Of a stretch of DNA of 64,000 nucleotides, positions 1 to 64,000 are shown one piece after another. Each line of letters begins with the position of its first letter. Positions within the stretch are counted from its first letter, which is position 1. Made by a program: the position numbers and the translations under genes. The notes beneath the pieces were generated by a model that was given only the letters and a program-made list of their open reading frames with translations, was not told where the DNA came from and made no database searches. Source of the stretch: Candidatus Izemoplasma sp. (lineage in GTDB: Bacteria; Bacillota_I; Bacilli_A; Izemoplasmatales; Izemoplasmataceae); NCBI GenBank assembly GCA_036172455.1, contig JAXKVY010000001.1, forward strand, positions 434,001 to 498,000, written 5' to 3'.

Positions 1-2024
1 CCGTCTTGTTTGTATAATACGTTACCATCTTGGTATGGAACAACTGTTAATGTGATTACTTGTCCGTCGTATTGTACTAAATTAGATTGGTTTGAATAGT
101 ATGTTTCAATAACTGCGCCAGAAACACCATATAGATTAATATAATCTAATTCGTCACCATCGTAAATAGCTTCAACTTCAGCTGTAATTTCAACGGGTTG
201 TCCTTTAGCTACAACGTTATTAGCAATACCTTCAACAGTACCATCTATTGTCGTTGGTAATGCCGCATCGCCAGCCGTAATTTCCCATGATACAGGATTT
301 GCTTGGCTTAATCCGCTATAACTACCATAATATCCAATTAACTCTACAGTATCTCCTTCAGTAAGATCATCTGCGGATAAATCAGTATCACCAAAGGCAA
401 ATCCATATCCTGCATAAACAAACATATGGTCTGTTCCGTTCGTTAAGAAGAAACCGTAGAAATCAATGTATGAAACTGTCCCAGTAATTTCAAAGTATTC
501 ATCATCACTTAAGTTTAATGCTTCCCCAATAGTTAATGTTGGTGGCACAACTACCTCAACTGTTGCGGTTCCTGTCTCAGTACCTTTAGTAACAGTTGCG
601 GTGAATGTCACGGTTACTTCAGTTGCTTTGTTTGCAACAAAGACACCTGCATCAGTAAATACTGATGTGTCGCTACTTGCCCAGTTTGAATATGTTGTTC
701 CATTATTACCTGTTGTAGGTAAGGTAATGTCAGAAGTTGTTGCTTCTGGGATATTTGGTACATTGTTTGCGTCAGCTGTAACAGCTTCTGCATCAGTTAG
801 AAGTACTTCAATATCATCTGCTGTACCATCGAATAAGACCATAACACCATCATCTGAGTGATCTGTATAATAGGTAACATCTAATATGATTTCTACACCA
901 ATTTTAGTTTCTAATATATCCATACTTGATCCTAAGCTTGCATAGTAGAATAATAATCTGTCTCCGTCTTCATCTTCTAAATAAAGATTGTCATATCCAT
1001 CACTGTCAACGTCTTCAACAACGGTACCAGTAACAGTAAAGCGCATACCATGTACTAAAGGATCGCTTGAGTCAAGATTTAGTATTTCATCAATTGTTTT
1101 AACTGTTGCGGTTAAATCGTTTGTTCCATCACCAGCAGTAACAATTGATTCTTCTGAAATGTCACCTACTTGATACAGAGTATTGTATTTAGAATAAAGC
1201 CCTTCAACAAATACTTCATCACCAATATTAGGTAGCGGATCCAATTCTGTTCCATAAACAGCAAATGCATTTGTTCCATCAGTTAAGAAATACCCTCTAG
1301 AAAATACACTACTTACTGTTCCTTGGAAACTAACTGGATTACCTACTGTTTCTTCAATGATATTAGCAACAACTGTGTAGTGTGCAACAGCCATTTCTTC
1401 AGCAACAATAATTTCAAATTCTTTTGTCACTGATTCATCATTTAATGTGATAGTTGCCGTTAATGTAACAGCGGCATTTCCTTCACCTGATTCAGGGCGA
1501 GTAACTGTACCATCATTTGCAACAACGGTTGGTGTGTCAGATGCCCATGTAACTGTTGTACCATGTGCACCGGTTGCTGGCAATGTGATATCTGAAGATA
1601 CAATACCAGTAACAGGTAACAATAAGGCTTCTTTTGCTAACATGACTTTATCTAAGTCAGTCATAGTATCAGAAGCTAATACGGTTACTTCGAATGTCTC
1701 GGTTAAGGTTTCTTCCCCTAACGATACATACGCTGTTAGTGTCACTTTTTGGTCCCCTTCATAATACATTGGGACAGTGACTGTACCATCATCAGCAATA
1801 TAATCTGTATTGCTTGATTCCCACGAAATTTCAACATCGTTGACCTCAGTGGTTGGTAAAATTAAATCGTCGCTAGTTGTTTCTGGAATCGCAAGATTTG
1901 TAACTGCTTCGCTGATATCTTCTAAAATTTCTTGCGTTGTAGGCCCATCATCTGTTGGGTTACATGCAGATAATGTGACTGCACCCATAACAACTAACAC
2001 AAATGTTAATAACTTTTTAAGCAT
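1..2024 (-). CDS. Large multi-domain surface lipoprotein (Ig-like and OB-fold modules), partial at the left edge
   Basis: The frame is open from the ATG at 2024 to the window edge, about 674 residues, and the C-terminus is missing. The N-terminus is a lipoprotein signal: two Lys, a hydrophobic stretch and a lipobox LSAC with Cys21. The visible part alternates two module types. Atrophied bacterial Ig-like repeats with the pattern 'DITLP...TWxSxxxxxxxxDGTVTxP' lie at about 30-115, 117-200 and 396-475. OB-fold-like modules with 'FxGTVSxxxxxGYFLTDGT' and 'VFVEGLY' patterns lie at about 205-290, 300-395, 485-560 and 575 onward. A GGAGG ribosome site precedes the start. It follows the nuclease lipoprotein gene by 20 bp, so they are probably co-transcribed. 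Tandem OB folds of this kind occur in YhcR- and ExeM-type extracellular nucleases, so a catalytic nuclease domain beyond the edge is possible, but none is visible here. Confidence 0.82.
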   Translation of the reverse strand, partial: MLKKLLTFVLVVMGAVTLSACNPTDDGPTTQEILEDISEAVTNLAIPETTSDDLILPTTEVNDVEISWESSNTDYIADDGTVTVPMYYEGDQKVTLTAYVSLGEETLTETFEVTVLASDTMTDLDKVMLAKEALLLPVTGIVSSDITLPATGAHGTTVTWASDTPTVVANDGTVTRPESGEGNAAVTLTATITLNDESVTKEFEIIVAEEMAVAHYTVVANIIEETVGNPVSFQGTVSSVFSRGYFLTDGTNAFAVYGTELDPLPNIGDEVFVEGLYSKYNTLYQVGDISEESIVTAGDGTNDLTATVKTIDEILNLDSSDPLVHGMRFTVTGTVVEDVDSDGYDNLYLEDEDGDRLLFYYASLGSSMDILETKIGVEIILDVTYYTDHSDDGVMVLFDGTADDIEVLLTDAEAVTADANNVPNIPEATTSDITLPTTGNNGTTYSNWASSDTSVFTDAGVFVANKATEVTVTFTATVTKGTETGTATVEVVVPPTLTIGEALNLSDDEYFEITGTVSYIDFYGFFLTNGTDHMFVYAGYGFAFGDTDLSADDLTEGDTVELIGYYGSYSGLSQANPVSWEITAGDAALPTTIDGTVEGIANNVVAKGQPVEITAEVEAIYDGDELDYINLYGVSGAVIETYYSNQSNLVQYDGQVITLTVVPYQDGNVLYKQD

Positions 2025-2044
2025 TCGTTGTTTCCTCCTTTTTT

Positions 2045-3499
2045 TTAATTAAACTGTATGTCTTCTACATTTGTTAACATAATTTGATAATCACTCATAT
2101 AACGGCTTAACGGTCCTGTGACTGTGATTGAATCTCCGACTGAGAATAAATCTTGTGTAATATCGGTAGGAGCATTTTCTGCCACACGGATATCCACTTT
2201 ATTGCCATTTATATCTTCTGCGGTAATCGTAAAGGCCCCGTCGTTACCTTCATATATAGTTGTGATTGTTAAATCTTCCACTTGTAACAAACTTCCGATA
2301 TGGTCATCTGTTATCTCTGGAATTGTCACGAGATTTGGTGATACCGTATTATCTCTACTGATTACTTGTGAGTAAGGATCTCGTGTTTGATAATTGGAAA
2401 CTTGTACTGCTCCTGTATCTTCATCTGGATAATATGTGACTGTTACACCAGATATGAGAACTTCGTTCCCGACAGATAAGTCCGGTGCCCATGATCGATT
2501 ATACACATAGACGCCAAAGTCCCCTTGTTGGATAAATGCCGCACCACCTAAGGTTCTTGATACAATTCCTTGAATAGCAACCTTGCGGCCATAATATAAT
2601 TCTGAATTCGTCACAAGTTCTTCTATGGTAATTTGCACACCTTCTAAGCTGTAGTCATAATTAGGGTCTTCTTCTCCCCACACACGTCTACCACTAAACT
2701 GGACTCTTAAATTTACATCGAATATTAATTGGCCATAAAGTGTTTCTAAACTCCCTTTTGCTTTTGAATATGCTAACTCGACAAGTTCTAAATTGAGTAA
2801 GCGACCATCATACCATACCCATGACAGGTACCGTTCACCATAACTATCTAAGCGACCTGTATTTGGATCTGCTTGTAAAACAATCGTGTCAGCATTAGTT
2901 AATTTATCACATGTAAAATTGCTGGCTGCTTTTCCCCATGGTTCAAATTTTGCCGTTGATTCTGGGGTATCAATACCTAAGAATCGTGCTGAGAATGAGA
3001 CACCATTTTCTTCAAATATAGCGGTGTCACCATCAACACAACGCACGAGAGATACTTCTCCTACACCATCTGGCAAAAAGTCTGAGTTCTCGTAGGAGAA
3101 GTCCATAGTCAGTGCATCTGTTTCATCCGTATTCAGTTCAATAACTTCAGGGACTTCGTCTGCGACCACAGTAAAATCATACGCTTTGGTTATTACAGTA
3201 TCTCCTTTTTGTAATGTCAATAACAAGGTCACTTGTTGATTGCCTTGGACATATGTAGGGATTGTAACCTGGCCATTTTCATTAAGAAACTGTGGTTTAT
3301 TGGAGTGCCAAGTTGCTGTCACGCCTTCTTCATCTATAGTAGGTAACGTTATATCTGAATTAATCTCCGTTTCTTCAAAAGTAATTGAAGAGCGTATATC
3401 ATAAAGGACATCACTATCACTTGGTTGGTCTTGCACACATCCAACTAATGTTATGATTAGTAATAATAAAATATTCCCTAAAGCAATTTTCTTAAACAT
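2045..3499 (-). CDS. Surface lipoprotein with staphylococcal nuclease (TNase) domain and OB folds
   Basis: This 484-residue lipoprotein has lipobox LVGC with Cys21, so it should be anchored to the outer face of the membrane. An Ig-like module occupies about 32-115. A thermonuclease (SNase) domain spans about 148-275 with its active-site set intact: Asp156 and Asp158 in VDGDT, Arg172, Asp177-Thr178-Glu180 in DTPE, and Arg223 in the YGER segment, which carries one extra residue compared with the usual YGR. Two OB-fold-like modules follow at about 285-380 and 395-480. The predicted role is calcium-dependent cleavage of DNA or RNA outside the cell. It lies 22 bp behind the ABC transporter binding-protein gene and 20 bp ahead of the next lipoprotein, with no terminator visible in either gap. 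The nuclease assignment is strong; the link to nutrient uptake is inferred from position. Confidence 0.9.
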   Translation of the reverse strand: MFKKIALGNILLLLIITLVGCVQDQPSDSDVLYDIRSSITFEETEINSDITLPTIDEEGVTATWHSNKPQFLNENGQVTIPTYVQGNQQVTLLLTLQKGDTVITKAYDFTVVADEVPEVIELNTDETDALTMDFSYENSDFLPDGVGEVSLVRCVDGDTAIFEENGVSFSARFLGIDTPESTAKFEPWGKAASNFTCDKLTNADTIVLQADPNTGRLDSYGERYLSWVWYDGRLLNLELVELAYSKAKGSLETLYGQLIFDVNLRVQFSGRRVWGEEDPNYDYSLEGVQITIEELVTNSELYYGRKVAIQGIVSRTLGGAAFIQQGDFGVYVYNRSWAPDLSVGNEVLISGVTVTYYPDEDTGAVQVSNYQTRDPYSQVISRDNTVSPNLVTIPEITDDHIGSLLQVEDLTITTIYEGNDGAFTITAEDINGNKVDIRVAENAPTDITQDLFSVGDSITVTGPLSRYMSDYQIMLTNVEDIQFN

Positions 3500-3521
3500 A
3501 AAATCTCACACTTTCTATTAA

Positions 3522-4961
3522 TTAAGCTCCTAATTGACGGACCATATCGTCAATAACTTCTTGAGCACTATATCCACCGAATAATGCCTCCATCGCGACA
3601 CCTGCTTGGAAACGAGCATCACTTGATGTCACAGCACCAGCAAATGCTGGGTCATACTCAAAGTATTCGTATTGCGCATAGGCTGCTTGTGCAGCTAATG
3701 ATGAATAATATAAACTATCAGTTGGATCATCAATTTCTAAGAACGCTTGATAATCTGCTGATTGAACACCGCTATGACGAACTGGCAAGTATCCTGTTTC
3801 CATCGCCCATGCTGCTGTATTTTCAGCTTTTGTTAAATATTTAATTAATAACCAAGATGCTAGACGTTCAGCATCTGTTGTATTACTCATAATCGCAATA
3901 TTTGGTCCTTGTTGTACTGCTGATTTATTGTCTAAGTCATATTGAGGGATCGGTAAGACACCAACATCAAATTCTCCACTTGGCGGTATGTTATAGTTAA
4001 TTCCTGCAGTAGAACCGACACTCATACAGACATCTCCAGCGATAAAGTTATTTGATCCGTAACTTTCATTCCATGCCAATGGTAAGCTGAATGTATTATC
4101 TTCAAAACGTGTCTTAACATACTCTAGCATATCAATTGTGTTTGCGTTATCAACTAAGATTTCACCTTCTGAATTTGTATAGCCACCATCCCACATACGA
4201 ACACTGTTAATAAAGAAGTTACTTGCCGAGTCAAAGTTTAATAAATATTGACACTCATCTGCAACATTAGATCCTGGCACATAATTTTCATTAACTAAAG
4301 TATCTGCCCATGTATCTAACATATCCCAAGTAATAATCTCATCTTGTGGTACTGTAATTCCTGCTGCTGCAAACTTATCCTTATTATAAACCATCATTTC
4401 TGTTGATTTTGAATAAGGGAATGAATACATATATCCTCCAGCATATTGTTTGTTTTCAGCTAAATATGATTCAATAAAGTCGTCTAAGTTTACACCATAG
4501 TTTTCATCATAAATGAAATCATCTAATGGAATAACAGCGTTTCCTTTTAAGTATCCAGCAACGTGATCTGGATATCCAACTACCATCGTAGGCGTATTTC
4601 CTGCCGTAATAGCATTTAATGTATTACTACGAATTGTATCATAGTCACCTTGTGAAATTGCTTCGACAGTAACATTTGGATAATCTGCTTCGAACTCATC
4701 AATGAATTCATTTAATAATGCTCCTTTACTTTCACCATATACATGCCAGAACGTTATAGTGATTGGCTCATCTGGTAAAGCATCTAAAACATTAATGATA
4801 CCTGGCGCACCTTCAATTGCACCGCCACCTTCGTCCAAACAACTAACGTGGTTTGGATACTCGGCACAATCTACTTGATAAGGGTCATCTTCGATTTGAA
4901 CACACCCTGTGAGTCCTAATGCGAAGACAGTAATAAGTAGTAAAGATAAAACTTTCTTCAT
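3522..4961 (-). CDS. Extracellular solute-binding lipoprotein of a CUT1-type ABC importer
   Basis: The 479-residue product has a lipobox LTGC with Cys20 and the fold signature of family 1 binding proteins: 'ITFWHVYGESKGALLNEFI' near 68-86, then 'GNTPTMVVGYPDHVAGYL', a central 'TWDMLDTWADTLV' and a C-terminal 'WLLIKYLTKAENTAAWAMETGYLPVR'. It captures a solute outside the membrane and delivers it to the two permeases encoded just upstream in the operon. Family members usually bind oligosaccharides or glycerol phosphodiesters. The substrate cannot be read from the sequence, and the nuclease lipoproteins encoded directly downstream raise the possibility of a nucleic-acid-derived ligand. Confidence 0.9.
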   Translation of the reverse strand: MKKVLSLLLITVFALGLTGCVQIEDDPYQVDCAEYPNHVSCLDEGGGAIEGAPGIINVLDALPDEPITITFWHVYGESKGALLNEFIDEFEADYPNVTVEAISQGDYDTIRSNTLNAITAGNTPTMVVGYPDHVAGYLKGNAVIPLDDFIYDENYGVNLDDFIESYLAENKQYAGGYMYSFPYSKSTEMMVYNKDKFAAAGITVPQDEIITWDMLDTWADTLVNENYVPGSNVADECQYLLNFDSASNFFINSVRMWDGGYTNSEGEILVDNANTIDMLEYVKTRFEDNTFSLPLAWNESYGSNNFIAGDVCMSVGSTAGINYNIPPSGEFDVGVLPIPQYDLDNKSAVQQGPNIAIMSNTTDAERLASWLLIKYLTKAENTAAWAMETGYLPVRHSGVQSADYQAFLEIDDPTDSLYYSSLAAQAAYAQYEYFEYDPAFAGAVTSSDARFQAGVAMEALFGGYSAQEVIDDMVRQLGA

Positions 4962-4990
4962 TATTCTCCTCCTATAATTTTTATATATTT

Positions 4991-5878
4991 TTATCCTTTG
5001 ATTCCACTTCGTGAAACACCACGCATAATGTATTTCTTAAGGAATAAGAATACGATTAAGAGTGGTAATGTTACGATAAGAGCTGCTGCCATTTGTTGAC
5101 TGTAGTTAACTATACCAAAGAAATCTTGATAAGCTTCTCGGAGTCCATTGGTTACTAACGGATACGGTCCAGCAACTAATTTTGGCCAGATATAGGCACT
5201 CCATGTCCCCATGGCATTTAAAATAATAATCGTAATGATTGTTGGTGATGCGATTGGCACCATAATTTTCCATAGGTATTTCCAATCACTTGTTCCGTCT
5301 ACCTTCGCAGCTAAATATAACTCATCTGGAATTTGTTTAAACGCTTGTCTTAAGAAGAACAAGTAAAATACACTTGTCATAAACGGCATTGTTAAGGCTA
5401 GCATTGCTTCGAGTTGAGTTTGCCCAACAGATTGATACCATCCTAAATTTGATACCGTAATATAATTGGTAATAACAAACATTTCACCTGGAATCATCAT
5501 CGTAGAGATTAACGCAAGAAACAAAATGTCACGTCCCTTAAAGTTTAATCTCGCAAATGCAAATGCGGCAAAAATGGTTGTAAAAATTGTTCCAATCGTT
5601 GAAATAGCTGCAACCGCAACAGTTCTTAACATATATTCCCAATACGGGGCAGCCAACCAAGCTGAAGTATAGTTTTCAATTATCCGTAATTCTTTAAATC
5701 CAATAAATAAACTTGGCGGAACTTCTGTTCTTACTTGTTCAAAACTCTTAAATGAGGTTAATACCATCCAATAAAATGGAATTAAAACAAAGATGGCAAA
5801 TCCAACTAAAAAGGTGTAAACAAAGACTTTAAAGATAATTGTACGGATACGTGTTCTATTCATTGTATTATTTTCCAT
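4991..5878 (-). CDS. ABC sugar-type importer permease, MalG/UgpE family
   Basis: This is a 295-residue integral membrane protein with about six hydrophobic segments. It carries the inner-membrane permease EAA loop as 'YLAAKVDGTSDWKYLWKIMVP' near residues 190-210, which docks on the ATPase. The N-terminal 'FYWMVLTSFKSFEQV' is typical of the MalG/UgpE partner of CUT1 importers. It is the second permease of the operon, 12 bp after the MalF-type gene and 29 bp before the binding-protein gene. A typical length and complete motifs suggest a functional protein. Confidence 0.93.
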   Translation of the reverse strand: MENNTMNRTRIRTIIFKVFVYTFLVGFAIFVLIPFYWMVLTSFKSFEQVRTEVPPSLFIGFKELRIIENYTSAWLAAPYWEYMLRTVAVAAISTIGTIFTTIFAAFAFARLNFKGRDILFLALISTMMIPGEMFVITNYITVSNLGWYQSVGQTQLEAMLALTMPFMTSVFYLFFLRQAFKQIPDELYLAAKVDGTSDWKYLWKIMVPIASPTIITIIILNAMGTWSAYIWPKLVAGPYPLVTNGLREAYQDFFGIVNYSQQMAAALIVTLPLLIVFLFLKKYIMRGVSRSGIKG

Positions 5879-5890
5879 ATTAAGCGCCTC

Positions 5891-6808
5891 CTAGAAGTGT
5901 ACCCGTCGTTTACTAATTTGCATCTGAACTAATGTGAAGATCATCGTGATGCTAAATAAGATGATTGACGCTGCCGCAGCTTCACTCATTTTACCTGTCG
6001 CATCCGCATGCGCTAAGGCATCATACACTAGTCCAACAATTGTAATCAACGAATCCTTTGATAACGTTCCTGGTGGCCGTAAAGTTTCACCAAACATACC
6101 AACAATAGTGCGATATGCTTTGAATGCGCCAATAAATGACGTTACGGTAATATAGAAAATCATTGGTGATAATAGTGGAATGGTAATTTTCGTTAAGACA
6201 CGTCGACGTGGTGTTGCATCTACTCGTGCTGCATCATAATATTGTTTATCAATACTTTGTAGTCCACTAAGGAATACCATTATTTTAAAAGCTAGTCCAC
6301 CCCATACTGTATAAACTAATAAGGCAAACATTGCGTTATTCCATGATGCATTTAGTCCAACCCAGTTAATAGGGTTGATGCCAAACCATCCAAGAATAGT
6401 GTTTAATAATCCATAATCCGCATGGAAAATGAATGCAAATGCCATCCCAATCGCAATCGCATTGGTTACATATGGTAAGAAGAATATCGTTTGAAATGCC
6501 CCCTGTAACTTTTTAACAGAGTTTAACGCAACACTGATTAAGAGTGCCACCATAACACTAATTGGCACACTGACAAATGTGATAACACTGGTATTTTTCA
6601 TTGCAATCACAAAATCAGGATCTGTAATAACGTTCTTAAAGTTTCCAAATAGGGTATATCCTCTAGCACTTCTTAATAAAAACTCATAATCTTTTAAGAA
6701 TGCTAGAAAGAATGCATTAAATAAAGGATAAAAGGTAAATACACTGAGCAACACCATTGCTGGTGCAAGGTAGAATAAGGCTTTTAAATTACTCTGTTTT
6801 TCGAGCAT
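5891..6808 (-). CDS. ABC sugar-type importer permease, MalF/UgpA family
   Basis: This 305-residue membrane protein begins with 'LFYLAPAMVLLSVFTFYPLFNAFFLAF', the usual first segment of MalF/UgpA permeases. It has an EAA loop 'YYDAARVDATPRRRVLTKITIP' near residues 195-215. It forms the translocation pore with the product of the next gene. Its ATG shares one base with the stop codon of the upstream ATPase gene (TAATG), so the two are translationally coupled. Family membership is clear; the substrate is unknown. Confidence 0.93.
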   Translation of the reverse strand: MLEKQSNLKALFYLAPAMVLLSVFTFYPLFNAFFLAFLKDYEFLLRSARGYTLFGNFKNVITDPDFVIAMKNTSVITFVSVPISVMVALLISVALNSVKKLQGAFQTIFFLPYVTNAIAIGMAFAFIFHADYGLLNTILGWFGINPINWVGLNASWNNAMFALLVYTVWGGLAFKIMVFLSGLQSIDKQYYDAARVDATPRRRVLTKITIPLLSPMIFYITVTSFIGAFKAYRTIVGMFGETLRPPGTLSKDSLITIVGLVYDALAHADATGKMSEAAAASIILFSITMIFTLVQMQISKRRVHF

Positions 6809-7869
6809 TATAGTCGTTCCCCGGTGTTTCTATTAAAAACGAACATCTTTTCTTCATCGATATTAAACTTAACTTTATCGCCAGGTTTAATTCGATGTCT
6901 TGCATCAACAATCACACGATAAGATTTGTCTTCATCTTCAAAGTTCTTGATAATTAGTGTTGTATCTCTACCTATTGTTTCTACCATATATACTTCTAAC
7001 TCAAGTGCGCCTTTTGGATCAATATTAAATCCTTCAGGACGAATACCAACAACAACGTCTTGGTTTTTAGCCACCTTTCCACCAATTTTAGCTCCTTTTA
7101 CAAAAACTTGATTGTTTTTGATTTGTCCTGGCATAATGTTAATTGGAGGTGTTCCTAAGAATTTTGCAGCAAATAAGTTGTATGGATCATCATAAACATC
7201 TTGCGGTTCCCCGACTTGTTGTTTGACACCAAAATCCATTAATACAATCTCATCACTGATACTCATTGCCTCTTCTTGATCATGGGTAACAAAAATGGTT
7301 GTAATCCCTGTTTCTCTTTGAATACGTTTAATTTCTTCACGAGTTGCTAGACGTAAGCGTGCATCTAAGTTACTTAATGGTTCATCTAATAGTAAAACAC
7401 GTGGTTTTTTAACAAGTGCTCGCGCAATCGCAACACGTTGTTGTTGTCCACCTGATAGCTGTTTAGGTTTGCGGTCCATAAGTTCACCAATACCAACTAG
7501 ATCAGCCATTTCTTGTGCACGTTGTAACGCTTCTTCCTTAGGTACTTTTATATTCTCTAACGGAAACATAATATTTTGGCGTACTGTCATATGCGGATAA
7601 AGCGCATAGTTTTGGAAAACAAGTCCAATACCACGGTCTTCTGGAGCCATTTCCGTTACATCTTCATCACCAAAATAAATACGGCCTTCATTCGGTGTTA
7701 ATAACCCTGCAATCATATAAAGTGTGGTTGATTTACCACAACCACTTGGCCCTAATAACCCGATTAATTTTCCTGATGGAATAGTGATATCAAGTTTGTT
7801 AACGGCGACGGTTTCTGACTTATCCTTTGCCTGAAATATTTTCGTAATTTCCTTGAGTGTAATCTCCAT
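6808..7869 (-). CDS. ABC importer ATPase, MsmK/UgpC/MalK family
   Basis: The 353-residue ATPase shows Walker A GPSGCGKST at 40-48, signature LSGGQ at 138-142, Walker B with catalytic Glu163 in LLLDEP, a switch His in VTHDQ, and a C-terminal OB-like TOBE region (about 245-350) typical of CUT1 ATPases. It powers the importer encoded by the following three genes. It is the first gene of the operon, with an AGGAGA ribosome site a few bases upstream and a promoter about 40 bp upstream. MsmK-type ATPases can serve several importers, so it may not be exclusive to this system. Confidence 0.95.
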   Translation of the reverse strand: MEITLKEITKIFQAKDKSETVAVNKLDITIPSGKLIGLLGPSGCGKSTTLYMIAGLLTPNEGRIYFGDEDVTEMAPEDRGIGLVFQNYALYPHMTVRQNIMFPLENIKVPKEEALQRAQEMADLVGIGELMDRKPKQLSGGQQQRVAIARALVKKPRVLLLDEPLSNLDARLRLATREEIKRIQRETGITTIFVTHDQEEAMSISDEIVLMDFGVKQQVGEPQDVYDDPYNLFAAKFLGTPPINIMPGQIKNNQVFVKGAKIGGKVAKNQDVVVGIRPEGFNIDPKGALELEVYMVETIGRDTTLIIKNFEDEDKSYRVIVDARHRIKPGDKVKFNIDEEKMFVFNRNTGERL

Positions 7870-7907
7870 TTTATCTCTCCTAAAATTATTTTCATTTTAA
7901 CATTACA

Positions 7908-7952
7908 TTATACAACAAAATCAGTTGATTTAAAACAGTATTTTCGAAAATA
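7908..7952 (-). promoter_or_regulatory. Promoter of the ABC importer/nuclease operon with a palindromic candidate operator
   Basis: On the minus strand a consensus TATAAT occupies 7913-7908, with no good -35. Immediately upstream, at 7939-7952, is a perfect 14-base palindrome, TATTTTCGAAAATA. Its position next to the promoter of a nutrient-uptake operon is typical of a regulator binding site. No regulator gene is adjacent, so the protein that would bind is unknown. Confidence 0.5.
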
Positions 7953-8001
7953 AATTAATATGAAAGTTTGGTTAATTTTTGTTTGGGCTTTATAAAAATG
8001 A

Positions 8002-8030
8002 AAAAGAGACAAATGTCGATTGTCTCTTTT
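8002..8030 (-). terminator. Intrinsic terminator of the small membrane protein gene
   Basis: An 11-bp stem (8002-8012 with 8020-8030) and a 7-base loop are followed on the minus strand by a T-rich run. It sits just past the stop codon at 8034 and separates this gene from the importer operon. Confidence 0.8.
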
Positions 8031-8033
8031 CTT

Positions 8034-8300
8034 TTATCCTATTATTGAATCTAGAAAACCTTGGTTATACATAACCCATAATCCAAACAGTACAGCTACA
8101 ACGATAATAAGCTTTGATAATTTTTTAATTAATTCAAAGGTTCCTAAAATAACGATGATTACGAGTGCTAGTGCACCTACAAGCTGTTCAATTGCACTAA
8201 GCGCCATAACAAAATCATACCCTTGAGTAATATATCCCTCAATATTTAGCGAATCTAAAATCGGTTGTAAAAAACTTGGAACTTCAATTAATAAGTTCAA
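8034..8300 (-). CDS. Small membrane protein of unknown function (TTG start)
   Basis: I do not recognise this 88-residue protein. It has an amphipathic N-terminal third and two hydrophobic segments at about 41-58 and 64-79, separated by a short basic stretch (KKLSK). This suggests a hairpin in the membrane. The start is TTG at 8300, chosen because AGAGGTGG lies six bases upstream and no in-frame ATG exists nearby. The gene has its own -10 box and its own terminator, so it is a single-gene unit. It follows recR, the position held by yaaL/bofA in Bacillus, but I see no resemblance to BofA. Confidence 0.65.
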   Translation of the reverse strand: MNLLIEVPSFLQPILDSLNIEGYITQGYDFVMALSAIEQLVGALALVIIVILGTFELIKKLSKLIIVVAVLFGLWVMYNQGFLDSIIG

Positions 8301-8333
8301 TTCTATCCACCTCTTCTTTTTCTCTATAAATCC

Positions 8334-8342
8334 ATTATAACA
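8334..8342 (-). promoter_or_regulatory. Extended -10 promoter for the small membrane protein gene
   Basis: On the minus strand the sequence reads TGTTATAAT, an extended -10 (TG-n-TATAAT), about 35 bp upstream of the TTG start. No clear -35 is visible. Confidence 0.5.
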
Positions 8343-8379
8343 AAAAGAATGTGTATATCTTATGAATTTTGTTATTTTT

Positions 8380-8979
8380 TTATAATTTTCTTCTTCCTTC
8401 GATAGCTTTCATGATGGTAATCTCATCGGCATACTCAATATTTCCCCCTGCAGGTATACCATGTGCAATGCGCGTTACTAGTAAATCTGTATCATCTAAT
8501 AGCCGCGAAATATAGCGTGCCGTAGTCTCTCCTTCATTATCGAGATTGGTTGCGATAATCAACTCTTTCACGGTACCATCTTTACATCGATTAAGTAATT
8601 CTTTTAAATTGATATCTTCTGGGCCTACTCCTTCACTTGGAGAAATGACACCATTTAAAACATGGTATAGCCCCTCATATTGATTGGCTTTTTCCATAGC
8701 AATAATATCTTTTGCTTCTTCAACAACAATAATTTGAGTACGATTCCGGCTCTCATCCGTGCAAATTGGGCAAGGATCGACATCGGTGATATTCCCACAA
8801 ACTGAGCAATGAATTATTTCTTCTTTAATAGCAAGGTATGCCGTAACGATATTATCTATATCCTCATTGGTTAATTGATTAACGGTATGAAGGGCATAGC
8901 GTTCAGCCGTTTTTTTTCCTATACCAGGATATTTCCGTAAGTTTTCTATTAATAAATCAATCGCTTTTGGGTACTTCAT
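8380..8979 (-). CDS. recR: Recombination mediator RecR
   Basis: The 199-residue protein has the full RecR layout. A helix-hairpin-helix lies near the N-terminus (YPGIGKKTAERYALH), followed by a four-Cys zinc site (CSVCGNITDVDPCPIC, about 57-72). A Toprim domain contains 'VVEEAKDIIAMEKA' and 'ATNLDNEGETTARYI'. It works with RecF and RecO to load RecA on gapped DNA. It is the last gene of the dnaX-ybaB-recR operon, 9 bp after ybaB, an arrangement shared across Bacillota. Confidence 0.97.
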   Translation of the reverse strand: MKYPKAIDLLIENLRKYPGIGKKTAERYALHTVNQLTNEDIDNIVTAYLAIKEEIIHCSVCGNITDVDPCPICTDESRNRTQIIVVEEAKDIIAMEKANQYEGLYHVLNGVISPSEGVGPEDINLKELLNRCKDGTVKELIIATNLDNEGETTARYISRLLDDTDLLVTRIAHGIPAGGNIEYADEITIMKAIEGRRKL

Positions 8980-8988
8980 GATTATTCC

Positions 8989-9294
8989 CTAAAACATTCC
9001 TGGGAGTCCACCACCGGTAAATTCAGACATAACACTTTCTGTCTCATCATCAATTTTTTTCATACAATCATTCACTGCGGCAATAATGGTATCTTGTAAT
9101 AAGTCTAAGTCTTCTGCATCTTCAATAGCATCAGGTTCAATCGTAATGTTGCGCATTTGTTTGTCACCTGTAAATTCAACAGTTACCATTTTCCCACCGG
9201 CAGACCCGTAAAATGTTGATGCCTCTAACTCTTTTTGTGCTTTAACCATATCTTTTTGCATCTTTTGTAATTTTTTAATCATTCCTGGATTCAT
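8989..9294 (-). CDS. YbaB/EbfC family nucleoid-associated protein
   Basis: This 101-residue protein matches the YbaB/EbfC family in length and in the central 'TFYGSAGGKMVTVEFTGDKQ' strand region, flanked by an N-terminal helix rich in Met, Lys and Gln and an acidic C-terminal helix ending in GGLPGMF. The family forms dimers that bind DNA. It lies between dnaX and recR, as in most bacteria. A GAGGAGA ribosome site precedes the ATG. Confidence 0.95.
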   Translation of the reverse strand: MNPGMIKKLQKMQKDMVKAQKELEASTFYGSAGGKMVTVEFTGDKQMRNITIEPDAIEDAEDLDLLQDTIIAAVNDCMKKIDDETESVMSEFTGGGLPGMF

Positions 9295-9298
9295 TGTA

Positions 9299-11290
9299 TT
9301 AATCTCCTCTCTTTACTTTAACTTTATCTTTACCATACAACTCACTCGCCTCTTTAACACCCTCATGCATCATCACGTTTTGAGGTTGTTTTCTTGTTGG
9401 CATTTCCTTTAGCTTAGGATGTTCTATGGGTGATAGCTTAATATAGTCATCAGGGTTTTGTTTCCACTTTTTAATAAATTCTTGACTCTTTTCTTCCCAT
9501 ACCTTTTTAGGTAACGCAAGGTAATCTAAGTCTTTACTAAAATAATCTGATAACATGTCACTTATTTTTTCTTTAATGTCGGGTTTCATCATCCGATTAC
9601 ACAGTGATGCGTTGGCATACTCTATAATCAATAATTTACCATTTGTCGCTACAATACGGCCGTCTGTAATCCATTTCGCTAGTGACATTGTTTCAGGGGT
9701 TGCCGTTCGTTCAATATCAAACCACCGTTTGTTCATGGCAATTTTCTCTTCGCGGTTTCCATTGTTAAGCACTTGTTCAACATAACGGATATCATAAGTT
9801 TGATATGGCTCTGAGTTAGTTTCCTCATTATCATCTTCTACAGTATCTTGAGATATCTCTTGCGCTCTTGTGTCTTGTTTGTTATTTGTATCTTTAGATG
9901 TCTCATTAAATAATGATGGTAACGATTTCTCTATTTCTTTATCACTTTCATTAAATAATGTGTCTTGAGATTGATTGTCTTTAGTATCTACATCTGTTGC
10001 GGTTGTTTCAGTTCTAGATTCAACTGAATCTTCATCCTCTTGAGACTCAATAACAGACTCTAGTGAGACAGAGTCACCTTCTTCAGTGTCTTGTGTCTTA
10101 GTTTCAGAAACGACACTCTGAACCTGTTGTATGTTGAGTCGATCTTTTAAATCATTGATTTGTAATGATAATGCATCTAGTTCATCCTGAAAATGAATTT
10201 CTTGTTTTTCAATCTTATCAACCATTTTTATGAGTGCAAGTTCCATATATAACCGCGCATTGTTCGACCACTTCATATCATTCTGGGTTTTATTAAGAAC
10301 TTCAATATAATAAAAAATTAAATTATTACTTAATGCCTTGGTTAAATCAACGAATGTCTCATTACTGAAGATAAGTTGGCTCTCTTGATCTACTTGTGTG
10401 TTTTTAAAGATCAACATATCGCGGTAAAACATAATCATATTGTCTACTAAACGTTTTGATTCCTTCCCGTTGTCAATGAGTGCATCCAATATTTTAATTG
10501 CCTTAACACTATCGTTCTCATATATAGCTAACGCAATATCTAAAAGTCGTTCATTAGATACAGTTCCTCTAATGGTGTGGACATCTTCAATCGTTACTTT
10601 ATGATCAGCATAGGACACTACCTGATCAAGTAAACTAATGGCATCTCTCATACCACCTTCAGCACTTTCTGCGATAACTTTAATTGCTTGTTTACTAATA
10701 TCAACATCTTCTTCTTCAATGATGGTATTTAAGCGCTCAATCATTTCAGGGACACTGACACCTCTAAAATCGAACCGTTGACAACGTGAATGAATTGTCG
10801 CAGGTATTTTATGTGGTTCTGTTGTGGCTAAAATGAAGATAACATGTTTTGGGGGTTCCTCTAACGTCTTTAATAGTGCATTAAAGGCTCCTGTACTAAG
10901 CATATGTACCTCATCGATGATATAGACTTTATAACGCCCTACACCCGGAAGGTATTTTACTTTATCACGAATTTCACGGATTTCATCGACACCATTATTA
11001 CTGGCCGCATCGATCTCAATAACATCGTTAATTGTGTTATTGTCAATACCGTTACATATTTCACAGTCATTACATGGATTTTCAACTGGAGCATGTTCAC
11101 AATTTACTGCCTTAGCAATAATTTTAGCAATTGAGGTTTTCCCCGTTCCTCTAGGTCCACTAAAAAGATACGCGTGAGCGAGTTTATTATTTTTTAATGC
11201 GTTTTTAAATGTTCTTGTGATATGTTCTTGCCCAGCGATTTCACTAAAATCTGCAGGACGATAGGTACGATATAGTGCTTTATATGCCAT
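9299..11290 (-). CDS. dnaX: DNA polymerase III subunit gamma/tau
   Basis: Clamp-loader ATPase of 663 residues. It begins MAYKALYRTYRP and carries Walker A GPRGTGKTS, the four-Cys zinc module (CEHAPVENPCNDCEIC), the DEVHML Walker B and the arginine-finger region HSRCQRFDF. Between about residues 395 and 500 is a low-complexity linker rich in Asp, Glu, Ser, Thr and Gln. The C-terminal part is the tau-type polymerase-binding region. I place the start at the ATG at 11290 rather than the GTG at 11299, because AAGGAG is eight bases from the ATG and abuts the GTG. It leads the operon with ybaB and recR. Confidence 0.96.
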   Translation of the reverse strand: MAYKALYRTYRPADFSEIAGQEHITRTFKNALKNNKLAHAYLFSGPRGTGKTSIAKIIAKAVNCEHAPVENPCNDCEICNGIDNNTINDVIEIDAASNNGVDEIREIRDKVKYLPGVGRYKVYIIDEVHMLSTGAFNALLKTLEEPPKHVIFILATTEPHKIPATIHSRCQRFDFRGVSVPEMIERLNTIIEEEDVDISKQAIKVIAESAEGGMRDAISLLDQVVSYADHKVTIEDVHTIRGTVSNERLLDIALAIYENDSVKAIKILDALIDNGKESKRLVDNMIMFYRDMLIFKNTQVDQESQLIFSNETFVDLTKALSNNLIFYYIEVLNKTQNDMKWSNNARLYMELALIKMVDKIEKQEIHFQDELDALSLQINDLKDRLNIQQVQSVVSETKTQDTEEGDSVSLESVIESQEDEDSVESRTETTATDVDTKDNQSQDTLFNESDKEIEKSLPSLFNETSKDTNNKQDTRAQEISQDTVEDDNEETNSEPYQTYDIRYVEQVLNNGNREEKIAMNKRWFDIERTATPETMSLAKWITDGRIVATNGKLLIIEYANASLCNRMMKPDIKEKISDMLSDYFSKDLDYLALPKKVWEEKSQEFIKKWKQNPDDYIKLSPIEHPKLKEMPTRKQPQNVMMHEGVKEASELYGKDKVKVKRGD

Positions 11291-11316
11291 ATCTACCACT
11301 CCTTTTCCTAATCTCC

Positions 11317-11352
11317 ATTATAAAACAAAAAGACTATATTTAATAGTCTTTT
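11317..11352 (-). promoter_or_regulatory. dnaX promoter overlapping the terminator of the upstream gene
   Basis: On the minus strand a TATAAT at 11322-11317 serves dnaX. The ten-pair hairpin at 11328-11337 / 11343-11352, followed by TTTTTG, is the intrinsic terminator of the membrane-protein gene ending at 11360. The terminator therefore occupies the -35 area of the dnaX promoter. Confidence 0.55.
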
Positions 11353-11359
11353 GAAGAAA

Positions 11360-11830
11360 TTACATCATTTTTTTAACTTCACCAATAATGATATCCATAG
11401 CCTTTGCTTCGTTTGTATCTTTTCTGAATTTCTTGTCTAAAAAAACAAAGTTTATTTCTTCCGTTTCACCATATTCGACAATATGATACGCATGGTGTAA
11501 CGCTTTTTGGAATTTTTCATTTTCACGTAAACGACGAAAATCTTCTAATGATAAATCAAGTTCTTCATCTACAGCATCTGTGCATCGTTTCGCAAATGCT
11601 TTAAAGGCATCAGCTTGCTTCTTTTCCTTTGGTGGAAAAATCTTATCAAACAGTCGATCAAACACATACATAAATAGGATAAATACAACAGGGATATATG
11701 CTGCGCCTAACATTAGTGTCCAATCAATAGCCCCAGCTTGGAATGATAAAAATCCAACATATCCCAAGTAAACTACTAGTGCAATCATGTACATTCTAAC
11801 ATAGTATTTAAAATCTCGTTTCGTTCTCAT
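11360..11830 (-). CDS. Two-segment membrane protein of unknown function
   Basis: I do not recognise this 156-residue protein. Residues about 12-31 and 37-57 are hydrophobic and likely span the membrane as a hairpin. The remaining 95 residues are charged and probably cytoplasmic, beginning with a basic KIFPPKEKKQ stretch and ending in a predicted helical, acidic-basic tail. I choose the ATG at 11830, because GGTGAT precedes it by about four bases, over the TTG at 11842. It is divergent from mnmE with back-to-back -10 boxes. Confidence 0.7.
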   Translation of the reverse strand: MRTKRDFKYYVRMYMIALVVYLGYVGFLSFQAGAIDWTLMLGAAYIPVVFILFMYVFDRLFDKIFPPKEKKQADAFKAFAKRCTDAVDEELDLSLEDFRRLRENEKFQKALHHAYHIVEYGETEEINFVFLDKKFRKDTNEAKAMDIIIGEVKKMM

Positions 11831-11846
11831 AAAATCACCCAATCGT

Positions 11847-11879
11847 ATTATACACTAAAATGCTAAATTATGATATAAT
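11847..11879. promoter_or_regulatory. Back-to-back -10 boxes for the membrane protein gene and mnmE
   Basis: The minus-strand TATAAT at 11852-11847 serves the membrane-protein gene. The plus-strand extended -10 TGATATAAT at 11871-11879 serves mnmE. They are 21 bp apart, so the two promoter footprints must overlap and may compete. Both messages would have leaders of only about 10-15 bases. Confidence 0.55.
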
Positions 11880-11895
11880 AAATATGGTGATTTTT

Positions 11896-13245
11896 ATGAA
11901 TAATGAAACAATAGCTGCGATATCTACTGCGATTGGCGAAAGTGCTATAAGCATTGTCAGATTAAGTGGTGATAATGCCATATCTATCGTAAACAAGGTC
12001 TTTAAAGGCGCAGACTTAACCTGTGTAAAAAGCCGTACCATCCATTATGGCCATCTTGTTGATAATGATCAAACCCTTGATGAAGTAATGGTCTCCGTTT
12101 TTAGAGGACCTAAATCTTTCACCACAGAAGATGTTGTTGAGATTAACTGTCACGGTGGTATGTTTGTTGCTTCAAAAGTCCTTGAACTAATGTTGAAAAA
12201 AGGTGCCCGGCCTGCCACACCCGGTGAGTTTACAATGCGTGCATTTTTACATGGTAGAATCGATTTAACCCAGGCTGAAGCGGTCATGGACGTCATTCAT
12301 GCAAACTCAAATATGTCACTTACATTGGCGAATAAAGGATTAGATGGTGTTGTCTATAACTTAGTCCAATCATTACGTAAAGACTTACTTCACATTATTG
12401 CTCAAATTGAAGTTAATATAGATTATCCCGAATATGATGAGGTTGAACAATTGACGCAAGAAGAAATCAAACCGCGTGTTAATACACTCATTAAACGCTT
12501 TACAGATATTTTAGATCGTGCAGAAGTTGGTAAAATAATTCGTGAAGGTATCGATACAGCGATTATAGGAAGGCCCAATGTTGGTAAATCGAGTATTTTA
12601 AATGCCTTACTACGTGAAGAAAAAGCAATTGTAACAGAGATTCAAGGGACAACACGTGACATTGTTGAAGGGACCTTAAATATTGGGGGCATTATGCTTA
12701 ACTTAATTGATACGGCTGGCATTCGTGAATCAAGTGATCGTATTGAAAGTATCGGTATTCAAAAAGCCAAAGAAGTCATTCAAAAAGCACAACTGATTTT
12801 ATTTGTTTTAGACAATAATCAGCCCCTAACAGAAGATGACAAGCAATTACTCGCTTTAACTGACAACAAGAAACGCATTATCATTATAAATAAAGTTGAT
12901 TTAGATAAAGCACTGCATCATGAATTTGAGCAAACTGTCGAAATGAGCGCCTTAAACAAACAAGGTCTTGAAGACCTTGAAAATACCATCAAGGATATGT
13001 TTGTTCACGGCGCGATTAAACAAGACTATTCTCAAGTGGTATCAAACGCACGTCATATTGCATTGATTAAGTCCGCAAAAAAAGCGCTTCAAGATGCGTC
13101 TCAATCAATCGAAGACGGCATGGCTGTAGATATGATTGAAATAGATCTTAAAGACGCTTGGAATATTTTAGGTGAAATAATTGGAGAAACATCCTCAACA
13201 GCATTATTAGATGAACTTTTTAGTAATTTTTGTTTAGGTAAATAA
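11896..13245 (+). CDS. mnmE: tRNA uridine-5-carboxymethylaminomethyl modification GTPase MnmE
   Basis: The 449-residue protein starts MNNETIAAISTA. It has the N-terminal folate-binding domain (about 1-118) and a helical domain interrupted by the GTPase domain, with P-loop GRPNVGKSS, switch DTAGI and NKVD. It ends with FCLGK, the conserved CxGK zinc/catalytic tail. Together with MnmG it modifies the wobble uridine of several tRNAs. The start at 11896 fits both homologues and a GGTGA ribosome site five bases upstream. In many relatives mnmE lies beside jag near oriC; here it has moved about 29 kb. Its stop is one base from the stop of convergent ttcA. Confidence 0.96.
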   Translation: MNNETIAAISTAIGESAISIVRLSGDNAISIVNKVFKGADLTCVKSRTIHYGHLVDNDQTLDEVMVSVFRGPKSFTTEDVVEINCHGGMFVASKVLELMLKKGARPATPGEFTMRAFLHGRIDLTQAEAVMDVIHANSNMSLTLANKGLDGVVYNLVQSLRKDLLHIIAQIEVNIDYPEYDEVEQLTQEEIKPRVNTLIKRFTDILDRAEVGKIIREGIDTAIIGRPNVGKSSILNALLREEKAIVTEIQGTTRDIVEGTLNIGGIMLNLIDTAGIRESSDRIESIGIQKAKEVIQKAQLILFVLDNNQPLTEDDKQLLALTDNKKRIIIINKVDLDKALHHEFEQTVEMSALNKQGLEDLENTIKDMFVHGAIKQDYSQVVSNARHIALIKSAKKALQDASQSIEDGMAVDMIEIDLKDAWNILGEIIGETSSTALLDELFSNFCLGK

Positions 13246-13246
13246 T

Positions 13247-14059
13247 TTAGTCTTCCCAATCATCATAATAGCTGTGAACATCTCCATCTTGTTTCCATCG
13301 AACAATACTATCAAGATTAACATTTTCCGCCGCTCGGAAAATGTTTTTATCTATATCACTAAATTGCTTTTTAAGTTCTTTAATAAGTTTTTTTGTTGTT
13401 GCTCGTTTACTTGTAATATCACATGTAGCTAGTTCACATCCACAGCCCATTGTTTCAATATTATTTGCCTTCATAATACGAACAATATCTTTTTCATGAA
13501 CTAAATAAAGAGGACGAATTAACTCAATGTCTTCAAAATTTTCACTTTTTACTTTAGGCAACATTGTTTTAAAACTACCTGCATAAAAGATGTTCATCAG
13601 CGTTGTCTCAATAACATCATCGAAATGATGCCCTAAAGCTAATTTATTACAGCCCAGTTCTTTCGCAAAATTATATAAAAATCCCCGTCTCATGCGAGCG
13701 CACAGATAGCATGGTTTTCCCTTCGCATGTTTTCTTAAAATATCAAATGTATGAGATTCTCTAATATTTATTGGTATATCTAATTTTTCGGCATTTTCTT
13801 TTAATAATTCTAAATTAATGTCATTGAATCCTGGATTCATCGTAATAAAAACCAGTTCAAAATCGAGTTCAGGATGTCGTTTTAGTTCTTGGAAAAGTTT
13901 AGCCATAATTAAACTGTCTTTTCCTCCCGATATCGTCACGCCAATTTTATCGCCATTACTGACTAAACTATATTTTTTTATCCCTTTGAGAAAAGGGCCC
14001 CATAAGTCTTTTTTATAGGTTGTGATAAGGTCTCTTTCAAATGGTGTATGTGGTTTCAT
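13247..14059 (-). CDS. ttcA: tRNA 2-thiocytidine synthetase TtcA-like PP-loop ATPase
   Basis: The 270-residue protein has a PP-loop SGGKDS at 44-49 and a CxxC pair Cys117/Cys120 followed by ARMRRG, the TtcA hallmark. Further cysteines in MGCGCELATC (near 215-224) complete the site that holds the iron-sulfur cluster in this family. It inserts sulfur at C32 of certain tRNAs. The ATG at 14059, with GAGGTG six bases upstream, is preferred over the GTG at 14068. The gene is convergent with mnmE, with stops one base apart, and its 3' end contains the mnmE terminator. Confidence 0.88.
   Translation of the reverse strand: MKPHTPFERDLITTYKKDLWGPFLKGIKKYSLVSNGDKIGVTISGGKDSLIMAKLFQELKRHPELDFELVFITMNPGFNDINLELLKENAEKLDIPINIRESHTFDILRKHAKGKPCYLCARMRRGFLYNFAKELGCNKLALGHHFDDVIETTLMNIFYAGSFKTMLPKVKSENFEDIELIRPLYLVHEKDIVRIMKANNIETMGCGCELATCDITSKRATTKKLIKELKKQFSDIDKNIFRAAENVNLDSIVRWKQDGDVHSYYDDWED
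13319..13348 (+). terminator. Intrinsic terminator for mnmE lying inside the ttcA coding sequence
   Basis: A perfect 11-bp stem (13319-13329 with 13335-13345) and a CCGCT loop are followed on the plus strand by a T run. It lies 74 bp past the mnmE stop, within codons for the C-terminal part of TtcA. The minus-strand read-out lacks a T run, so it should stop only mnmE transcripts. Confidence 0.7.
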
Positions 14060-14135
14060 ATCTATCACCTCAATTAGTACGGTGTTTAGTATACTATACT
14101 TAATGATAAATAAAAAATAATTAAAAATAATTTTC

Positions 14136-14164
14136 TTGAAGTTTTAGGGAACTAGGAGTATAAT
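14136..14164 (+). promoter_or_regulatory. Promoter of the NfeD/RDD/SPFH cassette
   Basis: TTGAAG at 14136-14141 and TATAAT at 14159-14164 are separated by exactly 17 bp. They lie upstream of the 127-residue gene and its GGAGGTG ribosome site. Confidence 0.7.
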
Positions 14165-14205
14165 ATGTGTATATCTTATAAAAATATATAGATGGAGGTG
14201 TTTTT

Positions 14206-14589
14206 ATGTCATTTGTTTGGGCTTCTAAGAAACCTAAAGATGGTATTGCGACGATTTACGAATCAAATATAACATTAAATAAAGCGGCAAGCTCACATTT
14301 TGAACATGCCTATAATGTTTTACTCGGTCTTGATGAAGATAGCAAAAAAGTTGCAATTAAACCTGTCTCAAAAGAAGAGTTTGATATTGGGGCTATTCCT
14401 GAAGAAAAAAGACATAAAATAACAGTGAAACCGAGTTATGCTCGTGTTTGTAATAAAAAATTTATCGGTGAACTAGCTGATGTAGCAAAGATTGATCTTG
14501 AAAATGGCCATTCCTTTAAGTTTAAAGCCTTTTGGGATAAAAGCCAATCCTTATTAGTCATAGATTTAAATAAACCGGAGGTGTCTTAA
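14206..14589 (+). CDS. Protein of unknown function, first gene of the NfeD/SPFH cassette
   Basis: I do not recognise this 127-residue protein. It has no signal peptide and no membrane segment. The sequence alternates short predicted strands and helices, with an N-terminal 'WASKKPKDGIATIYESNITLNKAASSHF' segment and a C-terminal strand-rich 'VCNKKFIGELADVAKIDLENGHSFKFKAF'. This resembles a small mixed alpha/beta domain. GGAGGTG lies five bases before the ATG. The next gene's ribosome site is inside its last codons, so it is co-translated with NfeD. A role in membrane organisation is suggested only by its neighbours. Confidence 0.75.
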   Translation: MSFVWASKKPKDGIATIYESNITLNKAASSHFEHAYNVLLGLDEDSKKVAIKPVSKEEFDIGAIPEEKRHKITVKPSYARVCNKKFIGELADVAKIDLENGHSFKFKAFWDKSQSLLVIDLNKPEVS

Positions 14590-14591
14590 TC

Positions 14592-15026
14592 ATGGATATG
14601 GAGTTAATGATAATTTTATGGTTTGTGGTTATTATAGTTGCTGCCCTTATTGAAATGAATACAATGGATTTAAGTAGTATTTGGTTTAGTGTTGGGGCAT
14701 TAATCGCATTTATTCTATCACTTGTTGGGTTACAACCCGTCGCACAGATTATTGTTTTTGTCGTTATATCGGTTGTCTTATTGATAAGTTTACGACCAAT
14801 TGCCAAAAACTATTTTAAAACCAATGTCATCAGTACCAACTCAGACAGGCTAGTTGGAAAAGTGGCAGTATGTACAAAGGAAATTAAAGCAGGAGATCGC
14901 GGTGAAGTTAAAATTGACGGTAAGTTTTGGCTTGCTGTTACATCAGGAGATGAAGACATTCAAGTTAATGACAAAGTGCAAGTCCTTGCAATAGAAGGCG
15001 TTAAATTGATTGTCGATAAGATTTAA
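14592..15026 (+). CDS. NfeD-like short membrane protein
   Basis: The 144-residue protein has three or four closely packed hydrophobic segments in residues 5-70. These are followed by a soluble OB-fold domain (about 80-144, 'RLVGKVAVCTKEIKAGDRGEVKIDGKFW'), the layout of short NfeD proteins. NfeD proteins partner with SPFH/stomatin proteins in membrane microdomains, and such a protein is encoded two genes downstream. The first ATG is used, ten bases after GGAGG. The stop codon overlaps the next ATG (TAATG). Confidence 0.88.
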   Translation: MDMELMIILWFVVIIVAALIEMNTMDLSSIWFSVGALIAFILSLVGLQPVAQIIVFVVISVVLLISLRPIAKNYFKTNVISTNSDRLVGKVAVCTKEIKAGDRGEVKIDGKFWLAVTSGDEDIQVNDKVQVLAIEGVKLIVDKI

Positions 15027-15631
15027 TGAAAGTTGGTTTATTTCGTCGTGCCACATCGTTTATTTTTGATGCCCTTCCTATCGTTCTAATCGTATCAATT
15101 GCCTATACAACCTTTATTGGGGATATGTTAAAAACCGAGGACTATGATGCATTAATGGAAGAATATAATGCGTATAATGATCAATATTATGAAGCTATAA
15201 AACCCTACCAAGAGCAACTTGATAATGGTGAAATCACACAAAATGAGTATTTGGATTTAGTTGAAGATGATTATAATACTTTAATTGATAATACCGTTGA
15301 ACATCGTGAAGCACTCATTTTTTACATCATTCGCTCATTCGCATTTCATTTCTTTGCGTTCACGGCCTTATATTATGCGTATAGTGTCTTGCTAAAGGGG
15401 CGTACATATGGACGTCGTTTACTAAAAATAGAGCTTGGAGGACGGATCAATTGGTGGACATTACTGATTAGAGAAGTCATATACAAAATGTTTTTCTGGT
15501 TACTTACATTGTTCGTGTTAGGCATCGGCATCGATATTGCCACAATTGTTTTTGGGCAACGAAAGCGAACCTTACGCGACAGAATTTCACATACATATGT
15601 AAAGTTTGAAGGTGTTGATTATCCATTTTAA
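15026..15631 (+). CDS. RDD family membrane protein
   Basis: The 201-residue protein opens with 'GLFRRATSFIFDALPIVLIV', the R...D start of RDD-domain proteins. A polar, acidic insert of about 50 residues lies between the first and second hydrophobic segments, with two or three membrane segments after it (about 90-112 and 155-178). It ends with a conserved-type 'RKRTLRDRISHTYV' tail. Function in the family is largely unknown, though ion transport has been proposed for some members. It is translationally coupled to NfeD. Confidence 0.85.
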   Translation: MKVGLFRRATSFIFDALPIVLIVSIAYTTFIGDMLKTEDYDALMEEYNAYNDQYYEAIKPYQEQLDNGEITQNEYLDLVEDDYNTLIDNTVEHREALIFYIIRSFAFHFFAFTALYYAYSVLLKGRTYGRRLLKIELGGRINWWTLLIREVIYKMFFWLLTLFVLGIGIDIATIVFGQRKRTLRDRISHTYVKFEGVDYPF

Positions 15632-15662
15632 CGGATAAAACAAAAAAAGGAGGAAACATATA

Positions 15663-16574
15663 ATGCCTACTACATTAATTATTTTAGTTATTATCATTGT
15701 CTTAGCTTTAGTATTAATTTCACAAGCCTTTGTGATTGTACAGCAATCAAATCGTTATGTTGTAGAACGCTTAGGTGGGTACCACGTATCTCTAGATGTT
15801 GGACTACACTTTATTGTGCCGTTTATCGATCGGGTAAAACAAAAAGTATCATTAAAAGAACAAGTTGTTGATTTTCCACCACAACCTGTTATCACCAAAG
15901 ATAACGTTACGATGCAAATTGATACGGTTGTATTCTATATGGTTACAGACGCTAAATTATTCACATACGGTGTTGATTTTCCATTAAAAGCCATTGAAAA
16001 CTTAACGGCTACAACACTACGTAACATCATTGGTGAACTTGAGTTAGATGAATCTTTAACGTCTCGTGACTTAATTAACGAAAAGATGCGCGTTATCTTA
16101 GATGAAGCAACTGACCCATGGGGAATTAAAATTAACCGTGTCGAAGTTAAAAACATCATTCCGCCTAAAGACATTCGTGAGGCAATGGAAAAACAAATGC
16201 GTGCTGAGCGTGAACGTCGTCAAGCAATCTTAATAGCTGAAGGGAATAAACGCTCTGCGATATTAACTGCTGAAGGTGAAAAGGAAGCACAAATCTTACG
16301 TGCAGACGCAGAAAAAGAAAAACAAATCCGTGAAGCTGCCGGGAAAGCAAAAGCAATCATTGAAGTACAAACCGCAACAGCAAAAGGTATTGAGATGATT
16401 AAAAAAGCTGGTGCTGATGAAGCATTCTTACGCTTAGAAGCTTACAAAGCTATGGTTGATGTTGCCAATGGACAAGCAACTAAACTTGTTATCCCATCAG
16501 AACTACAGGGTATGGTTGGTCTCGCATCAACATTATCAGAAGCTGTTAAAAAAGATCCTGAAACATCAAAATAA
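15663..16574 (+). CDS. SPFH/band 7 (stomatin, QmcA-like) membrane protein
   Basis: The 303-residue protein has one N-terminal membrane anchor (5-25). An SPFH domain follows (about 26-185: 'VVERLGGYHVSLDVGLHFIVPFID', 'NIIGELELDESLTSRD'). Next come an Ala/Glu/Lys-rich coiled coil (about 185-250) and a C-terminal hydrophobic turn, matching stomatin-like proteins that form ring oligomers. These scaffold membrane microdomains and often act with NfeD. AAAGGAGG precedes the ATG. It is the last gene of the cassette and is closed by a strong terminator. Confidence 0.95.
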   Translation: MPTTLIILVIIIVLALVLISQAFVIVQQSNRYVVERLGGYHVSLDVGLHFIVPFIDRVKQKVSLKEQVVDFPPQPVITKDNVTMQIDTVVFYMVTDAKLFTYGVDFPLKAIENLTATTLRNIIGELELDESLTSRDLINEKMRVILDEATDPWGIKINRVEVKNIIPPKDIREAMEKQMRAERERRQAILIAEGNKRSAILTAEGEKEAQILRADAEKEKQIREAAGKAKAIIEVQTATAKGIEMIKKAGADEAFLRLEAYKAMVDVANGQATKLVIPSELQGMVGLASTLSEAVKKDPETSK

Positions 16575-16586
16575 TTTCTCCATAAG

Positions 16587-16617
16587 AAAACGCCTACTTT
16601 CATCAGTAGGCGTTTTT
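16587..16617. terminator. Shared bidirectional terminator between the SPFH gene and the gate-domain gene
   Basis: A 12-bp stem (16587-16598 with 16605-16616) and a 6-base loop have a T run on both strands. It serves both convergent genes. Confidence 0.9.
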
Positions 16618-16623
16618 AATTGC

Positions 16624-17769
16624 TTAAAATAATGAAACAAGAATAAATAAGTAATTGGCCACTATCCCACTAACAAGTCCTCCTATTGTATGAGATAAAA
16701 TAGCTTTAGTGGTTAAAGCCCTTGAATTTAACGCGTCCATCATCCCTACATGAGTTGATAGATAGCCACTCCATGTTGTCCCAATTGCGGTGAAGACCGC
16801 GATATCCTTCACATCAATATAGCCTTGAATAAAGAATTCATCTACAAATCCAATGGCGGCTCCTGCACTTCCTAATGAGGTTAATGGGAAGGCAATTGCT
16901 TCCGGTGAATCAAAGCCAAATAATGGTCTAAAAATAAACATTAAGTGTTTCCCTATTGCTGGTAAATACCCAACGCCCTCAAGTGCTGCGCCAGTATATC
17001 CTGAAACTGGTGATTGATTTGTGATGATAATAATCAATGTTGATATAATCAGTATCCCTGGAATGATTTGAATACCTATATCAACACCATTTTTACCTCC
17101 ATCAAGCGCACTTTCTAATAAGCGATTAACAGCATTCCCTTCTCTAACTTCCCGTAACAATCCATCACCTGTTGCTTTTTTAATGGGGTCGTCATCTTTA
17201 TGTATATGATAATGTTTCATCGCATAATAGGCTAATAACCGAACACTGACAATACTTCCGATAATTGCTGCTATCACACCAACACCAGTTGCTAAGAAGA
17301 AATTCCCTTCGTATTTTTGTCCCAAAGACATGAAGGTTATCGCAATAACAAGACCCATACCAAAACTGGTCCCTAAGTTACATAAAACAGGAATTTGATA
17401 GTCTTTAAATTGTTTTCTAAACTCGCGTTCTTTATAAAGACTTATAACTGCTGGATTGTCTGAAAGATACGCACTTAATGCCCCTATCCCAGCAACCCCA
17501 GGTAAACGATAAATAAACCGAACAATAGGTCTTAACAGTTTATTAAACAAGGCGATAATGCCAAATTCACTAAACACGCCAGCCATTGCACCAGTTAATA
17601 CAGCAACTCCCATAATCCAAAAAGCTACATTGATAAGTAGGTAGTACCCTGTTTGAATTAACGTGCTTAAAAAATTAGCAACCCCCATCTCCAAAGAAAA
17701 TACGACAAATACAAGTATAAATATACTCAACACAACATATGTTTCTCGTGTAACACTTTCTTTTTTCAT
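16624..17769 (-). CDS. Multi-pass membrane protein with gate/nucleoside-recognition fold, CD0519/CD1768-like
   Basis: The 381-residue protein has roughly ten hydrophobic segments. Motifs such as 'GAMAGVFSEFGIIALFNKLLRPI' and 'GVAGIGALSAYLSDNPAVISLYK' recall the family of uncharacterised clostridial membrane proteins related to nucleoside-recognition (Gate) domain proteins. The substrate is not known and I do not assign one. The gene stands alone between two terminators, with a good promoter and a site close to the catabolite-response consensus upstream, so expression may depend on carbon supply. Confidence 0.8.
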   Translation of the reverse strand: MKKESVTRETYVVLSIFILVFVVFSLEMGVANFLSTLIQTGYYLLINVAFWIMGVAVLTGAMAGVFSEFGIIALFNKLLRPIVRFIYRLPGVAGIGALSAYLSDNPAVISLYKEREFRKQFKDYQIPVLCNLGTSFGMGLVIAITFMSLGQKYEGNFFLATGVGVIAAIIGSIVSVRLLAYYAMKHYHIHKDDDPIKKATGDGLLREVREGNAVNRLLESALDGGKNGVDIGIQIIPGILIISTLIIIITNQSPVSGYTGAALEGVGYLPAIGKHLMFIFRPLFGFDSPEAIAFPLTSLGSAGAAIGFVDEFFIQGYIDVKDIAVFTAIGTTWSGYLSTHVGMMDALNSRALTTKAILSHTIGGLVSGIVANYLFILVSLF

Positions 17770-17807
17770 ATTCGATCACCTCAAAAAAGTCTTTACTCAC
17801 AATCTCG

Positions 17808-17867
17808 ATTATAGCTACCTAAAAGGTAAAAATCAATGAAAAAATTAAAATAATTATAGCGCTTACA
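17808..17867 (-). promoter_or_regulatory. Promoter and cre-like site for the gate-domain membrane protein
   Basis: On the minus strand TTGATT (17836-17831) and TATAAT (17813-17808) are 17 bp apart. Upstream, at 17854-17867, the plus strand reads TTATAGCGCTTACA, which matches the CcpA cre consensus TGWNANCGNTNWCA at all but the second position. Binding by CcpA is inference. Confidence 0.55.
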
Positions 17868-17874
17868 TTTTTGA

Positions 17875-17916
17875 TCAAAAACCCCCTCAACCACGTTATA
17901 GTGATTGAGGGGGTTT
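17875..17916 (-). terminator. Intrinsic terminator of asnS
   Basis: A 16-pair stem with one mismatch and a core of five G-C pairs (17879-17894 with 17901-17916) has a 6-base loop. TTTTTGATC follows on the minus strand. Confidence 0.9.
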
Positions 17917-17925
17917 AACATATTC

Positions 17926-19314
17926 TTAAAATTCACAATTCCGTGGTGTACGTGGAAATGGAATCACATCTCTAATATTTTCAACACCTGTCATATACAT
18001 GAGCATACGGTCAAACCCTAGCCCAAAGCCAGCGTGTTTACATCCACCATAACGGCGAAGATCTAAATACCATTCAAGTTCTTCTTTGGGGATATTGAGT
18101 TCATCCATACGCGATTCTAACTTGTCTAGCCTTTCTTCACGTTGGCTTCCGCCAATAAGCTCTCCAGCGCCTGGCACGAGTAAATCCATTGCGGCAACTG
18201 TTTCATTATCATCATTCATTCTCATATAGAAAGCTTTGATATCTTTAGGCCAATCAGTGACAAAGACTGGTCCATCGAAGTGTTTAACGAGATACTTCTC
18301 GTGTTCAGTAGCCAAATCTGCGCCATATTCTGATTGATTTTCGAATGATACCTTTGCTTTTTTAAGGATATCAATTGCCTCTTTATGGGTTACACGATCA
18401 AACGTTGAATTTAATAGCTTATCAAGTTTCTTTAATAAGCCTTTTTGAACGAATTTATCAAAAAATGCCATTTCTTCGGGTGCTTTATCTAATACATATT
18501 GGATGATGTATTTAACAAACTCCTCTGCAAGTAACATATCATCTTCTAAATCCGCAAAGGCAATCTCAGGTTCAATCATCCAAAATTCACTAGCGTGTGT
18601 TGTTGTGTTGGATTTTTCAGCTCTAAAGGTTGGTCCAAACGTATATACATTACGGAAAGCTAAGGCAAAGGCTTCTGCCTCTAATTGGCCTGATACTGTA
18701 AGATTAGTCTTCTTTTGGAAGAAGTCTTGGCCATGATCAACTAGGCCATCAGTGGCTTTTGGTGAGTTATTTAAATCAAACGTTGTGACTGTAAAGGTTT
18801 CTCCGGCACCTTCGGCATCACTCGCAGTAATAATAGGTGCAGCGAGATAAATAAAATCACGTTCTTGATAAAACGAATGGACAGCATGTGATAGTAAACT
18901 CCGGACTCTAAAGACTGCAGTAAACAGGTTTGTTCTTGGTCTTAAATGTGCATTCTCTCGTAAGAACTCTCGTGTATGGCGTTTGGGTTGTATTGGATAA
19001 TCTTCTTGTGAATCACCTAATAATTCAACATCTCTTGCCTTAATTTCAAACGGTTGTTTACGGTTTGGTGTCAGCACAATGATTCCTTTTGCACGTATTG
19101 CGCTTCCCACACGATATTTTTGAACCTCTTTAAAGTTATCTAAAAAGGCATTTTCATAAACGACTTGAATAGTGACAAAAAACGTCCCATCATTTACGTT
19201 TAAAAATCCAAACTCTTTTTGTGCACGATTATTTCGTACCCACCCATAGAGTTCTATTTCTTTGTTTTCTAACGATTGATATTGTTTAAATAATTGACGT
19301 ACAGTGTATATCAT
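17926..19314 (-). CDS. asnS: Asparagine--tRNA ligase
   Basis: This class II synthetase of 462 residues has an N-terminal OB anticodon-binding domain ('IELYGWVRNNRAQKEFGFLNVNDGT'). The catalytic core carries 'TVSGQLEAEAFALAF', motif 2 'GPTFRAEKSNTTTHASEFWMIEPE' and motif 3 'GGCKHAGFGLGFDRMLMY'. The Lys and His pattern in motif 2 and the overall length fit AsnRS rather than AspRS. A T-box leader with a candidate asparagine specifier lies upstream, which supports the assignment. It is a single-gene unit with its own promoter and terminator. Confidence 0.95.
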   Translation of the reverse strand: MIYTVRQLFKQYQSLENKEIELYGWVRNNRAQKEFGFLNVNDGTFFVTIQVVYENAFLDNFKEVQKYRVGSAIRAKGIIVLTPNRKQPFEIKARDVELLGDSQEDYPIQPKRHTREFLRENAHLRPRTNLFTAVFRVRSLLSHAVHSFYQERDFIYLAAPIITASDAEGAGETFTVTTFDLNNSPKATDGLVDHGQDFFQKKTNLTVSGQLEAEAFALAFRNVYTFGPTFRAEKSNTTTHASEFWMIEPEIAFADLEDDMLLAEEFVKYIIQYVLDKAPEEMAFFDKFVQKGLLKKLDKLLNSTFDRVTHKEAIDILKKAKVSFENQSEYGADLATEHEKYLVKHFDGPVFVTDWPKDIKAFYMRMNDDNETVAAMDLLVPGAGELIGGSQREERLDKLESRMDELNIPKEELEWYLDLRRYGGCKHAGFGLGFDRMLMYMTGVENIRDVIPFPRTPRNCEF

Positions 19315-19335
19315 TGTGTTTCCTCCTTTTCATAT

Positions 19336-19556
19336 AAAAACGTCCTTAAACAACTGTCTAAGGACGAAATAATTTCCGCGGTACCACCTTAATTCTACTA
19401 TAAGCACTCACACTCTTTAACGCAGAGGTACGGATAGGTCTACTTATTTCTTCTATCACTCACGGTGTTATTCTATTATACGCTATGATCTAGCTTGCAC
19501 CATCCTAGACTCGCTCAACACGCTTGTATAATATACTTCTCCGATCAACGTTTATA
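19336..19556 (-). promoter_or_regulatory. T-box riboswitch controlling asnS
   Basis: The minus strand carries the hallmark T-box antiterminator element AAGGTGGTACCGCGG at 19390-19376. A competing terminator follows: stem 19366-19359 with 19348-19341, then TTTTT. An upstream stem I region includes GAATAACACC, in which AAC at 19469-19467 is the likely specifier codon for asparagine. Uncharged tRNA-Asn is expected to stabilise the antiterminator and allow asnS transcription. Confidence 0.92.
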
Positions 19557-19561
19557 GTTTA

Positions 19562-19589
19562 ATACTAACAAACTTTTTATATTTGTCAA
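19562..19589 (-). promoter_or_regulatory. Promoter of the asnS T-box transcript
   Basis: On the minus strand a perfect TTGACA at 19589-19584 and TAGTAT at 19567-19562 are 16 bp apart. The -35 hexamer covers the TGA stop codon of rmuC. Confidence 0.7.
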
Positions 19590-20749
19590 TCATTGTCACT
19601 ATCTATTTTTTGATTGGTCTCTATATTGACATTGGATATGGCACTAAATTTCTTACCAATTTTATTCGATGTGATATGAATATTTTTCACATCTTTGTTT
19701 ACGGTATCAATTGTTCTCGATAGTTTATCCCATCGCTCTTGGTAGCGTTTAAACTCATCGCCTAATTTAATCAACTCTTCTTGGATAACTTTAGCGTGTT
19801 TATCCCGTTCAGCGTTTCTCAACATCATTTGAACGGTCGTAAGCAAACTCATCAAGGTTGTTGGAGACGCAATCCATACACGTTTACGTTGGGCATAGTC
19901 GACTAAATCTTGGTGATAGGCATTAATTTCAGCAAAGATTGCTTCAGCGGGAACGAACAAAATCGCTTGTTCACTTGTTTCTGTTGGGATAATATATTTT
20001 GTAGCTATATCATCAATATGTTTCTTAACATCTTTTTTAAAGCCCCTTGTAGCCAATTCTTTAGCTCGATTACTAGCATCTTTATCTACCATACGTTGAT
20101 AATTTTCAAGTGGAAACTTAGAATCAATCGCTAAATTCCCCATTTGTTCTGGTAAATGGATTAACGCATCCACTTTTTTTCCATTAGATAATGTGACTTG
20201 CGTATCAAATACTTTTGTATTCTTTTCACCAAAGATTGATTCTAAAATATGATTCAACTGTACCTCACCAAACGTTCCCCGTGTTTTTTTATCTGTTAGG
20301 ATATTTTGTAAAGAAACCACTTCAGTAGAAAGTTTATCAATATTTTTTTGCGCTTCATCTATTTTACTTAGACGCTCTACGATATTGGTAAATGTTTTGT
20401 TGGTTTTTTCAAACCCTTCACTTAACCGTATTTCCACTTTTTTATTAATGTTATCCATCTTATTTTCTATTTGATCATTTAGACGGTTAAAGCGTTTGGT
20501 AATGTCTTCCGTTAGCCCTTCTTTAAATGTATTTAAGTCTTTGATATTTTCTTTAGAACTCTTGCCAATCGAATTAGCGAGTTCGACCTTTATCTCACCG
20601 TTCTCACGAATAATCTTATTTAATAATATGTTGTTTTGATCTTTAATTGTACTCGTCACATCTTGTTGTGTGTTTTTCGTTATCATTAAAATAGCGAGTG
20701 CTAATAAAATAATGGTAATTATCAATAATCCTAGTATTATATAGTCCAC
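19586..20749 (-). CDS. rmuC: DNA recombination protein RmuC
   Basis: The 387-residue protein has an N-terminal membrane anchor, then a long coiled-coil region (about 50-150). The RmuC nuclease-like domain begins at 'KKTRGTFGEVQLNHILESIF' and contains 'VDALIHLPEQMGNLAIDSKFPLENYQ'. RmuC proteins limit inversions at short repeats in E. coli. I choose the GTG at 20749, eight bases after AGGAGG, because the GTG at 20758 overlaps the ribosome site. The end abuts the asnS promoter and no separate terminator is visible. Confidence 0.93.
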   Translation of the reverse strand: MDYIILGLLIITIILLALAILMITKNTQQDVTSTIKDQNNILLNKIIRENGEIKVELANSIGKSSKENIKDLNTFKEGLTEDITKRFNRLNDQIENKMDNINKKVEIRLSEGFEKTNKTFTNIVERLSKIDEAQKNIDKLSTEVVSLQNILTDKKTRGTFGEVQLNHILESIFGEKNTKVFDTQVTLSNGKKVDALIHLPEQMGNLAIDSKFPLENYQRMVDKDASNRAKELATRGFKKDVKKHIDDIATKYIIPTETSEQAILFVPAEAIFAEINAYHQDLVDYAQRKRVWIASPTTLMSLLTTVQMMLRNAERDKHAKVIQEELIKLGDEFKRYQERWDKLSRTIDTVNKDVKNIHITSNKIGKKFSAISNVNIETNQKIDSDND

Positions 20750-20782
20750 ATTCCTCACCTCCTGTTTATTATACCATACTCA

Positions 20783-20812
20783 AAAAAAAATAGTAGAACA
20801 ATGTCTACTATT
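20783..20812 (-). terminator. Intrinsic terminator of prs
   Basis: A 9-bp stem (20789-20797 with 20804-20812) includes the prs stop codon. A run of eight or more T follows on the minus strand. Confidence 0.85.
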
Positions 20813-21791
20813 CTTCATCGACTGTAATATATTTTTCATACTCGAATAAACTACTTAATGGTTTATTATGAATAATATTTAATACTCCTTGTGCAAACAT
20901 ATCTCCTACCGATAATTGTACAATTTTATCCACTTTTTTATGAGGTTCTAATTTAATTGTGTTTGTACATACAACTTCTTTCAAACCAGAGTTTTGAATA
21001 CGTTCAATTGCTGGTCCACTTAATAATGGGTGTGTGCAAGCAGCATAAACTTCTTTTGCGCCTAACTCAAGAATTGCATCTGCGGCACCTGAAATCGTCC
21101 CTGCGGTATCAATAATGTCATCGATAATAATTGCAACCTTATCTTTAACGTCTCCAACAACACCCATAACTTCACTGACATTTGGTGCTGGACGTCTTTT
21201 ATCAATGATTGCGACACCGGTATTCATAATATCGGCCATTTTTCGCGCACGTACTGCGCCTCCATGATCTGGTGCGACAATTACAATGTCATCCTTGAAC
21301 TCTTTTTTCAAGAAATAATCGACGATAATTGGCATTGCTCTAAAGTTATCAATGGGGATATCAAAGAATCCCTGAATTTGTCCTGCGTGTAAATCCATTG
21401 CCAGAACACGTGTTGCCCCAGCCGTTTCTAATAAGTTAGCAACAAGTTTTGCTGAGATGGGTTGACGCGATTTTGATTTTCTATCTTGACGTGAGTATCC
21501 ATAATAAGGTGTGATAACGTTAATATTCTTGGCACTTGCACGCTTCATCGCATCAATGGTAATCAGTAACTCCATAATGTTTTCGTTAACTGGATAGTGT
21601 GTAGGTTGCACTAAGAAGACATGGTGCCCTCTTACTGTTTCCTCTAAGTTTACGCCAATTTCTCCGTCAGCAAAACGGTCTAATTGTATCTTACTAAGAG
21701 GGATATGAGTCTTTTTAGAAATTTCTTCTGCTAATTCACGATTAGCACTTAAACTAAATAATTTTACTTTGTGGCCATCAATCGTTGCCAT
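20808..21791 (-). CDS. prs: Ribose-phosphate pyrophosphokinase
   Basis: The 327-residue enzyme makes PRPP from ribose 5-phosphate and ATP for purine, pyrimidine, histidine and NAD synthesis. It carries the flexible-loop and ATP region 'YGYSRQDRKSKSRQPISAK', the ribose-phosphate site 'VIIDDIIDTAGTI'-type segment and 'VAPDHGGAVRARKMAD'. GGAGG lies upstream of the ATG. As in Bacillus it follows spoVG, but the glmU gene usually between them is absent here. Confidence 0.97.
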   Translation of the reverse strand: MATIDGHKVKLFSLSANRELAEEISKKTHIPLSKIQLDRFADGEIGVNLEETVRGHHVFLVQPTHYPVNENIMELLITIDAMKRASAKNINVITPYYGYSRQDRKSKSRQPISAKLVANLLETAGATRVLAMDLHAGQIQGFFDIPIDNFRAMPIIVDYFLKKEFKDDIVIVAPDHGGAVRARKMADIMNTGVAIIDKRRPAPNVSEVMGVVGDVKDKVAIIIDDIIDTAGTISGAADAILELGAKEVYAACTHPLLSGPAIERIQNSGLKEVVCTNTIKLEPHKKVDKIVQLSVGDMFAQGVLNIIHNKPLSSLFEYEKYITVDEE

Positions 21792-21850
21792 TCAAGAACC
21801 TCCATTATATTTATTCCATTTTTACTATAACAAAAAATCAGCCAAAAATA

Positions 21851-21878
21851 AAATGTAACTTTAAAAAAAGTTACATTT
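21851..21878 (-). terminator. Intrinsic terminator of spoVG
   Basis: A 12-bp stem (21851-21862 with 21867-21878) with an AAAA loop (as read on the plus strand) is followed on the minus strand by TTTTATTTTT. Confidence 0.85.
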
Positions 21879-21892
21879 AATTCTTGTTTCAA

Positions 21893-22159
21893 TTACGCTT
21901 CTTCATCATCAATTTGATTATAGGCATCAATTACAACAGCTTCGATTCGATTGCGCGTTTCCTGGTTGATAGGATGCGCGACATCCTTGAACTCTCCGTT
22001 CGGCATTTTTCGGCTTGGCATTGCTACAAAAAGGCCAGCTTTCCCATCGATTATGCGTAATTCATGAACTACAAAACAATCATCAAATGTTATGGCCGCA
22101 ATCGCTTTTAAACGACTTTGTCCGTTGAACTTTTTGACTCTAACATCTGTAATTTCCAT
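21893..22159 (-). CDS. spoVG: SpoVG family nucleic-acid-binding regulator
   Basis: The 88-residue protein matches SpoVG from end to end: 'MEITDVRVKKFN', 'LKAIAAITFDDCFVVHELRIIDGK', 'GLFVAMPSRKMPNGEFKDVAHPI'. The family is a small site-specific DNA- and RNA-binding regulator found also in non-sporulating bacteria. It has its own promoter and terminator, separating it from ispE upstream and prs downstream. No other sporulation gene is seen in the window. Confidence 0.97.
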   Translation of the reverse strand: MEITDVRVKKFNGQSRLKAIAAITFDDCFVVHELRIIDGKAGLFVAMPSRKMPNGEFKDVAHPINQETRNRIEAVVIDAYNQIDDEEA

Positions 22160-22200
22160 TTCTCCACCTCACACTTGTCTTTTGTCTACATCCTAGTATA

Positions 22201-22229
22201 ATTATATCACATGTCATAAGGCGTTGCAA
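22201..22229 (-). promoter_or_regulatory. spoVG promoter
   Basis: On the minus strand TTGCAA (22229-22224) and TATAAT (22206-22201) are 17 bp apart, with TG in the extended -10 position. Confidence 0.75.
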
Positions 22230-22255
22230 TTTATTTTTAGCGGTATAGCGCGCCG

Positions 22256-23104
22256 CTATTTGATTTTAGTTATAATTGTCTGATATTTATCTCTATATAC
22301 TTTCTCAATATCTGTTAGTTTGTGATAATCTTTTGTCAAAATGTAAATCGTTGATCCTGATCCACTCATTAACACACCTTCAACTTTCCACTTCTCAATT
22401 TGTGTCTTTAAATCCTTTAGTTTAGGGACTAAATCAAACGCAGAAATTTCTAGTGCATTGTACAGTTCTTGCGTTAATAGATCAAAATTTCTATTGTATA
22501 CTGCTTCAGTCATTCGGGTCATCTTCTTCGTTGGCAATTCCTCTATCTTTACGTTAGCATAAACCTCTTTTGTGCTCATGTGTATATTAGGATAGATAAG
22601 CAATATCTTATAATTGAGTTTATTATTTAAAAATACGAGTTCATCACCAACACCTCTTGCGATACAAATTTTATTATATATGCAATAAGGAATATCCGCA
22701 CCAAATGATTTACCTAATTGTGCTAATTCATCTAGGGAGAGGTTCAGTTTCCAAAGCTTATTTAACCCTCTCAATGTTGCGGCAGCATCAGCACTCCCGC
22801 CACCAAGGCCTGCGCCTATCGGGATATTTTTTTCTAACTCAATAGAGACACCTTCTTTTATAAGATATTGCTCTTGTAAATACTTCGCAATACGGTAGAC
22901 AAGATTATCTTTAATATTACCTGTAATAGTTTTTGATGTGGTGAGTTCTATTAAGTCATCTTTACGTTTTTTAAATGTAAGTGTATCGTGCAATGCTAAA
23001 GGGGCTATTACCATTTCTAAATTGTGATAACCGTTTTCTAGTTTACCTAAAACATCTAAATATAAATTAACTTTTGCATAGGCTTTTTCTTTAATTGTTC
23101 TCAC
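22256..23104 (-). CDS. ispE: 4-diphosphocytidyl-2-C-methyl-D-erythritol kinase
   Basis: This GHMP kinase of 282 residues phosphorylates CDP-methylerythritol in the MEP isoprenoid pathway. It shows the N-terminal 'AYAKVNLYLDVLGK', the ATP loop 'PIGAGLGGGSADAAATL' and the C-terminal 'GVLMSGSGSTIYIL'. The start is uncertain. A GTG at 23104 is in frame but sits on the GAGGTG ribosome-like site, whereas an ATT codon at 23095 is six bases downstream of that site. It is the last gene of the dagK-AKR-rnmV-rsmA-ispE operon. Its presence indicates MEP-pathway isoprenoid synthesis. Confidence 0.95.
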   Translation of the reverse strand: MRTIKEKAYAKVNLYLDVLGKLENGYHNLEMVIAPLALHDTLTFKKRKDDLIELTTSKTITGNIKDNLVYRIAKYLQEQYLIKEGVSIELEKNIPIGAGLGGGSADAAATLRGLNKLWKLNLSLDELAQLGKSFGADIPYCIYNKICIARGVGDELVFLNNKLNYKILLIYPNIHMSTKEVYANVKIEELPTKKMTRMTEAVYNRNFDLLTQELYNALEISAFDLVPKLKDLKTQIEKWKVEGVLMSGSGSTIYILTKDYHKLTDIEKVYRDKYQTIITKIK

Positions 23105-23112
23105 CTCGTATA

Positions 23113-23970
23113 CTAATCTTTTATTAATTTATGTGTTAACTCAATAAAATCATGGACATCTAATGCTTCAGCACGCACTGTCGGTGATAACTCTAATGCG
23201 TCTATAGCTTCTTTAATGGTTTCATTGTTAATATCATCAAACCCTTTTAAGTTGTTATATAAGGTTTTTCGGCGTTGTTTAAAACTCGTTTTGATTAATC
23301 TAAAGAAAAAGGGTTCGAGATTCTTTGGCAACGCTCTTTCTTGTTTCATTTTAAGGGATATAATAGCACTATCTACATTCGGTTTGGGAATAAAGACTGT
23401 GCGTGGGACTTTAAACAAATATTCAGTTTCTGCTCGATATTGGATAGCTATCGACAAAGAATTATAATCTTTTGTTTTGGGATTTGATGTCATTCTTAAA
23501 GCCACTTCATGCTGCGTCATAACAATGAGCCTTTCAATCCTTGTTGTTTGTTCAAGCACTTTCATAACAACGGGGGTTGTGATGTAATAAGGTAAGTTGG
23601 CCACTAAAACAACCTGATCAAATGTGGAATCTAACTGTTCAATATCGTCGTCAATTTCCCGGTTTAACACGTCTTCATGAACCACAGTAAGGTTATCCGT
23701 TTCAAAGGTATCTGTTAAAAACTCAACGAGATCCTCATCTATTTCATACGCTAATACATGTTTAGACCGTTCAATAAGGTGTTCAGTTAAACTACCAAAT
23801 CCTGGCCCTACTTCAACAACTAATGTTTCGTCTGTTATATTTGCCGCATCCACAATCTTTTCCAAAATATTTTGATCTACTAAGAAGTTTTGTCCATACT
23901 TCTTCTTAATGTAAAAAGATTTTTGTTTTATGATATCCGAAATTCGACTTGCTCGTCCTATTTTGCTCAT
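23113..23970 (-). CDS. rsmA: 16S rRNA (adenine1518/1519-N6) dimethyltransferase
   Basis: The 285-residue methyltransferase has the SAM motif 'VVEVGPGFGSLTEHL', the acidic motif after strand 2 (AYEIDEDL) and the catalytic 'NLPYYITTPV'. It dimethylates two adjacent adenines in helix 45 of 16S rRNA during ribosome maturation. Its ATG shares one base with the rnmV stop, a coupling known from Bacillus (rnmV-ksgA). Confidence 0.97.
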   Translation of the reverse strand: MSKIGRASRISDIIKQKSFYIKKKYGQNFLVDQNILEKIVDAANITDETLVVEVGPGFGSLTEHLIERSKHVLAYEIDEDLVEFLTDTFETDNLTVVHEDVLNREIDDDIEQLDSTFDQVVLVANLPYYITTPVVMKVLEQTTRIERLIVMTQHEVALRMTSNPKTKDYNSLSIAIQYRAETEYLFKVPRTVFIPKPNVDSAIISLKMKQERALPKNLEPFFFRLIKTSFKQRRKTLYNNLKGFDDINNETIKEAIDALELSPTVRAEALDVHDFIELTHKLIKD

Positions 23971-24527
23971 TATTTCACCTCTAAAGCTTGTGTTATATCC
24001 TCTAATGTAATATGAAACATATTGAGTTTTTTACAAAATGTCTTTGCATTAGCTGGGCCTATATGGAAGTGTTCTGCTAGCATTTGGCGCTTTCTCTTGG
24101 CATCTTTACTCCCCATAAGTCCAAGTCGAGTTAAATCCTTTAATGTAATGGTCTTCTGCTTTTGTTTGTGACTTTTACGAATATGATTCATAGCCTCGAT
24201 GATGTCTTCATCAGATGCATGCTCTATCCCTACTTTTTTCTTATTTTTACTGATACAGTTTACTTTTGGAATAAACGCATGGCGTGTTTCGCCAACATAG
24301 TCATTGATTACTCTTCGAATTCTTTCTCCTTGCATGTCTGGATCTAATAGTAATATTAATCCGCGATCATCGTTAAGTTGTTTGAGTTCATCTAGCGTTG
24401 TTTGGCTAATCTCACTCCCATTTGTAATGACAACATCACAGTCAGGAAAAATATGCTTAATACGCGCAAGGTCGTGATAGCCTTCAACCACCACAACCTC
24501 GTTAATCGTTTTAGTTTTTAAGTCCAT
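23970..24527 (-). CDS. rnmV: Ribonuclease M5
   Basis: The 185-residue protein has an N-terminal Toprim domain: 'EVVVVEGYHDLARI', with catalytic Glu, then 'LILLLDPDMQGERIRR' supplying the DxD. A C-terminal helical domain follows. RNase M5 matures 5S rRNA. I place the start at the ATG at 24527, which gives a family-typical N-terminus. An in-frame ATG at 24539 and a TTG at 24548 are alternatives, and none has a strong ribosome site. It overlaps the end of the aldo/keto reductase gene by 17 bp. Confidence 0.93.
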   Translation of the reverse strand: MDLKTKTINEVVVVEGYHDLARIKHIFPDCDVVITNGSEISQTTLDELKQLNDDRGLILLLDPDMQGERIRRVINDYVGETRHAFIPKVNCISKNKKKVGIEHASDEDIIEAMNHIRKSHKQKQKTITLKDLTRLGLMGSKDAKRKRQMLAEHFHIGPANAKTFCKKLNMFHITLEDITQALEVK

Positions 24528-25650
24528 TATCTTCTGCATAACGTTCAAAACGTCTTAATTCTGTTGGTATTTCGATGTTTTGTGGACACTTAGGTAAACA
24601 TTCATTACATTCAATGCATGCATCCGCAAAGGCATCTTTATCCTGTAAATTTCCTATTTGCCATGAGCTATGTTTATCGTTATGATACATTGCATGACCA
24701 TTAAAAATGCGGAAATTACCTGGTATATTGACACCATGTGGACACGGCATACAATAATTACAGGAAGTGCAATCGACTTCTGAATAAGACAATATTTTTT
24801 TACGAATATCACTTATTGCACTCACTTCATTATCTGTAAGAGATTCAAAAGGAGAAAAGGTATCAATATTGTCTTTTACATGATCCATTGTAGACATACC
24901 GCTTAGTATCACTTTAACATTTGGTAAGCTTCCAACCCATCGAAATGCCCACGATACAATTGATTTATTCGGATCAAGCGCTTCAAATTCTTGTTTGATT
25001 TCATCATTAAAGTTAACGAGATTTCCACCTTTAACAGGTTCCATAATAATAACGGGGATATTTTTTTCTGTGAGTAGCTTATACCCTGTCATCCCTTGTT
25101 GATGGTGAACATCCATATAATTTAATTGTATTTGGCAAAAGTCCCAATCATATAAATCTACCCATTGTCTAAATGTTTTCAAATCATCATGAAAACTAAA
25201 TCCGATATTACGAATTTTACCTTCCTCACGATATTTTTCTAAATGTTTGATGACATTAAGTTTCTTTGCTTTTGCTAGACGGTCTTTATTTACGGCATGA
25301 ATTAAATAAAAATCAAAGTACTCCACACCACATTTTTCTAATTGCTCGTGGAAAATTTTATCAACATCTTCTTCTGTTTCACATTCCCATAGTGGTAACT
25401 TATCAGCTAGATAAAACGATTCACGATCATAATCTTTGATAACTTCTTTCACAAACAATTCACTCTTACCGCCGTGGTAAGGGTATGCGGTATCAATATA
25501 GTTAACACCGTGTTCAACTGCATAGTCCATCATTTTTTTCGCTTCAACTTTATCGATTTCTCCATCTTTTAAGGGAAACCTCATACATCCAAAGCCTAAT
25601 AATGATACCTCTTTTTCGTTGTTTCCTACTGAAATTTTGCGATATTCCAT
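24511..25650 (-). CDS. Aldo/keto reductase with C-terminal 2x[4Fe-4S] ferredoxin domain
   Basis: The 379-residue protein has an N-terminal TIM barrel with the reductase tetrad region: Asp in YIDTAYPYHGG with its Tyr, Lys in LADKLP, and His in FYLIHAVN. The C-terminal ferredoxin-like part holds two cysteine clusters, CTSCNYCMPCP and CIECNECLPKCP. Such fused reductases are common in anaerobes, and their substrates are mostly unknown. Three overlapping ATGs occur; the one at 25650 is eight bases from GGAG and is preferred. It overlaps rnmV downstream, an unusual operon partner. Confidence 0.9.
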   Translation of the reverse strand: MEYRKISVGNNEKEVSLLGFGCMRFPLKDGEIDKVEAKKMMDYAVEHGVNYIDTAYPYHGGKSELFVKEVIKDYDRESFYLADKLPLWECETEEDVDKIFHEQLEKCGVEYFDFYLIHAVNKDRLAKAKKLNVIKHLEKYREEGKIRNIGFSFHDDLKTFRQWVDLYDWDFCQIQLNYMDVHHQQGMTGYKLLTEKNIPVIIMEPVKGGNLVNFNDEIKQEFEALDPNKSIVSWAFRWVGSLPNVKVILSGMSTMDHVKDNIDTFSPFESLTDNEVSAISDIRKKILSYSEVDCTSCNYCMPCPHGVNIPGNFRIFNGHAMYHNDKHSSWQIGNLQDKDAFADACIECNECLPKCPQNIEIPTELRRFERYAEDNGLKN

Positions 25651-25652
25651 CA

Positions 25653-26561
25653 TCATTGCTCCTTAAAATATCTATTTTGTATGCTTTCATCAACAAATAA
25701 TTCAATTTGTTGTTTTTTAACTTCTAAACTTAAATTACCTGAATTGGCTTCTTCTCCATCCATATTCCATTTATGAGGATGATCGGTGTAGATTTTTGCC
25801 TTTGAGGTCCTAATCCGCTTCACTCCTGGTAAAAATTTAGGTCCTATGACAAATGATATAAAATATATCAAGTTGTTTAATAATGGTACATAGCGATATA
25901 AAACAATATCCAATTTCCCATCATCTAAAATAGGTTTTTTTACGATGTTAAAGCCTGCGACACGTTTTGAATTAACAACGAGTATTAATGAAAAATACCC
26001 TCTTAAAAATCCATGATCATGTTCGATTTTAGCCTTAATCATTGGAATTGTAAAAAATTCTTTGATTCCTGTAATGATATACGCAAAGTATCCTAGGTAT
26101 TTCTTTAATTTAGAGTCTGTCACATAAGATATATCCACATATGTACCGATTGCAGATACATAAATGAAAGATCCTTTGTTACTTTTCGCATAATCCATTT
26201 TTACGCTATTTCCTCTAAAAATAATATCTAGCGCTTTTTTCACATCTTTTGGTATGCGTAGTGTACTGGCAACATCGCATGCTGTTCCCGCTGGAATGTA
26301 CCCTATTTTTGGGTGATACTCACACTGATCTATTCCGTTTAAACATTCGTGGAATGTCCCATCTCCACCCGAAATAACCATTAAATCATCTCTGCGTTTA
26401 CATGATTCTTTGGCTAGTTGTATAGCATGTTTCTGACGTGTTGTCTTTTCAATTAGTACCGTATATCCCTGTTTTTGTATTTGTGACTTTACATAATCCA
26501 GTTCTTGTTCAAATTGTTTTTTACCGCTCACTGGATTATAAATCACAGTACATTTTTTCAT
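25653..26561 (-). CDS. Diacylglycerol/lipid kinase family protein (DagK/YegS-like)
   Basis: The 302-residue protein begins 'KKCTVIYNPVSGKKQF' and has the nucleotide-binding 'VISGGDGTFHECLNGI' of the DAGK catalytic domain, followed by a C-terminal beta-sandwich. Members recycle diacylglycerol to phosphatidic acid or phosphorylate related lipids. I use the ATG at 26561, because AAGGTGAT lies just upstream, rather than earlier in-frame codons. Its stop overlaps the start of the aldo/keto reductase gene. It is the first gene of the operon leading to ispE. Confidence 0.9.
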   Translation of the reverse strand: MKKCTVIYNPVSGKKQFEQELDYVKSQIQKQGYTVLIEKTTRQKHAIQLAKESCKRRDDLMVISGGDGTFHECLNGIDQCEYHPKIGYIPAGTACDVASTLRIPKDVKKALDIIFRGNSVKMDYAKSNKGSFIYVSAIGTYVDISYVTDSKLKKYLGYFAYIITGIKEFFTIPMIKAKIEHDHGFLRGYFSLILVVNSKRVAGFNIVKKPILDDGKLDIVLYRYVPLLNNLIYFISFVIGPKFLPGVKRIRTSKAKIYTDHPHKWNMDGEEANSGNLSLEVKKQQIELFVDESIQNRYFKEQ

Positions 26562-26632
26562 GTAATCACCTTGCTTCCATATTTTATTATACCACACCTA
26601 TTCAATAAGCAAAACACCCATGTTTCATTAAA

Positions 26633-26656
26633 AAAGCACCTAGTTAAAGGTGCTTT
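26633..26656 (-). terminator. Intrinsic terminator of pta
   Basis: A 9-bp stem (26633-26641 with 26648-26656) and a 6-base loop are followed on the minus strand by TTTTTT-type sequence. Confidence 0.85.
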
Positions 26657-26661
26657 AAAAC

Positions 26662-27624
26662 TTATTTGTTAAGTGTTTGCGCTGCGGTAATAATCGCTGT
26701 GTTATAAGCGTCTTCAGCATCACATCCACGGCTCAAATCATTTACAGGTTGATTTAATCCTGCCAATATTGGTCCCATCGCTTCAAAATTACCTAAACGT
26801 TGTGCAATTTTATACCCAATATTCCCACTATTTAAATCTGGAAATACAAACGTGTTTGCTTGTCCAGCCACAGATGAATCAGGATATTTTTTCTCTCCAA
26901 CACGAGGCACGAATGCTGCATCAAACTGCATCTCTCCATCTATCATATAACCCGAATCCATCTTCTGTGCTAACTCAACTGCCTTTTTAACTTTTTGGCT
27001 TTCTTCTGTATCAGCACTACCATTAGTTGAAAATGATAATAACGCAACCCTTGGTGTAATACCGAACATCTCTGCTGCTTTTGCTGATTCTACAGCAAAT
27101 TCAGCCAGATTTTCAGATGTCGGATTTGGATTAATAGCACAATCTCCAAAGATATATTTCTCATCATCGCGGACCATTAAGAAATATCCAAATGTTCTTG
27201 AAACGCCTGGTTTGGTCTTAATTATTTGTAATGCAGGCAATACTGTTTCACCCGTTGAATGGGCTGCACCACTAACTAATCCGGCTGCTTTATTCATATA
27301 AACAAGCATGGTTCCAAAATAGTTTTCAACTTTTAATAATTTTAACGCTTCTTCTTTGGTGTTTTTTCCTTTACGTCTCTCAACAAATGCCTCAACCATG
27401 TCATCAAACTGATCATAGTCATTTGGATCAATAATGTCACATTTGCTTAGGTCAAACTTAGAATCAATCCCTTCTTCAGTCTTAATCAAAACAGGGGTAA
27501 GTAATCCTTCGCGGCTTAATCTTTCAGCTGCTTGTAAAATCCTTTCATCATTTGATTCTGGGAAAACGATTTTGATACCTTTACCTTTAATTTGTGATTT
27601 TAATTCATTTATAATCGTTGACAC
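26662..27624 (-). CDS. pta: Phosphate acetyltransferase
   Basis: The 320-residue enzyme converts acetyl-CoA and phosphate to acetyl phosphate. It has family motifs 'IKIVFPESNDERILQAAERL', 'GLVSGAAHSTGETVLPALQIIKT' and 'GDCAINPNPTSENLAEFAVESAKAA'. The length matches the short Pta form. The start is GTG at 27624, with AGGAG seven to eight bases upstream. No acetate kinase gene is adjacent. Its presence suggests fermentative acetate formation. Confidence 0.96.
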   Translation of the reverse strand: MSTIINELKSQIKGKGIKIVFPESNDERILQAAERLSREGLLTPVLIKTEEGIDSKFDLSKCDIIDPNDYDQFDDMVEAFVERRKGKNTKEEALKLLKVENYFGTMLVYMNKAAGLVSGAAHSTGETVLPALQIIKTKPGVSRTFGYFLMVRDDEKYIFGDCAINPNPTSENLAEFAVESAKAAEMFGITPRVALLSFSTNGSADTEESQKVKKAVELAQKMDSGYMIDGEMQFDAAFVPRVGEKKYPDSSVAGQANTFVFPDLNSGNIGYKIAQRLGNFEAMGPILAGLNQPVNDLSRGCDAEDAYNTAIITAAQTLNK

Positions 27625-27700
27625 AATACCACTCCTAACGTATTCTATTTTACAATCTTTTCTTAAAAAAGCAATTTATATCATGAAAAAAATATTTTTA

Positions 27701-27709
27701 TGTTACAAT
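27701..27709 (+). promoter_or_regulatory. Extended -10 promoter of the ppaX-HIT operon
   Basis: TGTTACAAT matches an extended -10 (TG-n-TACAAT) about 18 bp upstream of the ATG. No clear -35 is seen. Confidence 0.5.
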
Positions 27710-27726
27710 ACAACTAGGTGATTTTT

Positions 27727-28401
27727 ATGGCAAAAATAAATACCATCATCTATGATTTAGATGGTACATTAGTTAATACGAACGATATCATTGTAAAAAG
27801 TTTTAAAGCAACCTTTAAAAAACATTTCCCAGATATTTCATTAGACTTAGAGACCATAAAAAAATTTATTGGTCCTCCGCTCGATGAAACTCTTAGAAAT
27901 TACACAAAGGATCCCTTTATTATTCAAGAAATGATTGATACCTACCGCTCTTTTTATCGTCAGTATGAGGAAAGGGGTCATGAATTATATCCTGAGGTTA
28001 TTCAAACTGTCAAACAACTTAAGGCAGAGGGATATCAATTAGCAATTCTAACATCTAAGACACGTGACGCGGCTTGGCCTAGTTATACAGAGACAGGCTT
28101 ATCAGATTATTTTGATCTGTTTATAGGCTGGGATGATGTCCCTAACCCAAAACCCCATGAAGATGCTGTGAATACTGTTTTAGTAGCACTAAACAATGTT
28201 AAACAAGCTATTATGATTGGAGATAATCAAGGAGACATTCTCGCTGGTAAAAATGCTGGTATTTACAGTGCAGGCGTTGCTTGGAGCTTTAAAGGTAGTG
28301 CCCATTTAATGTTGGTAGACCCAGACTATATGCTTAAAGATATGCCAGATATATTTCGTATATTAAAACTCATTGAAGGAGAGATAAGTTATGGCGAATG
28401 A
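27727..28401 (+). CDS. HAD-family phosphatase, PpaX-like
   Basis: The 224-residue protein has HAD motif I DLDGTLVNTNDIIV, motif II in 'LAILTSKTRDA', and motifs III/IV in 'PNPKPHEDAV' and 'MIGDNQGDILAGKNAG'. The DGTLxNTN start resembles PpaX pyrophosphatase of Bacillus more than generic phosphoglycolate phosphatases, but the substrate cannot be fixed from sequence. The ATG at 27727 follows AGGTGAT. It overlaps the HIT gene by 11 bp. Confidence 0.85.
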   Translation: MAKINTIIYDLDGTLVNTNDIIVKSFKATFKKHFPDISLDLETIKKFIGPPLDETLRNYTKDPFIIQEMIDTYRSFYRQYEERGHELYPEVIQTVKQLKAEGYQLAILTSKTRDAAWPSYTETGLSDYFDLFIGWDDVPNPKPHEDAVNTVLVALNNVKQAIMIGDNQGDILAGKNAGIYSAGVAWSFKGSAHLMLVDPDYMLKDMPDIFRILKLIEGEISYGE

Positions 28402-28807
28402 ATGTATTTTTTGTAAAATTGACAAAGGGGAAATCCCTTCATACACCGTTTATGAAGATGACTATGTAAGAGCTTTTTTAGACATAACTCAAGGCACAAA
28501 AGGTCACACATTAATTATCCCTAAGAAACACGTCAAGAATATCTATGACATAGATCAAGAAACAATTAATCACGTTTTTTCTGTAGTTCCAAAAGTAGCT
28601 CGTGCTCTACAAAAAGCCTTCAACCCCATTGGACTTAATATTGTCAATAATAACGATGAACCGCTTCAAAGCGTGTTCCATTTCCATGTACATCTTATTC
28701 CCCGTTACAAAGATGATGGAATGGTTCTAAAAACAGACAATAACTATGGTAAAATCTCCACTGAAACATTTAATAATCTGGTGGCTAAAATAAAAGAAAA
28801 TTTATAA
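28391..28807 (+). CDS. HIT family nucleotide hydrolase/transferase
   Basis: The 138-residue protein starts 'CIFCKIDKGEIPSYTVYEDD' with the paired zinc-type cysteines of Hint proteins and ends with the histidine triad 'FHFHVHLIPRY'. The family hydrolyses AMP-linked compounds. It overlaps and is co-transcribed with the HAD phosphatase gene. Substrate and physiological role are not clear. Confidence 0.93.
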   Translation: MANECIFCKIDKGEIPSYTVYEDDYVRAFLDITQGTKGHTLIIPKKHVKNIYDIDQETINHVFSVVPKVARALQKAFNPIGLNIVNNNDEPLQSVFHFHVHLIPRYKDDGMVLKTDNNYGKISTETFNNLVAKIKENL

Positions 28808-28810
28808 TCT

Positions 28811-28846
28811 AAAAGGCTAAGCAAAATGATGCTTAGCCTTTTTTTT
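28811..28846. terminator. Shared bidirectional terminator between the HIT gene and pepA
   Basis: A 12-bp stem (28811-28822 with 28831-28842) and an 8-base loop are flanked by a T run on the plus strand and by TTTT on the minus strand. It lies between convergent stop codons. Confidence 0.9.
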
Positions 28847-30215
28847 ATGCGAATAACTCAACAAAACTTTTAACCATAACTCCTGTAGCTTCTTTCTTAT
28901 TTGATGAGGTTCCAGCAATATCTAAATGAATCCATTCGGTCTTTTCTTCAACAAAATTCTGTAAAAATGCGGCAGCTATACTAGCCCCTGCTAAGGCAGA
29001 TCCTTTATTTTGTAAATCCGCTACTTTACTTTTTAATTCATCATGATACACTTTAGTAATTGGCATTTCCCAAATCGGTTCATTGGTCTTTTCTGTAACA
29101 GCTTTAAATTCACTTAAGAATGCTTGATTATTTGTATAGGCACCTGTTAATTTGTTTCCTAAAGCCCGTACAATTGAGCCTGTTAACGTCGCTACATCAA
29201 TGACACGTTTTGCGCCTTCTTTTTGAGCAAACCATAATGCATCTGCTAATGTTAAGCGTCCTTCTGCATCGGTTGAAATGACTTCTATAGTTTTACCGTT
29301 AGCAGCAGTTAAAATATCATCTGGTACAATTGCTTCTTTTCCAATACGGTTATCTGTAGCAGCAACAACACTCATTACATTTGCTTCTAACTCTAATTGA
29401 GCGATTGCTTCAATTGATGCGACCACAGCCGCAGCCCCTGCCATGTCAACTTTCATGCCTGGCATACTCGTTGGCGTTTTTAAAGAATATCCTCCTGTAT
29501 CATACATGACTCCTTTTCCTACGAGACCTGTATAAGGCGATTTCCCACCGTTATTATATTTTATCACTATCAATTTAGGTTCATCAGTAGACCCTTTATT
29601 TACCCCTAAATATGCGCCCATATTCATTTCTTCTATGGCATCTTTGTCATACACATCGACAGTGATGTTTTGATATCTTTCTAACCCTTTCGCATGGATT
29701 GCAAGGGCTTCTGCATTCAGATAATTATATGGTGTGTTAACTAAATCTCTACAAGTGTTAATGGCGTCCCCGATAATTTGACCTTTCTTCAACGTCTCAT
29801 AAACGTTTTTTTTCGCAAAGAAATAGGTTTTATAGACCGTTTTTTTTGTTTCTTTAAACCGATCAAAACGGTATTGTTCTGTTAATCTCTTTTCAACGAC
29901 TTCACTTAATAAGGTTTTTTCTTCAGTTACAAATGTATCTCCTAGAAGAATAACATCTTCTTCCATCTTGGCGATGTGCGCGATAACATCTTCTTTATTG
30001 TCCAAAATACATGCCTTTTTCACTACTGTAATTTTCGATGTTTTAAGTTTTTTTAGTGTTGGAATTGTTGTTATTGTGTCGTCTAAAACGTCGTTAAAAT
30101 TAATGTCTAATGCTTTTTCTAATTGGTTGACTATGTCATTGTTATTATCTGATGCTAAAACAATGTGTTTGTCTTCTTTTTCTAAAGTAAATGTTTTTTG
30201 CTCAATAATATCCAT
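28845..30215 (-). CDS. Leucyl aminopeptidase family (M17) cytosolic aminopeptidase
   Basis: This 456-residue metallopeptidase has the M17 metal and catalytic segments 'YDTGGYSLKTP', 'GMKVDMAGAAAVV' and 'STDAEGRLTLADAL', in which Lys, Asp, Asp and Glu bind two metals. The N-terminal 160 residues form the variable macro-like domain. It removes N-terminal residues from peptides in the cytoplasm. It lies 11 bp behind serS with no terminator between them, so it should be transcribed from the serine T-box promoter. Confidence 0.94.
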   Translation of the reverse strand: MDIIEQKTFTLEKEDKHIVLASDNNNDIVNQLEKALDINFNDVLDDTITTIPTLKKLKTSKITVVKKACILDNKEDVIAHIAKMEEDVILLGDTFVTEEKTLLSEVVEKRLTEQYRFDRFKETKKTVYKTYFFAKKNVYETLKKGQIIGDAINTCRDLVNTPYNYLNAEALAIHAKGLERYQNITVDVYDKDAIEEMNMGAYLGVNKGSTDEPKLIVIKYNNGGKSPYTGLVGKGVMYDTGGYSLKTPTSMPGMKVDMAGAAAVVASIEAIAQLELEANVMSVVAATDNRIGKEAIVPDDILTAANGKTIEVISTDAEGRLTLADALWFAQKEGAKRVIDVATLTGSIVRALGNKLTGAYTNNQAFLSEFKAVTEKTNEPIWEMPITKVYHDELKSKVADLQNKGSALAGASIAAAFLQNFVEEKTEWIHLDIAGTSSNKKEATGVMVKSFVELFA

Positions 30216-30226
30216 ATCTCTCTCCT

Positions 30227-31501
30227 TTATTTGATAATATCTGTTTTCATATATGGGACTAATACTTCCGGTATTTTAATCGTTCCGTCTGCTAGTTGGT
30301 AGTTTTCCATAATCGCAACTACGGTTCTTCCTACAGCTAAGCCTGATCCATTTAATGTGTGAACAAACTCTGGCTTGCTCTTTTGGTCACGTTTAAACTT
30401 GATATTTCCTCTTCGAGCTTGGTAATCTTCTGCATTTGAGATACTACCAATTTCACGATATGTATTATATGAAGGTAACCATACTTCAATATCATATGTT
30501 TTTCGCATAGAGAAGCCTAAATCTCCCGTACAAAGATCAACAACACGGTATGGTAATTTTAGTAATTGTAAGACTTTTTCGCTATGTGTTAACATCTCGT
30601 CCAACGCTTTATAAGAATTTTCTGGTTTTGTAAACTTAATCAATTCAACTTTATTAAACTGGTGTTGACGAATAATCCCTCTCGTATCTCTACCGGCACT
30701 ACCAGCTTCTTTACGAAACGCAGTTGTAAACGCTGTATAGCTGATTGGTAATTTTTCTGCATCGAGTATTTCATCACGATGTAGATTAATCGTAGGGACT
30801 TCTGCTGTTGGATTTAAGTAAAATCCTCTTTCATCACGAATTTGGAATGCATCTTCCTTAAATTTTGGTAGTTGTCCCGTTGCTGTCATTGACGCAGTAT
30901 TCACCAAATAAGGTGGTAAAATTTCTGTATAGCCATGTTCATGAGCATGTAAGTCTGACATGAACTGGATTAATACCCGCTCTAACCTTGCCCCAAGTCC
31001 TTTATACACTGCAAAGCGGCTTCCCGCAACTTTTGTTGCACGATCAAAATCAATAATATCTAATGAATCCGCTAAATCCCAGTGCGCTAACGGCTCAAAT
31101 TCAAAAGAAGTAGGTTCTCCTTGGGTCTTGATGATGACATTATCTGATTCATCTTTACCAACAGGGATATCAGGATGCGGAACATTTGGTGTCATCAATA
31201 ATTGATGATGAATATCATCCTCAATCTCTTCTAGTTCCTTTTCAAGAGTTTTGACACCTTGCCCAATCTCAGCAATTTCATCAAATAACGGTTGAGGATC
31301 TTTCTTTTCGCGTTTATATTGGCCAATCTTTTTGCTGATTTCGTTTCTTTTGGCTTTTGTTGATTCAACTGTTTGAATCATTTCTCTTCTACGCTCATCC
31401 AATTTAACAAGTTCTTTTAAATAAGAGAAATCATCACCTCTCCTATTTAATAATTCAATGATTGTGTCGACATTATCTCTTAAATCTTTTAAATCTAACA
31501 T
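30227..31501 (-). CDS. serS: Serine--tRNA ligase
   Basis: The 424-residue class II synthetase has the N-terminal antiparallel coiled-coil arm (about 30-100) that grips the long variable arm of tRNA-Ser. The catalytic core carries motif 2 '[21 protein letters not shown]' and motif 3 '[18 protein letters not shown]'. A T-box leader precedes it. pepA lies directly downstream. Confidence 0.97.
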
Positions 31502-31521
31502 ACAATTTTCCTCCTTATAAT

Positions 31522-31729
31522 AAAAAAATCGCCCTTAAAAGGACGAATAATCGTGGTACCACCTTATTTTAGAGTTGCCTCTATCTCATAGTTTATAACG
31601 GAACAACCCGAAGATCATTACTCTTACTCGAAGGGAGATTCACTCAGTCACTTTATTAGTTTTCACCCACCACTAACTCTCTTTAAAAGTGATTATCAGC
31701 TACTTGTCCTTGTCATCGTTGTTGTCTTG
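31522..31729 (-). promoter_or_regulatory. T-box riboswitch controlling serS-pepA
   Basis: The minus strand has the T-box element AAGGTGGTACCACGA at 31565-31551. A terminator with stem TCGTCCTT/AAGGGCGA at 31546-31529 and a long T run follows. Stem I contains GTGAATCTCCC, where UCU (or UCC) is the probable serine specifier. The specifier phase is less certain than for asnS. Confidence 0.9.
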
Positions 31730-31758
31730 ATAATATCAAAGCCCTTACGAATTGTCAA
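31730..31758 (-). promoter_or_regulatory. Promoter of the serS T-box transcript
   Basis: On the minus strand TTGACA (31758-31753) and TATTAT (31735-31730) are exactly 17 bp apart. Confidence 0.8.
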
Positions 31759-31764
31759 TACATA

Positions 31765-31794
31765 CAAAAAGAAAGAGAGGAAAATTCCTCTCTT
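31765..31794 (-). terminator. Intrinsic terminator of gyrA
   Basis: A 9-10 bp stem (31773-31782 with 31785-31794) overlaps the gyrA stop. TTTCTTTTT follows on the minus strand. Confidence 0.8.
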
Positions 31795-34375
31795 ATTCAG
31801 TAGTATCGTCTTTATCAGTTTCCTGAAGTGGATGTTCTGTGACTTTTTCTAAAGGCTTATCTTTAATGGTTTGAAGGTTAGTTTCTGGTGTAATCACGGG
31901 TGTATCAATCACTTCTTCAGCCGGTAATAAGATTTCCTCATCTTCTTCAGGTTCGATGATGGCTAATGACGCAATTTCATGTCCATCATTCAAGTTGATA
32001 AGTCTTACCCCTTGAGTTGCGCGTTTTGATATAGCAATTTGTTCAACTGGTAAACGAATAATCTGACCTTTGGTCGTGGTGATGATTAAATCCTCTGTAC
32101 CATTTACACTGCGCATTTTACAAAGCGCACCATTTTTATCTGTGATTTGCAAGGTTTTTACACCTTTACCGCCACGATTTTGTTGGCGATATTCGGTCAT
32201 TTCGGTACGTTTTCCATATCCATTTTCTGTCACAACTAAGACTTGATGTTTATTTTCTGATACGACGGTAAATCCAACGACCTCTTGATCATCTTCAATC
32301 AGTATCCCTCGGACACCCGTTGAAACGCGCCCCATTGGTCGTGCATCATTTTCATCAAAACGAATAGCTTTTCCGTTCGATGCGCCTAATAAGACATCTT
32401 TCGTTCCATCAGTTAAACGTACTGCGAGTAACTCATCATCGTCTCTTAAGTTAATTGCTTTAATCCCTGTTGTACGAATATTTTGATATTCAGATACTTT
32501 TGTCCGTTTCACAACACCTTTTTTAGTTGCGAAGAAAAGAAATTTATCGTTATCAAAATCATCAATTTTGGTTACTGCGGTTAGCCTTTCTCCTTCAGCT
32601 AATTCAAGTAAATTTACCAATGGTAATCCCCGAGATGTTCGACCGAAGTTTGGTATACGATACCCTTTCATTTTGTACACTCTACCAGTGTTTGTGAAGA
32701 ATAAAATGTAGTTATGTGTTGAGGTAAAAATAACGTGTTCAACAACATCATCATCTAGTGTTTGCATACCTTTCATTCCCTTACCACCACGGTTTTGTGT
32801 TTTGTAGACTTCAGTATTCATGCGTTTACAATAACCACTGTTTGTAATGGTAATAATGACATCTTCTTCAGGAATTAGGTCTTCGTCTTCTAACTCTAAA
32901 TCAAGTGATAAACTAATTTCACTACGGCGTTCATCACCAAATCTATTTTTGATATCAATTAATTGTTCTTCAACAATTTCATATTTTTTAAATTCGTTGT
33001 TAAGAATAAATTCAAGTTCTTCAATCGTCACTTGGAGATCTATAAGCTCTTGGTCTAATTTCTCTCGTTCAAGACCACTCAAGCGGCGTAAGCGCATTTC
33101 TAAAATGGCTTTAGCTTGTTTTTCACTTAAATCAAAGCGATTAATTAACTTTTCTTCTGTATCATCATAAGATTCTCTGATTGTCTTGATGACTTCTTCA
33201 ATATTATCTAAAGCAATCAATAGCCCTTCTACAATATGGGCTCTTTTTTGTGCTTTATTTAAGTCATAATTTGTTTTACGTGTTAAAACATTAATTTGAT
33301 GCGCCACATAATGCATTAAGATATCTTTGAGTGGCATGACTTGTGGCTGGTTATTGTTTAATGCCAACATATTGATTCCAAATGATGTTTGAAGTGGTGT
33401 ATATTTATACAAATTATTTAATGTAACTTCCGCGTTGATCCCACGCTTTAATTCCATCACAACGCGTATCCCTTCACGATTTGATTCATCACGTAAATCC
33501 GTAATTCCCTCAATTCGTTTTTCTTTCGCTAAATTAGCGATTTTTTCAATTAAACGTGATTTATTAACCTGGTAAGGGATTTCCGTAACGATAATTTGTT
33601 TTTTGCCATTTTTGAGTTCCTTGATTTCACTCTTAGCCCGAATTTTTATTGATCCATTACCCGTTTCATAAGCTTGTCTTAATCCTGTACGGCCGAGAAT
33701 AGTTCCACCAGTAGGAAAATCCGGGCCAGGAATATAAGACATTAATTCATCAATCTCTATTTCAGGGTTTTTAATATAGGCTAAAATGCCGTCAATGACT
33801 TCTGTAAGGTTATGTGGAGGGATATTGGTCGCCATACCAACCGCAATCCCAGTTGCACCATTGACGAGTAAATTGGGATATTTTGCAGGTAATACGCTTG
33901 GTTCTTGTTCAGTACCATCATAGTTTTCAACAAAATCTATGGTGTCTTTTTTTATATCTGCGAGCATATCAGATGTGATTTTATGCATTTTGGCTTCTGT
34001 ATAACGCATAGCTGCTGCGCCATCGCCATCTATAGAACCGAAGTTACCATGCCCGTTTACTAGGGGATAACGATAACTAAAGTCTTGTGCCATACGCACC
34101 ATCGCATCATAAATCGCACTGTCACCATGAGGATGATATTTCCCCATAACATCCCCAACGATTCTAGCTGATTTTTTGTACGATTTTTCTGGATACAGTC
34201 CGAGTTCGTCCATGCCATAAAGAATCCGACGATGTACAGGTTTTAACCCATCTCTAACATCTGGCAATGCGCGTGCTACGATAACACTCATTGCATAACT
34301 TAAAAATGAGGTCTTCATTTCATCAGCAATATTAATGCCTTTTATTTTATCATATAATGTCATATTTTCATCCAT
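31793..34375 (-). CDS. gyrA: DNA gyrase subunit A
   Basis: The 860-residue subunit has the breakage-reunion domain with catalytic Tyr in '[10 protein letters not shown]'. The quinolone-determining segment '[17 protein letters not shown]' has the common susceptible residues Ser and Asp. Two GyrA-box-like motifs occur: '[10 protein letters not shown]' and '[10 protein letters not shown]'. The C-terminal beta-propeller is followed by an acidic tail of about 60 residues. With GyrB it introduces negative supercoils. GGAGG lies eight bases before the ATG, 12 bp behind gyrB. Confidence 0.98.
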
Positions 34376-34387
34376 GTCAGTTGCCTC

Positions 34388-37359
<2,972 letters not shown>

Positions 37360-37370
<11 letters not shown>

Positions 37371-37581
37371 TGTGAGTTATCTTATAGGTGTCATCACCAA
37401 TGATATCGATAACATCTCCTGGATAACATTTTCTTCCGCGTTTAGTTTCTACAAGACCATTTATAGTGATTTGCTCATTTTCTAATAAAGCTTTAGCAAT
37501 TCCACCAGATGAGACTATGTTCATATACTTTAAAAATTGTCCTATGGTAATATATTCTGTTGTGATTGGCGCCTCTTTCAT
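37360..37581 (-). CDS. yaaA: S4-domain RNA-binding protein YaaA
   Basis: The 73-residue protein matches YaaA of Bacillus ('TTEYITIGQFLKYMNIVSSGGIAKALL', 'GRKCYPGDVIDI'), a small S4-like RNA-binding protein linked to 50S ribosome assembly. I place the start at the ATG at 37581, which gives the family N-terminus. The ATG at 37599 would be only about ten bases from the predicted transcription start. Neither has a strong ribosome site. It lies between dnaN and recF, as usual. Confidence 0.92.
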
Positions 37582-37616
37582 AATACACACTTCTTTCATA
37601 TATATACTATATTATA

Positions 37617-37645
37617 ATTATATAATATATTAAAAGAATAAACAA
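37617..37645 (-). promoter_or_regulatory. Promoter for yaaA-recF-gyrB-gyrA
   Basis: On the minus strand TTGTTT (37645-37640) and TATAAT (37622-37617) are 17 bp apart in a very AT-rich stretch. A second TATAAT occurs six bases downstream. Confidence 0.65.
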
Positions 37646-37660
37646 GGTTATTTAGTGCAA

Positions 37661-37684
37661 AAAAAAGACCGAAAATTTCGGTCT
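37661..37684 (-). terminator. Intrinsic terminator of dnaN
   Basis: A stem (37666-37672 with 37678-37684, extendable by two A-T pairs) covers the dnaN stop. TTTTTTTT follows on the minus strand. It separates dnaA-dnaN from yaaA-recF-gyrBA. Confidence 0.8.
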
Positions 37685-38807
37685 ATTCTGTTCTTACAGG
37701 AAGGATAAGTTGTAACATTTTATCATCGTATTCACCTTTGATGATAAAAGGTCTTATTTCACCTGTAAAATTGATTGCTACTTCGCTTGAATTAAAGATT
37801 TTTAGAGCATCCAAGATGTATTTTGAACTAAATGCAATCTTGAATGGTGTTCCAACAATCTCATCAACTGGATAAACCTCTTCTAAAACTTTACCAATTT
37901 CAGGACTGTTTGAAGTAATCTCAACAATATTGTCTTTGCGTAAACTGAGTTTAACAATGGCGTTGTTACCATCTCTACTAGATAATAAACTTGCCCGTTC
38001 AATAGCCGTCATGAGATCTTCTTTATTAAATTTAATTACAATTGGAAATTCTGTTGGAATAAGTTTTGATGTTTCCGGGTAATTCCCTTCTAACAATCTA
38101 GATTGAAATAATATGTTATTGTATTTAAATAAAACTTTCGAATGATCAAAATGAATCTCAACTTCATCATTATTGTTGTTTAACACTTTCAATAACTCTT
38201 CTAAGCTTTTTCCAGGGATTATAATATTTAATGGTTCATAAGTGTCTTTTAGTTCAATCTCTTTTTGACTTAATCGATAACTATCTGTCGCAATCCCTGT
38301 TAATTTATTACCATCTATTTTAAAGTTAACACCGGTTAAGATAGGTCTATTTTCAATAGTTGATGTAGCAAATGAAGTTTGTCTTATAATAGATTTTAAT
38401 ATTCTAACATTAATTTTGATAGATTTAACTTTTTCACTAAATTTTAATTCAGGATAGTCTTCTAAGTCCATCATATTTAATGTGATGTCAGAACGATCTG
38501 CTTCAATTCGTAGTGTGTTATCTGCCACTAGTGATAAATTTACTTTTAATCCATCTAGTTTCCGGATAATTTCAATAAAATACTTCCCTGGGATTAATAA
38601 AGATCCTTCTGTTTCAACATTCAAGCTAGGATCTTTAATATTAAGCTTGATAGCAATATCTGAATTGCTAGTAGTAATTATTAATTGATCTTTGAAAACA
38701 TCTAATTTAATGCCCTGTAAAGCAGGATTAGGTGTTTTGTTTGATAATGCTTTTTGAGCAATTAGTAAATTGTTTAGTAAAGCATCTTTGTTAATTTGAA
38801 AGTTCAT
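37683..38807 (-). CDS. dnaN: DNA polymerase III beta sliding clamp
   Basis: The 374-residue clamp has the expected three-domain length. Recognisable segments are 'NKTPNPALQGIKLDV', 'VNFKIDGNKLTGIATDSYRLSQKEI' and the C-terminal 'PFIIKGEYDDKMLQLILPVRTE', which ends in the conserved MLQLILPVR-type strand. It encircles DNA and tethers the replicative polymerase. GAGGTGATGGT precedes the ATG. DnaA-box-like sequences lie in its leader. Confidence 0.97.
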   Translation of the reverse strand: MNFQINKDALLNNLLIAQKALSNKTPNPALQGIKLDVFKDQLIITTSNSDIAIKLNIKDPSLNVETEGSLLIPGKYFIEIIRKLDGLKVNLSLVADNTLRIEADRSDITLNMMDLEDYPELKFSEKVKSIKINVRILKSIIRQTSFATSTIENRPILTGVNFKIDGNKLTGIATDSYRLSQKEIELKDTYEPLNIIIPGKSLEELLKVLNNNNDEVEIHFDHSKVLFKYNNILFQSRLLEGNYPETSKLIPTEFPIVIKFNKEDLMTAIERASLLSSRDGNNAIVKLSLRKDNIVEITSNSPEIGKVLEEVYPVDEIVGTPFKIAFSSKYILDALKIFNSSEVAINFTGEIRPFIIKGEYDDKMLQLILPVRTE

Positions 38808-38857
38808 ACCATCACCTCTAAATAATTATCTTTCTTTTTATTGTTATTATTATGTTG

Positions 38858-38901
38858 TGTGGAAATGTGGAAAAGATTTATTTTCTTACTCTATTATAAC
38901 A
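38858..38901 (-). promoter_or_regulatory. dnaN promoter with two DnaA-box-like sites
   Basis: On the minus strand an extended -10 TGTTATAAT lies at 38901-38893. Two overlapping DnaA-box-like 9-mers, TTTTCCACA (38874-38866) and ATTTCCACA (38866-38858), lie just downstream, where bound DnaA could affect dnaN transcription or act as part of the origin. Confidence 0.6.
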
Positions 38902-38929
38902 CAAACAAGCCATATTTTGGTATTTTTTT

Positions 38930-40300
38930 TTAGTTTTCTCCACATTTAACCATGAGTTTTTCCACATCTTTTTTAACATTGTTATCCATTTCCATTTCAT
39001 TCCTAATTTTTTCAACGGAATGCATGACTGTTGAGTGGTCTCTATTATTAAAGAAGGACCCTATTTTTTTGTAAGGTAAGTCGTATGTTTTTTTAATTAA
39101 ATACATACTTACCTGTCTAGGAAAAACGTACTTAGCAGAACGTTTTCTGGAAACCATATCGCTTGTACTAATACGATAATAATCACTGACAACACTCATA
39201 ATGTTTTTAACTTTATGATTTGTTACATCATTATTTTTAACTTTTGGTTTTATTAAAGTCTCAAGGGCAGCTTCAGCATTTTTTACAGTAAAGTCGAGAT
39301 TGAAGGCTGTACAATAAAACAACACTCTTTTTAATGCACCTTCTAATTCTCTTACATTATTAGTAAACATACTTGCTATAAATTCAATGACACTTTGAGG
39401 TATTAAGTTAGCATCTGATGTTTCTGCTTTTAATTTTTTCTTTAAAATTTTTATACGATGATCTAAATCTGGACGATTAATATCTACCGTAACACCCCAT
39501 TCAAATCGTGATGTTAAACGAGACATTATATCTTTTAATTCAGCAGCACTTCTATCACTCGTTATAACAATTTGTTTGTGATTACTATGCAATGTTTCAA
39601 ATAATTTAAAGAATTCTTCCTGCGATTTTTCCTTTTTAGCAAGAAACTGAATATCATCAACGAGTAAAACATCAACATCACGGTATTTATCGTTAAATTC
39701 ATCAAATTTCTTTTTACTAGCTAACCGAACATATTCTTCAACAAATTGATCTGTTTTTACATATAGAACTTTCGCATTTATATTCCCTTCAAGGACATAG
39801 TTACCCACACATTGCATTAAGTGTGTTTTACCTAACCCAACATCACCAAATATATATAGAGGATTTGCAACAATTCCTGGTTGATCAGCAACCTTAATGG
39901 CACTTGTGTAAGCTAGTCTATTAGAATTACCTACAACAAAACTATCAAAGGTATAACTGGTGTTTAGGTTGCTGTTTAAGGTTTTTTTTGTTAAATCCTC
40001 TGGCTCAGTAATTGAAAATTCTTTTTGATCATCCAATTCTTCTTTAGCCTGATTCTCGGTAATAATCTTAAATTTGTGGATATCTTCAAATTTATGTTTT
40101 AAATAGCGGTTTAATTTATTTAAATAAAGCATCTCGATCCGCTTTTTAATAAAATCGTTCGGTGCTATTAAATAAATATAATTGTTTGTCACTTTGAAAA
40201 TGGTATCGATTGGTTCAAAAATCTCTTGATATACTACATCATCTAAATCGTCTTTAACTTGTGATTTTATGTCATTCCAAACAAGCATAAATTGATCCAT
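38930..40300 (-). CDS. dnaA: Chromosomal replication initiator DnaA
   Basis: The 456-residue AAA+ protein has an N-terminal helicase/regulator domain and Walker A 'GDVGLGKTHLMQ'. It also has Walker B 'LLVDDIQFLAKKEKSQEEFF', sensor regions and the domain IV box-binding signature 'FNNRDHSTVMHSVEKI'. It binds the 9-mer boxes in the adjacent intergenic regions and opens the origin. AGAGGTGAAATAG precedes the ATG at 40300. The gene points away from the proposed oriC. Confidence 0.98.
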   Translation of the reverse strand: MDQFMLVWNDIKSQVKDDLDDVVYQEIFEPIDTIFKVTNNYIYLIAPNDFIKKRIEMLYLNKLNRYLKHKFEDIHKFKIITENQAKEELDDQKEFSITEPEDLTKKTLNSNLNTSYTFDSFVVGNSNRLAYTSAIKVADQPGIVANPLYIFGDVGLGKTHLMQCVGNYVLEGNINAKVLYVKTDQFVEEYVRLASKKKFDEFNDKYRDVDVLLVDDIQFLAKKEKSQEEFFKLFETLHSNHKQIVITSDRSAAELKDIMSRLTSRFEWGVTVDINRPDLDHRIKILKKKLKAETSDANLIPQSVIEFIASMFTNNVRELEGALKRVLFYCTAFNLDFTVKNAEAALETLIKPKVKNNDVTNHKVKNIMSVVSDYYRISTSDMVSRKRSAKYVFPRQVSMYLIKKTYDLPYKKIGSFFNNRDHSTVMHSVEKIRNEMEMDNNVKKDVEKLMVKCGEN

Positions 40301-40326
40301 CTATTTCACCTCTTGCTTTCGTAAAC

Positions 40327-40335
40327 AATATATCA
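40327..40335 (-). promoter_or_regulatory. dnaA promoter (extended -10)
   Basis: The minus strand reads TGATATATT, an extended -10, about 27 bp upstream of the dnaA ATG. Three DnaA boxes lie within 80 bp upstream, consistent with autoregulation. Confidence 0.5.
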
Positions 40336-40641
40336 TATAATTTAGTGGAAAAGAACGAAAACTTATACACTGATAATGTGGAAAACTTTAATTGTCCACA
40401 CCCATTATCAACAATACGTGTAATGGGAAAGCCCTTTTTGTAGGGACTAAAGAACCTTTTCCACAAAGGTGTTAAAAATTTGTAGACACTTTCCACTTAT
40501 CCACAATTGCATTTATGGAAATATAGGAATAAAGCCAAATCACGGTGTGGAAAACTTTTTTTAAAGTGCTGTTTTATTTATAATAATTTGTGATTAATTT
40601 GAGTTTATTATAGGTTAGCGATAGATTTTTTTTGTTTATAG

Positions 40642-40670
40642 TTGACATCAAACTAATATATATATATAAT
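40642..40670 (+). promoter_or_regulatory. Consensus promoter of rpmH
   Basis: A perfect TTGACA (40642-40647) and a perfect TATAAT (40665-40670) have a 17-bp spacer. This is the strongest promoter match in the window, as expected for a ribosomal protein gene. Confidence 0.85.
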
Positions 40671-40710
40671 AGCATAGCATGGTTACAATGAAACTAGGAG
40701 GTGTTGATTC

Positions 40711-40848
40711 ATGTCTAAAAGAACATATCAACCAAACAAGCGTAAAAAAGCGAAAAAGCATGGCTTCTTCTCAAGAATGAAAAGCAAAAATGGTAGAAAA
40801 GTATTAAAAAGAAGACGTGCAAAAGGTCGTAAGCAACTAACCAAATAA
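40711..40848 (+). CDS. rpmH: 50S ribosomal protein bL34
   Basis: The 45-residue, very basic protein starts [19 protein letters not shown] and continues [22 protein letters not shown], the full bL34 pattern. AGGAGGTG lies about nine bases before the ATG. It follows the consensus promoter at the edge of oriC and precedes rnpA, the near-universal order. A long hairpin separates it from rnpA. Confidence 0.98.
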
Positions 40849-40887
40849 GTACATATTAAATAAAACCGTAATATATTAATATACCCG

Positions 40888-40932
40888 AACCCACCTGAAA
40901 AATATATATTCATATTTTTTTGGTGGGTTTTA
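40888..40932 (+). terminator. Long hairpin between rpmH and rnpA (terminator or attenuator)
   Basis: An outer 8-bp stem AACCCACC/GGTGGGTT (40888-40895 with 40922-40929) encloses an inner A-T stem (40898-40905 with 40912-40919). TTT and then A-T sequence follow. It probably lowers read-through from the strong rpmH promoter into rnpA. Confidence 0.65.
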
Positions 40933-40950
40933 TAATGGTTGGTGATTACA

Positions 40951-41286
40951 ATGGATAAAGCACATCGAATTAAAGAAAACAGTGAGATAAAAGAGTTAAT
41001 AAAGCATAAACATAGTGCGGGAAACCGATACTTTGTTATATACAAAAAAAATAACCATGACACAACTCATTATCGCTTTGCTGTTAGTGTATCAAAGAAA
41101 TTTGGTAATGCTGTTAAAAGAAACTTGGCGAAACGTCGTGTTCGAGAGATTATTCGTATGCAACAAATTGAGCAACCAGTAGATTTGTTTGTGGTTATCA
41201 AGAATAATGCGTCGAATTTGACGTTTCAAGAACAACAAAAACAATTAATGTATTTGTTGAGAAAACTAAAAATAATAGGTGATTAA
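40951..41286 (+). CDS. rnpA: Ribonuclease P protein component
   Basis: The 111-residue basic protein has the RNase P signature 'RFAVSVSKKFGNAVKRNLAKRRVREIIR'. It binds the catalytic RNA and helps recognise pre-tRNA 5' leaders. The ATG at 40951, with GGTGAT five bases upstream, is preferred over a TTG at 40939. AGGTGA at its 3' end serves the next gene. Confidence 0.96.
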   Translation: MDKAHRIKENSEIKELIKHKHSAGNRYFVIYKKNNHDTTHYRFAVSVSKKFGNAVKRNLAKRRVREIIRMQQIEQPVDLFVVIKNNASNLTFQEQQKQLMYLLRKLKIIGD

Positions 41287-41287
41287 A

Positions 41288-42187
41288 ATGACGAAGCAAA
41301 GAAGAATACAATTGCTTGCTGTTACTGTCATTCTTGTAGTACTACTAAGTTCATGTAGTGGAGGAACGACAATGTATAAGCAACCAATTGGTGTTGAAGG
41401 TGGATGGGGATGGTTACAATGGATCATTACTCATATCGCTGATTTTACATATTGGGTAAGTCAACAATTAGGACATAACTATTGGGCTGGATTAATCGTT
41501 GTAACATTAATTATTCGTTCAATTGGATGGCCAATTTATGCGAAAAGTAATGCTATGACAATGAATATGCAAGCGGCTCAACCTGAACTAAACAAAATAC
41601 AAGAAAAATACAAAGGTAGAGATGATGAAGTCAGCCAAAGAAAAATGCAACAAGAGACTTTGGCTGTATACAAGGAATATAATATTAACCCATTAGGATG
41701 TTTATTACCTTTCCTACAAATGCCAATCTTCATCGCAATGTATCAAGTTGTAAGAAGAATGCCTTTATCAAATGGAATTGCAGAAGGTGCTCGTGATTAT
41801 GCAGCATTGGACTATACATTCTTTGGCATTGATTTAAAATCAGGTATTATTTGGGCAGATGGATTCTTTGGTGTATTTCCAGAAATTATCTTACCTATCT
41901 TAGTAGGAGTGTTAATGTTTGCTTACCAACGCTATTCTATGAAGAAACCTGATTACTTACAAAACAAAAAATATCAAACTGAACAAGCTGCTAAATCACA
42001 GCAACAAATGAAGTATATGTCTTATTTTATGGTCTTCATGTTAGTGAGTATCGCAGTAACAAACAATGGTATCGCTTTATATTGGATTGTAGGGAATGCC
42101 TTCCAATTCTTCCAAACTTATATTACACGTAAAATATCGTACAAAAAACATATGGAAATGGAAAAAGAGAAGAAAGTAATTTTGTGA
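41288..42187 (+). CDS. yidC: Membrane protein insertase YidC/OxaA (lipoprotein type)
   Basis: The 299-residue insertase has an N-terminal lipoprotein signal with Cys23 in LLSSCSGG. Five membrane segments follow, the first bearing the conserved hydrophilic-groove Arg in 'LIIRSIGWPIYAKS', with the 'PLGCLLPFLQMPIFIAMYQ' segment and a basic C-terminal tail. It inserts membrane proteins alone or with SecYEG. The start ATG at 41288 is one base past the rnpA stop. It is co-transcribed with rnpA and jag. Confidence 0.97.
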   Translation: MTKQRRIQLLAVTVILVVLLSSCSGGTTMYKQPIGVEGGWGWLQWIITHIADFTYWVSQQLGHNYWAGLIVVTLIIRSIGWPIYAKSNAMTMNMQAAQPELNKIQEKYKGRDDEVSQRKMQQETLAVYKEYNINPLGCLLPFLQMPIFIAMYQVVRRMPLSNGIAEGARDYAALDYTFFGIDLKSGIIWADGFFGVFPEIILPILVGVLMFAYQRYSMKKPDYLQNKKYQTEQAAKSQQQMKYMSYFMVFMLVSIAVTNNGIALYWIVGNAFQFFQTYITRKISYKKHMEMEKEKKVIL

Positions 42188-42200
42188 GAAGGATGATACA

Positions 42201-42806
42201 ATGAAAGAATTAGAATTCGAAATAAAAAATGTGGATGATGCACTAGATTATGCCGCAAAAGAAATGCGCCTAGATAAGTCATATTTAGATGTCGAAGTTA
42301 TTAATAAAAAAGGTATGATTATCAAAACATATATATGCAAGGCGACCGTAAAAGTTGATCCTGCTGAAATTGCATTTGAAACACTTGAAACAATTTTTAA
42401 TACAATGGAGATTGATGCCAATATTGAAATGCGTGTACGTGATAATAAGATTGAGTATAAGATTGAAACAGATGAAAATCCTTTATTAATAGGAAAAGGT
42501 GGTAAAACACTAGAGCGTATTCAATACTATATTCGTAACCTAATAAATCAATTTTATGATAATCACACCATCGTTCAGGTTGATATAGGTGGTTATAAAG
42601 CCAATCGCAAAAAACAACTTGAAATTTTAGCTACTAAAACAGCTAAAAATGTTGCACGGTCGAAAGTTGAAGCTAGATTAGATCCAATGAATGCATATGA
42701 AAGAAGAATTATACACACGAAATTAGCCGATTGGCGCGATGTCTCAACAGTGTCTAAAGGAGAAGGAAATAATCGCCACGTAGTTATTAAACCAAAGAGG
42801 CGATAA
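42201..42806 (+). CDS. jag: RNA-binding protein KhpB/Jag
   Basis: The 201-residue protein has an N-terminal Jag domain (1-50), a KH domain with 'LLIGKGGKTLERIQYYIRNLIN' (about 95-115) and a C-terminal R3H domain ('MNAYERRIIHTKLADWRDVSTVSKGEGNNRHVVI'). With KhpA it binds RNAs linked to cell elongation in Gram-positive bacteria. Its place after yidC is conserved. Confidence 0.95.
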   Translation: MKELEFEIKNVDDALDYAAKEMRLDKSYLDVEVINKKGMIIKTYICKATVKVDPAEIAFETLETIFNTMEIDANIEMRVRDNKIEYKIETDENPLLIGKGGKTLERIQYYIRNLINQFYDNHTIVQVDIGGYKANRKKQLEILATKTAKNVARSKVEARLDPMNAYERRIIHTKLADWRDVSTVSKGEGNNRHVVIKPKRR

Positions 42807-42807
42807 C

Positions 42808-43374
42808 ATGAAATGTGTTATTGGATTAGGAAATCCAGGGCGTAAATATGCTTATACAAGACACAATATAGGGTTTATGGTACTAGATCATATTGCCCAT
42901 GTTCATCGTTTAAGTTTTAAAAAAGATAATAAATTTAAAGGTGAAATTGTTAAATTTAAAGACACACTCCTGTTAAAACCTCATACGTTTATGAATCTAA
43001 GTGGTGAAAGTCTCCAACAAGTTATTTCATACTATGATATTGCGATTGAAGATATTTTAGTTATTTATGATGATTTAGCTTTAGAGGTGGGTAATATCCG
43101 GCTTCGCCCCAAAGGGGGAAGTGGAGGTCACAACGGTATAAAGTCAATCATTAATCATCTAAATACAAAATCGTTTAAACGACTACGTGTTGGTATTGGG
43201 AGTAATCCTTTAATTGAAGGCAAAGATTACGTTTTAGGTAAATTCTTAAAACAAAATCAATCAGTTATTGAAGAGGCTATAAAAATATCAAGAGAGATTG
43301 TTGAAGATTTTGTAAATGATGTCCCATTTAACAATATCATGAATCAATATAACCAAACACAAAAACAAGAATAA
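42808..43374 (+). CDS. pth: Peptidyl-tRNA hydrolase
   Basis: The 188-residue enzyme starts 'CVIGLGNPGRKYAYTRHNIGFMVLD', with catalytic His in TRHNIG, and continues 'KPHTFMNLSGES', 'IYDDLALEVGNIRLRPKGGSGGHNG'. It recycles peptidyl-tRNAs released from stalled ribosomes. One base separates it from jag, and mfd follows, as in Bacillus (pth-mfd). Confidence 0.97.
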   Translation: MKCVIGLGNPGRKYAYTRHNIGFMVLDHIAHVHRLSFKKDNKFKGEIVKFKDTLLLKPHTFMNLSGESLQQVISYYDIAIEDILVIYDDLALEVGNIRLRPKGGSGGHNGIKSIINHLNTKSFKRLRVGIGSNPLIEGKDYVLGKFLKQNQSVIEEAIKISREIVEDFVNDVPFNNIMNQYNQTQKQE

Positions 43375-43397
43375 GCCCAAAAAATGGGCTTTTTTTC
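43373..43397 (+). terminator. Intrinsic terminator of the rnpA-yidC-jag-pth operon
   Basis: A 7-bp stem (43373-43379 with 43385-43391) begins in the pth stop codon and is followed by a T run. Confidence 0.85.
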
Positions 43398-43469
43398 TTG
43401 CTAGGATAAATACATTGTGATACTATTATTATGCAAATTAGCGAATCCCCCTAAGTTTAGGGATTTCGC
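43398..43469 (+). promoter_or_regulatory. mfd promoter and leader hairpin
   Basis: TTGCTA (43398-43403) and TACTAT (43421-43426) are 17 bp apart, with TG in the extended position. In the leader, 43441-43469 can fold as a bulged hairpin: GCGAAT/ATTTCGC outside and CCCTA/TAGGG inside. No T run follows, so it is not a standard terminator. Confidence 0.55.
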
Positions 43470-43492
43470 CAATTGTACGTGGAGGTGTTATT

Positions 43493-46400
43493 ATGAAACC
43501 GATATTGAATTATCTTAAAGCAACCCCTTTTTATAGACAATATAACCAACAATTAAGACAAGTAGCAGAAAGCCATATTATTAACTCAAATGATGCTATT
43601 AATACATTATTAGTAGGAGCTTATTTTGACGAACATAAAGAATCTATGGTGATTGTGACGCCAAATATCTATAAGGCTCAAAAAGTCTATGAAAGACTAG
43701 GTAATGTTATACCAGAAGATCAATTAACCTTCTTCCCACAAGATGAGTTTATGACCACAGAGATGCTTGCCATGAGTACAGAGTTTAAAGTTGAAAGAAT
43801 GAATACAGTCGCAAAAATATTAGAAGATAAACCGTTGATTGTCGTAACTAATACGACTGGATTCACAAAAGAACTTATTCCTTTGAAATCATGGGAAAAG
43901 GCTATATTAAAGCTTTTTAAAGGAAAAATCATTGAAGTAGATGAACTTGTAGAGCAACTCGTTCATCTAGGATATCAACGGGAAGACATTGTTGAAAACC
44001 AAGGGGAATTTAGTGTTCGGGGAAGTATTATAGATGTCTACCCCATTAATCAAGCGGAGCCAATTAGAATCGACTTTTTTGATAATGAAATCGATACGAT
44101 GAGAAAGTTTGAGACGGATACACAACGTTCTACAATTAAAATAAAGACATACGATGTGTTTCCGATATTTGAATTTTTCTATTCAGATAAGACATTTGAA
44201 GAGATAAAAGCGCAAGTAAATGAGACTGCGAAAGATTTTGATAAAAAATCACAACAACGTATTGAAGAAGAACTCAACCAATTAGAACATCGTCATGAAA
44301 TGGATAATCTATATAGATACATGATATTTGTTTACGATCATCAAGAAACGATTAGCGATTACTTAGGTAATAATGTCGTAGTTTTTTGGAATCACCAACA
44401 GGTATTAGATAATTACGATAATATACTTCATGACATAACTGAGTGGTATCAAACGACAAATGACTATCCTAAGTTAGGGTTTAAATTCATTAAAGACATT
44501 GATCATGTATACAATGGGAAAACCCTTAAATTAGACGTTTTTGGAGATAAAGTTAATAAGGATAATAATCAAATTAATGTCAAATCAAAAGAAGTTACTG
44601 AGTACAATGGTAATCTCAAAATGTTGATGGAAGACTTAAAAAAGTATGATGGATTCACAACAACAATCCTGACATTTAACTCGCATCAAAAACTTGTTGA
44701 TTTTACCAAATTAATTGAAGATAAAATATCTTATCAAATCATTGGGAACAATGATAGTATCTCTCCAAAACAACTGAATATTATTGAAAGTGACTTTAAC
44801 AATCCAATTGAGTTTTTTAGTATTAATACAATATTTCTGTCAGAAGCAGGCATATTTCATAAAAAACAAACAAAGAAAGCTAAGTTCAAGTCATCTTTAA
44901 AGGATACAAAAAAAGTATCGACAGTTAATGAACTGAAAAAAGGTGATTTGATAGTCCATTATGATCACGGTATTGGGCGATTTTTAGGCGTTAAAGAAAT
45001 GTCTTTAGGCGATCGTACCAATGATTATGTCCATATTGCTTATAAAGGGGACGATTCACTTTATATCCCTGTTGAGAATATTCATTTAATTCAAAAATAT
45101 GTAGCAAGCGAAGGTAAGAAGCCAAAAATCAATCGCCTAGGCGGTACAGCTTGGGCAAAAACCAAACAACGTGTCCGTAAACGCGTAAAAAATATTGCAG
45201 ATAAACTGATTAAATTATATGCAGAGCGTGAAAAAGCAGAAGGATTCGCCTATAGTGAAGATACAGAGTTACAAAAAGAGTTTGAGCGAGAATTTCCATA
45301 CATTGAAACTGATGATCAATTATCTGCGATTAAAGACATTAAAGTGGACATGGAAAAACCTGTGCCAATGGATCGTTTACTATGTGGTGATGTAGGGTAT
45401 GGGAAAACAGAAGTTGCTATGAGAGCAGCATTTAAAGCAGTGTTAGATAACAAACAAGTTGCTTATCTAGCCCCGACAACCGTATTATCAAGACAACACT
45501 TTTATACATTTAAGGAACGGTTTGATCAGTTTGGCATTAAAATTGGTCTATTAAATCGTTTTGTAACAAAAGCAGTACAACGGGATATCATCCAAAAAGC
45601 AAGTGTTGGAGATATTGATATCGTGATTGGAACCCATAGGCTACTATCTAAAGATATGCAATTTAATGACTTGGGATTATTAATCATTGATGAGGAACAA
45701 CGGTTTGGTGTTGAGCATAAGGAAATTATAAAACAGATGAAAGTTAATATCGATGTGCTATCATTGAGTGCCACCCCAATTCCTAGAACCTTACAAATGG
45801 CTATCATGGGTGTTAAGAATATGAGTTTACTTGAAACACCACCATTGAATAGATATCCGATTCAAACCTATGTTCTTGAAAGAAACGACTCAGTCATTCG
45901 CGATGCCATTCAACGGGAAATGGCTAGAGATGGACAAGTATTCTATTTATATAATCGTGTTGATGACATTCAAAGTGTGGCTTACCGTATACAAAGATTA
46001 TGTCCTGAAGCGCGTGTTATTTATGCCCATGGTAAAATGAGTAGATTAAAGCTTGAAGAAGTGATCACAGCATTTATAGACAATGAATACGATGTATTAG
46101 TATCCACAACAATTATTGAAACAGGTATTGATATTCCTAATGCCAATACATTACTCGTACATGATGCAGATCGTCTTGGCTTAGCTCAATTGTATCAGTT
46201 AAGAGGACGAGTAGGACGCTCGAATCGGATAGCCTATGCATACTTAATGTACCAAAAAGACAAAACGCTAACAGATGAAGCGACAAAGCGTCTTAAGGTT
46301 ATTAAAGAGTTTACAGAACTTGGATCTGGTTTCAAGATAGCGATGAGAGATTTGTCTATTCGTGGTGCGGGAGACATTTTAGGGACGGAACAATCTGGAT

Positions 46401-46942
46401 TTATGGATAGTGTTGGAATTGATTTATTTCTAGATATGTTAAAAGAAGAAGTTGATGCAAGACAATCTGGTAAAGCCGTATCACTTGAGAAACCGGATGA
46501 ACAATCTAATATTCGTCTTCAAGTTGATAAATACATTGATACAAATTATATTCAAAATGACTATGTCAAAATAGAAATGCATAAGAAAATAGCTAAAATA
46601 ACGGCTATTGATGATATTGAACAACTAAAAGAAGAGTTCACCGATCGCTTTGGTGCGCCGAATGAAGACATTATACTCTATATGTATGAAAAATTATTCG
46701 AACACCTTGCTTCAAAGGTGGGTATAGAAAAAGTGAGAGAGACAAAAACTAATATAACTTTCACTCTCTCAACAGAAAAATCAAAGGATATTAATGGAGA
46801 ATACCTATTTAATAGAGCCAATGAAATTAGTCCATACATACGCTTTTCATATCGCTTAGACAAACTAAATATAATTATTGACACAGTAAAACTAAATACC
46901 CATTATCTCTATACAATTGTTGCATTATTACAAATAATGTAA
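43493..46942 (+). CDS. mfd: Transcription-repair coupling factor
   Basis: The 1149-residue SF2 translocase has an N-terminal UvrB-like module (about 1-350). The RNA-polymerase-interacting CarD-like domain ('KGDLIVHYDHGIGRFLGVKEM', near 480) follows. Next come the helicase motifs, Walker A 'GDVGYGKTEVAMRAAFKAV', DEEQRFGVEHKE and 'LRGRVGRSNR', and the C-terminal TRCF domain. It removes stalled RNA polymerase at lesions and recruits UvrA. GGAGGTG lies upstream of the ATG. The length is family-typical. Confidence 0.98.
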   Translation: MKPILNYLKATPFYRQYNQQLRQVAESHIINSNDAINTLLVGAYFDEHKESMVIVTPNIYKAQKVYERLGNVIPEDQLTFFPQDEFMTTEMLAMSTEFKVERMNTVAKILEDKPLIVVTNTTGFTKELIPLKSWEKAILKLFKGKIIEVDELVEQLVHLGYQREDIVENQGEFSVRGSIIDVYPINQAEPIRIDFFDNEIDTMRKFETDTQRSTIKIKTYDVFPIFEFFYSDKTFEEIKAQVNETAKDFDKKSQQRIEEELNQLEHRHEMDNLYRYMIFVYDHQETISDYLGNNVVVFWNHQQVLDNYDNILHDITEWYQTTNDYPKLGFKFIKDIDHVYNGKTLKLDVFGDKVNKDNNQINVKSKEVTEYNGNLKMLMEDLKKYDGFTTTILTFNSHQKLVDFTKLIEDKISYQIIGNNDSISPKQLNIIESDFNNPIEFFSINTIFLSEAGIFHKKQTKKAKFKSSLKDTKKVSTVNELKKGDLIVHYDHGIGRFLGVKEMSLGDRTNDYVHIAYKGDDSLYIPVENIHLIQKYVASEGKKPKINRLGGTAWAKTKQRVRKRVKNIADKLIKLYAEREKAEGFAYSEDTELQKEFEREFPYIETDDQLSAIKDIKVDMEKPVPMDRLLCGDVGYGKTEVAMRAAFKAVLDNKQVAYLAPTTVLSRQHFYTFKERFDQFGIKIGLLNRFVTKAVQRDIIQKASVGDIDIVIGTHRLLSKDMQFNDLGLLIIDEEQRFGVEHKEIIKQMKVNIDVLSLSATPIPRTLQMAIMGVKNMSLLETPPLNRYPIQTYVLERNDSVIRDAIQREMARDGQVFYLYNRVDDIQSVAYRIQRLCPEARVIYAHGKMSRLKLEEVITAFIDNEYDVLVSTTIIETGIDIPNANTLLVHDADRLGLAQLYQLRGRVGRSNRIAYAYLMYQKDKTLTDEATKRLKVIKEFTELGSGFKIAMRDLSIRGAGDILGTEQSGFMDSVGIDLFLDMLKEEVDARQSGKAVSLEKPDEQSNIRLQVDKYIDTNYIQNDYVKIEMHKKIAKITAIDDIEQLKEEFTDRFGAPNEDIILYMYEKLFEHLASKVGIEKVRETKTNITFTLSTEKSKDINGEYLFNRANEISPYIRFSYRLDKLNIIIDTVKLNTHYLYTIVALLQIM

Positions 46943-47006
46943 TTAAGGGAAATCGCTATATAGAGGCCTATATAATAATGTGTAAGCCAAAGATTATAAT
47001 TGGTTA

Positions 47007-47035
47007 TTGACACGTCTTATTGACAATGTTACTAT
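47007..47035 (+). promoter_or_regulatory. Promoter of the COG2509-purA transcript
   Basis: A perfect TTGACA (47007-47012) and TACTAT (47030-47035) are separated by 17 bp. A second TTGACA-like hexamer lies inside the spacer. Confidence 0.7.
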
Positions 47036-47054
47036 ACAAATGGAGAAAACTTAT

Positions 47055-47112
47055 GACGCATCAAACCCCATTTATAGTGATCCTATAAAGATGATGCGTC
47101 TTTTGCTTTTTT
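47055..47112 (+). promoter_or_regulatory. Terminator-like attenuator in the COG2509-purA leader
   Basis: An outer 9-bp stem GACGCATCA/TGATGCGTC (47055-47063 with 47092-47100) encloses an inner 7-bp stem TTTATAG/CTATAAA (47071-47077 with 47083-47089). TTTTGCTTTTTTT follows, and the AGGAGG ribosome site begins right after. It lies downstream of the promoter, so the genes must be read through it. The controlling signal is unknown. Confidence 0.6.
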
Positions 47113-47123
47113 TAGGAGGAATT

Positions 47124-48536
47124 ATGAAAGATTACTATGATGTTGTCATTGTTGGAGCTGGCCCTGCGGGGATTTTTGCCGCATATGAGCTTAAGCAAAA
47201 AAATCCTGATGTGGACGTTTTATTATTAGATAAAGGGTTAGATATATATGATCGTAAATGCCCAATTTTAGAGAAAAAAATAACAAAATGTCCAGTCAAC
47301 AAAAAGGGCGTAAGTGGGTGCTATCCTGCTTGTTCAATCACAAATGGATTTGGCGGTGCAGGAGCGTATTCCGATGGGAAGTTTAATATTACCAGTGAAT
47401 TTGGTGGGTGGATGACTGATTACCTTGAAAAATATGAAGTTGAGCAATTAATCCAATATGTTGATCAAATCAATTTAAAACATGGAGCAACACATACCAT
47501 AACAGATCCCACAACACAAAAAGTAAAAGAAATTGAACGCCGAGGATTAGCCTCTGGATTAAAACTATTACGTGCAAAAGTACGACATCTAGGTACAGAG
47601 GACAATTTAGAGATTTTAAAGAGTATTTACACATATTTATCAAATAAAATCACCATGATTTATAAAACGGAAGTCACAGATTTATTAGTGGAAAATCGCT
47701 TGGTTAAAGGCGTAGTTACAAAAGACAATATCATCAAATGTAACCAAGTGTTGATTGCGCCAGGCCGTGATGGTTCGAGTTGGTTAACCGAACTAAGTAA
47801 ACAATATGACATTCCACAAACAGCAAACCAAGTTGATATAGGCGTACGGGTAGAAACAAATGATGAACTCATGGAAGAGATTAACACAAACTTGTATGAA
47901 GGAAAATTTATTTACCGCACAAGCGTTGGAACAACGGTTAGAACGTTTTGTTCTAATCCTAGTGGACATGTGGTTATTGAAAACCATAGTGGGACAATGC
48001 TGGCAAATGGGCATTCTTATCGAGATCCCAAATTAGGAAGCCATAATACAAACTTTGCCTTACTTGTCTCACATAAATTTTCAAAACCCTTTAGTGAACC
48101 TAATGAGTTTGCTCATGAAGTTAGCCGATTAGCAAATAAATTAAGTAATGGTTCAATAATTGTACAAACTTATGGGGATATTAAGCGAGGGAGACGAACG
48201 ACAGAAAAACGGTTAAAAGAGAGCTTTGTTGATGCTACATTAAAAGAAGCAGTTCCGGGAGATTTAGGGTTGGTATTACCGTATAATACCATGAAATCAT
48301 TGATTGAAATGGTAGAAGCCCTTGAAAATGTCACACCAGGTATTGCCTCTGATCATACCTTGTTCTATGGCGTTGAAGCGAAATTTTATAGTGCAAGGCC
48401 AGAACTCAATAAGCATTTTGAATCACCAGTAAAAGGACTATATTTTGGTGGTGACGGTGCTGGGATAACGCGAGGTTTAGCGCAGGCTGGTGCAAGCGGT
48501 GTTTGGATTGCAAGAGATATATTGAGACAATATTAG
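47124..48536 (+). CDS. FAD-dependent dehydrogenase-like protein (COG2509)
   Basis: The 470-residue protein has the FAD-binding 'DVVIVGAGPAGIFAAYELK'. A cysteine-rich stretch, 'CPILEKKITKCPVNKKGVSGCYPACS', follows, then 'GFGGAGAYSDGKFN' and a C-terminal 'YFGGDGAGITRGLAQAGASG'. This is the pattern of a widespread uncharacterised flavoprotein family. Substrate and partner are unknown. The start is the ATG at 47124 after AGGAGGA. The frame is open further upstream to 47040, but that part lies in the leader hairpin. purA follows ten bases later. Confidence 0.88.
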   Translation: MKDYYDVVIVGAGPAGIFAAYELKQKNPDVDVLLLDKGLDIYDRKCPILEKKITKCPVNKKGVSGCYPACSITNGFGGAGAYSDGKFNITSEFGGWMTDYLEKYEVEQLIQYVDQINLKHGATHTITDPTTQKVKEIERRGLASGLKLLRAKVRHLGTEDNLEILKSIYTYLSNKITMIYKTEVTDLLVENRLVKGVVTKDNIIKCNQVLIAPGRDGSSWLTELSKQYDIPQTANQVDIGVRVETNDELMEEINTNLYEGKFIYRTSVGTTVRTFCSNPSGHVVIENHSGTMLANGHSYRDPKLGSHNTNFALLVSHKFSKPFSEPNEFAHEVSRLANKLSNGSIIVQTYGDIKRGRRTTEKRLKESFVDATLKEAVPGDLGLVLPYNTMKSLIEMVEALENVTPGIASDHTLFYGVEAKFYSARPELNKHFESPVKGLYFGGDGAGITRGLAQAGASGVWIARDILRQY

Positions 48537-49829
<1,293 letters not shown>

Positions 49830-49830
49830 A

Positions 49831-49865
49831 AATATCCTAGGAATTATCTCCTAGGATATTTTTTT
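49831..49865. terminator. Shared bidirectional terminator between purA and the aro operon
   Basis: A 12-bp stem (49831-49842 with 49849-49860) and a 6-base loop have T runs on both strands. It overlaps the last codons of aroF. Confidence 0.9.
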
Positions 49866-50867
49866 ATTTAAAACGGTTGTAAGATTGTTTGCTTTCTGCA
49901 TTAGATCATCAAACTTTTTCGGTTTAAGTGATTGTGCTCCATCACTAAGTGCATTTTCTGGTTCATGATGGACTTCTATAATTAATCCATCGGCACCAGC
50001 AGCTATACTTGCCATTGATAAACTTTCTACTAGATCCCAATGTCCGGCGGCATGAGAGGGGTCGATGATAACTGGTAAATGGCTTAGTTTTTTTATTATA
50101 GGGATTGTTGATATATCGAGAGTATTACGGGTATAAGGTTCAAATGTACGTATACCACGTTCACATAAAATAACATTTTCATTTCCCCCAGCCATGATAT
50201 ATTCAGCGCTCATTAACCATTCTTCAATGGTATTAGAAAAGCCTCTTTTTAACAAGACAGGAATATTTAATTTACCAAGTTCCTTAAGTAATGCAAAGTT
50301 TTGCATATTCCGTGCACCAATTTGAATAATATCGACATATTCTAGAAATTCTGGAATATGGTCTTTATCCATTAATTCTGAGACGATCGGCATGTTATAT
50401 TTTTGGCCAACATCATGTAATATCTTTAATCCTTCTTTTCCCATACCTTGGAATGTATAAGGACTTGTACGGGGTTTATAAGCCCCACCTCTTAAGATAT
50501 GAGCACCACTTTCTTTTACTGCTTTTGCGATTATCTCAACTTGCTCTTTGGATTCAACACTACATGGTCCAGCCATGACAGTGAGATTAGAGCCACCTAT
50601 TGTGATATCTTTCACTTTTATTAAGGTATCTTCACTTTTTAGTTTTCGATTTACTTTTTTAAAAGGTTCTTGAATTCTAATAACACTATCGACACTTTCA
50701 AATGCATATAAGCTTCTTGTATCGAATTGTGCCGTATCACCAACGACTCCGAAAATGTGGTAGGTTTCTCCAACACTATCGTGTATTTCGAATCCTTTTG
50801 CTTTCAAGTGATTTTGAACTTTTTCAATCTGTTCTTTTGTTGATTGTTTCTTCATTTTAATAATCAT
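49851..50867 (-). CDS. aroF: 3-deoxy-7-phosphoheptulonate (DAHP) synthase
   Basis: The 338-residue enzyme catalyses the first shikimate step from PEP and erythrose 4-phosphate. It is a type I-beta enzyme: an N-terminal ferredoxin-like regulatory domain (about 1-85), then the barrel with 'VMAGPCSVESKEQ', 'RGGAYKPRTSPYTFQG' and 'PVIIDPSHAAGHWD'. The N-terminal extension suggests feedback control. It is the last gene of the aro operon, although its reaction is first in the pathway. Confidence 0.96.
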   Translation of the reverse strand: MIIKMKKQSTKEQIEKVQNHLKAKGFEIHDSVGETYHIFGVVGDTAQFDTRSLYAFESVDSVIRIQEPFKKVNRKLKSEDTLIKVKDITIGGSNLTVMAGPCSVESKEQVEIIAKAVKESGAHILRGGAYKPRTSPYTFQGMGKEGLKILHDVGQKYNMPIVSELMDKDHIPEFLEYVDIIQIGARNMQNFALLKELGKLNIPVLLKRGFSNTIEEWLMSAEYIMAGGNENVILCERGIRTFEPYTRNTLDISTIPIIKKLSHLPVIIDPSHAAGHWDLVESLSMASIAAGADGLIIEVHHEPENALSDGAQSLKPKKFDDLMQKANNLTTVLNKKIS

Positions 50868-50871
50868 TGTT

Positions 50872-51303
50872 TTAACCTTCTTCTTTTATTAAGTATTTGA
50901 TTCCATCTAGATAACTGCTAAATCCATTACCTTGAAAAGTTTTAAGGCAAGCGTCTTTGATGACTGAATGTTGTCTAAATATTTCTCTTTTTGAAATATC
51001 TGAGAGGTGGACTTCTATGACAGGAACACCTATAGATTTTATGGCATCATGCAAGGCATATGAATAGTGGGTAAGCGCTCCAGCATTAAGTATAACGCCA
51101 TCAAAATGCTCATGCGCATAATGTAATAAATCAATAAGAACTCCTTCAAAATTACTTTGTTTTATATCAAGTGTAATACCCTTTTCACTTGCGTAATCTT
51201 GTAGTGTATTTTCTAAATCTTGATAGGTCTTTTCACCATATACATTCGGTTCACGAATACCTAACATATTTAAGTTAGGTCCATTCAATACTAGTATATT
51301 CAT
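50872..51303 (-). CDS. aroQ: 3-dehydroquinate dehydratase, type II
   Basis: The 143-residue enzyme has 'ILVLNGPNLNMLGIREPNVYG' with the catalytic Arg and Tyr loop, 'NAGALTHYSYALHDAI' and 'EVHLSDISKREIFRQHSVI' with catalytic His. It performs step 3 of the shikimate pathway as a dodecamer in known members. Its start overlaps the end of the aroEK gene by 29 bp. Confidence 0.96.
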   Translation of the reverse strand: MNILVLNGPNLNMLGIREPNVYGEKTYQDLENTLQDYASEKGITLDIKQSNFEGVLIDLLHYAHEHFDGVILNAGALTHYSYALHDAIKSIGVPVIEVHLSDISKREIFRQHSVIKDACLKTFQGNGFSSYLDGIKYLIKEEG

Positions 51304-52540
51304 TTAATGCCACCACCATCTTATTTAAAATTATATCTACATCTAAAGTATCCTTTTTTATAACAATATCTGCAGCGTTTATGTAGGTATTGTAACGTTT
51401 ATTATATAATATCTCAAGTGATTTGTTATCTTTTAGTAATGGCCGATTTTTAGAGCAGAACCTTTTTAGCATAGAGAGTGGTGTATCAATAAAAATGACT
51501 ATTCCATTACTCCTTAAAGCATCAATATTTTGAACGCTTGTTATAACACCACCGCCACAGGATATGACATAGTTATGTTCTTTTGCGTAATGTAATACTA
51601 CTTTAGACTCAATATTTCGAAAATAGTTTTCTCCTTTATCTTCAAATATTTTCGGAACAGGTATAGATTCTTTTTTTTCAATTTCTTGGTCTATATCAAC
51701 CAATTTCATATTTATTAAGTTAGATAATTTCTTACCATAAAGCGATTTTCCAGACATAGGCATACCAATAAGAACAATATTATAACGGCTTTTAAGAAGC
51801 CTTTTATAATAGTGATTAATATGATCAAGAGAGATTGTTTTATTGTGAAAAATTTCAATTGCTTTTATAGCTTGCATAACCAGCATATATAGACCATTAA
51901 CTGTTTTTACATTATACTGCTCTGCTTCTCTCAATAGTGTCGATTTAAGTGGATTATAGATAACATCAACCACCACACTAACCGGAGTATTATTTGAAAA
52001 CTTGATTGGTAGATGTGCCAAAATGTTTGGATACATGCCAACAGGTGTCGCATTAAATATGATGTCATAGTCTAATGTATTTAATGCATTTAAGTGTATT
52101 TGATTAGCACGAGGGTGTCTAGCTGCAACTGTGATTTTATTTGTATTATTCTGATTACAGTAATATTCAATTGTTCTTGCAGTAGAGCCATTTCCTAGAA
52201 TTAATACTTTTTTATTATCTACACTAATATTATGATAATTACATAATGATTTTAGTCCAAAGTAATCAGTATTATATCCGATCAGTTTTCCTTTTGAATT
52301 AAGTATGGTATTAACTACCCCAATTGCTCTTGCTTCTTCCGATAGTTCATCAAGAAAAGGAATAACATCCTTTTTGTAGGGGATTGTAACATTAACACCA
52401 GTAAACTTTTTATCGGACATAAATTGAGATATCTCATCTAGCTCGATTAAGTCATAATTAGAATTTGTGAAATGTTCGTGAATTTCTTTTGAAAAGCTAT
52501 GTGATAAATGTTTACCTATAAGACCAAAGTGAGTTTTCAA
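51275..52540 (-). CDS. aroEK: Fused shikimate dehydrogenase-shikimate kinase (AroE-AroK)
   Basis: This is a 421-residue two-enzyme protein. Residues 1 to about 248 are AroE: 'IGKHLSHSFSKEIHEHF', catalytic Lys56 in NVTIPYK, Asp92 in GYNTD, the NADP loop LGNGSTART and the 'NGLYMLVMQA' tail. Residues about 252-421 are AroK: P-loop GMPMSGKS at 259-266, Asp284 in DID, Arg308 in FRNIE, GGG at 329-331 and lid Arg366. The frame is uninterrupted. The start is TTG at 52540, with AAGGA nine bases upstream; no in-frame ATG is available. It performs pathway steps 4 and 5. Confidence 0.94.
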   Translation of the reverse strand: MKTHFGLIGKHLSHSFSKEIHEHFTNSNYDLIELDEISQFMSDKKFTGVNVTIPYKKDVIPFLDELSEEARAIGVVNTILNSKGKLIGYNTDYFGLKSLCNYHNISVDNKKVLILGNGSTARTIEYYCNQNNTNKITVAARHPRANQIHLNALNTLDYDIIFNATPVGMYPNILAHLPIKFSNNTPVSVVVDVIYNPLKSTLLREAEQYNVKTVNGLYMLVMQAIKAIEIFHNKTISLDHINHYYKRLLKSRYNIVLIGMPMSGKSLYGKKLSNLINMKLVDIDQEIEKKESIPVPKIFEDKGENYFRNIESKVVLHYAKEHNYVISCGGGVITSVQNIDALRSNGIVIFIDTPLSMLKRFCSKNRPLLKDNKSLEILYNKRYNTYINAADIVIKKDTLDVDIILNKMVVALNEYTSIEWT

Positions 52541-52782
52541 TTTTGGACATCCTTACTCGTCTTAAGAATGGTTTTATAAATTTCTTTGATTTGTGGGTAA
52601 TTGCTATATCTAGACGTTTTATCAAATATCTCTTGTTCTCTATTTGAATGTAATACAGGTAGATTATATTTCTTTTTATATTCCCCAACAGCACGTGATA
52701 AGTTAAAACGTTGTTCAAGCAATGCCATAATTTTAGAATCAAGATCGTCTATTTTATTTCTTAACGTACTTAAATCATCCAT
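52537..52782 (-). CDS. Chorismate mutase, AroQ-class, monofunctional
   Basis: The 81-residue all-helical protein starts 'LSTLRNKIDDLDSKIMALLEQRFNLSRAVGEYKKKY' and continues 'NREQEIFDKTSRY', with the Arg, Lys, Glu and Gln positions of AroQ-class chorismate mutases. It converts chorismate to prephenate. It overlaps aroC by 13 bp and aroEK by 4 bp. It is not fused to DAHP synthase or prephenate enzymes here. Confidence 0.92.
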   Translation of the reverse strand: MDDLSTLRNKIDDLDSKIMALLEQRFNLSRAVGEYKKKYNLPVLHSNREQEIFDKTSRYSNYPQIKEIYKTILKTSKDVQN

Positions 52783-53858
52783 GAATATCCCTCTTCTTTT
52801 GTTAAGACTTCTACGAGTGCATAGGCTGTCATAGCATTGATCACATGGACAACGCGATGGACGATTGCTGGATCATGACGGCCTTCTAGTTGATAGGTCA
52901 TAGTTTCTTTTGTCTTATAATTTACGGTCTTTTGATGTTTACCTATTGAGGCAGTTGGCTTAACAGCGGTTTTAAAGACAATCGGCATGCCATTGGAAAT
53001 ACCCCCTTGTATACCTCCAGAGTTATTTGTTTTTGTAACAATTTTATCATTTTGTATTGTGAAAGGATCATTTGCTTCTGATCCATAAAGTGTTGTGATG
53101 TCGAAGCCCTTACCAAAGGATAAACCTTTGATGGCAGGAATACTGTAAAGGTGTTTAGCTAGGGTACTTTCTAGAGTATTGAAATATGGCCCCCCAATAC
53201 CAGCTGGCATATTTAATATCGCTGTTTCAATGGTCCCACCAACACTATCTTTATTTTCCTTAGCTGTTAAAATTGTCTTTTCATAGTGAGGAAGAATGGT
53301 ATCGTCAATTACTGGGAAAGCGCTATTTAGAAGTGATTTAAGATTTTCTTTAGTGATGTTATCTAGTGTAAAAGAAGCATCGTTCACTTCTTTAATGGAT
53401 GCAATATGAGAAGCAATAATTATATTTTTTTGTTCTAGTAATTGTCGGCATATTGCTCCTAAGATAACTAATGGTGCTGTAATACGGCCAGAAAAATGAC
53501 CTCCTCCACGATAATCATGGTTAGAACGATATTTTATATGAGCAGTATAATCGGAATGGGATGGTCTTAAAATATCTTTGTTATAATCTTTAGACTTAGT
53601 ATCTTTGTTAGGGATTACAATAGTTAGAGGGGTTCCTGTTGTTTTATCTTGAAAATACCCACTTATGATTTGATATGGGTCGGGTTCACGTCTTTTTGTA
53701 GATAAAGATGATGTCGGACGTCGTTGTTCTAACGCGTTATTAATCATATTTAAATCTAGTTTAATACCAGCAGGTAAGTTGTGAATCGTAATACCAATCA
53801 TTTTTCCATGAGATTCACCGAAAAGACTGATTGGAATTGCATCGCCAATTGTACTCAT
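52770..53858 (-). CDS. aroC: Chorismate synthase
   Basis: The 362-residue FMN-dependent enzyme has 'LFGESHGKMIGITIHNLPAGIKLD', 'RRPTSSLSTKRREPD', 'DYRGGGHFSGRITAPLVILG' and 'GGIQGGISNGMPI', all standard signatures. It makes chorismate from EPSP. It lies four bases after aroB and overlaps the chorismate mutase gene downstream. Confidence 0.97.
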   Translation of the reverse strand: MSTIGDAIPISLFGESHGKMIGITIHNLPAGIKLDLNMINNALEQRRPTSSLSTKRREPDPYQIISGYFQDKTTGTPLTIVIPNKDTKSKDYNKDILRPSHSDYTAHIKYRSNHDYRGGGHFSGRITAPLVILGAICRQLLEQKNIIIASHIASIKEVNDASFTLDNITKENLKSLLNSAFPVIDDTILPHYEKTILTAKENKDSVGGTIETAILNMPAGIGGPYFNTLESTLAKHLYSIPAIKGLSFGKGFDITTLYGSEANDPFTIQNDKIVTKTNNSGGIQGGISNGMPIVFKTAVKPTASIGKHQKTVNYKTKETMTYQLEGRHDPAIVHRVVHVINAMTAYALVEVLTKEEGYSWMI

Positions 53859-53862
53859 ATCA

Positions 53863-54864
53863 TCACCTCAAATAGTTGTTTATTTCAGTCAATTTAATTG
53901 TCTTTATATAGCCATTTCCCACTTCATCTACTAAAATCATATTTAAATGATCATTATAAACTTTTTTATCAGTTTTAATGGCTTTTAAAATAGCGTCTTT
54001 TTTATATGAATAATCTAGCGGAAGATTGTAGTGTCTTAATAATTGTGTGAGTGATTCTTCAAAAGGTTTGTCCTTTGCGAGCATATGCATCGCAATAGCG
54101 ATCGATTCCCCATGAAGTAATTCATATTCTGAGTATTGTTCAATAGCGTGCCCGATGGTATGGCCATAATTTAATAGTTGCCTAACACCTTGATCCTTTT
54201 CATCTAAATAGACAATGCGCGCCTTTATGGCTACACATGTTGCTATAATTTCGTCAATAATATTGATAATGTTATTTGTATTTAACCGATGGAATAACTT
54301 TGAATCTGATATCAGCCCATACTTGATAATTTCTGCCATACCATTATTAAAATGTCTATTTTCCAATGTGTTTAACGTTTTTGGATCAATTAGGACTTTC
54401 TTTGGATGTTTGTATGCCCCAATTGCATTCTTCATTGTAGGGCTATTAACAGCTGTTTTACCACCAACACTACTATCGACTTGAGCGAGAAGCGTTGTTG
54501 GAATTTGAACATAGTCTATACCTCGCAAATACACACTAGCTATAAATCCAGCTAAATCACCAACGACACCACCACCTAAAGCAATTAATACATAATCTTT
54601 GGTGACGCCATCTTCTATCATTTGTTCGATAATATCTTGCACGACAGGTAGCGATTTTGATTGTTCGCCTGCTTTAAAGAAATAGCTGTGCTTAATTGAC
54701 AATTGCTTGTGTATTGTTTCATAATATACCTTTGGAATATTATCGTCCGAAATGAGAATGTAATTGCTAGTTTTTGGTAAATAAGGTGTAATATTGCTTA
54801 ATAAATCGTGTTCAATATACACTGTATAGGTATGATGTTTTGTTTTAACAAAGACTTTTTTCAT
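53863..54864 (-). CDS. aroB: 3-dehydroquinate synthase
   Basis: The 333-residue NAD-dependent enzyme has 'IALGGGVVGDLAGFIASVYLRG', 'PTTLLAQVDSSVGGKTAVN' and 'LLNYGHTIGHAIEQYSEYELLHGESIAIAM' with the zinc-binding His residues. It cyclises DAHP. I start at the ATG at 54864, eight bases after GGAG; the GTG at 54873 abuts the ribosome site. Confidence 0.97.
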   Translation of the reverse strand: MKKVFVKTKHHTYTVYIEHDLLSNITPYLPKTSNYILISDDNIPKVYYETIHKQLSIKHSYFFKAGEQSKSLPVVQDIIEQMIEDGVTKDYVLIALGGGVVGDLAGFIASVYLRGIDYVQIPTTLLAQVDSSVGGKTAVNSPTMKNAIGAYKHPKKVLIDPKTLNTLENRHFNNGMAEIIKYGLISDSKLFHRLNTNNIINIIDEIIATCVAIKARIVYLDEKDQGVRQLLNYGHTIGHAIEQYSEYELLHGESIAIAMHMLAKDKPFEESLTQLLRHYNLPLDYSYKKDAILKAIKTDKKVYNDHLNMILVDEVGNGYIKTIKLTEINNYLR

Positions 54865-54869
54865 TGGAT

Positions 54870-56141
54870 TCACTCCTTAATCTCTATAATGCCTCCCAAT
54901 CGCTTATAATCTTCAAAGAAGGAAGGATAAGATTTATTAACAGCTTTCGCATTCGTTAATGTTACTGGGTTTTTACATACAGTAGTAGCGATTGCCACCA
55001 TCATTGCGATACGATGATCATTGAATGAGTCGACAGTAACGCCACCTTCTAGATGCTTTTTACCTTTGATAGTGATAGATTCATCATCGTTTGTAATATC
55101 AGCCCCTAAGGCTTTTAAAGTAGATACTGTTGAATAAATCCGGTCAGATTCCTTTATTTTTAAGCGATGGGCGTTAATTAATTTTGTTGTCCCCTCACTG
55201 ACGGAACCTAACAAGGATAGAATGGGGGCTAAATCCGGACAATTTGAAATATCTATAGTGGTTCCTAAAGTGGATTTTTTTGTTATGGTATAGCCATTAT
55301 CCGTGACTATAGGTTGAGCGTTCATCTGGGTTAAAAAATCAATAATTGCCTTATCGCCTTGGACACTATTTATATTCAGATTATGAATAGAAATACCACC
55401 GTTAATCGCACCAGCAACAAAGAAGAACGCAGCTTGAGAAAAATCACCCTCAACAGTATATTGATTACCTTTATATTGCTGATTTCCTTTTATATAATAT
55501 CGGTTTTCTCTTTCTTTTATGGTGATGTTAAATGATTTTAGCACATCTATTGTTAGGTCGATGTAACTTTTAGATTCTAGTGGACCTTCAACGATGAGTG
55601 TGGAATCTCCATCTAATAGAGGAAGTGTGAGCATTAATCCGGTAAAAAACTGGGAACTAACATTCCCTTTTAATATGTATTCACCTGGCTTAATAGAGCC
55701 GTTTACCACTATTTTATTATCGGCTATTGTAAGGGTACTGTCACTTTTATTAAAGACATCTTCGTATAATGTCATAGGACGATTTAATAATGACTGACGA
55801 CCTGTTAATGTGATTGTTTTATCATACAAAGATGTAACGGGTATTAAAAAACGAAGGGTTGAACCACTCTCATTACAGTCAATGGTTTTGGCTTTTAAAA
55901 AGCGTTTTTTCTTTGGTTTAATATAGATGCTGGAGTCCTTTATTTTAATCGATGTACCGAGTTTCTTCACAGCGTTTAAAGTAGCTTTTATATCATCAGA
56001 TAATAAGACATTATATAAAGTAGACGGTTGATCTGATAACGCCGCTGCGATAATCGCACGGTGGGCAACGCTTTTAGAGGAAATAGCGGATATAGAACCA
56101 TGCAAAGATGTGGGAAATAGCTTAACGACGGTATCATTCAT
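54870..56141 (-). CDS. aroA: 5-enolpyruvylshikimate-3-phosphate synthase
   Basis: The 423-residue enzyme has the shikimate-3-phosphate loop 'SKSVAHRAIIAAAL', 'CNESGSTLRFLIPVTSL', 'VSSQFFTGLMLTLPLL', 'RLKIKESDRIYS' and 'DHRIAMMVAIA'. The segment around ESGSTLRFLIP holds Ser where class I enzymes have Ala, so glyphosate class should not be guessed from one residue. It overlaps tyrA by eight bases. Confidence 0.97.
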   Translation of the reverse strand: MNDTVVKLFPTSLHGSISAISSKSVAHRAIIAAALSDQPSTLYNVLLSDDIKATLNAVKKLGTSIKIKDSSIYIKPKKKRFLKAKTIDCNESGSTLRFLIPVTSLYDKTITLTGRQSLLNRPMTLYEDVFNKSDSTLTIADNKIVVNGSIKPGEYILKGNVSSQFFTGLMLTLPLLDGDSTLIVEGPLESKSYIDLTIDVLKSFNITIKERENRYYIKGNQQYKGNQYTVEGDFSQAAFFFVAGAINGGISIHNLNINSVQGDKAIIDFLTQMNAQPIVTDNGYTITKKSTLGTTIDISNCPDLAPILSLLGSVSEGTTKLINAHRLKIKESDRIYSTVSTLKALGADITNDDESITIKGKKHLEGGVTVDSFNDHRIAMMVAIATTVCKNPVTLTNAKAVNKSYPSFFEDYKRLGGIIEIKE

Positions 56142-56979
56142 TGTTAATATCCTCTCTTGTCTTAGTCGATTTTTGCATTAGTTTAGTTAAAGTATCTTTA
56201 TCTTTATTTTGAATGGAATCCCGGATTAAACTCAGTTGATCAATAAAAGTGTCAATATTTCTAGTTAGAAAATCCTTGTTTTCAAAAAATAACTCAGTCC
56301 ACAATTCATCATTAATCATAGCAATTCGTGTTAATTCCTTATAAGAATCACCAATAAACCGTTTAGTATCAAAGTTATAGGCGTCACTATTCACAAGCGC
56401 TACTGCAATTGCATGAGTCAATTGTGAGGTGAATCCTAGAATTTTATCGTGATCAACATCAGAAATTTCTGTAACCGTACTAAATCCCATTTGTTTTGCG
56501 AGTGTTTTGATGAGATTTATATGTTCTTCTTTATTACGTGAATGTGGGGTTATAACAAAATTAGCTCCTTCAAATAAATTGGCTTTACTATGGGATATTC
56601 CACTCTTTTCACTACCGGCAATGGGATGGGTTAACACGATGTTTATATCGTCATTAAAAAATAAATCTAATTGATTTGTCATGTGTCTCTTTACACCAGC
56701 AACATCTACGACAATGGCGTCTTGCTTAAAATTGTTAATGTGCTTTTTAATGAAATCTATTGTTTGGTTAGGATATAGACATACAAAGACAATATCACAG
56801 TCTTTTAAAAGTTTCTTTGCACTAATACTGCCTCTATCAACAATATTATGCTTTAGGGCGTAATCTATTGTCTCTTGTTTGATGTCAATACCAACAAGCT
56901 CATACCCATAAGGTTTTAAAGCCTTTGCATAAGAGCCACCAATAATACCTAATCCAATTATTCCGATAGTCACTTTCAT
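56134..56979 (-). CDS. tyrA: Prephenate dehydrogenase
   Basis: The 281-residue enzyme has the NAD motif 'IGIIGLGIIGGSYAKAL', 'IVVDVAGVKRHM', 'THPIAGSEKSGISHSKANLFEGANFVITP' and 'GFTSQLTHAIAVAL' with catalytic His. It converts prephenate to 4-hydroxyphenylpyruvate on the way to tyrosine. It heads the aro operon. The start could be this ATG or a GTG at 56973, which is better spaced from AGGTG. No ACT domain is present. Confidence 0.94.
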   Translation of the reverse strand: MKVTIGIIGLGIIGGSYAKALKPYGYELVGIDIKQETIDYALKHNIVDRGSISAKKLLKDCDIVFVCLYPNQTIDFIKKHINNFKQDAIVVDVAGVKRHMTNQLDLFFNDDINIVLTHPIAGSEKSGISHSKANLFEGANFVITPHSRNKEEHINLIKTLAKQMGFSTVTEISDVDHDKILGFTSQLTHAIAVALVNSDAYNFDTKRFIGDSYKELTRIAMINDELWTELFFENKDFLTRNIDTFIDQLSLIRDSIQNKDKDTLTKLMQKSTKTREDINNE

Positions 56980-56999
56980 CACCTACTTATTGTATCTTC

Positions 57000-57028
57000 A
57001 TTATACACTATTTAAGGTGAAATGTTGA
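57000..57028 (-). promoter_or_regulatory. Promoter of the aro operon
   Basis: On the minus strand TCAACA (57028-57023) and TATAAT (57005-57000) are 17 bp apart, about 20 bp upstream of tyrA. No T-box or other leader control is visible. Confidence 0.6.
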
Positions 57029-57059
57029 TATAGTTTTGTGTAAGCGTTTTATGTAAGGG

Positions 57060-57088
57060 TTGATTTATTAAGGGTTTCGTGAAATAAT
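57060..57088 (+). promoter_or_regulatory. Promoter of fhs
   Basis: TTGATT (57060-57065) and AATAAT (57083-57088) are 17 bp apart, with TG in the extended -10 position. Confidence 0.55.
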
Positions 57089-57119
57089 AATAATAGAGAA
57101 AATACAAGGAGGTCTCTTT

Positions 57120-58790
57120 ATGAAAACAGATTTACAAATTGCGCAAGAAGCTAAAATGGAGCCCATTAAAGACATCGCGTTTCGATTAGGTGTTCCAGAA
57201 GACGCTATTGAATTATATGGTAATTATAAAGCGAAGATTAAGTTAGAACCAGTGCATAAGTTAAAGACAAATAAAAATGGTAAAGTGATACTTGTTACAG
57301 CGATTAATCCTACACCTGCGGGTGAAGGGAAATCAACAACAACGGTAGGTCTTGGCCAAGCGTTTCGTGAGATTGGTAAAGAGGCTATCATAGCATTGAG
57401 AGAACCTTCGTTTGGTCCTGTTATGGGAATTAAAGGTGGAGCAGCTGGTGGCGGTTATAGTCAAGTTGTTCCAATGGAAGATTTAAATCTTCATTTTACG
57501 GGAGATATTCACGCCATTACAACAGCAAATAATGCAATTAGTGCTGTTATTGATAATCACATACATAAGGGAAACCGCTTAAACATTGACCCAAGACGTA
57601 TTTCTTGGAAACGCGCAATGGATATGAATGATCGCGCATTACGCAATATTGTCATTGGTCTAGGTGGTGTTGGAAACAGTATCCCTCGTGAAGATGGATT
57701 TAATATTTCAGTTGCATCTGAGATTATGGCGGTTCTGTGTTTGGCAACTGATCTGAAGGATTTAAAAGAACGCGTTAAACGCATAGTTATAGGATATACG
57801 TATGATAGAAAGCCGATTACTGTTGGTGATTTAGAAATGGAAGGTGCCATTGCATTAATCTTGAAGGATGCCATTAAACCTAATTTAGTACAAACATTAG
57901 AAAATACGCCTGCATTAGTTCATGGCGGACCATTTGCTAATATTGCACACGGATGTAATAGTATTATCGCAACTAACATGGGACGAAAACTGGCTGATTA
58001 TGTCATTACAGAAGCAGGATTTGGTGCAGATTTAGGGGCTGAAAAGTTTCTTGATATCAAAGCTGATGAAGCTGGGTTCACACCAAGCGCAGTTGTTATT
58101 GTTGCCACAGTACGTGCCCTAAAAATGCATGGTGGTGTGAACAAAAATGACCTTGATGAAGAGAATGTTGAAGCATTGTTAGAAGGTATCGATAACTTAG
58201 AAAGACATATTGATACGATAAAAACATTTGGATTACCATATGTTGTAGCGATAAATCATTTTACAAAAGATACAGAAAAAGAAGTATCTGCTTTAACAAC
58301 ATATTTAAAAGATCAAAATCATCCATATGCCATTAGTAAAGTTTGGGCGGATGGAGGAAAAGGCGCAGTTGATTTAGCCCACGAGGTCATCAATGAGATT
58401 GAGAATAAAGAGAACCATTTCACACGAATCTATGATAATGAGGATAGCATTGAAACAAAAATAGAGAAAATTGCTAAAAAAGTATATGGGGCAAAAGGTG
58501 TTAATTACACCAAAACCGCTAAGCGTCAAATAAGACGATTTAAGCGTCATGGTTGGGACAATTTAAAAATATGCATGGCTAAAACTCAATACAGTGTATC
58601 TGACGATGCTAAATTATTAGGAAGACCTAAAGATTTTACGATAACCATTCGTGAACTCACGCCAAGTGTGGGGGCAGGATTCATTGTTGCCTTGACAGGT
58701 TCAGTGTTAACAATGCCAGGGCTACCAACACGACCAGCAGCTCTAGATATGGACATAGATGACGATGGACAAGCGAAAGGATTGTTTTAA
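57120..58790 (+). CDS. fhs: Formate--tetrahydrofolate ligase
   Basis: The 556-residue enzyme makes 10-formyl-THF from formate, THF and ATP. It has the P-loop '[21 protein letters not shown]', '[23 protein letters not shown]' and a complete family-length C-terminus ending '[20 protein letters not shown]'. AAGGAGG precedes the ATG. With FolD (62261) it supplies one-carbon units for purines and formyl-Met-tRNA. It is transcribed alone. Confidence 0.98.
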
Positions 58791-58812
58791 AAAGGACGTT
58801 TGTCCTTTTTTT
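58791..58812 (+). terminator. Intrinsic terminator of fhs
   Basis: A 7-bp stem AAAGGAC/GTCCTTT with a GTTT loop begins right after the stop and is followed by a T run. Confidence 0.9.
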
Positions 58813-58822
58813 TAATTATGTA

Positions 58823-58851
58823 TTGTGTTACACACAGTACTGTGTTATGAT
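58823..58851 (+). promoter_or_regulatory. padR promoter with palindromic operator in the spacer
   Basis: TTGTGT (58823-58828) and TATGAT (58846-58851, with an extended TG) are 17 bp apart. A perfect 14-base palindrome, ACACAGTACTGTGT (58832-58845), fills the spacer, so a bound repressor would block RNA polymerase. Autoregulation by the adjacent PadR protein is the obvious inference. Confidence 0.7.
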
Positions 58852-58868
58852 TAACTTGAGGTGATTAT

Positions 58869-59228
58869 ATGAATGCACAATTTAAACGAGGTATTTTAGA
58901 ATTATGTGTATTAAAAGAGTTGATGGCAAAAGACATGTATGGATATGAAATCATTAGCGAAATATCGAAACACTTAGATGTTAATGAAAACACTATTTAT
59001 CCAATTTTAAGACGTTTAACAAAAGAGGAATATTTTGAGACATATCTTAAAGAGTCTGATAAAGGAGCGGCAAGAAAATACTATAAAGTCACTAAAAAGG
59101 GCTATAATCACTATGTTAAGTTACGAGATGATTGGGATGCATTTATTGGTGGCGTATATGAGATTCTAAATAAAGGAGGAAAAGAAGATGAAAAATTATT
59201 TGAAAGGTTTAAAAGAAGAAATGTTTAA
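58869..59228 (+). CDS. PadR family transcriptional regulator
   Basis: The 119-residue protein has the PadR winged helix: 'KRGILELCVLKELMAKDMYGYEII', 'NENTIYPILRRLTKEEYFE' and 'GAARKYYKVTKKGYNHY'. A short C-terminal helix mediates dimer formation in the family. It overlaps the next gene by 41 bp, a pairing seen widely in Bacillota (PadR with a HAAS/DUF1700 membrane-associated protein). Members often respond to antimicrobial or envelope stress; the signal here is unknown. Confidence 0.94.
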   Translation: MNAQFKRGILELCVLKELMAKDMYGYEIISEISKHLDVNENTIYPILRRLTKEEYFETYLKESDKGAARKYYKVTKKGYNHYVKLRDDWDAFIGGVYEILNKGGKEDEKLFERFKRRNV

Positions 59229-60135
59229 AGAAGGTCTTAAAGATGAGGTTATTAATGAGGTAATCAAAGATCATGAAGAGATGATTGAAGCTGCTCTAGA
59301 AGAAGGATTAGATGAAACGGCATTAGAGGAAAAATTTGGTAATCCAAAGGATATCGCACAAGCCATCAGTGCCGATACTACTGAGGAGGAATCTTATGAC
59401 GATGAACAGGGATATCGCTTGTTAGAGACCTATGCGATAAATGGTGATGACATTGATATCGAAGTGAAATTATTAAATGAGAGCCTAGAAGTTACCCAAG
59501 GGAAAGGGACGGGGATTGAAGTTTATGTAAGAGAAATGCCAAATATTTCGGAATATGATATTGGGTGTGATGGAGAAACATTCACTATAAAACGGAAAAA
59601 TAGTTTCTTCATATCATTTAGAAAGAAACATTCGGCAAAGTTCCGTGTGTTATTGCCAGCCGACTTAGTAATTGATGCTGCAGATATTAATATTACTAAT
59701 GGTAAAGTTTCATTAAAGAAATTACAGTCTAACAATTTAAAATTAAAGACTGTTAATGGAAATATTAGTTTAAAATATATGACAGATAATCATCATCACC
59801 TCACAACCGTCAATGGCAAGATTAAGCTAAGTAATATTACAGCTAAAAAAACATTTGTTTCACAAGTAAGTGGAAGCACGAAGATGAAACATGTTACAGT
59901 CGAAAAGGATATTCACGTGCGATCTGTAAGTGGTGATGTTGATTTAAAAGATGTTACGGCTAAAGATGTGGAATATCACTCTGTGAGTGGAAGCTTAAAA
60001 GGAAAAGAAGTTTACCCTGAAAACATCAGTTTGCGAAGTGTTAGTGGAGATATATATATCAAAAACACTGATAAAGATCATGATGTAAATATTAAGAGTA
60101 AGAAGTCTGTCTCGGGGAATATTACATTTGAGTAA
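59188..60135 (+). CDS. HAAS-type (DUF1700-like) plus DUF4097 beta-repeat protein
   Basis: The 315-residue protein begins with a helical HAAS-like domain (about 1-65, ending 'LEEKFGNPKDIAQAI'), the usual partner of PadR regulators. From about 130 to the end it is a DUF4097-type beta-helix with regular repeats such as 'VNGNISL', 'VNGKIKL', 'VSGSTKM', 'VSGDVDL', 'VSGSLKG' and 'VSGDIYI'. No membrane segment is evident, unlike many relatives. AAAGGAGG lies inside padR. It probably assists or modulates the regulator; the function is not known. Confidence 0.85.
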   Translation: MKNYLKGLKEEMFKEGLKDEVINEVIKDHEEMIEAALEEGLDETALEEKFGNPKDIAQAISADTTEEESYDDEQGYRLLETYAINGDDIDIEVKLLNESLEVTQGKGTGIEVYVREMPNISEYDIGCDGETFTIKRKNSFFISFRKKHSAKFRVLLPADLVIDAADINITNGKVSLKKLQSNNLKLKTVNGNISLKYMTDNHHHLTTVNGKIKLSNITAKKTFVSQVSGSTKMKHVTVEKDIHVRSVSGDVDLKDVTAKDVEYHSVSGSLKGKEVYPENISLRSVSGDIYIKNTDKDHDVNIKSKKSVSGNITFE

Positions 60136-60152
60136 ACTATCATAAGAAACTA

Positions 60153-60161
60153 TGATATAAT
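60153..60161 (+). promoter_or_regulatory. Extended -10 promoter of the M32 peptidase gene
   Basis: TGATATAAT (60153-60161) matches an extended -10 about 20 bp before the ATG. No convincing -35 is seen. Confidence 0.5.
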
Positions 60162-60180
60162 TTAAGGAAGGAGTGATTAT

Positions 60181-61671
60181 ATGGAACTTTACGAACAGTT
60201 TCAAACAATGGTTAAGAAACGAAAAGCGTATCAGTATGTTTTGAATGTTGTTGGTTGGGATTCTAACACGGAAGCACCAGATAAGGCATTCAGTCAACGC
60301 CCTGACATGCTAGGAATTATCAATCAAGAGCTTTTTCAGATGCAGACATCAGATACTTATCAAGATGTGGTAAATGGTTTATATGCTAAATTAGATGATT
60401 TAACGGACTTGCAGCAAAGAGAAATTAAAAAGGCAAAAAAAGCATTAGATAAGATTGTAAAAATTCCTGAAGATGAGTTTGTTGAATATGGTAAACTTAT
60501 CCAATTGTCGCAAAAGAAATGGGAGCATGCCAAAGAAAATAATGATTGGGACGGGTTTAAAGATAATCTTGCCAAGATTATTGATTTCAATCGTCGCTTT
60601 GTCGATTACTACGGTTTTGATATGTTACCATACAATGTGCTATTAGATGAATATGAAGAAGGATGGACAATGAACGACTTTGACAATTTCTTCGAGGTAT
60701 TAAAGACTGAACTAGTTCCCTTTGTAAAAGAAGTTTTAAATAGTGGTAAATCCCTTCATAAGGACTTTATTGATATGTCGTATGACACAGATAAACAAAA
60801 GGATTTTTGTGAATATTTAATGGATGTCTTCGCGTTTGATCAAAGCCGTGGACTTATGAAAGAAAGCGTTCATCCATTTACATGGAATACGCATCCAAGT
60901 GATGTTAGATTTACAACACGCTATCTTGAAAATTATGTATTTTCAAGTATTTTTGCTGCGATTCATGAAATTGGCCATGCAACATATGAACAACAAGTTG
61001 ATGAAAAATGGAACGATACCCTTTTAAGTGGTGGAACATCAATGGGGATTCATGAAAGTCAATCACGTTTCTATGAAAATATTATAGGTCGTAGTAAAGC
61101 TTTTTGGGAAAAACATTTAACGTCTTTAAAAAGCCGTTTCCCAAAACAATTGAAAGATGTTACAGTAGATGATTTTTATGAAGCAATTAATAAAGTTGAG
61201 GCATCACACATCCGCGTAGAAGCTGATGAACTTACTTATCCACTACATATCATGTTACGCTATGAGATTGAAAAGAAATTATTTTCACGAGAACTTGAAG
61301 TAGATGCATTACCGCAAGTATGGAATCAGAAAATGAAAGAATACCTTGGCATAACACCTAAAGACGACAGTGAAGGGGTGTTACAAGATGTTCATTGGAG
61401 TGCTGGTCTATTAGGGTATTTCCCAACCTATGCTCTAGGGAGCGCTTATGCAGCTCAATTTTATTATAAAATGGCAGAAGACTTAGATATTGATGAGTTA
61501 ATAAAGAATGATAAGATTAATGTAATAAATGATTGGTTTAAAGAGAAAATTCATCAATATGGTTCTAGTAAATCACCAAAAGAGTTATTAGAAGATGTCA
61601 CAGGAGAGACGTTTAATCCAATGTACTATGTAAGATTCTTAAAAGATAAATATCAAGAACTGTACTTATAA
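60181..61671 (+). CDS. M32 family carboxypeptidase
   Basis: The 496-residue zinc peptidase has the metal motif 'AAIHEIGHATYEQ' (HExxH), the downstream 'GIHESQSRFYENIIGRS' with the third ligand Glu, and 'DELTYPLHIMLRYEIEKKLF' plus 'DVHWSAGLLGYFPTYALGSAYAAQ', all hallmarks of the thermostable carboxypeptidase 1 family. It removes C-terminal residues from peptides in the cytoplasm. AAGGAGTG precedes the ATG. It is a single-gene unit. Confidence 0.96.
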   Translation: MELYEQFQTMVKKRKAYQYVLNVVGWDSNTEAPDKAFSQRPDMLGIINQELFQMQTSDTYQDVVNGLYAKLDDLTDLQQREIKKAKKALDKIVKIPEDEFVEYGKLIQLSQKKWEHAKENNDWDGFKDNLAKIIDFNRRFVDYYGFDMLPYNVLLDEYEEGWTMNDFDNFFEVLKTELVPFVKEVLNSGKSLHKDFIDMSYDTDKQKDFCEYLMDVFAFDQSRGLMKESVHPFTWNTHPSDVRFTTRYLENYVFSSIFAAIHEIGHATYEQQVDEKWNDTLLSGGTSMGIHESQSRFYENIIGRSKAFWEKHLTSLKSRFPKQLKDVTVDDFYEAINKVEASHIRVEADELTYPLHIMLRYEIEKKLFSRELEVDALPQVWNQKMKEYLGITPKDDSEGVLQDVHWSAGLLGYFPTYALGSAYAAQFYYKMAEDLDIDELIKNDKINVINDWFKEKIHQYGSSKSPKELLEDVTGETFNPMYYVRFLKDKYQELYL

Positions 61672-61700
61672 GATAATCCACGTGGATTATCTTTTTTTTG
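61671..61700 (+). terminator. Intrinsic terminator of the M32 peptidase gene
   Basis: A palindromic stem AGATAATCC/GGATTATCT (61671-61679 with 61684-61692) with an ACGT loop is followed by a run of T. Confidence 0.9.
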
Positions 61701-61718
61701 AGAAAAACGAGATAATGA

Positions 61719-61727
61719 TGTTATAAT
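61719..61727 (+). promoter_or_regulatory. Extended -10 promoter of the flavin reductase-folD-purB genes
   Basis: TGTTATAAT is an extended -10 about 18 bp upstream of the ATG. A TTGAGA at 61698 gives an 18-bp spacing. Confidence 0.55.
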
Positions 61728-61745
61728 ACGTTTGGAGGCGATATA

Positions 61746-62255
61746 ATGATTAAGGACATTAGCTATCATGACCAGCTTAAAACAAGTTTTGATCAATTAG
61801 ATAAAGCAGCTTTTTTAACAACTAAGGTCGGTGACAAAGTAAATACAATGACGATTGCTTGGGGTGGAATATCCCTTGTTTGGCATAAAAAAGTCTTTGT
61901 TGTGTTTGTCCGTTATACACGAGATACTTACGATATGTTAGAACATTCAGATGCATTTACAGTAAGCATACCCAAAAGCGATACATTAAAAGAGGAATGG
62001 GTTTATTGTGGACGGCATTCAGGAAGAGATGTGGATAAAATTACAGAATGTAATCTTACTTTATTACCAGGAAGGCAAGTAAATGTACCGGTTATAAAAG
62101 AGTGTGAAACACATTATGAATGTAAGATTATTTATAAACAAGCGATGGAACCGAGTAACATTCCTGATGATGTTAAAGATAGATTTTATAAAAAGCATGA
62201 TTATCACGTAATGTATTTTGGTGAAATATTGGATTCATATCAAACTAAGGAGTGA
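61746..62255 (+). CDS. Flavin reductase-like (FMN-binding split-barrel) protein
   Basis: The 169-residue protein resembles the flavin reductase/DIM6-NTAB family: 'AAFLTTKVGDKVNTMTIAWGGISLVWHKKVFVVFVRYTRDTYDML' and 'AFTVSIPKSDTLKEEWVYCGRHSGRDVDK'. These form the FMN-binding split barrel. The reaction and redox partner are not known. GGAGG precedes the ATG. It is transcribed ahead of folD and purB. Confidence 0.88.
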   Translation: MIKDISYHDQLKTSFDQLDKAAFLTTKVGDKVNTMTIAWGGISLVWHKKVFVVFVRYTRDTYDMLEHSDAFTVSIPKSDTLKEEWVYCGRHSGRDVDKITECNLTLLPGRQVNVPVIKECETHYECKIIYKQAMEPSNIPDDVKDRFYKKHDYHVMYFGEILDSYQTKE

Positions 62256-62260
62256 TCGTA

Positions 62261-63115
62261 ATGGCAGAAATTATAAGTGGTAAAACCTTATCAAAGGCAA
62301 TTAGAAGTGAAGTTAAAAAAGATGTTACATCTGCAATTGAAAAGTATGGGAAAACGCCTCATTTAGTAGTTGTTCTTGTTGGAGATGATCCTGCAAGTCA
62401 GAGTTACGTAAGAGCAAAAAAACGTGCCTGTGAAAAAGCGGGTATTCGTTCCACAACAATTTTAAAGTCAGAAACGATTACTGAAGAAGACCTCTTAAAT
62501 ATTGTAAGTGACTTGAACAATGATGAGGATGTTCATGGTATTTTGGTTCAATTACCATTACCGGATCATATTAACGAAGATACTATTATTGATGCTATTG
62601 ACATAAGAAAGGATGTTGATGGCTTTCATCCATTAAATATTGCATATTTGCACCTTGGAAGAGATGCCATAGTTCCTGCAACCCCTAAAGGAATTTTGAC
62701 GATGTTAAAAAGTGTTGATCTCGAGATAGAAGGGAAAGATGTCTTAGTTATTGGCCGTAGCAACATAGTGGGAAAACCCGTATCTGCGCTCTTAACGAGA
62801 CATAATGCAACAGTTACATTAGCACATAGTAGAACTAAAAATCTAAAGATGAAATCACAGCGAGCAGATATTATTATTGCCGCAGTGGGACGACCTAAAA
62901 TGGTAACGGCAGATATGGTTAAAGACGGAGCGGTTGTTATTGATGTGGGTGTTAACCGAGTTGATGGAAAACTTGTTGGGGATGTAGATTTTGATGCAAT
63001 CTCTAAAAAAGCGAAATATATCACACCTGTCCCTGGTGGCGTTGGACCTATGACAATAACCTCATTGCTACAAAATACACTCATTTGTTATGAAAGGATT
63101 ATGAAGAATGATTGA
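62261..63115 (+). CDS. folD: Bifunctional methylene-THF dehydrogenase/methenyl-THF cyclohydrolase
   Basis: The 284-residue enzyme interconverts methylene-, methenyl- and formyl-THF. It has '[24 protein letters not shown]' (catalytic Tyr and Lys), '[13 protein letters not shown]', '[11 protein letters not shown]' and '[16 protein letters not shown]', then '[12 protein letters not shown]'. The ATG at 62261, following AAGGAG, is preferred over a GTG at 62252. It complements fhs. It overlaps purB by eight bases. Confidence 0.98.
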
Positions 63116-64000
63116 TCGTTACAGTAAAGAAGAGATGCGAGACATTTTCTCTAAACAATCAAAGTATGATGCTTGGTTAAAGGTGGAAATCGCTACATTA
63201 AGGGCTTTTTCTAAACTTGGCGTTATTCCTTTTAAAGACGTGAACAAGATAGAGGACAAAGCAAAATTTACTATTGATCGTATAGAAGAGATTGAACAAG
63301 AAACGAGACACGACGTAGTGGCATTTACTAGAACTGTTTCGGAAAGCTTAGGCGATGAAAAAAAATGGGTGCACTATGGTTTAACCAGCACAGATGTTGT
63401 AGATACTGCAAACGGTATTATTTATAAACGCGCGAATGATATTTTATTTGATGATTTACTAAAACTCAAAGAAGTTCTGAGAACACAGGCACTGAAATAT
63501 AAGAATACACCATGTATGGGAAGAACGCATGGGATTCATGCTGAGATTACAAGCTTTGGATTAAAATGGGCACTTTGGTATGATGAACTTAACCGCAATA
63601 TTAAGCGATTTACCACTGCTAGAAAAGATGTTGAATGTGGGAAGATTAGTGGTGCAGTAGGGAACTTTGCCAATACACCACCAACCGTACAAGATGATGT
63701 TTGCGAGCAATTAGGACTTGAGAGTGCCTCAATTTCTACACAAACATTGCAAAGAGATCGTCATGCACATTATGGATCAGTCTTAACTCTAATTGGATCA
63801 ACGATAGAGAAAATAGCATTAGAAATTAGACATTTACAACGAACAGAGGTTAGAGAAGTAGAAGAGTACTTTAGAAAAGGACAAAAAGGATCTAGTGCTA
63901 TGCCTCATAAACGTAACCCCATTGCCTCAGAAAATATCACAGGCTGTGCAAGAATGTTAAGAGGATATATGGTGACACTTTTTGAAGACATTCCTCTTTG
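63108..64000 (+). CDS. purB: Adenylosuccinate lyase, truncated by the window edge
   Basis: About 297 residues are visible from the ATG at 63108 to the right edge. They include '[17 protein letters not shown]', '[24 protein letters not shown]' (catalytic His) and the fumarase-superfamily loop '[17 protein letters not shown]'. It acts in both the SAICAR and the adenylosuccinate steps of purine synthesis. It follows folD with an eight-base overlap, linking one-carbon and purine metabolism in one transcript. Confidence 0.97.

Follow-up and report, generated by a model that had tools for sequence, protein, structure and literature searches.

The region around dnaA described here very probably serves a Candidatus Izimaplasma-like bacterium as its replication origin. 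It appears to be a chromosomal origin of the two-part kind found in Bacillus, with the site of unwinding located in the leader of dnaN; the probability of this reading is put at about 0.8. In the leader, a pair of DnaA boxes is followed by an array of triplets. From its sequence, the array would be a variant of the DnaA-trio, with 5'-TTR-3' in place of the canonical 5'-TAR-3' on the strand that DnaA would bind. Among related bacteria, the type of repeat is statistically associated with the pocket residues of DnaA, the nine known trio contacts being taken as a set. The new content is this trio variant, along with the statistical evidence that the single-strand pocket of DnaA changes with it.

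The window, meaning the whole 64-kb stretch of DNA that was analysed, belongs to a genome of 1.69 Mb in 10 contigs. The closest named relatives by DnaA are metagenome genomes: a Bacillales bacterium (97%, partial), a Candidatus Izimaplasma bacterium (92%; 81% for HR2) and a Mycoplasmatota bacterium. The gene order in the window is rpmH-dnaA-dnaN, with a gap on either side of dnaA:

37683 to 38807, minus strand: dnaN, DNA polymerase III beta subunit (open reading frame; aligns with the annotated dnaN of the control records)
38808 to 38929: dnaA-dnaN gap, or oriC2, the leader of dnaN
38930 to 40300, minus strand: dnaA, initiator protein of 456 amino acids (open reading frame; Pfam DnaA C-terminal domain above cut-off; alignment to B. 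subtilis DnaA, PDB 8btg)
40301 to 40710: rpmH-dnaA gap, or oriC1, with the main cluster of DnaA boxes
40711 to 40848, plus strand: a gene that we take to be rpmH, for ribosomal protein L34 (open reading frame; L34 motif; same position in relatives)

Evidence that replication starts at this locus can be obtained from GC skew. Across an uninterrupted stretch of 157 kb, the cumulative skew reaches its minimum at window position 40504, within the rpmH-dnaA gap. Stretches sampled along the contig between 60 and 474 kb have negative skew throughout (one is near zero, at -0.007), and the stretches beyond are positive. Since the contigs of this genome are unordered and were sampled as stretches only, the full skew switch was taken from the relative G011, a single contig of 1.88 Mb. 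Here the minimum lies at 363010, beside dnaA (361430-362794). Twenty 20-kb samples place the return of the sign between 1.32 and 1.41 Mb, roughly on the opposite side; one of the 20 goes against the pattern (282001-302000, +0.014). The switch point had been named as a check by an earlier, sequence-only reading of this DNA, which proposed a two-part origin around dnaA and regarded a switch elsewhere as its refutation. The minima sit at the locus and beside dnaA of G011, so the switch maps where that reading expected it.

The upstream half of the origin consists of a box cluster and an AT-rich stretch. The boxes come from a box scan and the promoter-like pair was read from the sequence:

40327 to 40337, minus strand: extended -10 like TATGATATATT, a possible dnaA promoter (conserved block in 18 aligned upstream regions)
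40377 to 40385, minus strand: DnaA box TTTTCCACA
40392 to 40400, plus strand: DnaA box TTGTCCACA
40405 to 40413, plus strand: DnaA box TTATCAACA
40457 to 40465, plus strand: DnaA box TTTTCCACA
40497 to 40505, plus strand: consensus DnaA box TTATCCACA, 0 mismatches
40546 to 40554, minus strand: DnaA box TTTTCCACA (most of 18 upstream regions in the alignment have a box here)
40555 to 40680: AT-rich, thermodynamically weak stretch (stability profile; alignment)
40642 to 40670, plus strand: promoter-like pair of rpmH, TTGACA-17-TATAAT

Compared with TTATCCACA, the interval 40301-40710 contains six boxes with at most one mismatch and nine with at most two, and neither count is reached by any of 2000 dinucleotide shuffles. 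The cluster reported from the sequence is thus a true one, but its size, given there as seven, shifts with the cut-off.

The AT-rich stretch had been proposed as the unwinding site, on the side opposite to that of Bacillus. As DNA, the stretch certainly exists. Its 100-bp window of lowest stability (40572-40672) is undercut by only 11 of the 63900 such windows of the 64 kb, the main box cluster adjoins it, and in the window itself the upstream side is the less stable of the two. However, its weakest 25 bp (40647-40672) overlap the promoter-like pair of rpmH, and TTGACA-N15-20-TATAAT is kept in 45 of 47 upstream regions. Another part, of about 50 bp (about 40565-40625), represents an expansion: among 18 aligned upstream regions, the window shares it with L002, its nearest relative, L020 has a shorter one and most lack it. 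Of 42 relatives, 20 have their weaker side upstream and 22 have it in the leader. Likewise, predictions for Clostridioides difficile at higher superhelicity make both halves unstable, whereas DnaA-dependent melting has been mapped to the dnaA-dnaN gap (PMC7561715). The stretch thus consists largely of the rpmH promoter and an expansion specific to the lineage, and its AT-richness does not locate the unwinding site.

What an unwinding site of the Bacillus type would require, a box followed by a triplet run, is absent from 40301-40710 in a scan of both strands. Among 44 distinct upstream regions of relatives, such a run occurs in one on the dnaA strand and in none on the rpmH strand. A candidate noticed by eye, TTA TTC CTA behind the box at 40546, was dropped, as its triplets do not recur in the aligned relatives. 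The box-spacer-triplet module sits instead in the dnaA-dnaN gap and is directed to dnaN, and unwinding on the upstream side is very unlikely.

The downstream half, in the dnaN leader, contains this module and a promoter-like sequence:

38893 to 38903, minus strand: extended -10 like TGTGTTATAAT, probable dnaN promoter (TRTGNTAWAAT in 50 of 56 leaders, near-duplicates included)
38866 to 38874, minus strand: DnaA box TTTTCCACA, first member of a tandem pair (1 mismatch; pair recurs in relatives)
38858 to 38866, minus strand: DnaA box ATTTCCACA, second member, with a one-base overlap with the first (2 mismatches; pair recurs in relatives)
38853 to 38857, minus strand: spacer CAACA from box pair to array (read from sequence)
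38838 to 38852, minus strand: triplet array TAA TAA TAA CAA TAA on the dnaA strand, a run of five, equal to plus-strand 5'-TTATTGTTATTATTA-3'; proposed variant DnaA-trios and unwinding site

The two boxes are in tandem and co-oriented, both on the minus strand, and point to the repeat, as in a basal unwinding system (BUS). The 3' end of dnaA contains two further box-like sequences, on the plus strand (38936-38944 and 38958-38966). The overlapping pair had been noted from the sequence alone. It is present and conserved, but the number of downstream boxes alone is within chance, being reached by 114 of 2000 shuffles at one mismatch and by 265 of 2000 at two. The pair is credible because it is conserved together with the array behind it. 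The array itself had been overlooked in the sequence-only reading.

The published module consists of a box, a spacer of up to 16 bp and at least three 3'-NAN-5' triplets (PMC8287927). The array begins 13 nt from the first box and 5 nt from the second, within this distance. It is formed by five in-phase YAA triplets; among 2000 shuffled leaders, none reaches a run of four and five reach a run of three. In the order to which the bacterium belongs, 45 of 53 distinct leaders carry a run of at least three on the dnaA strand, all of them YAA, compared with 6 of 53 on the other strand; a run of three is absent in the other 8 of the 53. For these counts, boxes with up to three mismatches were allowed in the relatives, and three identical leaders and three identical upstream stretches were merged beforehand.

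In the Bacillota controls, the module is made of YTA triplets. Eight control loci were taken, one of which (L109, an isolated dnaA without dnaN) was left out. The other seven, all Bacillota with dnaN beside dnaA, are Priestia, C. difficile, Acetoanaerobium, Listeria, S. epidermidis, Latilactobacillus and Paenibacillus cellulosilyticus. They show the same layout, with the module directed to dnaN.

A repeat at this place could also serve dnaN, as a feature of its start region or 5' leader in transcription or translation and not of an origin. The promoter-like TRTGNTAWAAT stands just ahead of the boxes, so that boxes and array are in the likely 5' leader of dnaN, and dnaN leaders are AT-rich. Such a feature would, however, have to share its run, phase and box distance with the module established by experiment in Bacillus and C. 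difficile, keep its run to one strand (45 against 6 of 53) and have a repeat type that tracks the single-strand pocket residues of DnaA. This explanation, too, is very unlikely. As in Bacillus, dnaA lies between rpmH and dnaN with boxes on both sides. The two-part origin proposed in the sequence-only reading is supported: gene order, strong upstream cluster, conserved downstream pair and skew switch are all in place.

How the array is divided into triplets affects its relation to the published trio, whose consensus is 3'-GAT-5' (PMC6669920). The leader in the window has no YTA run of three and hence no run of the consensus 3'-[G/A]AT-5'. Probably, the triplets read [A/G]-T-T in the 3' to 5' direction away from the boxes, where the canonical ones read [G/A]-A-T, with thymine replacing the middle adenine. 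This frame is favoured because only one position is changed and the alternation of C and T at position one is kept. On the box strand, the first position is T in 410 and C in 100 of 555 triplets, which is the canonical alternation.

Another possibility, less probable yet a serious one, is that the array is an ordinary DnaA-trio beginning one base earlier, 3'-GAT/TAT-TRT-TRT-5', in which the middle A or G is kept and the first base has become T. Read in this way, which differs from the favoured frame, the array in the window gives exactly three 3'-TAT-5' triplets, each of the form 3'-NAN-5'. The middle base is then canonical in 328 of 424 YAA triplets, and 53 of 106 arrays have a canonical middle in each of their first three triplets. 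In addition, a C precedes the YAA run in 48 of 106, producing a canonical first triplet, and 4 of 6 placed controls have their YTA run starting 12 nt behind the first box. On the other hand, the earlier frame requires two altered positions instead of one, and it leaves 53 of 106 arrays with a non-adenine middle among their first three triplets. In the YTA arrays of the group itself, the start is at 13 nt in 8 of 18, as in the YAA arrays (13 nt in 46 of 106, 12 nt in 31). With these starts and those of the controls, distance alone does not decide the register. Mixed arrays, for instance that of L079, fit neither frame cleanly. The published 3'-NAN-5' rule is passed by 74 of 114 YAA leaders and by 38 of 40 YTA leaders. 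If the earlier frame were the right one, the module and its place would be unchanged, and only the claim of a middle thymine would fall.

Among the closest known systems is the bipartite oriC of Bacillus subtilis with the BUS of incC. Both have an upstream cluster and, in the dnaA-dnaN gap, tandem co-oriented boxes with a triplet repeat directed to dnaN. The differences are in the details. B. subtilis has the canonical TAR trio, where 5'-TTATTGTTATTATTA-3' is found here, and a GC-rich spacer, where the window has CAACA and some relatives GCCC or CCCC. Its incC has seven boxes (PMC6669920), as against two in the gap here and the two further box-like ones within dnaA. C. difficile likewise has oriC1 and oriC2 around dnaA, with a trio in oriC2, where its DnaA-dependent melting was mapped (PMC7561715), but its triplets are the canonical CTA/TTA on the dnaA strand.

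Two other systems are comparable in their motifs. The single-stranded DUE motifs of Escherichia coli oriC are TTATT and TTGT (PMC10316083), and the plus strand of the array (38838-38852) contains TTATT three times and TTGT once. The E. coli DnaA is also without Asn at position 187 (Gln208). Unlike the array here, which lies beside dnaA in a Bacillus-like layout, the oriC of E. coli is apart from dnaA and uses IHF-assisted recruitment (PMC10316083). In Thermotoga maritima, a triplet motif called eTrio is needed for single-strand binding and opening (PMC10316083); it consists of three TAG, and in the alignment its DnaA keeps Asn at position 187. Other literature consulted for this analysis comprises PMC10225481 and PMC10797057.

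By analogy with the Bacillus system, the origin might work as follows. DnaA would load on the box cluster of oriC1 and on the two co-oriented tandem boxes of oriC2. Starting at the tandem pair, a DnaA-ATP filament would extend along the array's plus strand, with each DnaA subunit capturing the bases of one triplet. The duplex would then open towards dnaN. In the favoured register, the middle base that Asn187 reads as adenine in B. subtilis would be thymine; at this position, the DnaA of the window has Glu. Looping, as suggested for origins in two parts (PMC7561715), may bring in the upstream half.

In B. subtilis, the first two bases of each trio are captured and the middle adenine contacts Asn187; changing this A to T in trios 1-3 impairs initiation (PMC10721633). 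The counterpart of Asn187 in the window is Glu, at residue 188. At B. subtilis positions 187, 190, 193, 196 and 202, the DnaA of the window has Glu, Val, Ala, Lys and Asn, all five different from B. subtilis, and of the trio-pocket set Asn187/Ile190/Ile193/Arg202/Glu228 it keeps only Glu228. PMC10721633 describes these pocket residues as not universally conserved.

Whether DnaA varies with the repeat can be seen across many loci. Eight loci were removed, comprising named or repeated copies of others in the set and one partial locus (L096, L098, L100, L102, L104, L233, L236 and L237), and 3 of 204 rows without a readable leader were left out. This gives 201 loci, of which 119 are YAA and 40 YTA; the other 42, being unclear, were set aside. 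Residue 187 in the YTA loci is N in 19, D in 13, E in 6 and S in 2. In the YAA loci, it is E in 101, D in 6, N in 4, T in 3, S in 2, and A, V and Q in one each. Arrays containing CAA have Glu187 in 65 of 66 cases, the remaining one having Gln. Exceptions to the pairing are YTA with Glu187 (6 of 40) and YAA with Asn187 (4 of 119).

Such raw covariation, striking at first sight, was rejected as evidence, as it is confounded by descent; by mutual information, residue 187 ranks only 57th of 434. Because of this confounding, independent pairs on a tree were used instead. The repeat type changed at least nine times on the DnaA tree of the 201 scored loci. The tree was built with FastTree, and the pairs rest on about 8-9 changes; the split of residues in each column was chosen from the data, identically for every column. 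Taken singly, residue 187 does not reach significance in these pairs (about 2.9 change the same way, 0.3 the opposite way and 4.8 show no difference; median p 0.25). Among 432 columns, position 190 ranks 2nd, 196 4th, 187 7th and 222 9th.

The association becomes clear when the nine trio-contact residues, as named in PMC10721633, are taken together. Their mean score is 2.49, compared with 0.89 for entropy-matched columns; none of 5000 draws reaches it (rank-sum p 0.0026). The enrichment persists when the tree omits the pocket columns and when the seven controls are left out. Likewise, none of 87 traits simulated on the tree reaches the observed excess (1.64 observed; 0.11 simulated, s.d. 0.35). 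With only CAA-bearing YAA arrays, the average enrichment persists, though positions 190 and 196 now rank only 80th and 144th. Not every contact contributes equally: 202, 223 and 228 are not highly ranked, and 183 and 193 only moderately so. Columns 174, 309, 356 and 52, which are not known contacts, rank level with the contacts.

In one family, f7, the three YTA loci L068, L196 and L197 have Glu187-Asn188; in its YAA members, residue 188 is Glu, Val or Thr. An effect of the adjacent Asn188 is not claimed, since it was seen post hoc and position 188 ranks 132nd of 212 AAA+ columns.

It seems that the altered repeat and the part of DnaA that reads the trio evolved together. The chances are even that this amounts to an evolvable code, in which the trio around Izimaplasma switched repeatedly between TAR, read mostly by Asn or Asp at 187, and TTR, read mostly by Glu187 with changed residues at 190, 193, 196 and 222. 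Deviant trios without the middle adenine have been suspected before (PMC8287927). No report of a TTR trio or of covariation between trio and pocket was identified in the literature searched, which was mostly without subscription papers and preprints.

For the search for origins, the finding carries two warnings. The published trio rule overlooks 40 of 114 leaders of the YAA type, and AT-richness alone would indicate the wrong side of this origin. The natural switches of the repeat are associated with changes at named pocket residues, making a direct swap experiment possible. If the reading is true, the TTR repeat would be the TTATT/TTGT alphabet of E. coli inside a Bacillus-type module, and the specificity of unwinding would be exchangeable by a few residues of the DnaA pocket.

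The proposed unwinding module of the origin consists of tandem DnaA boxes followed by an in-phase array of YAA triplets on the dnaA strand. In the arrays of several Izimaplasma relatives (L211, L212, L216, L230, L231, L005 and L052), a single base is inserted between YAA triplets. Such insertions would break a strict triplet register, and these arrays resemble a 7-base repeat in places, for instance TAATAAC TAATAAC in L231.

Four loci of family f12 (L090, L121, L127 and L129) have arrays made of TAA only. Because these arrays occur together with a DnaA that carries Asn187 (B. subtilis numbering), the frame one base earlier, with adenine as the middle base, may be in use there.

The origin's downstream half, in the dnaN leader, may extend into the 3' end of dnaA, where two further box-like sequences lie, although these overlap conserved codons:

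38936-38944, plus strand, DnaA-box-like sequence with 1 mismatch
38958-38966, plus strand, DnaA-box-like sequence with 1 mismatch

The dnaN leader also carries a conserved AAAACSGCT-like motif, at approximately 38903-38920 in the window and in the same place in many relatives, about 10 bases ahead of the leader's extended -10. A similar CGGCT comes after the DnaA box at 40546, in the upstream half.

GC skew changes sign a second time only about 420 kb from dnaA, between positions 1-50000 of the genome's contig C1 (L031, L032) and those from 60001 onwards (L033), whereas the terminus of a 1.69 Mb genome would be expected near 840 kb. The two arms may differ in length, the chromosome may have been rearranged, or the contig may be misjoined. 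Within the window, the skew departs locally from that of the surrounding arms at 13001-16000 and 50001-57000, perhaps marking inverted or acquired segments.

Two other elements in the window exceed the Rfam gathering score:

19357-19557, minus strand, T-box leader
31536-31725, minus strand, T-box leader

In seven loci of genus g106 (L089, L119, L120 and L225-L228), which belong to reduced genomes of about 0.5-0.9 Mb, the dnaA-dnaN gap is just 12-52 bp long and contains neither tandem boxes nor a triplet array. In these genomes the unwinding module seems to have been lost or relocated.
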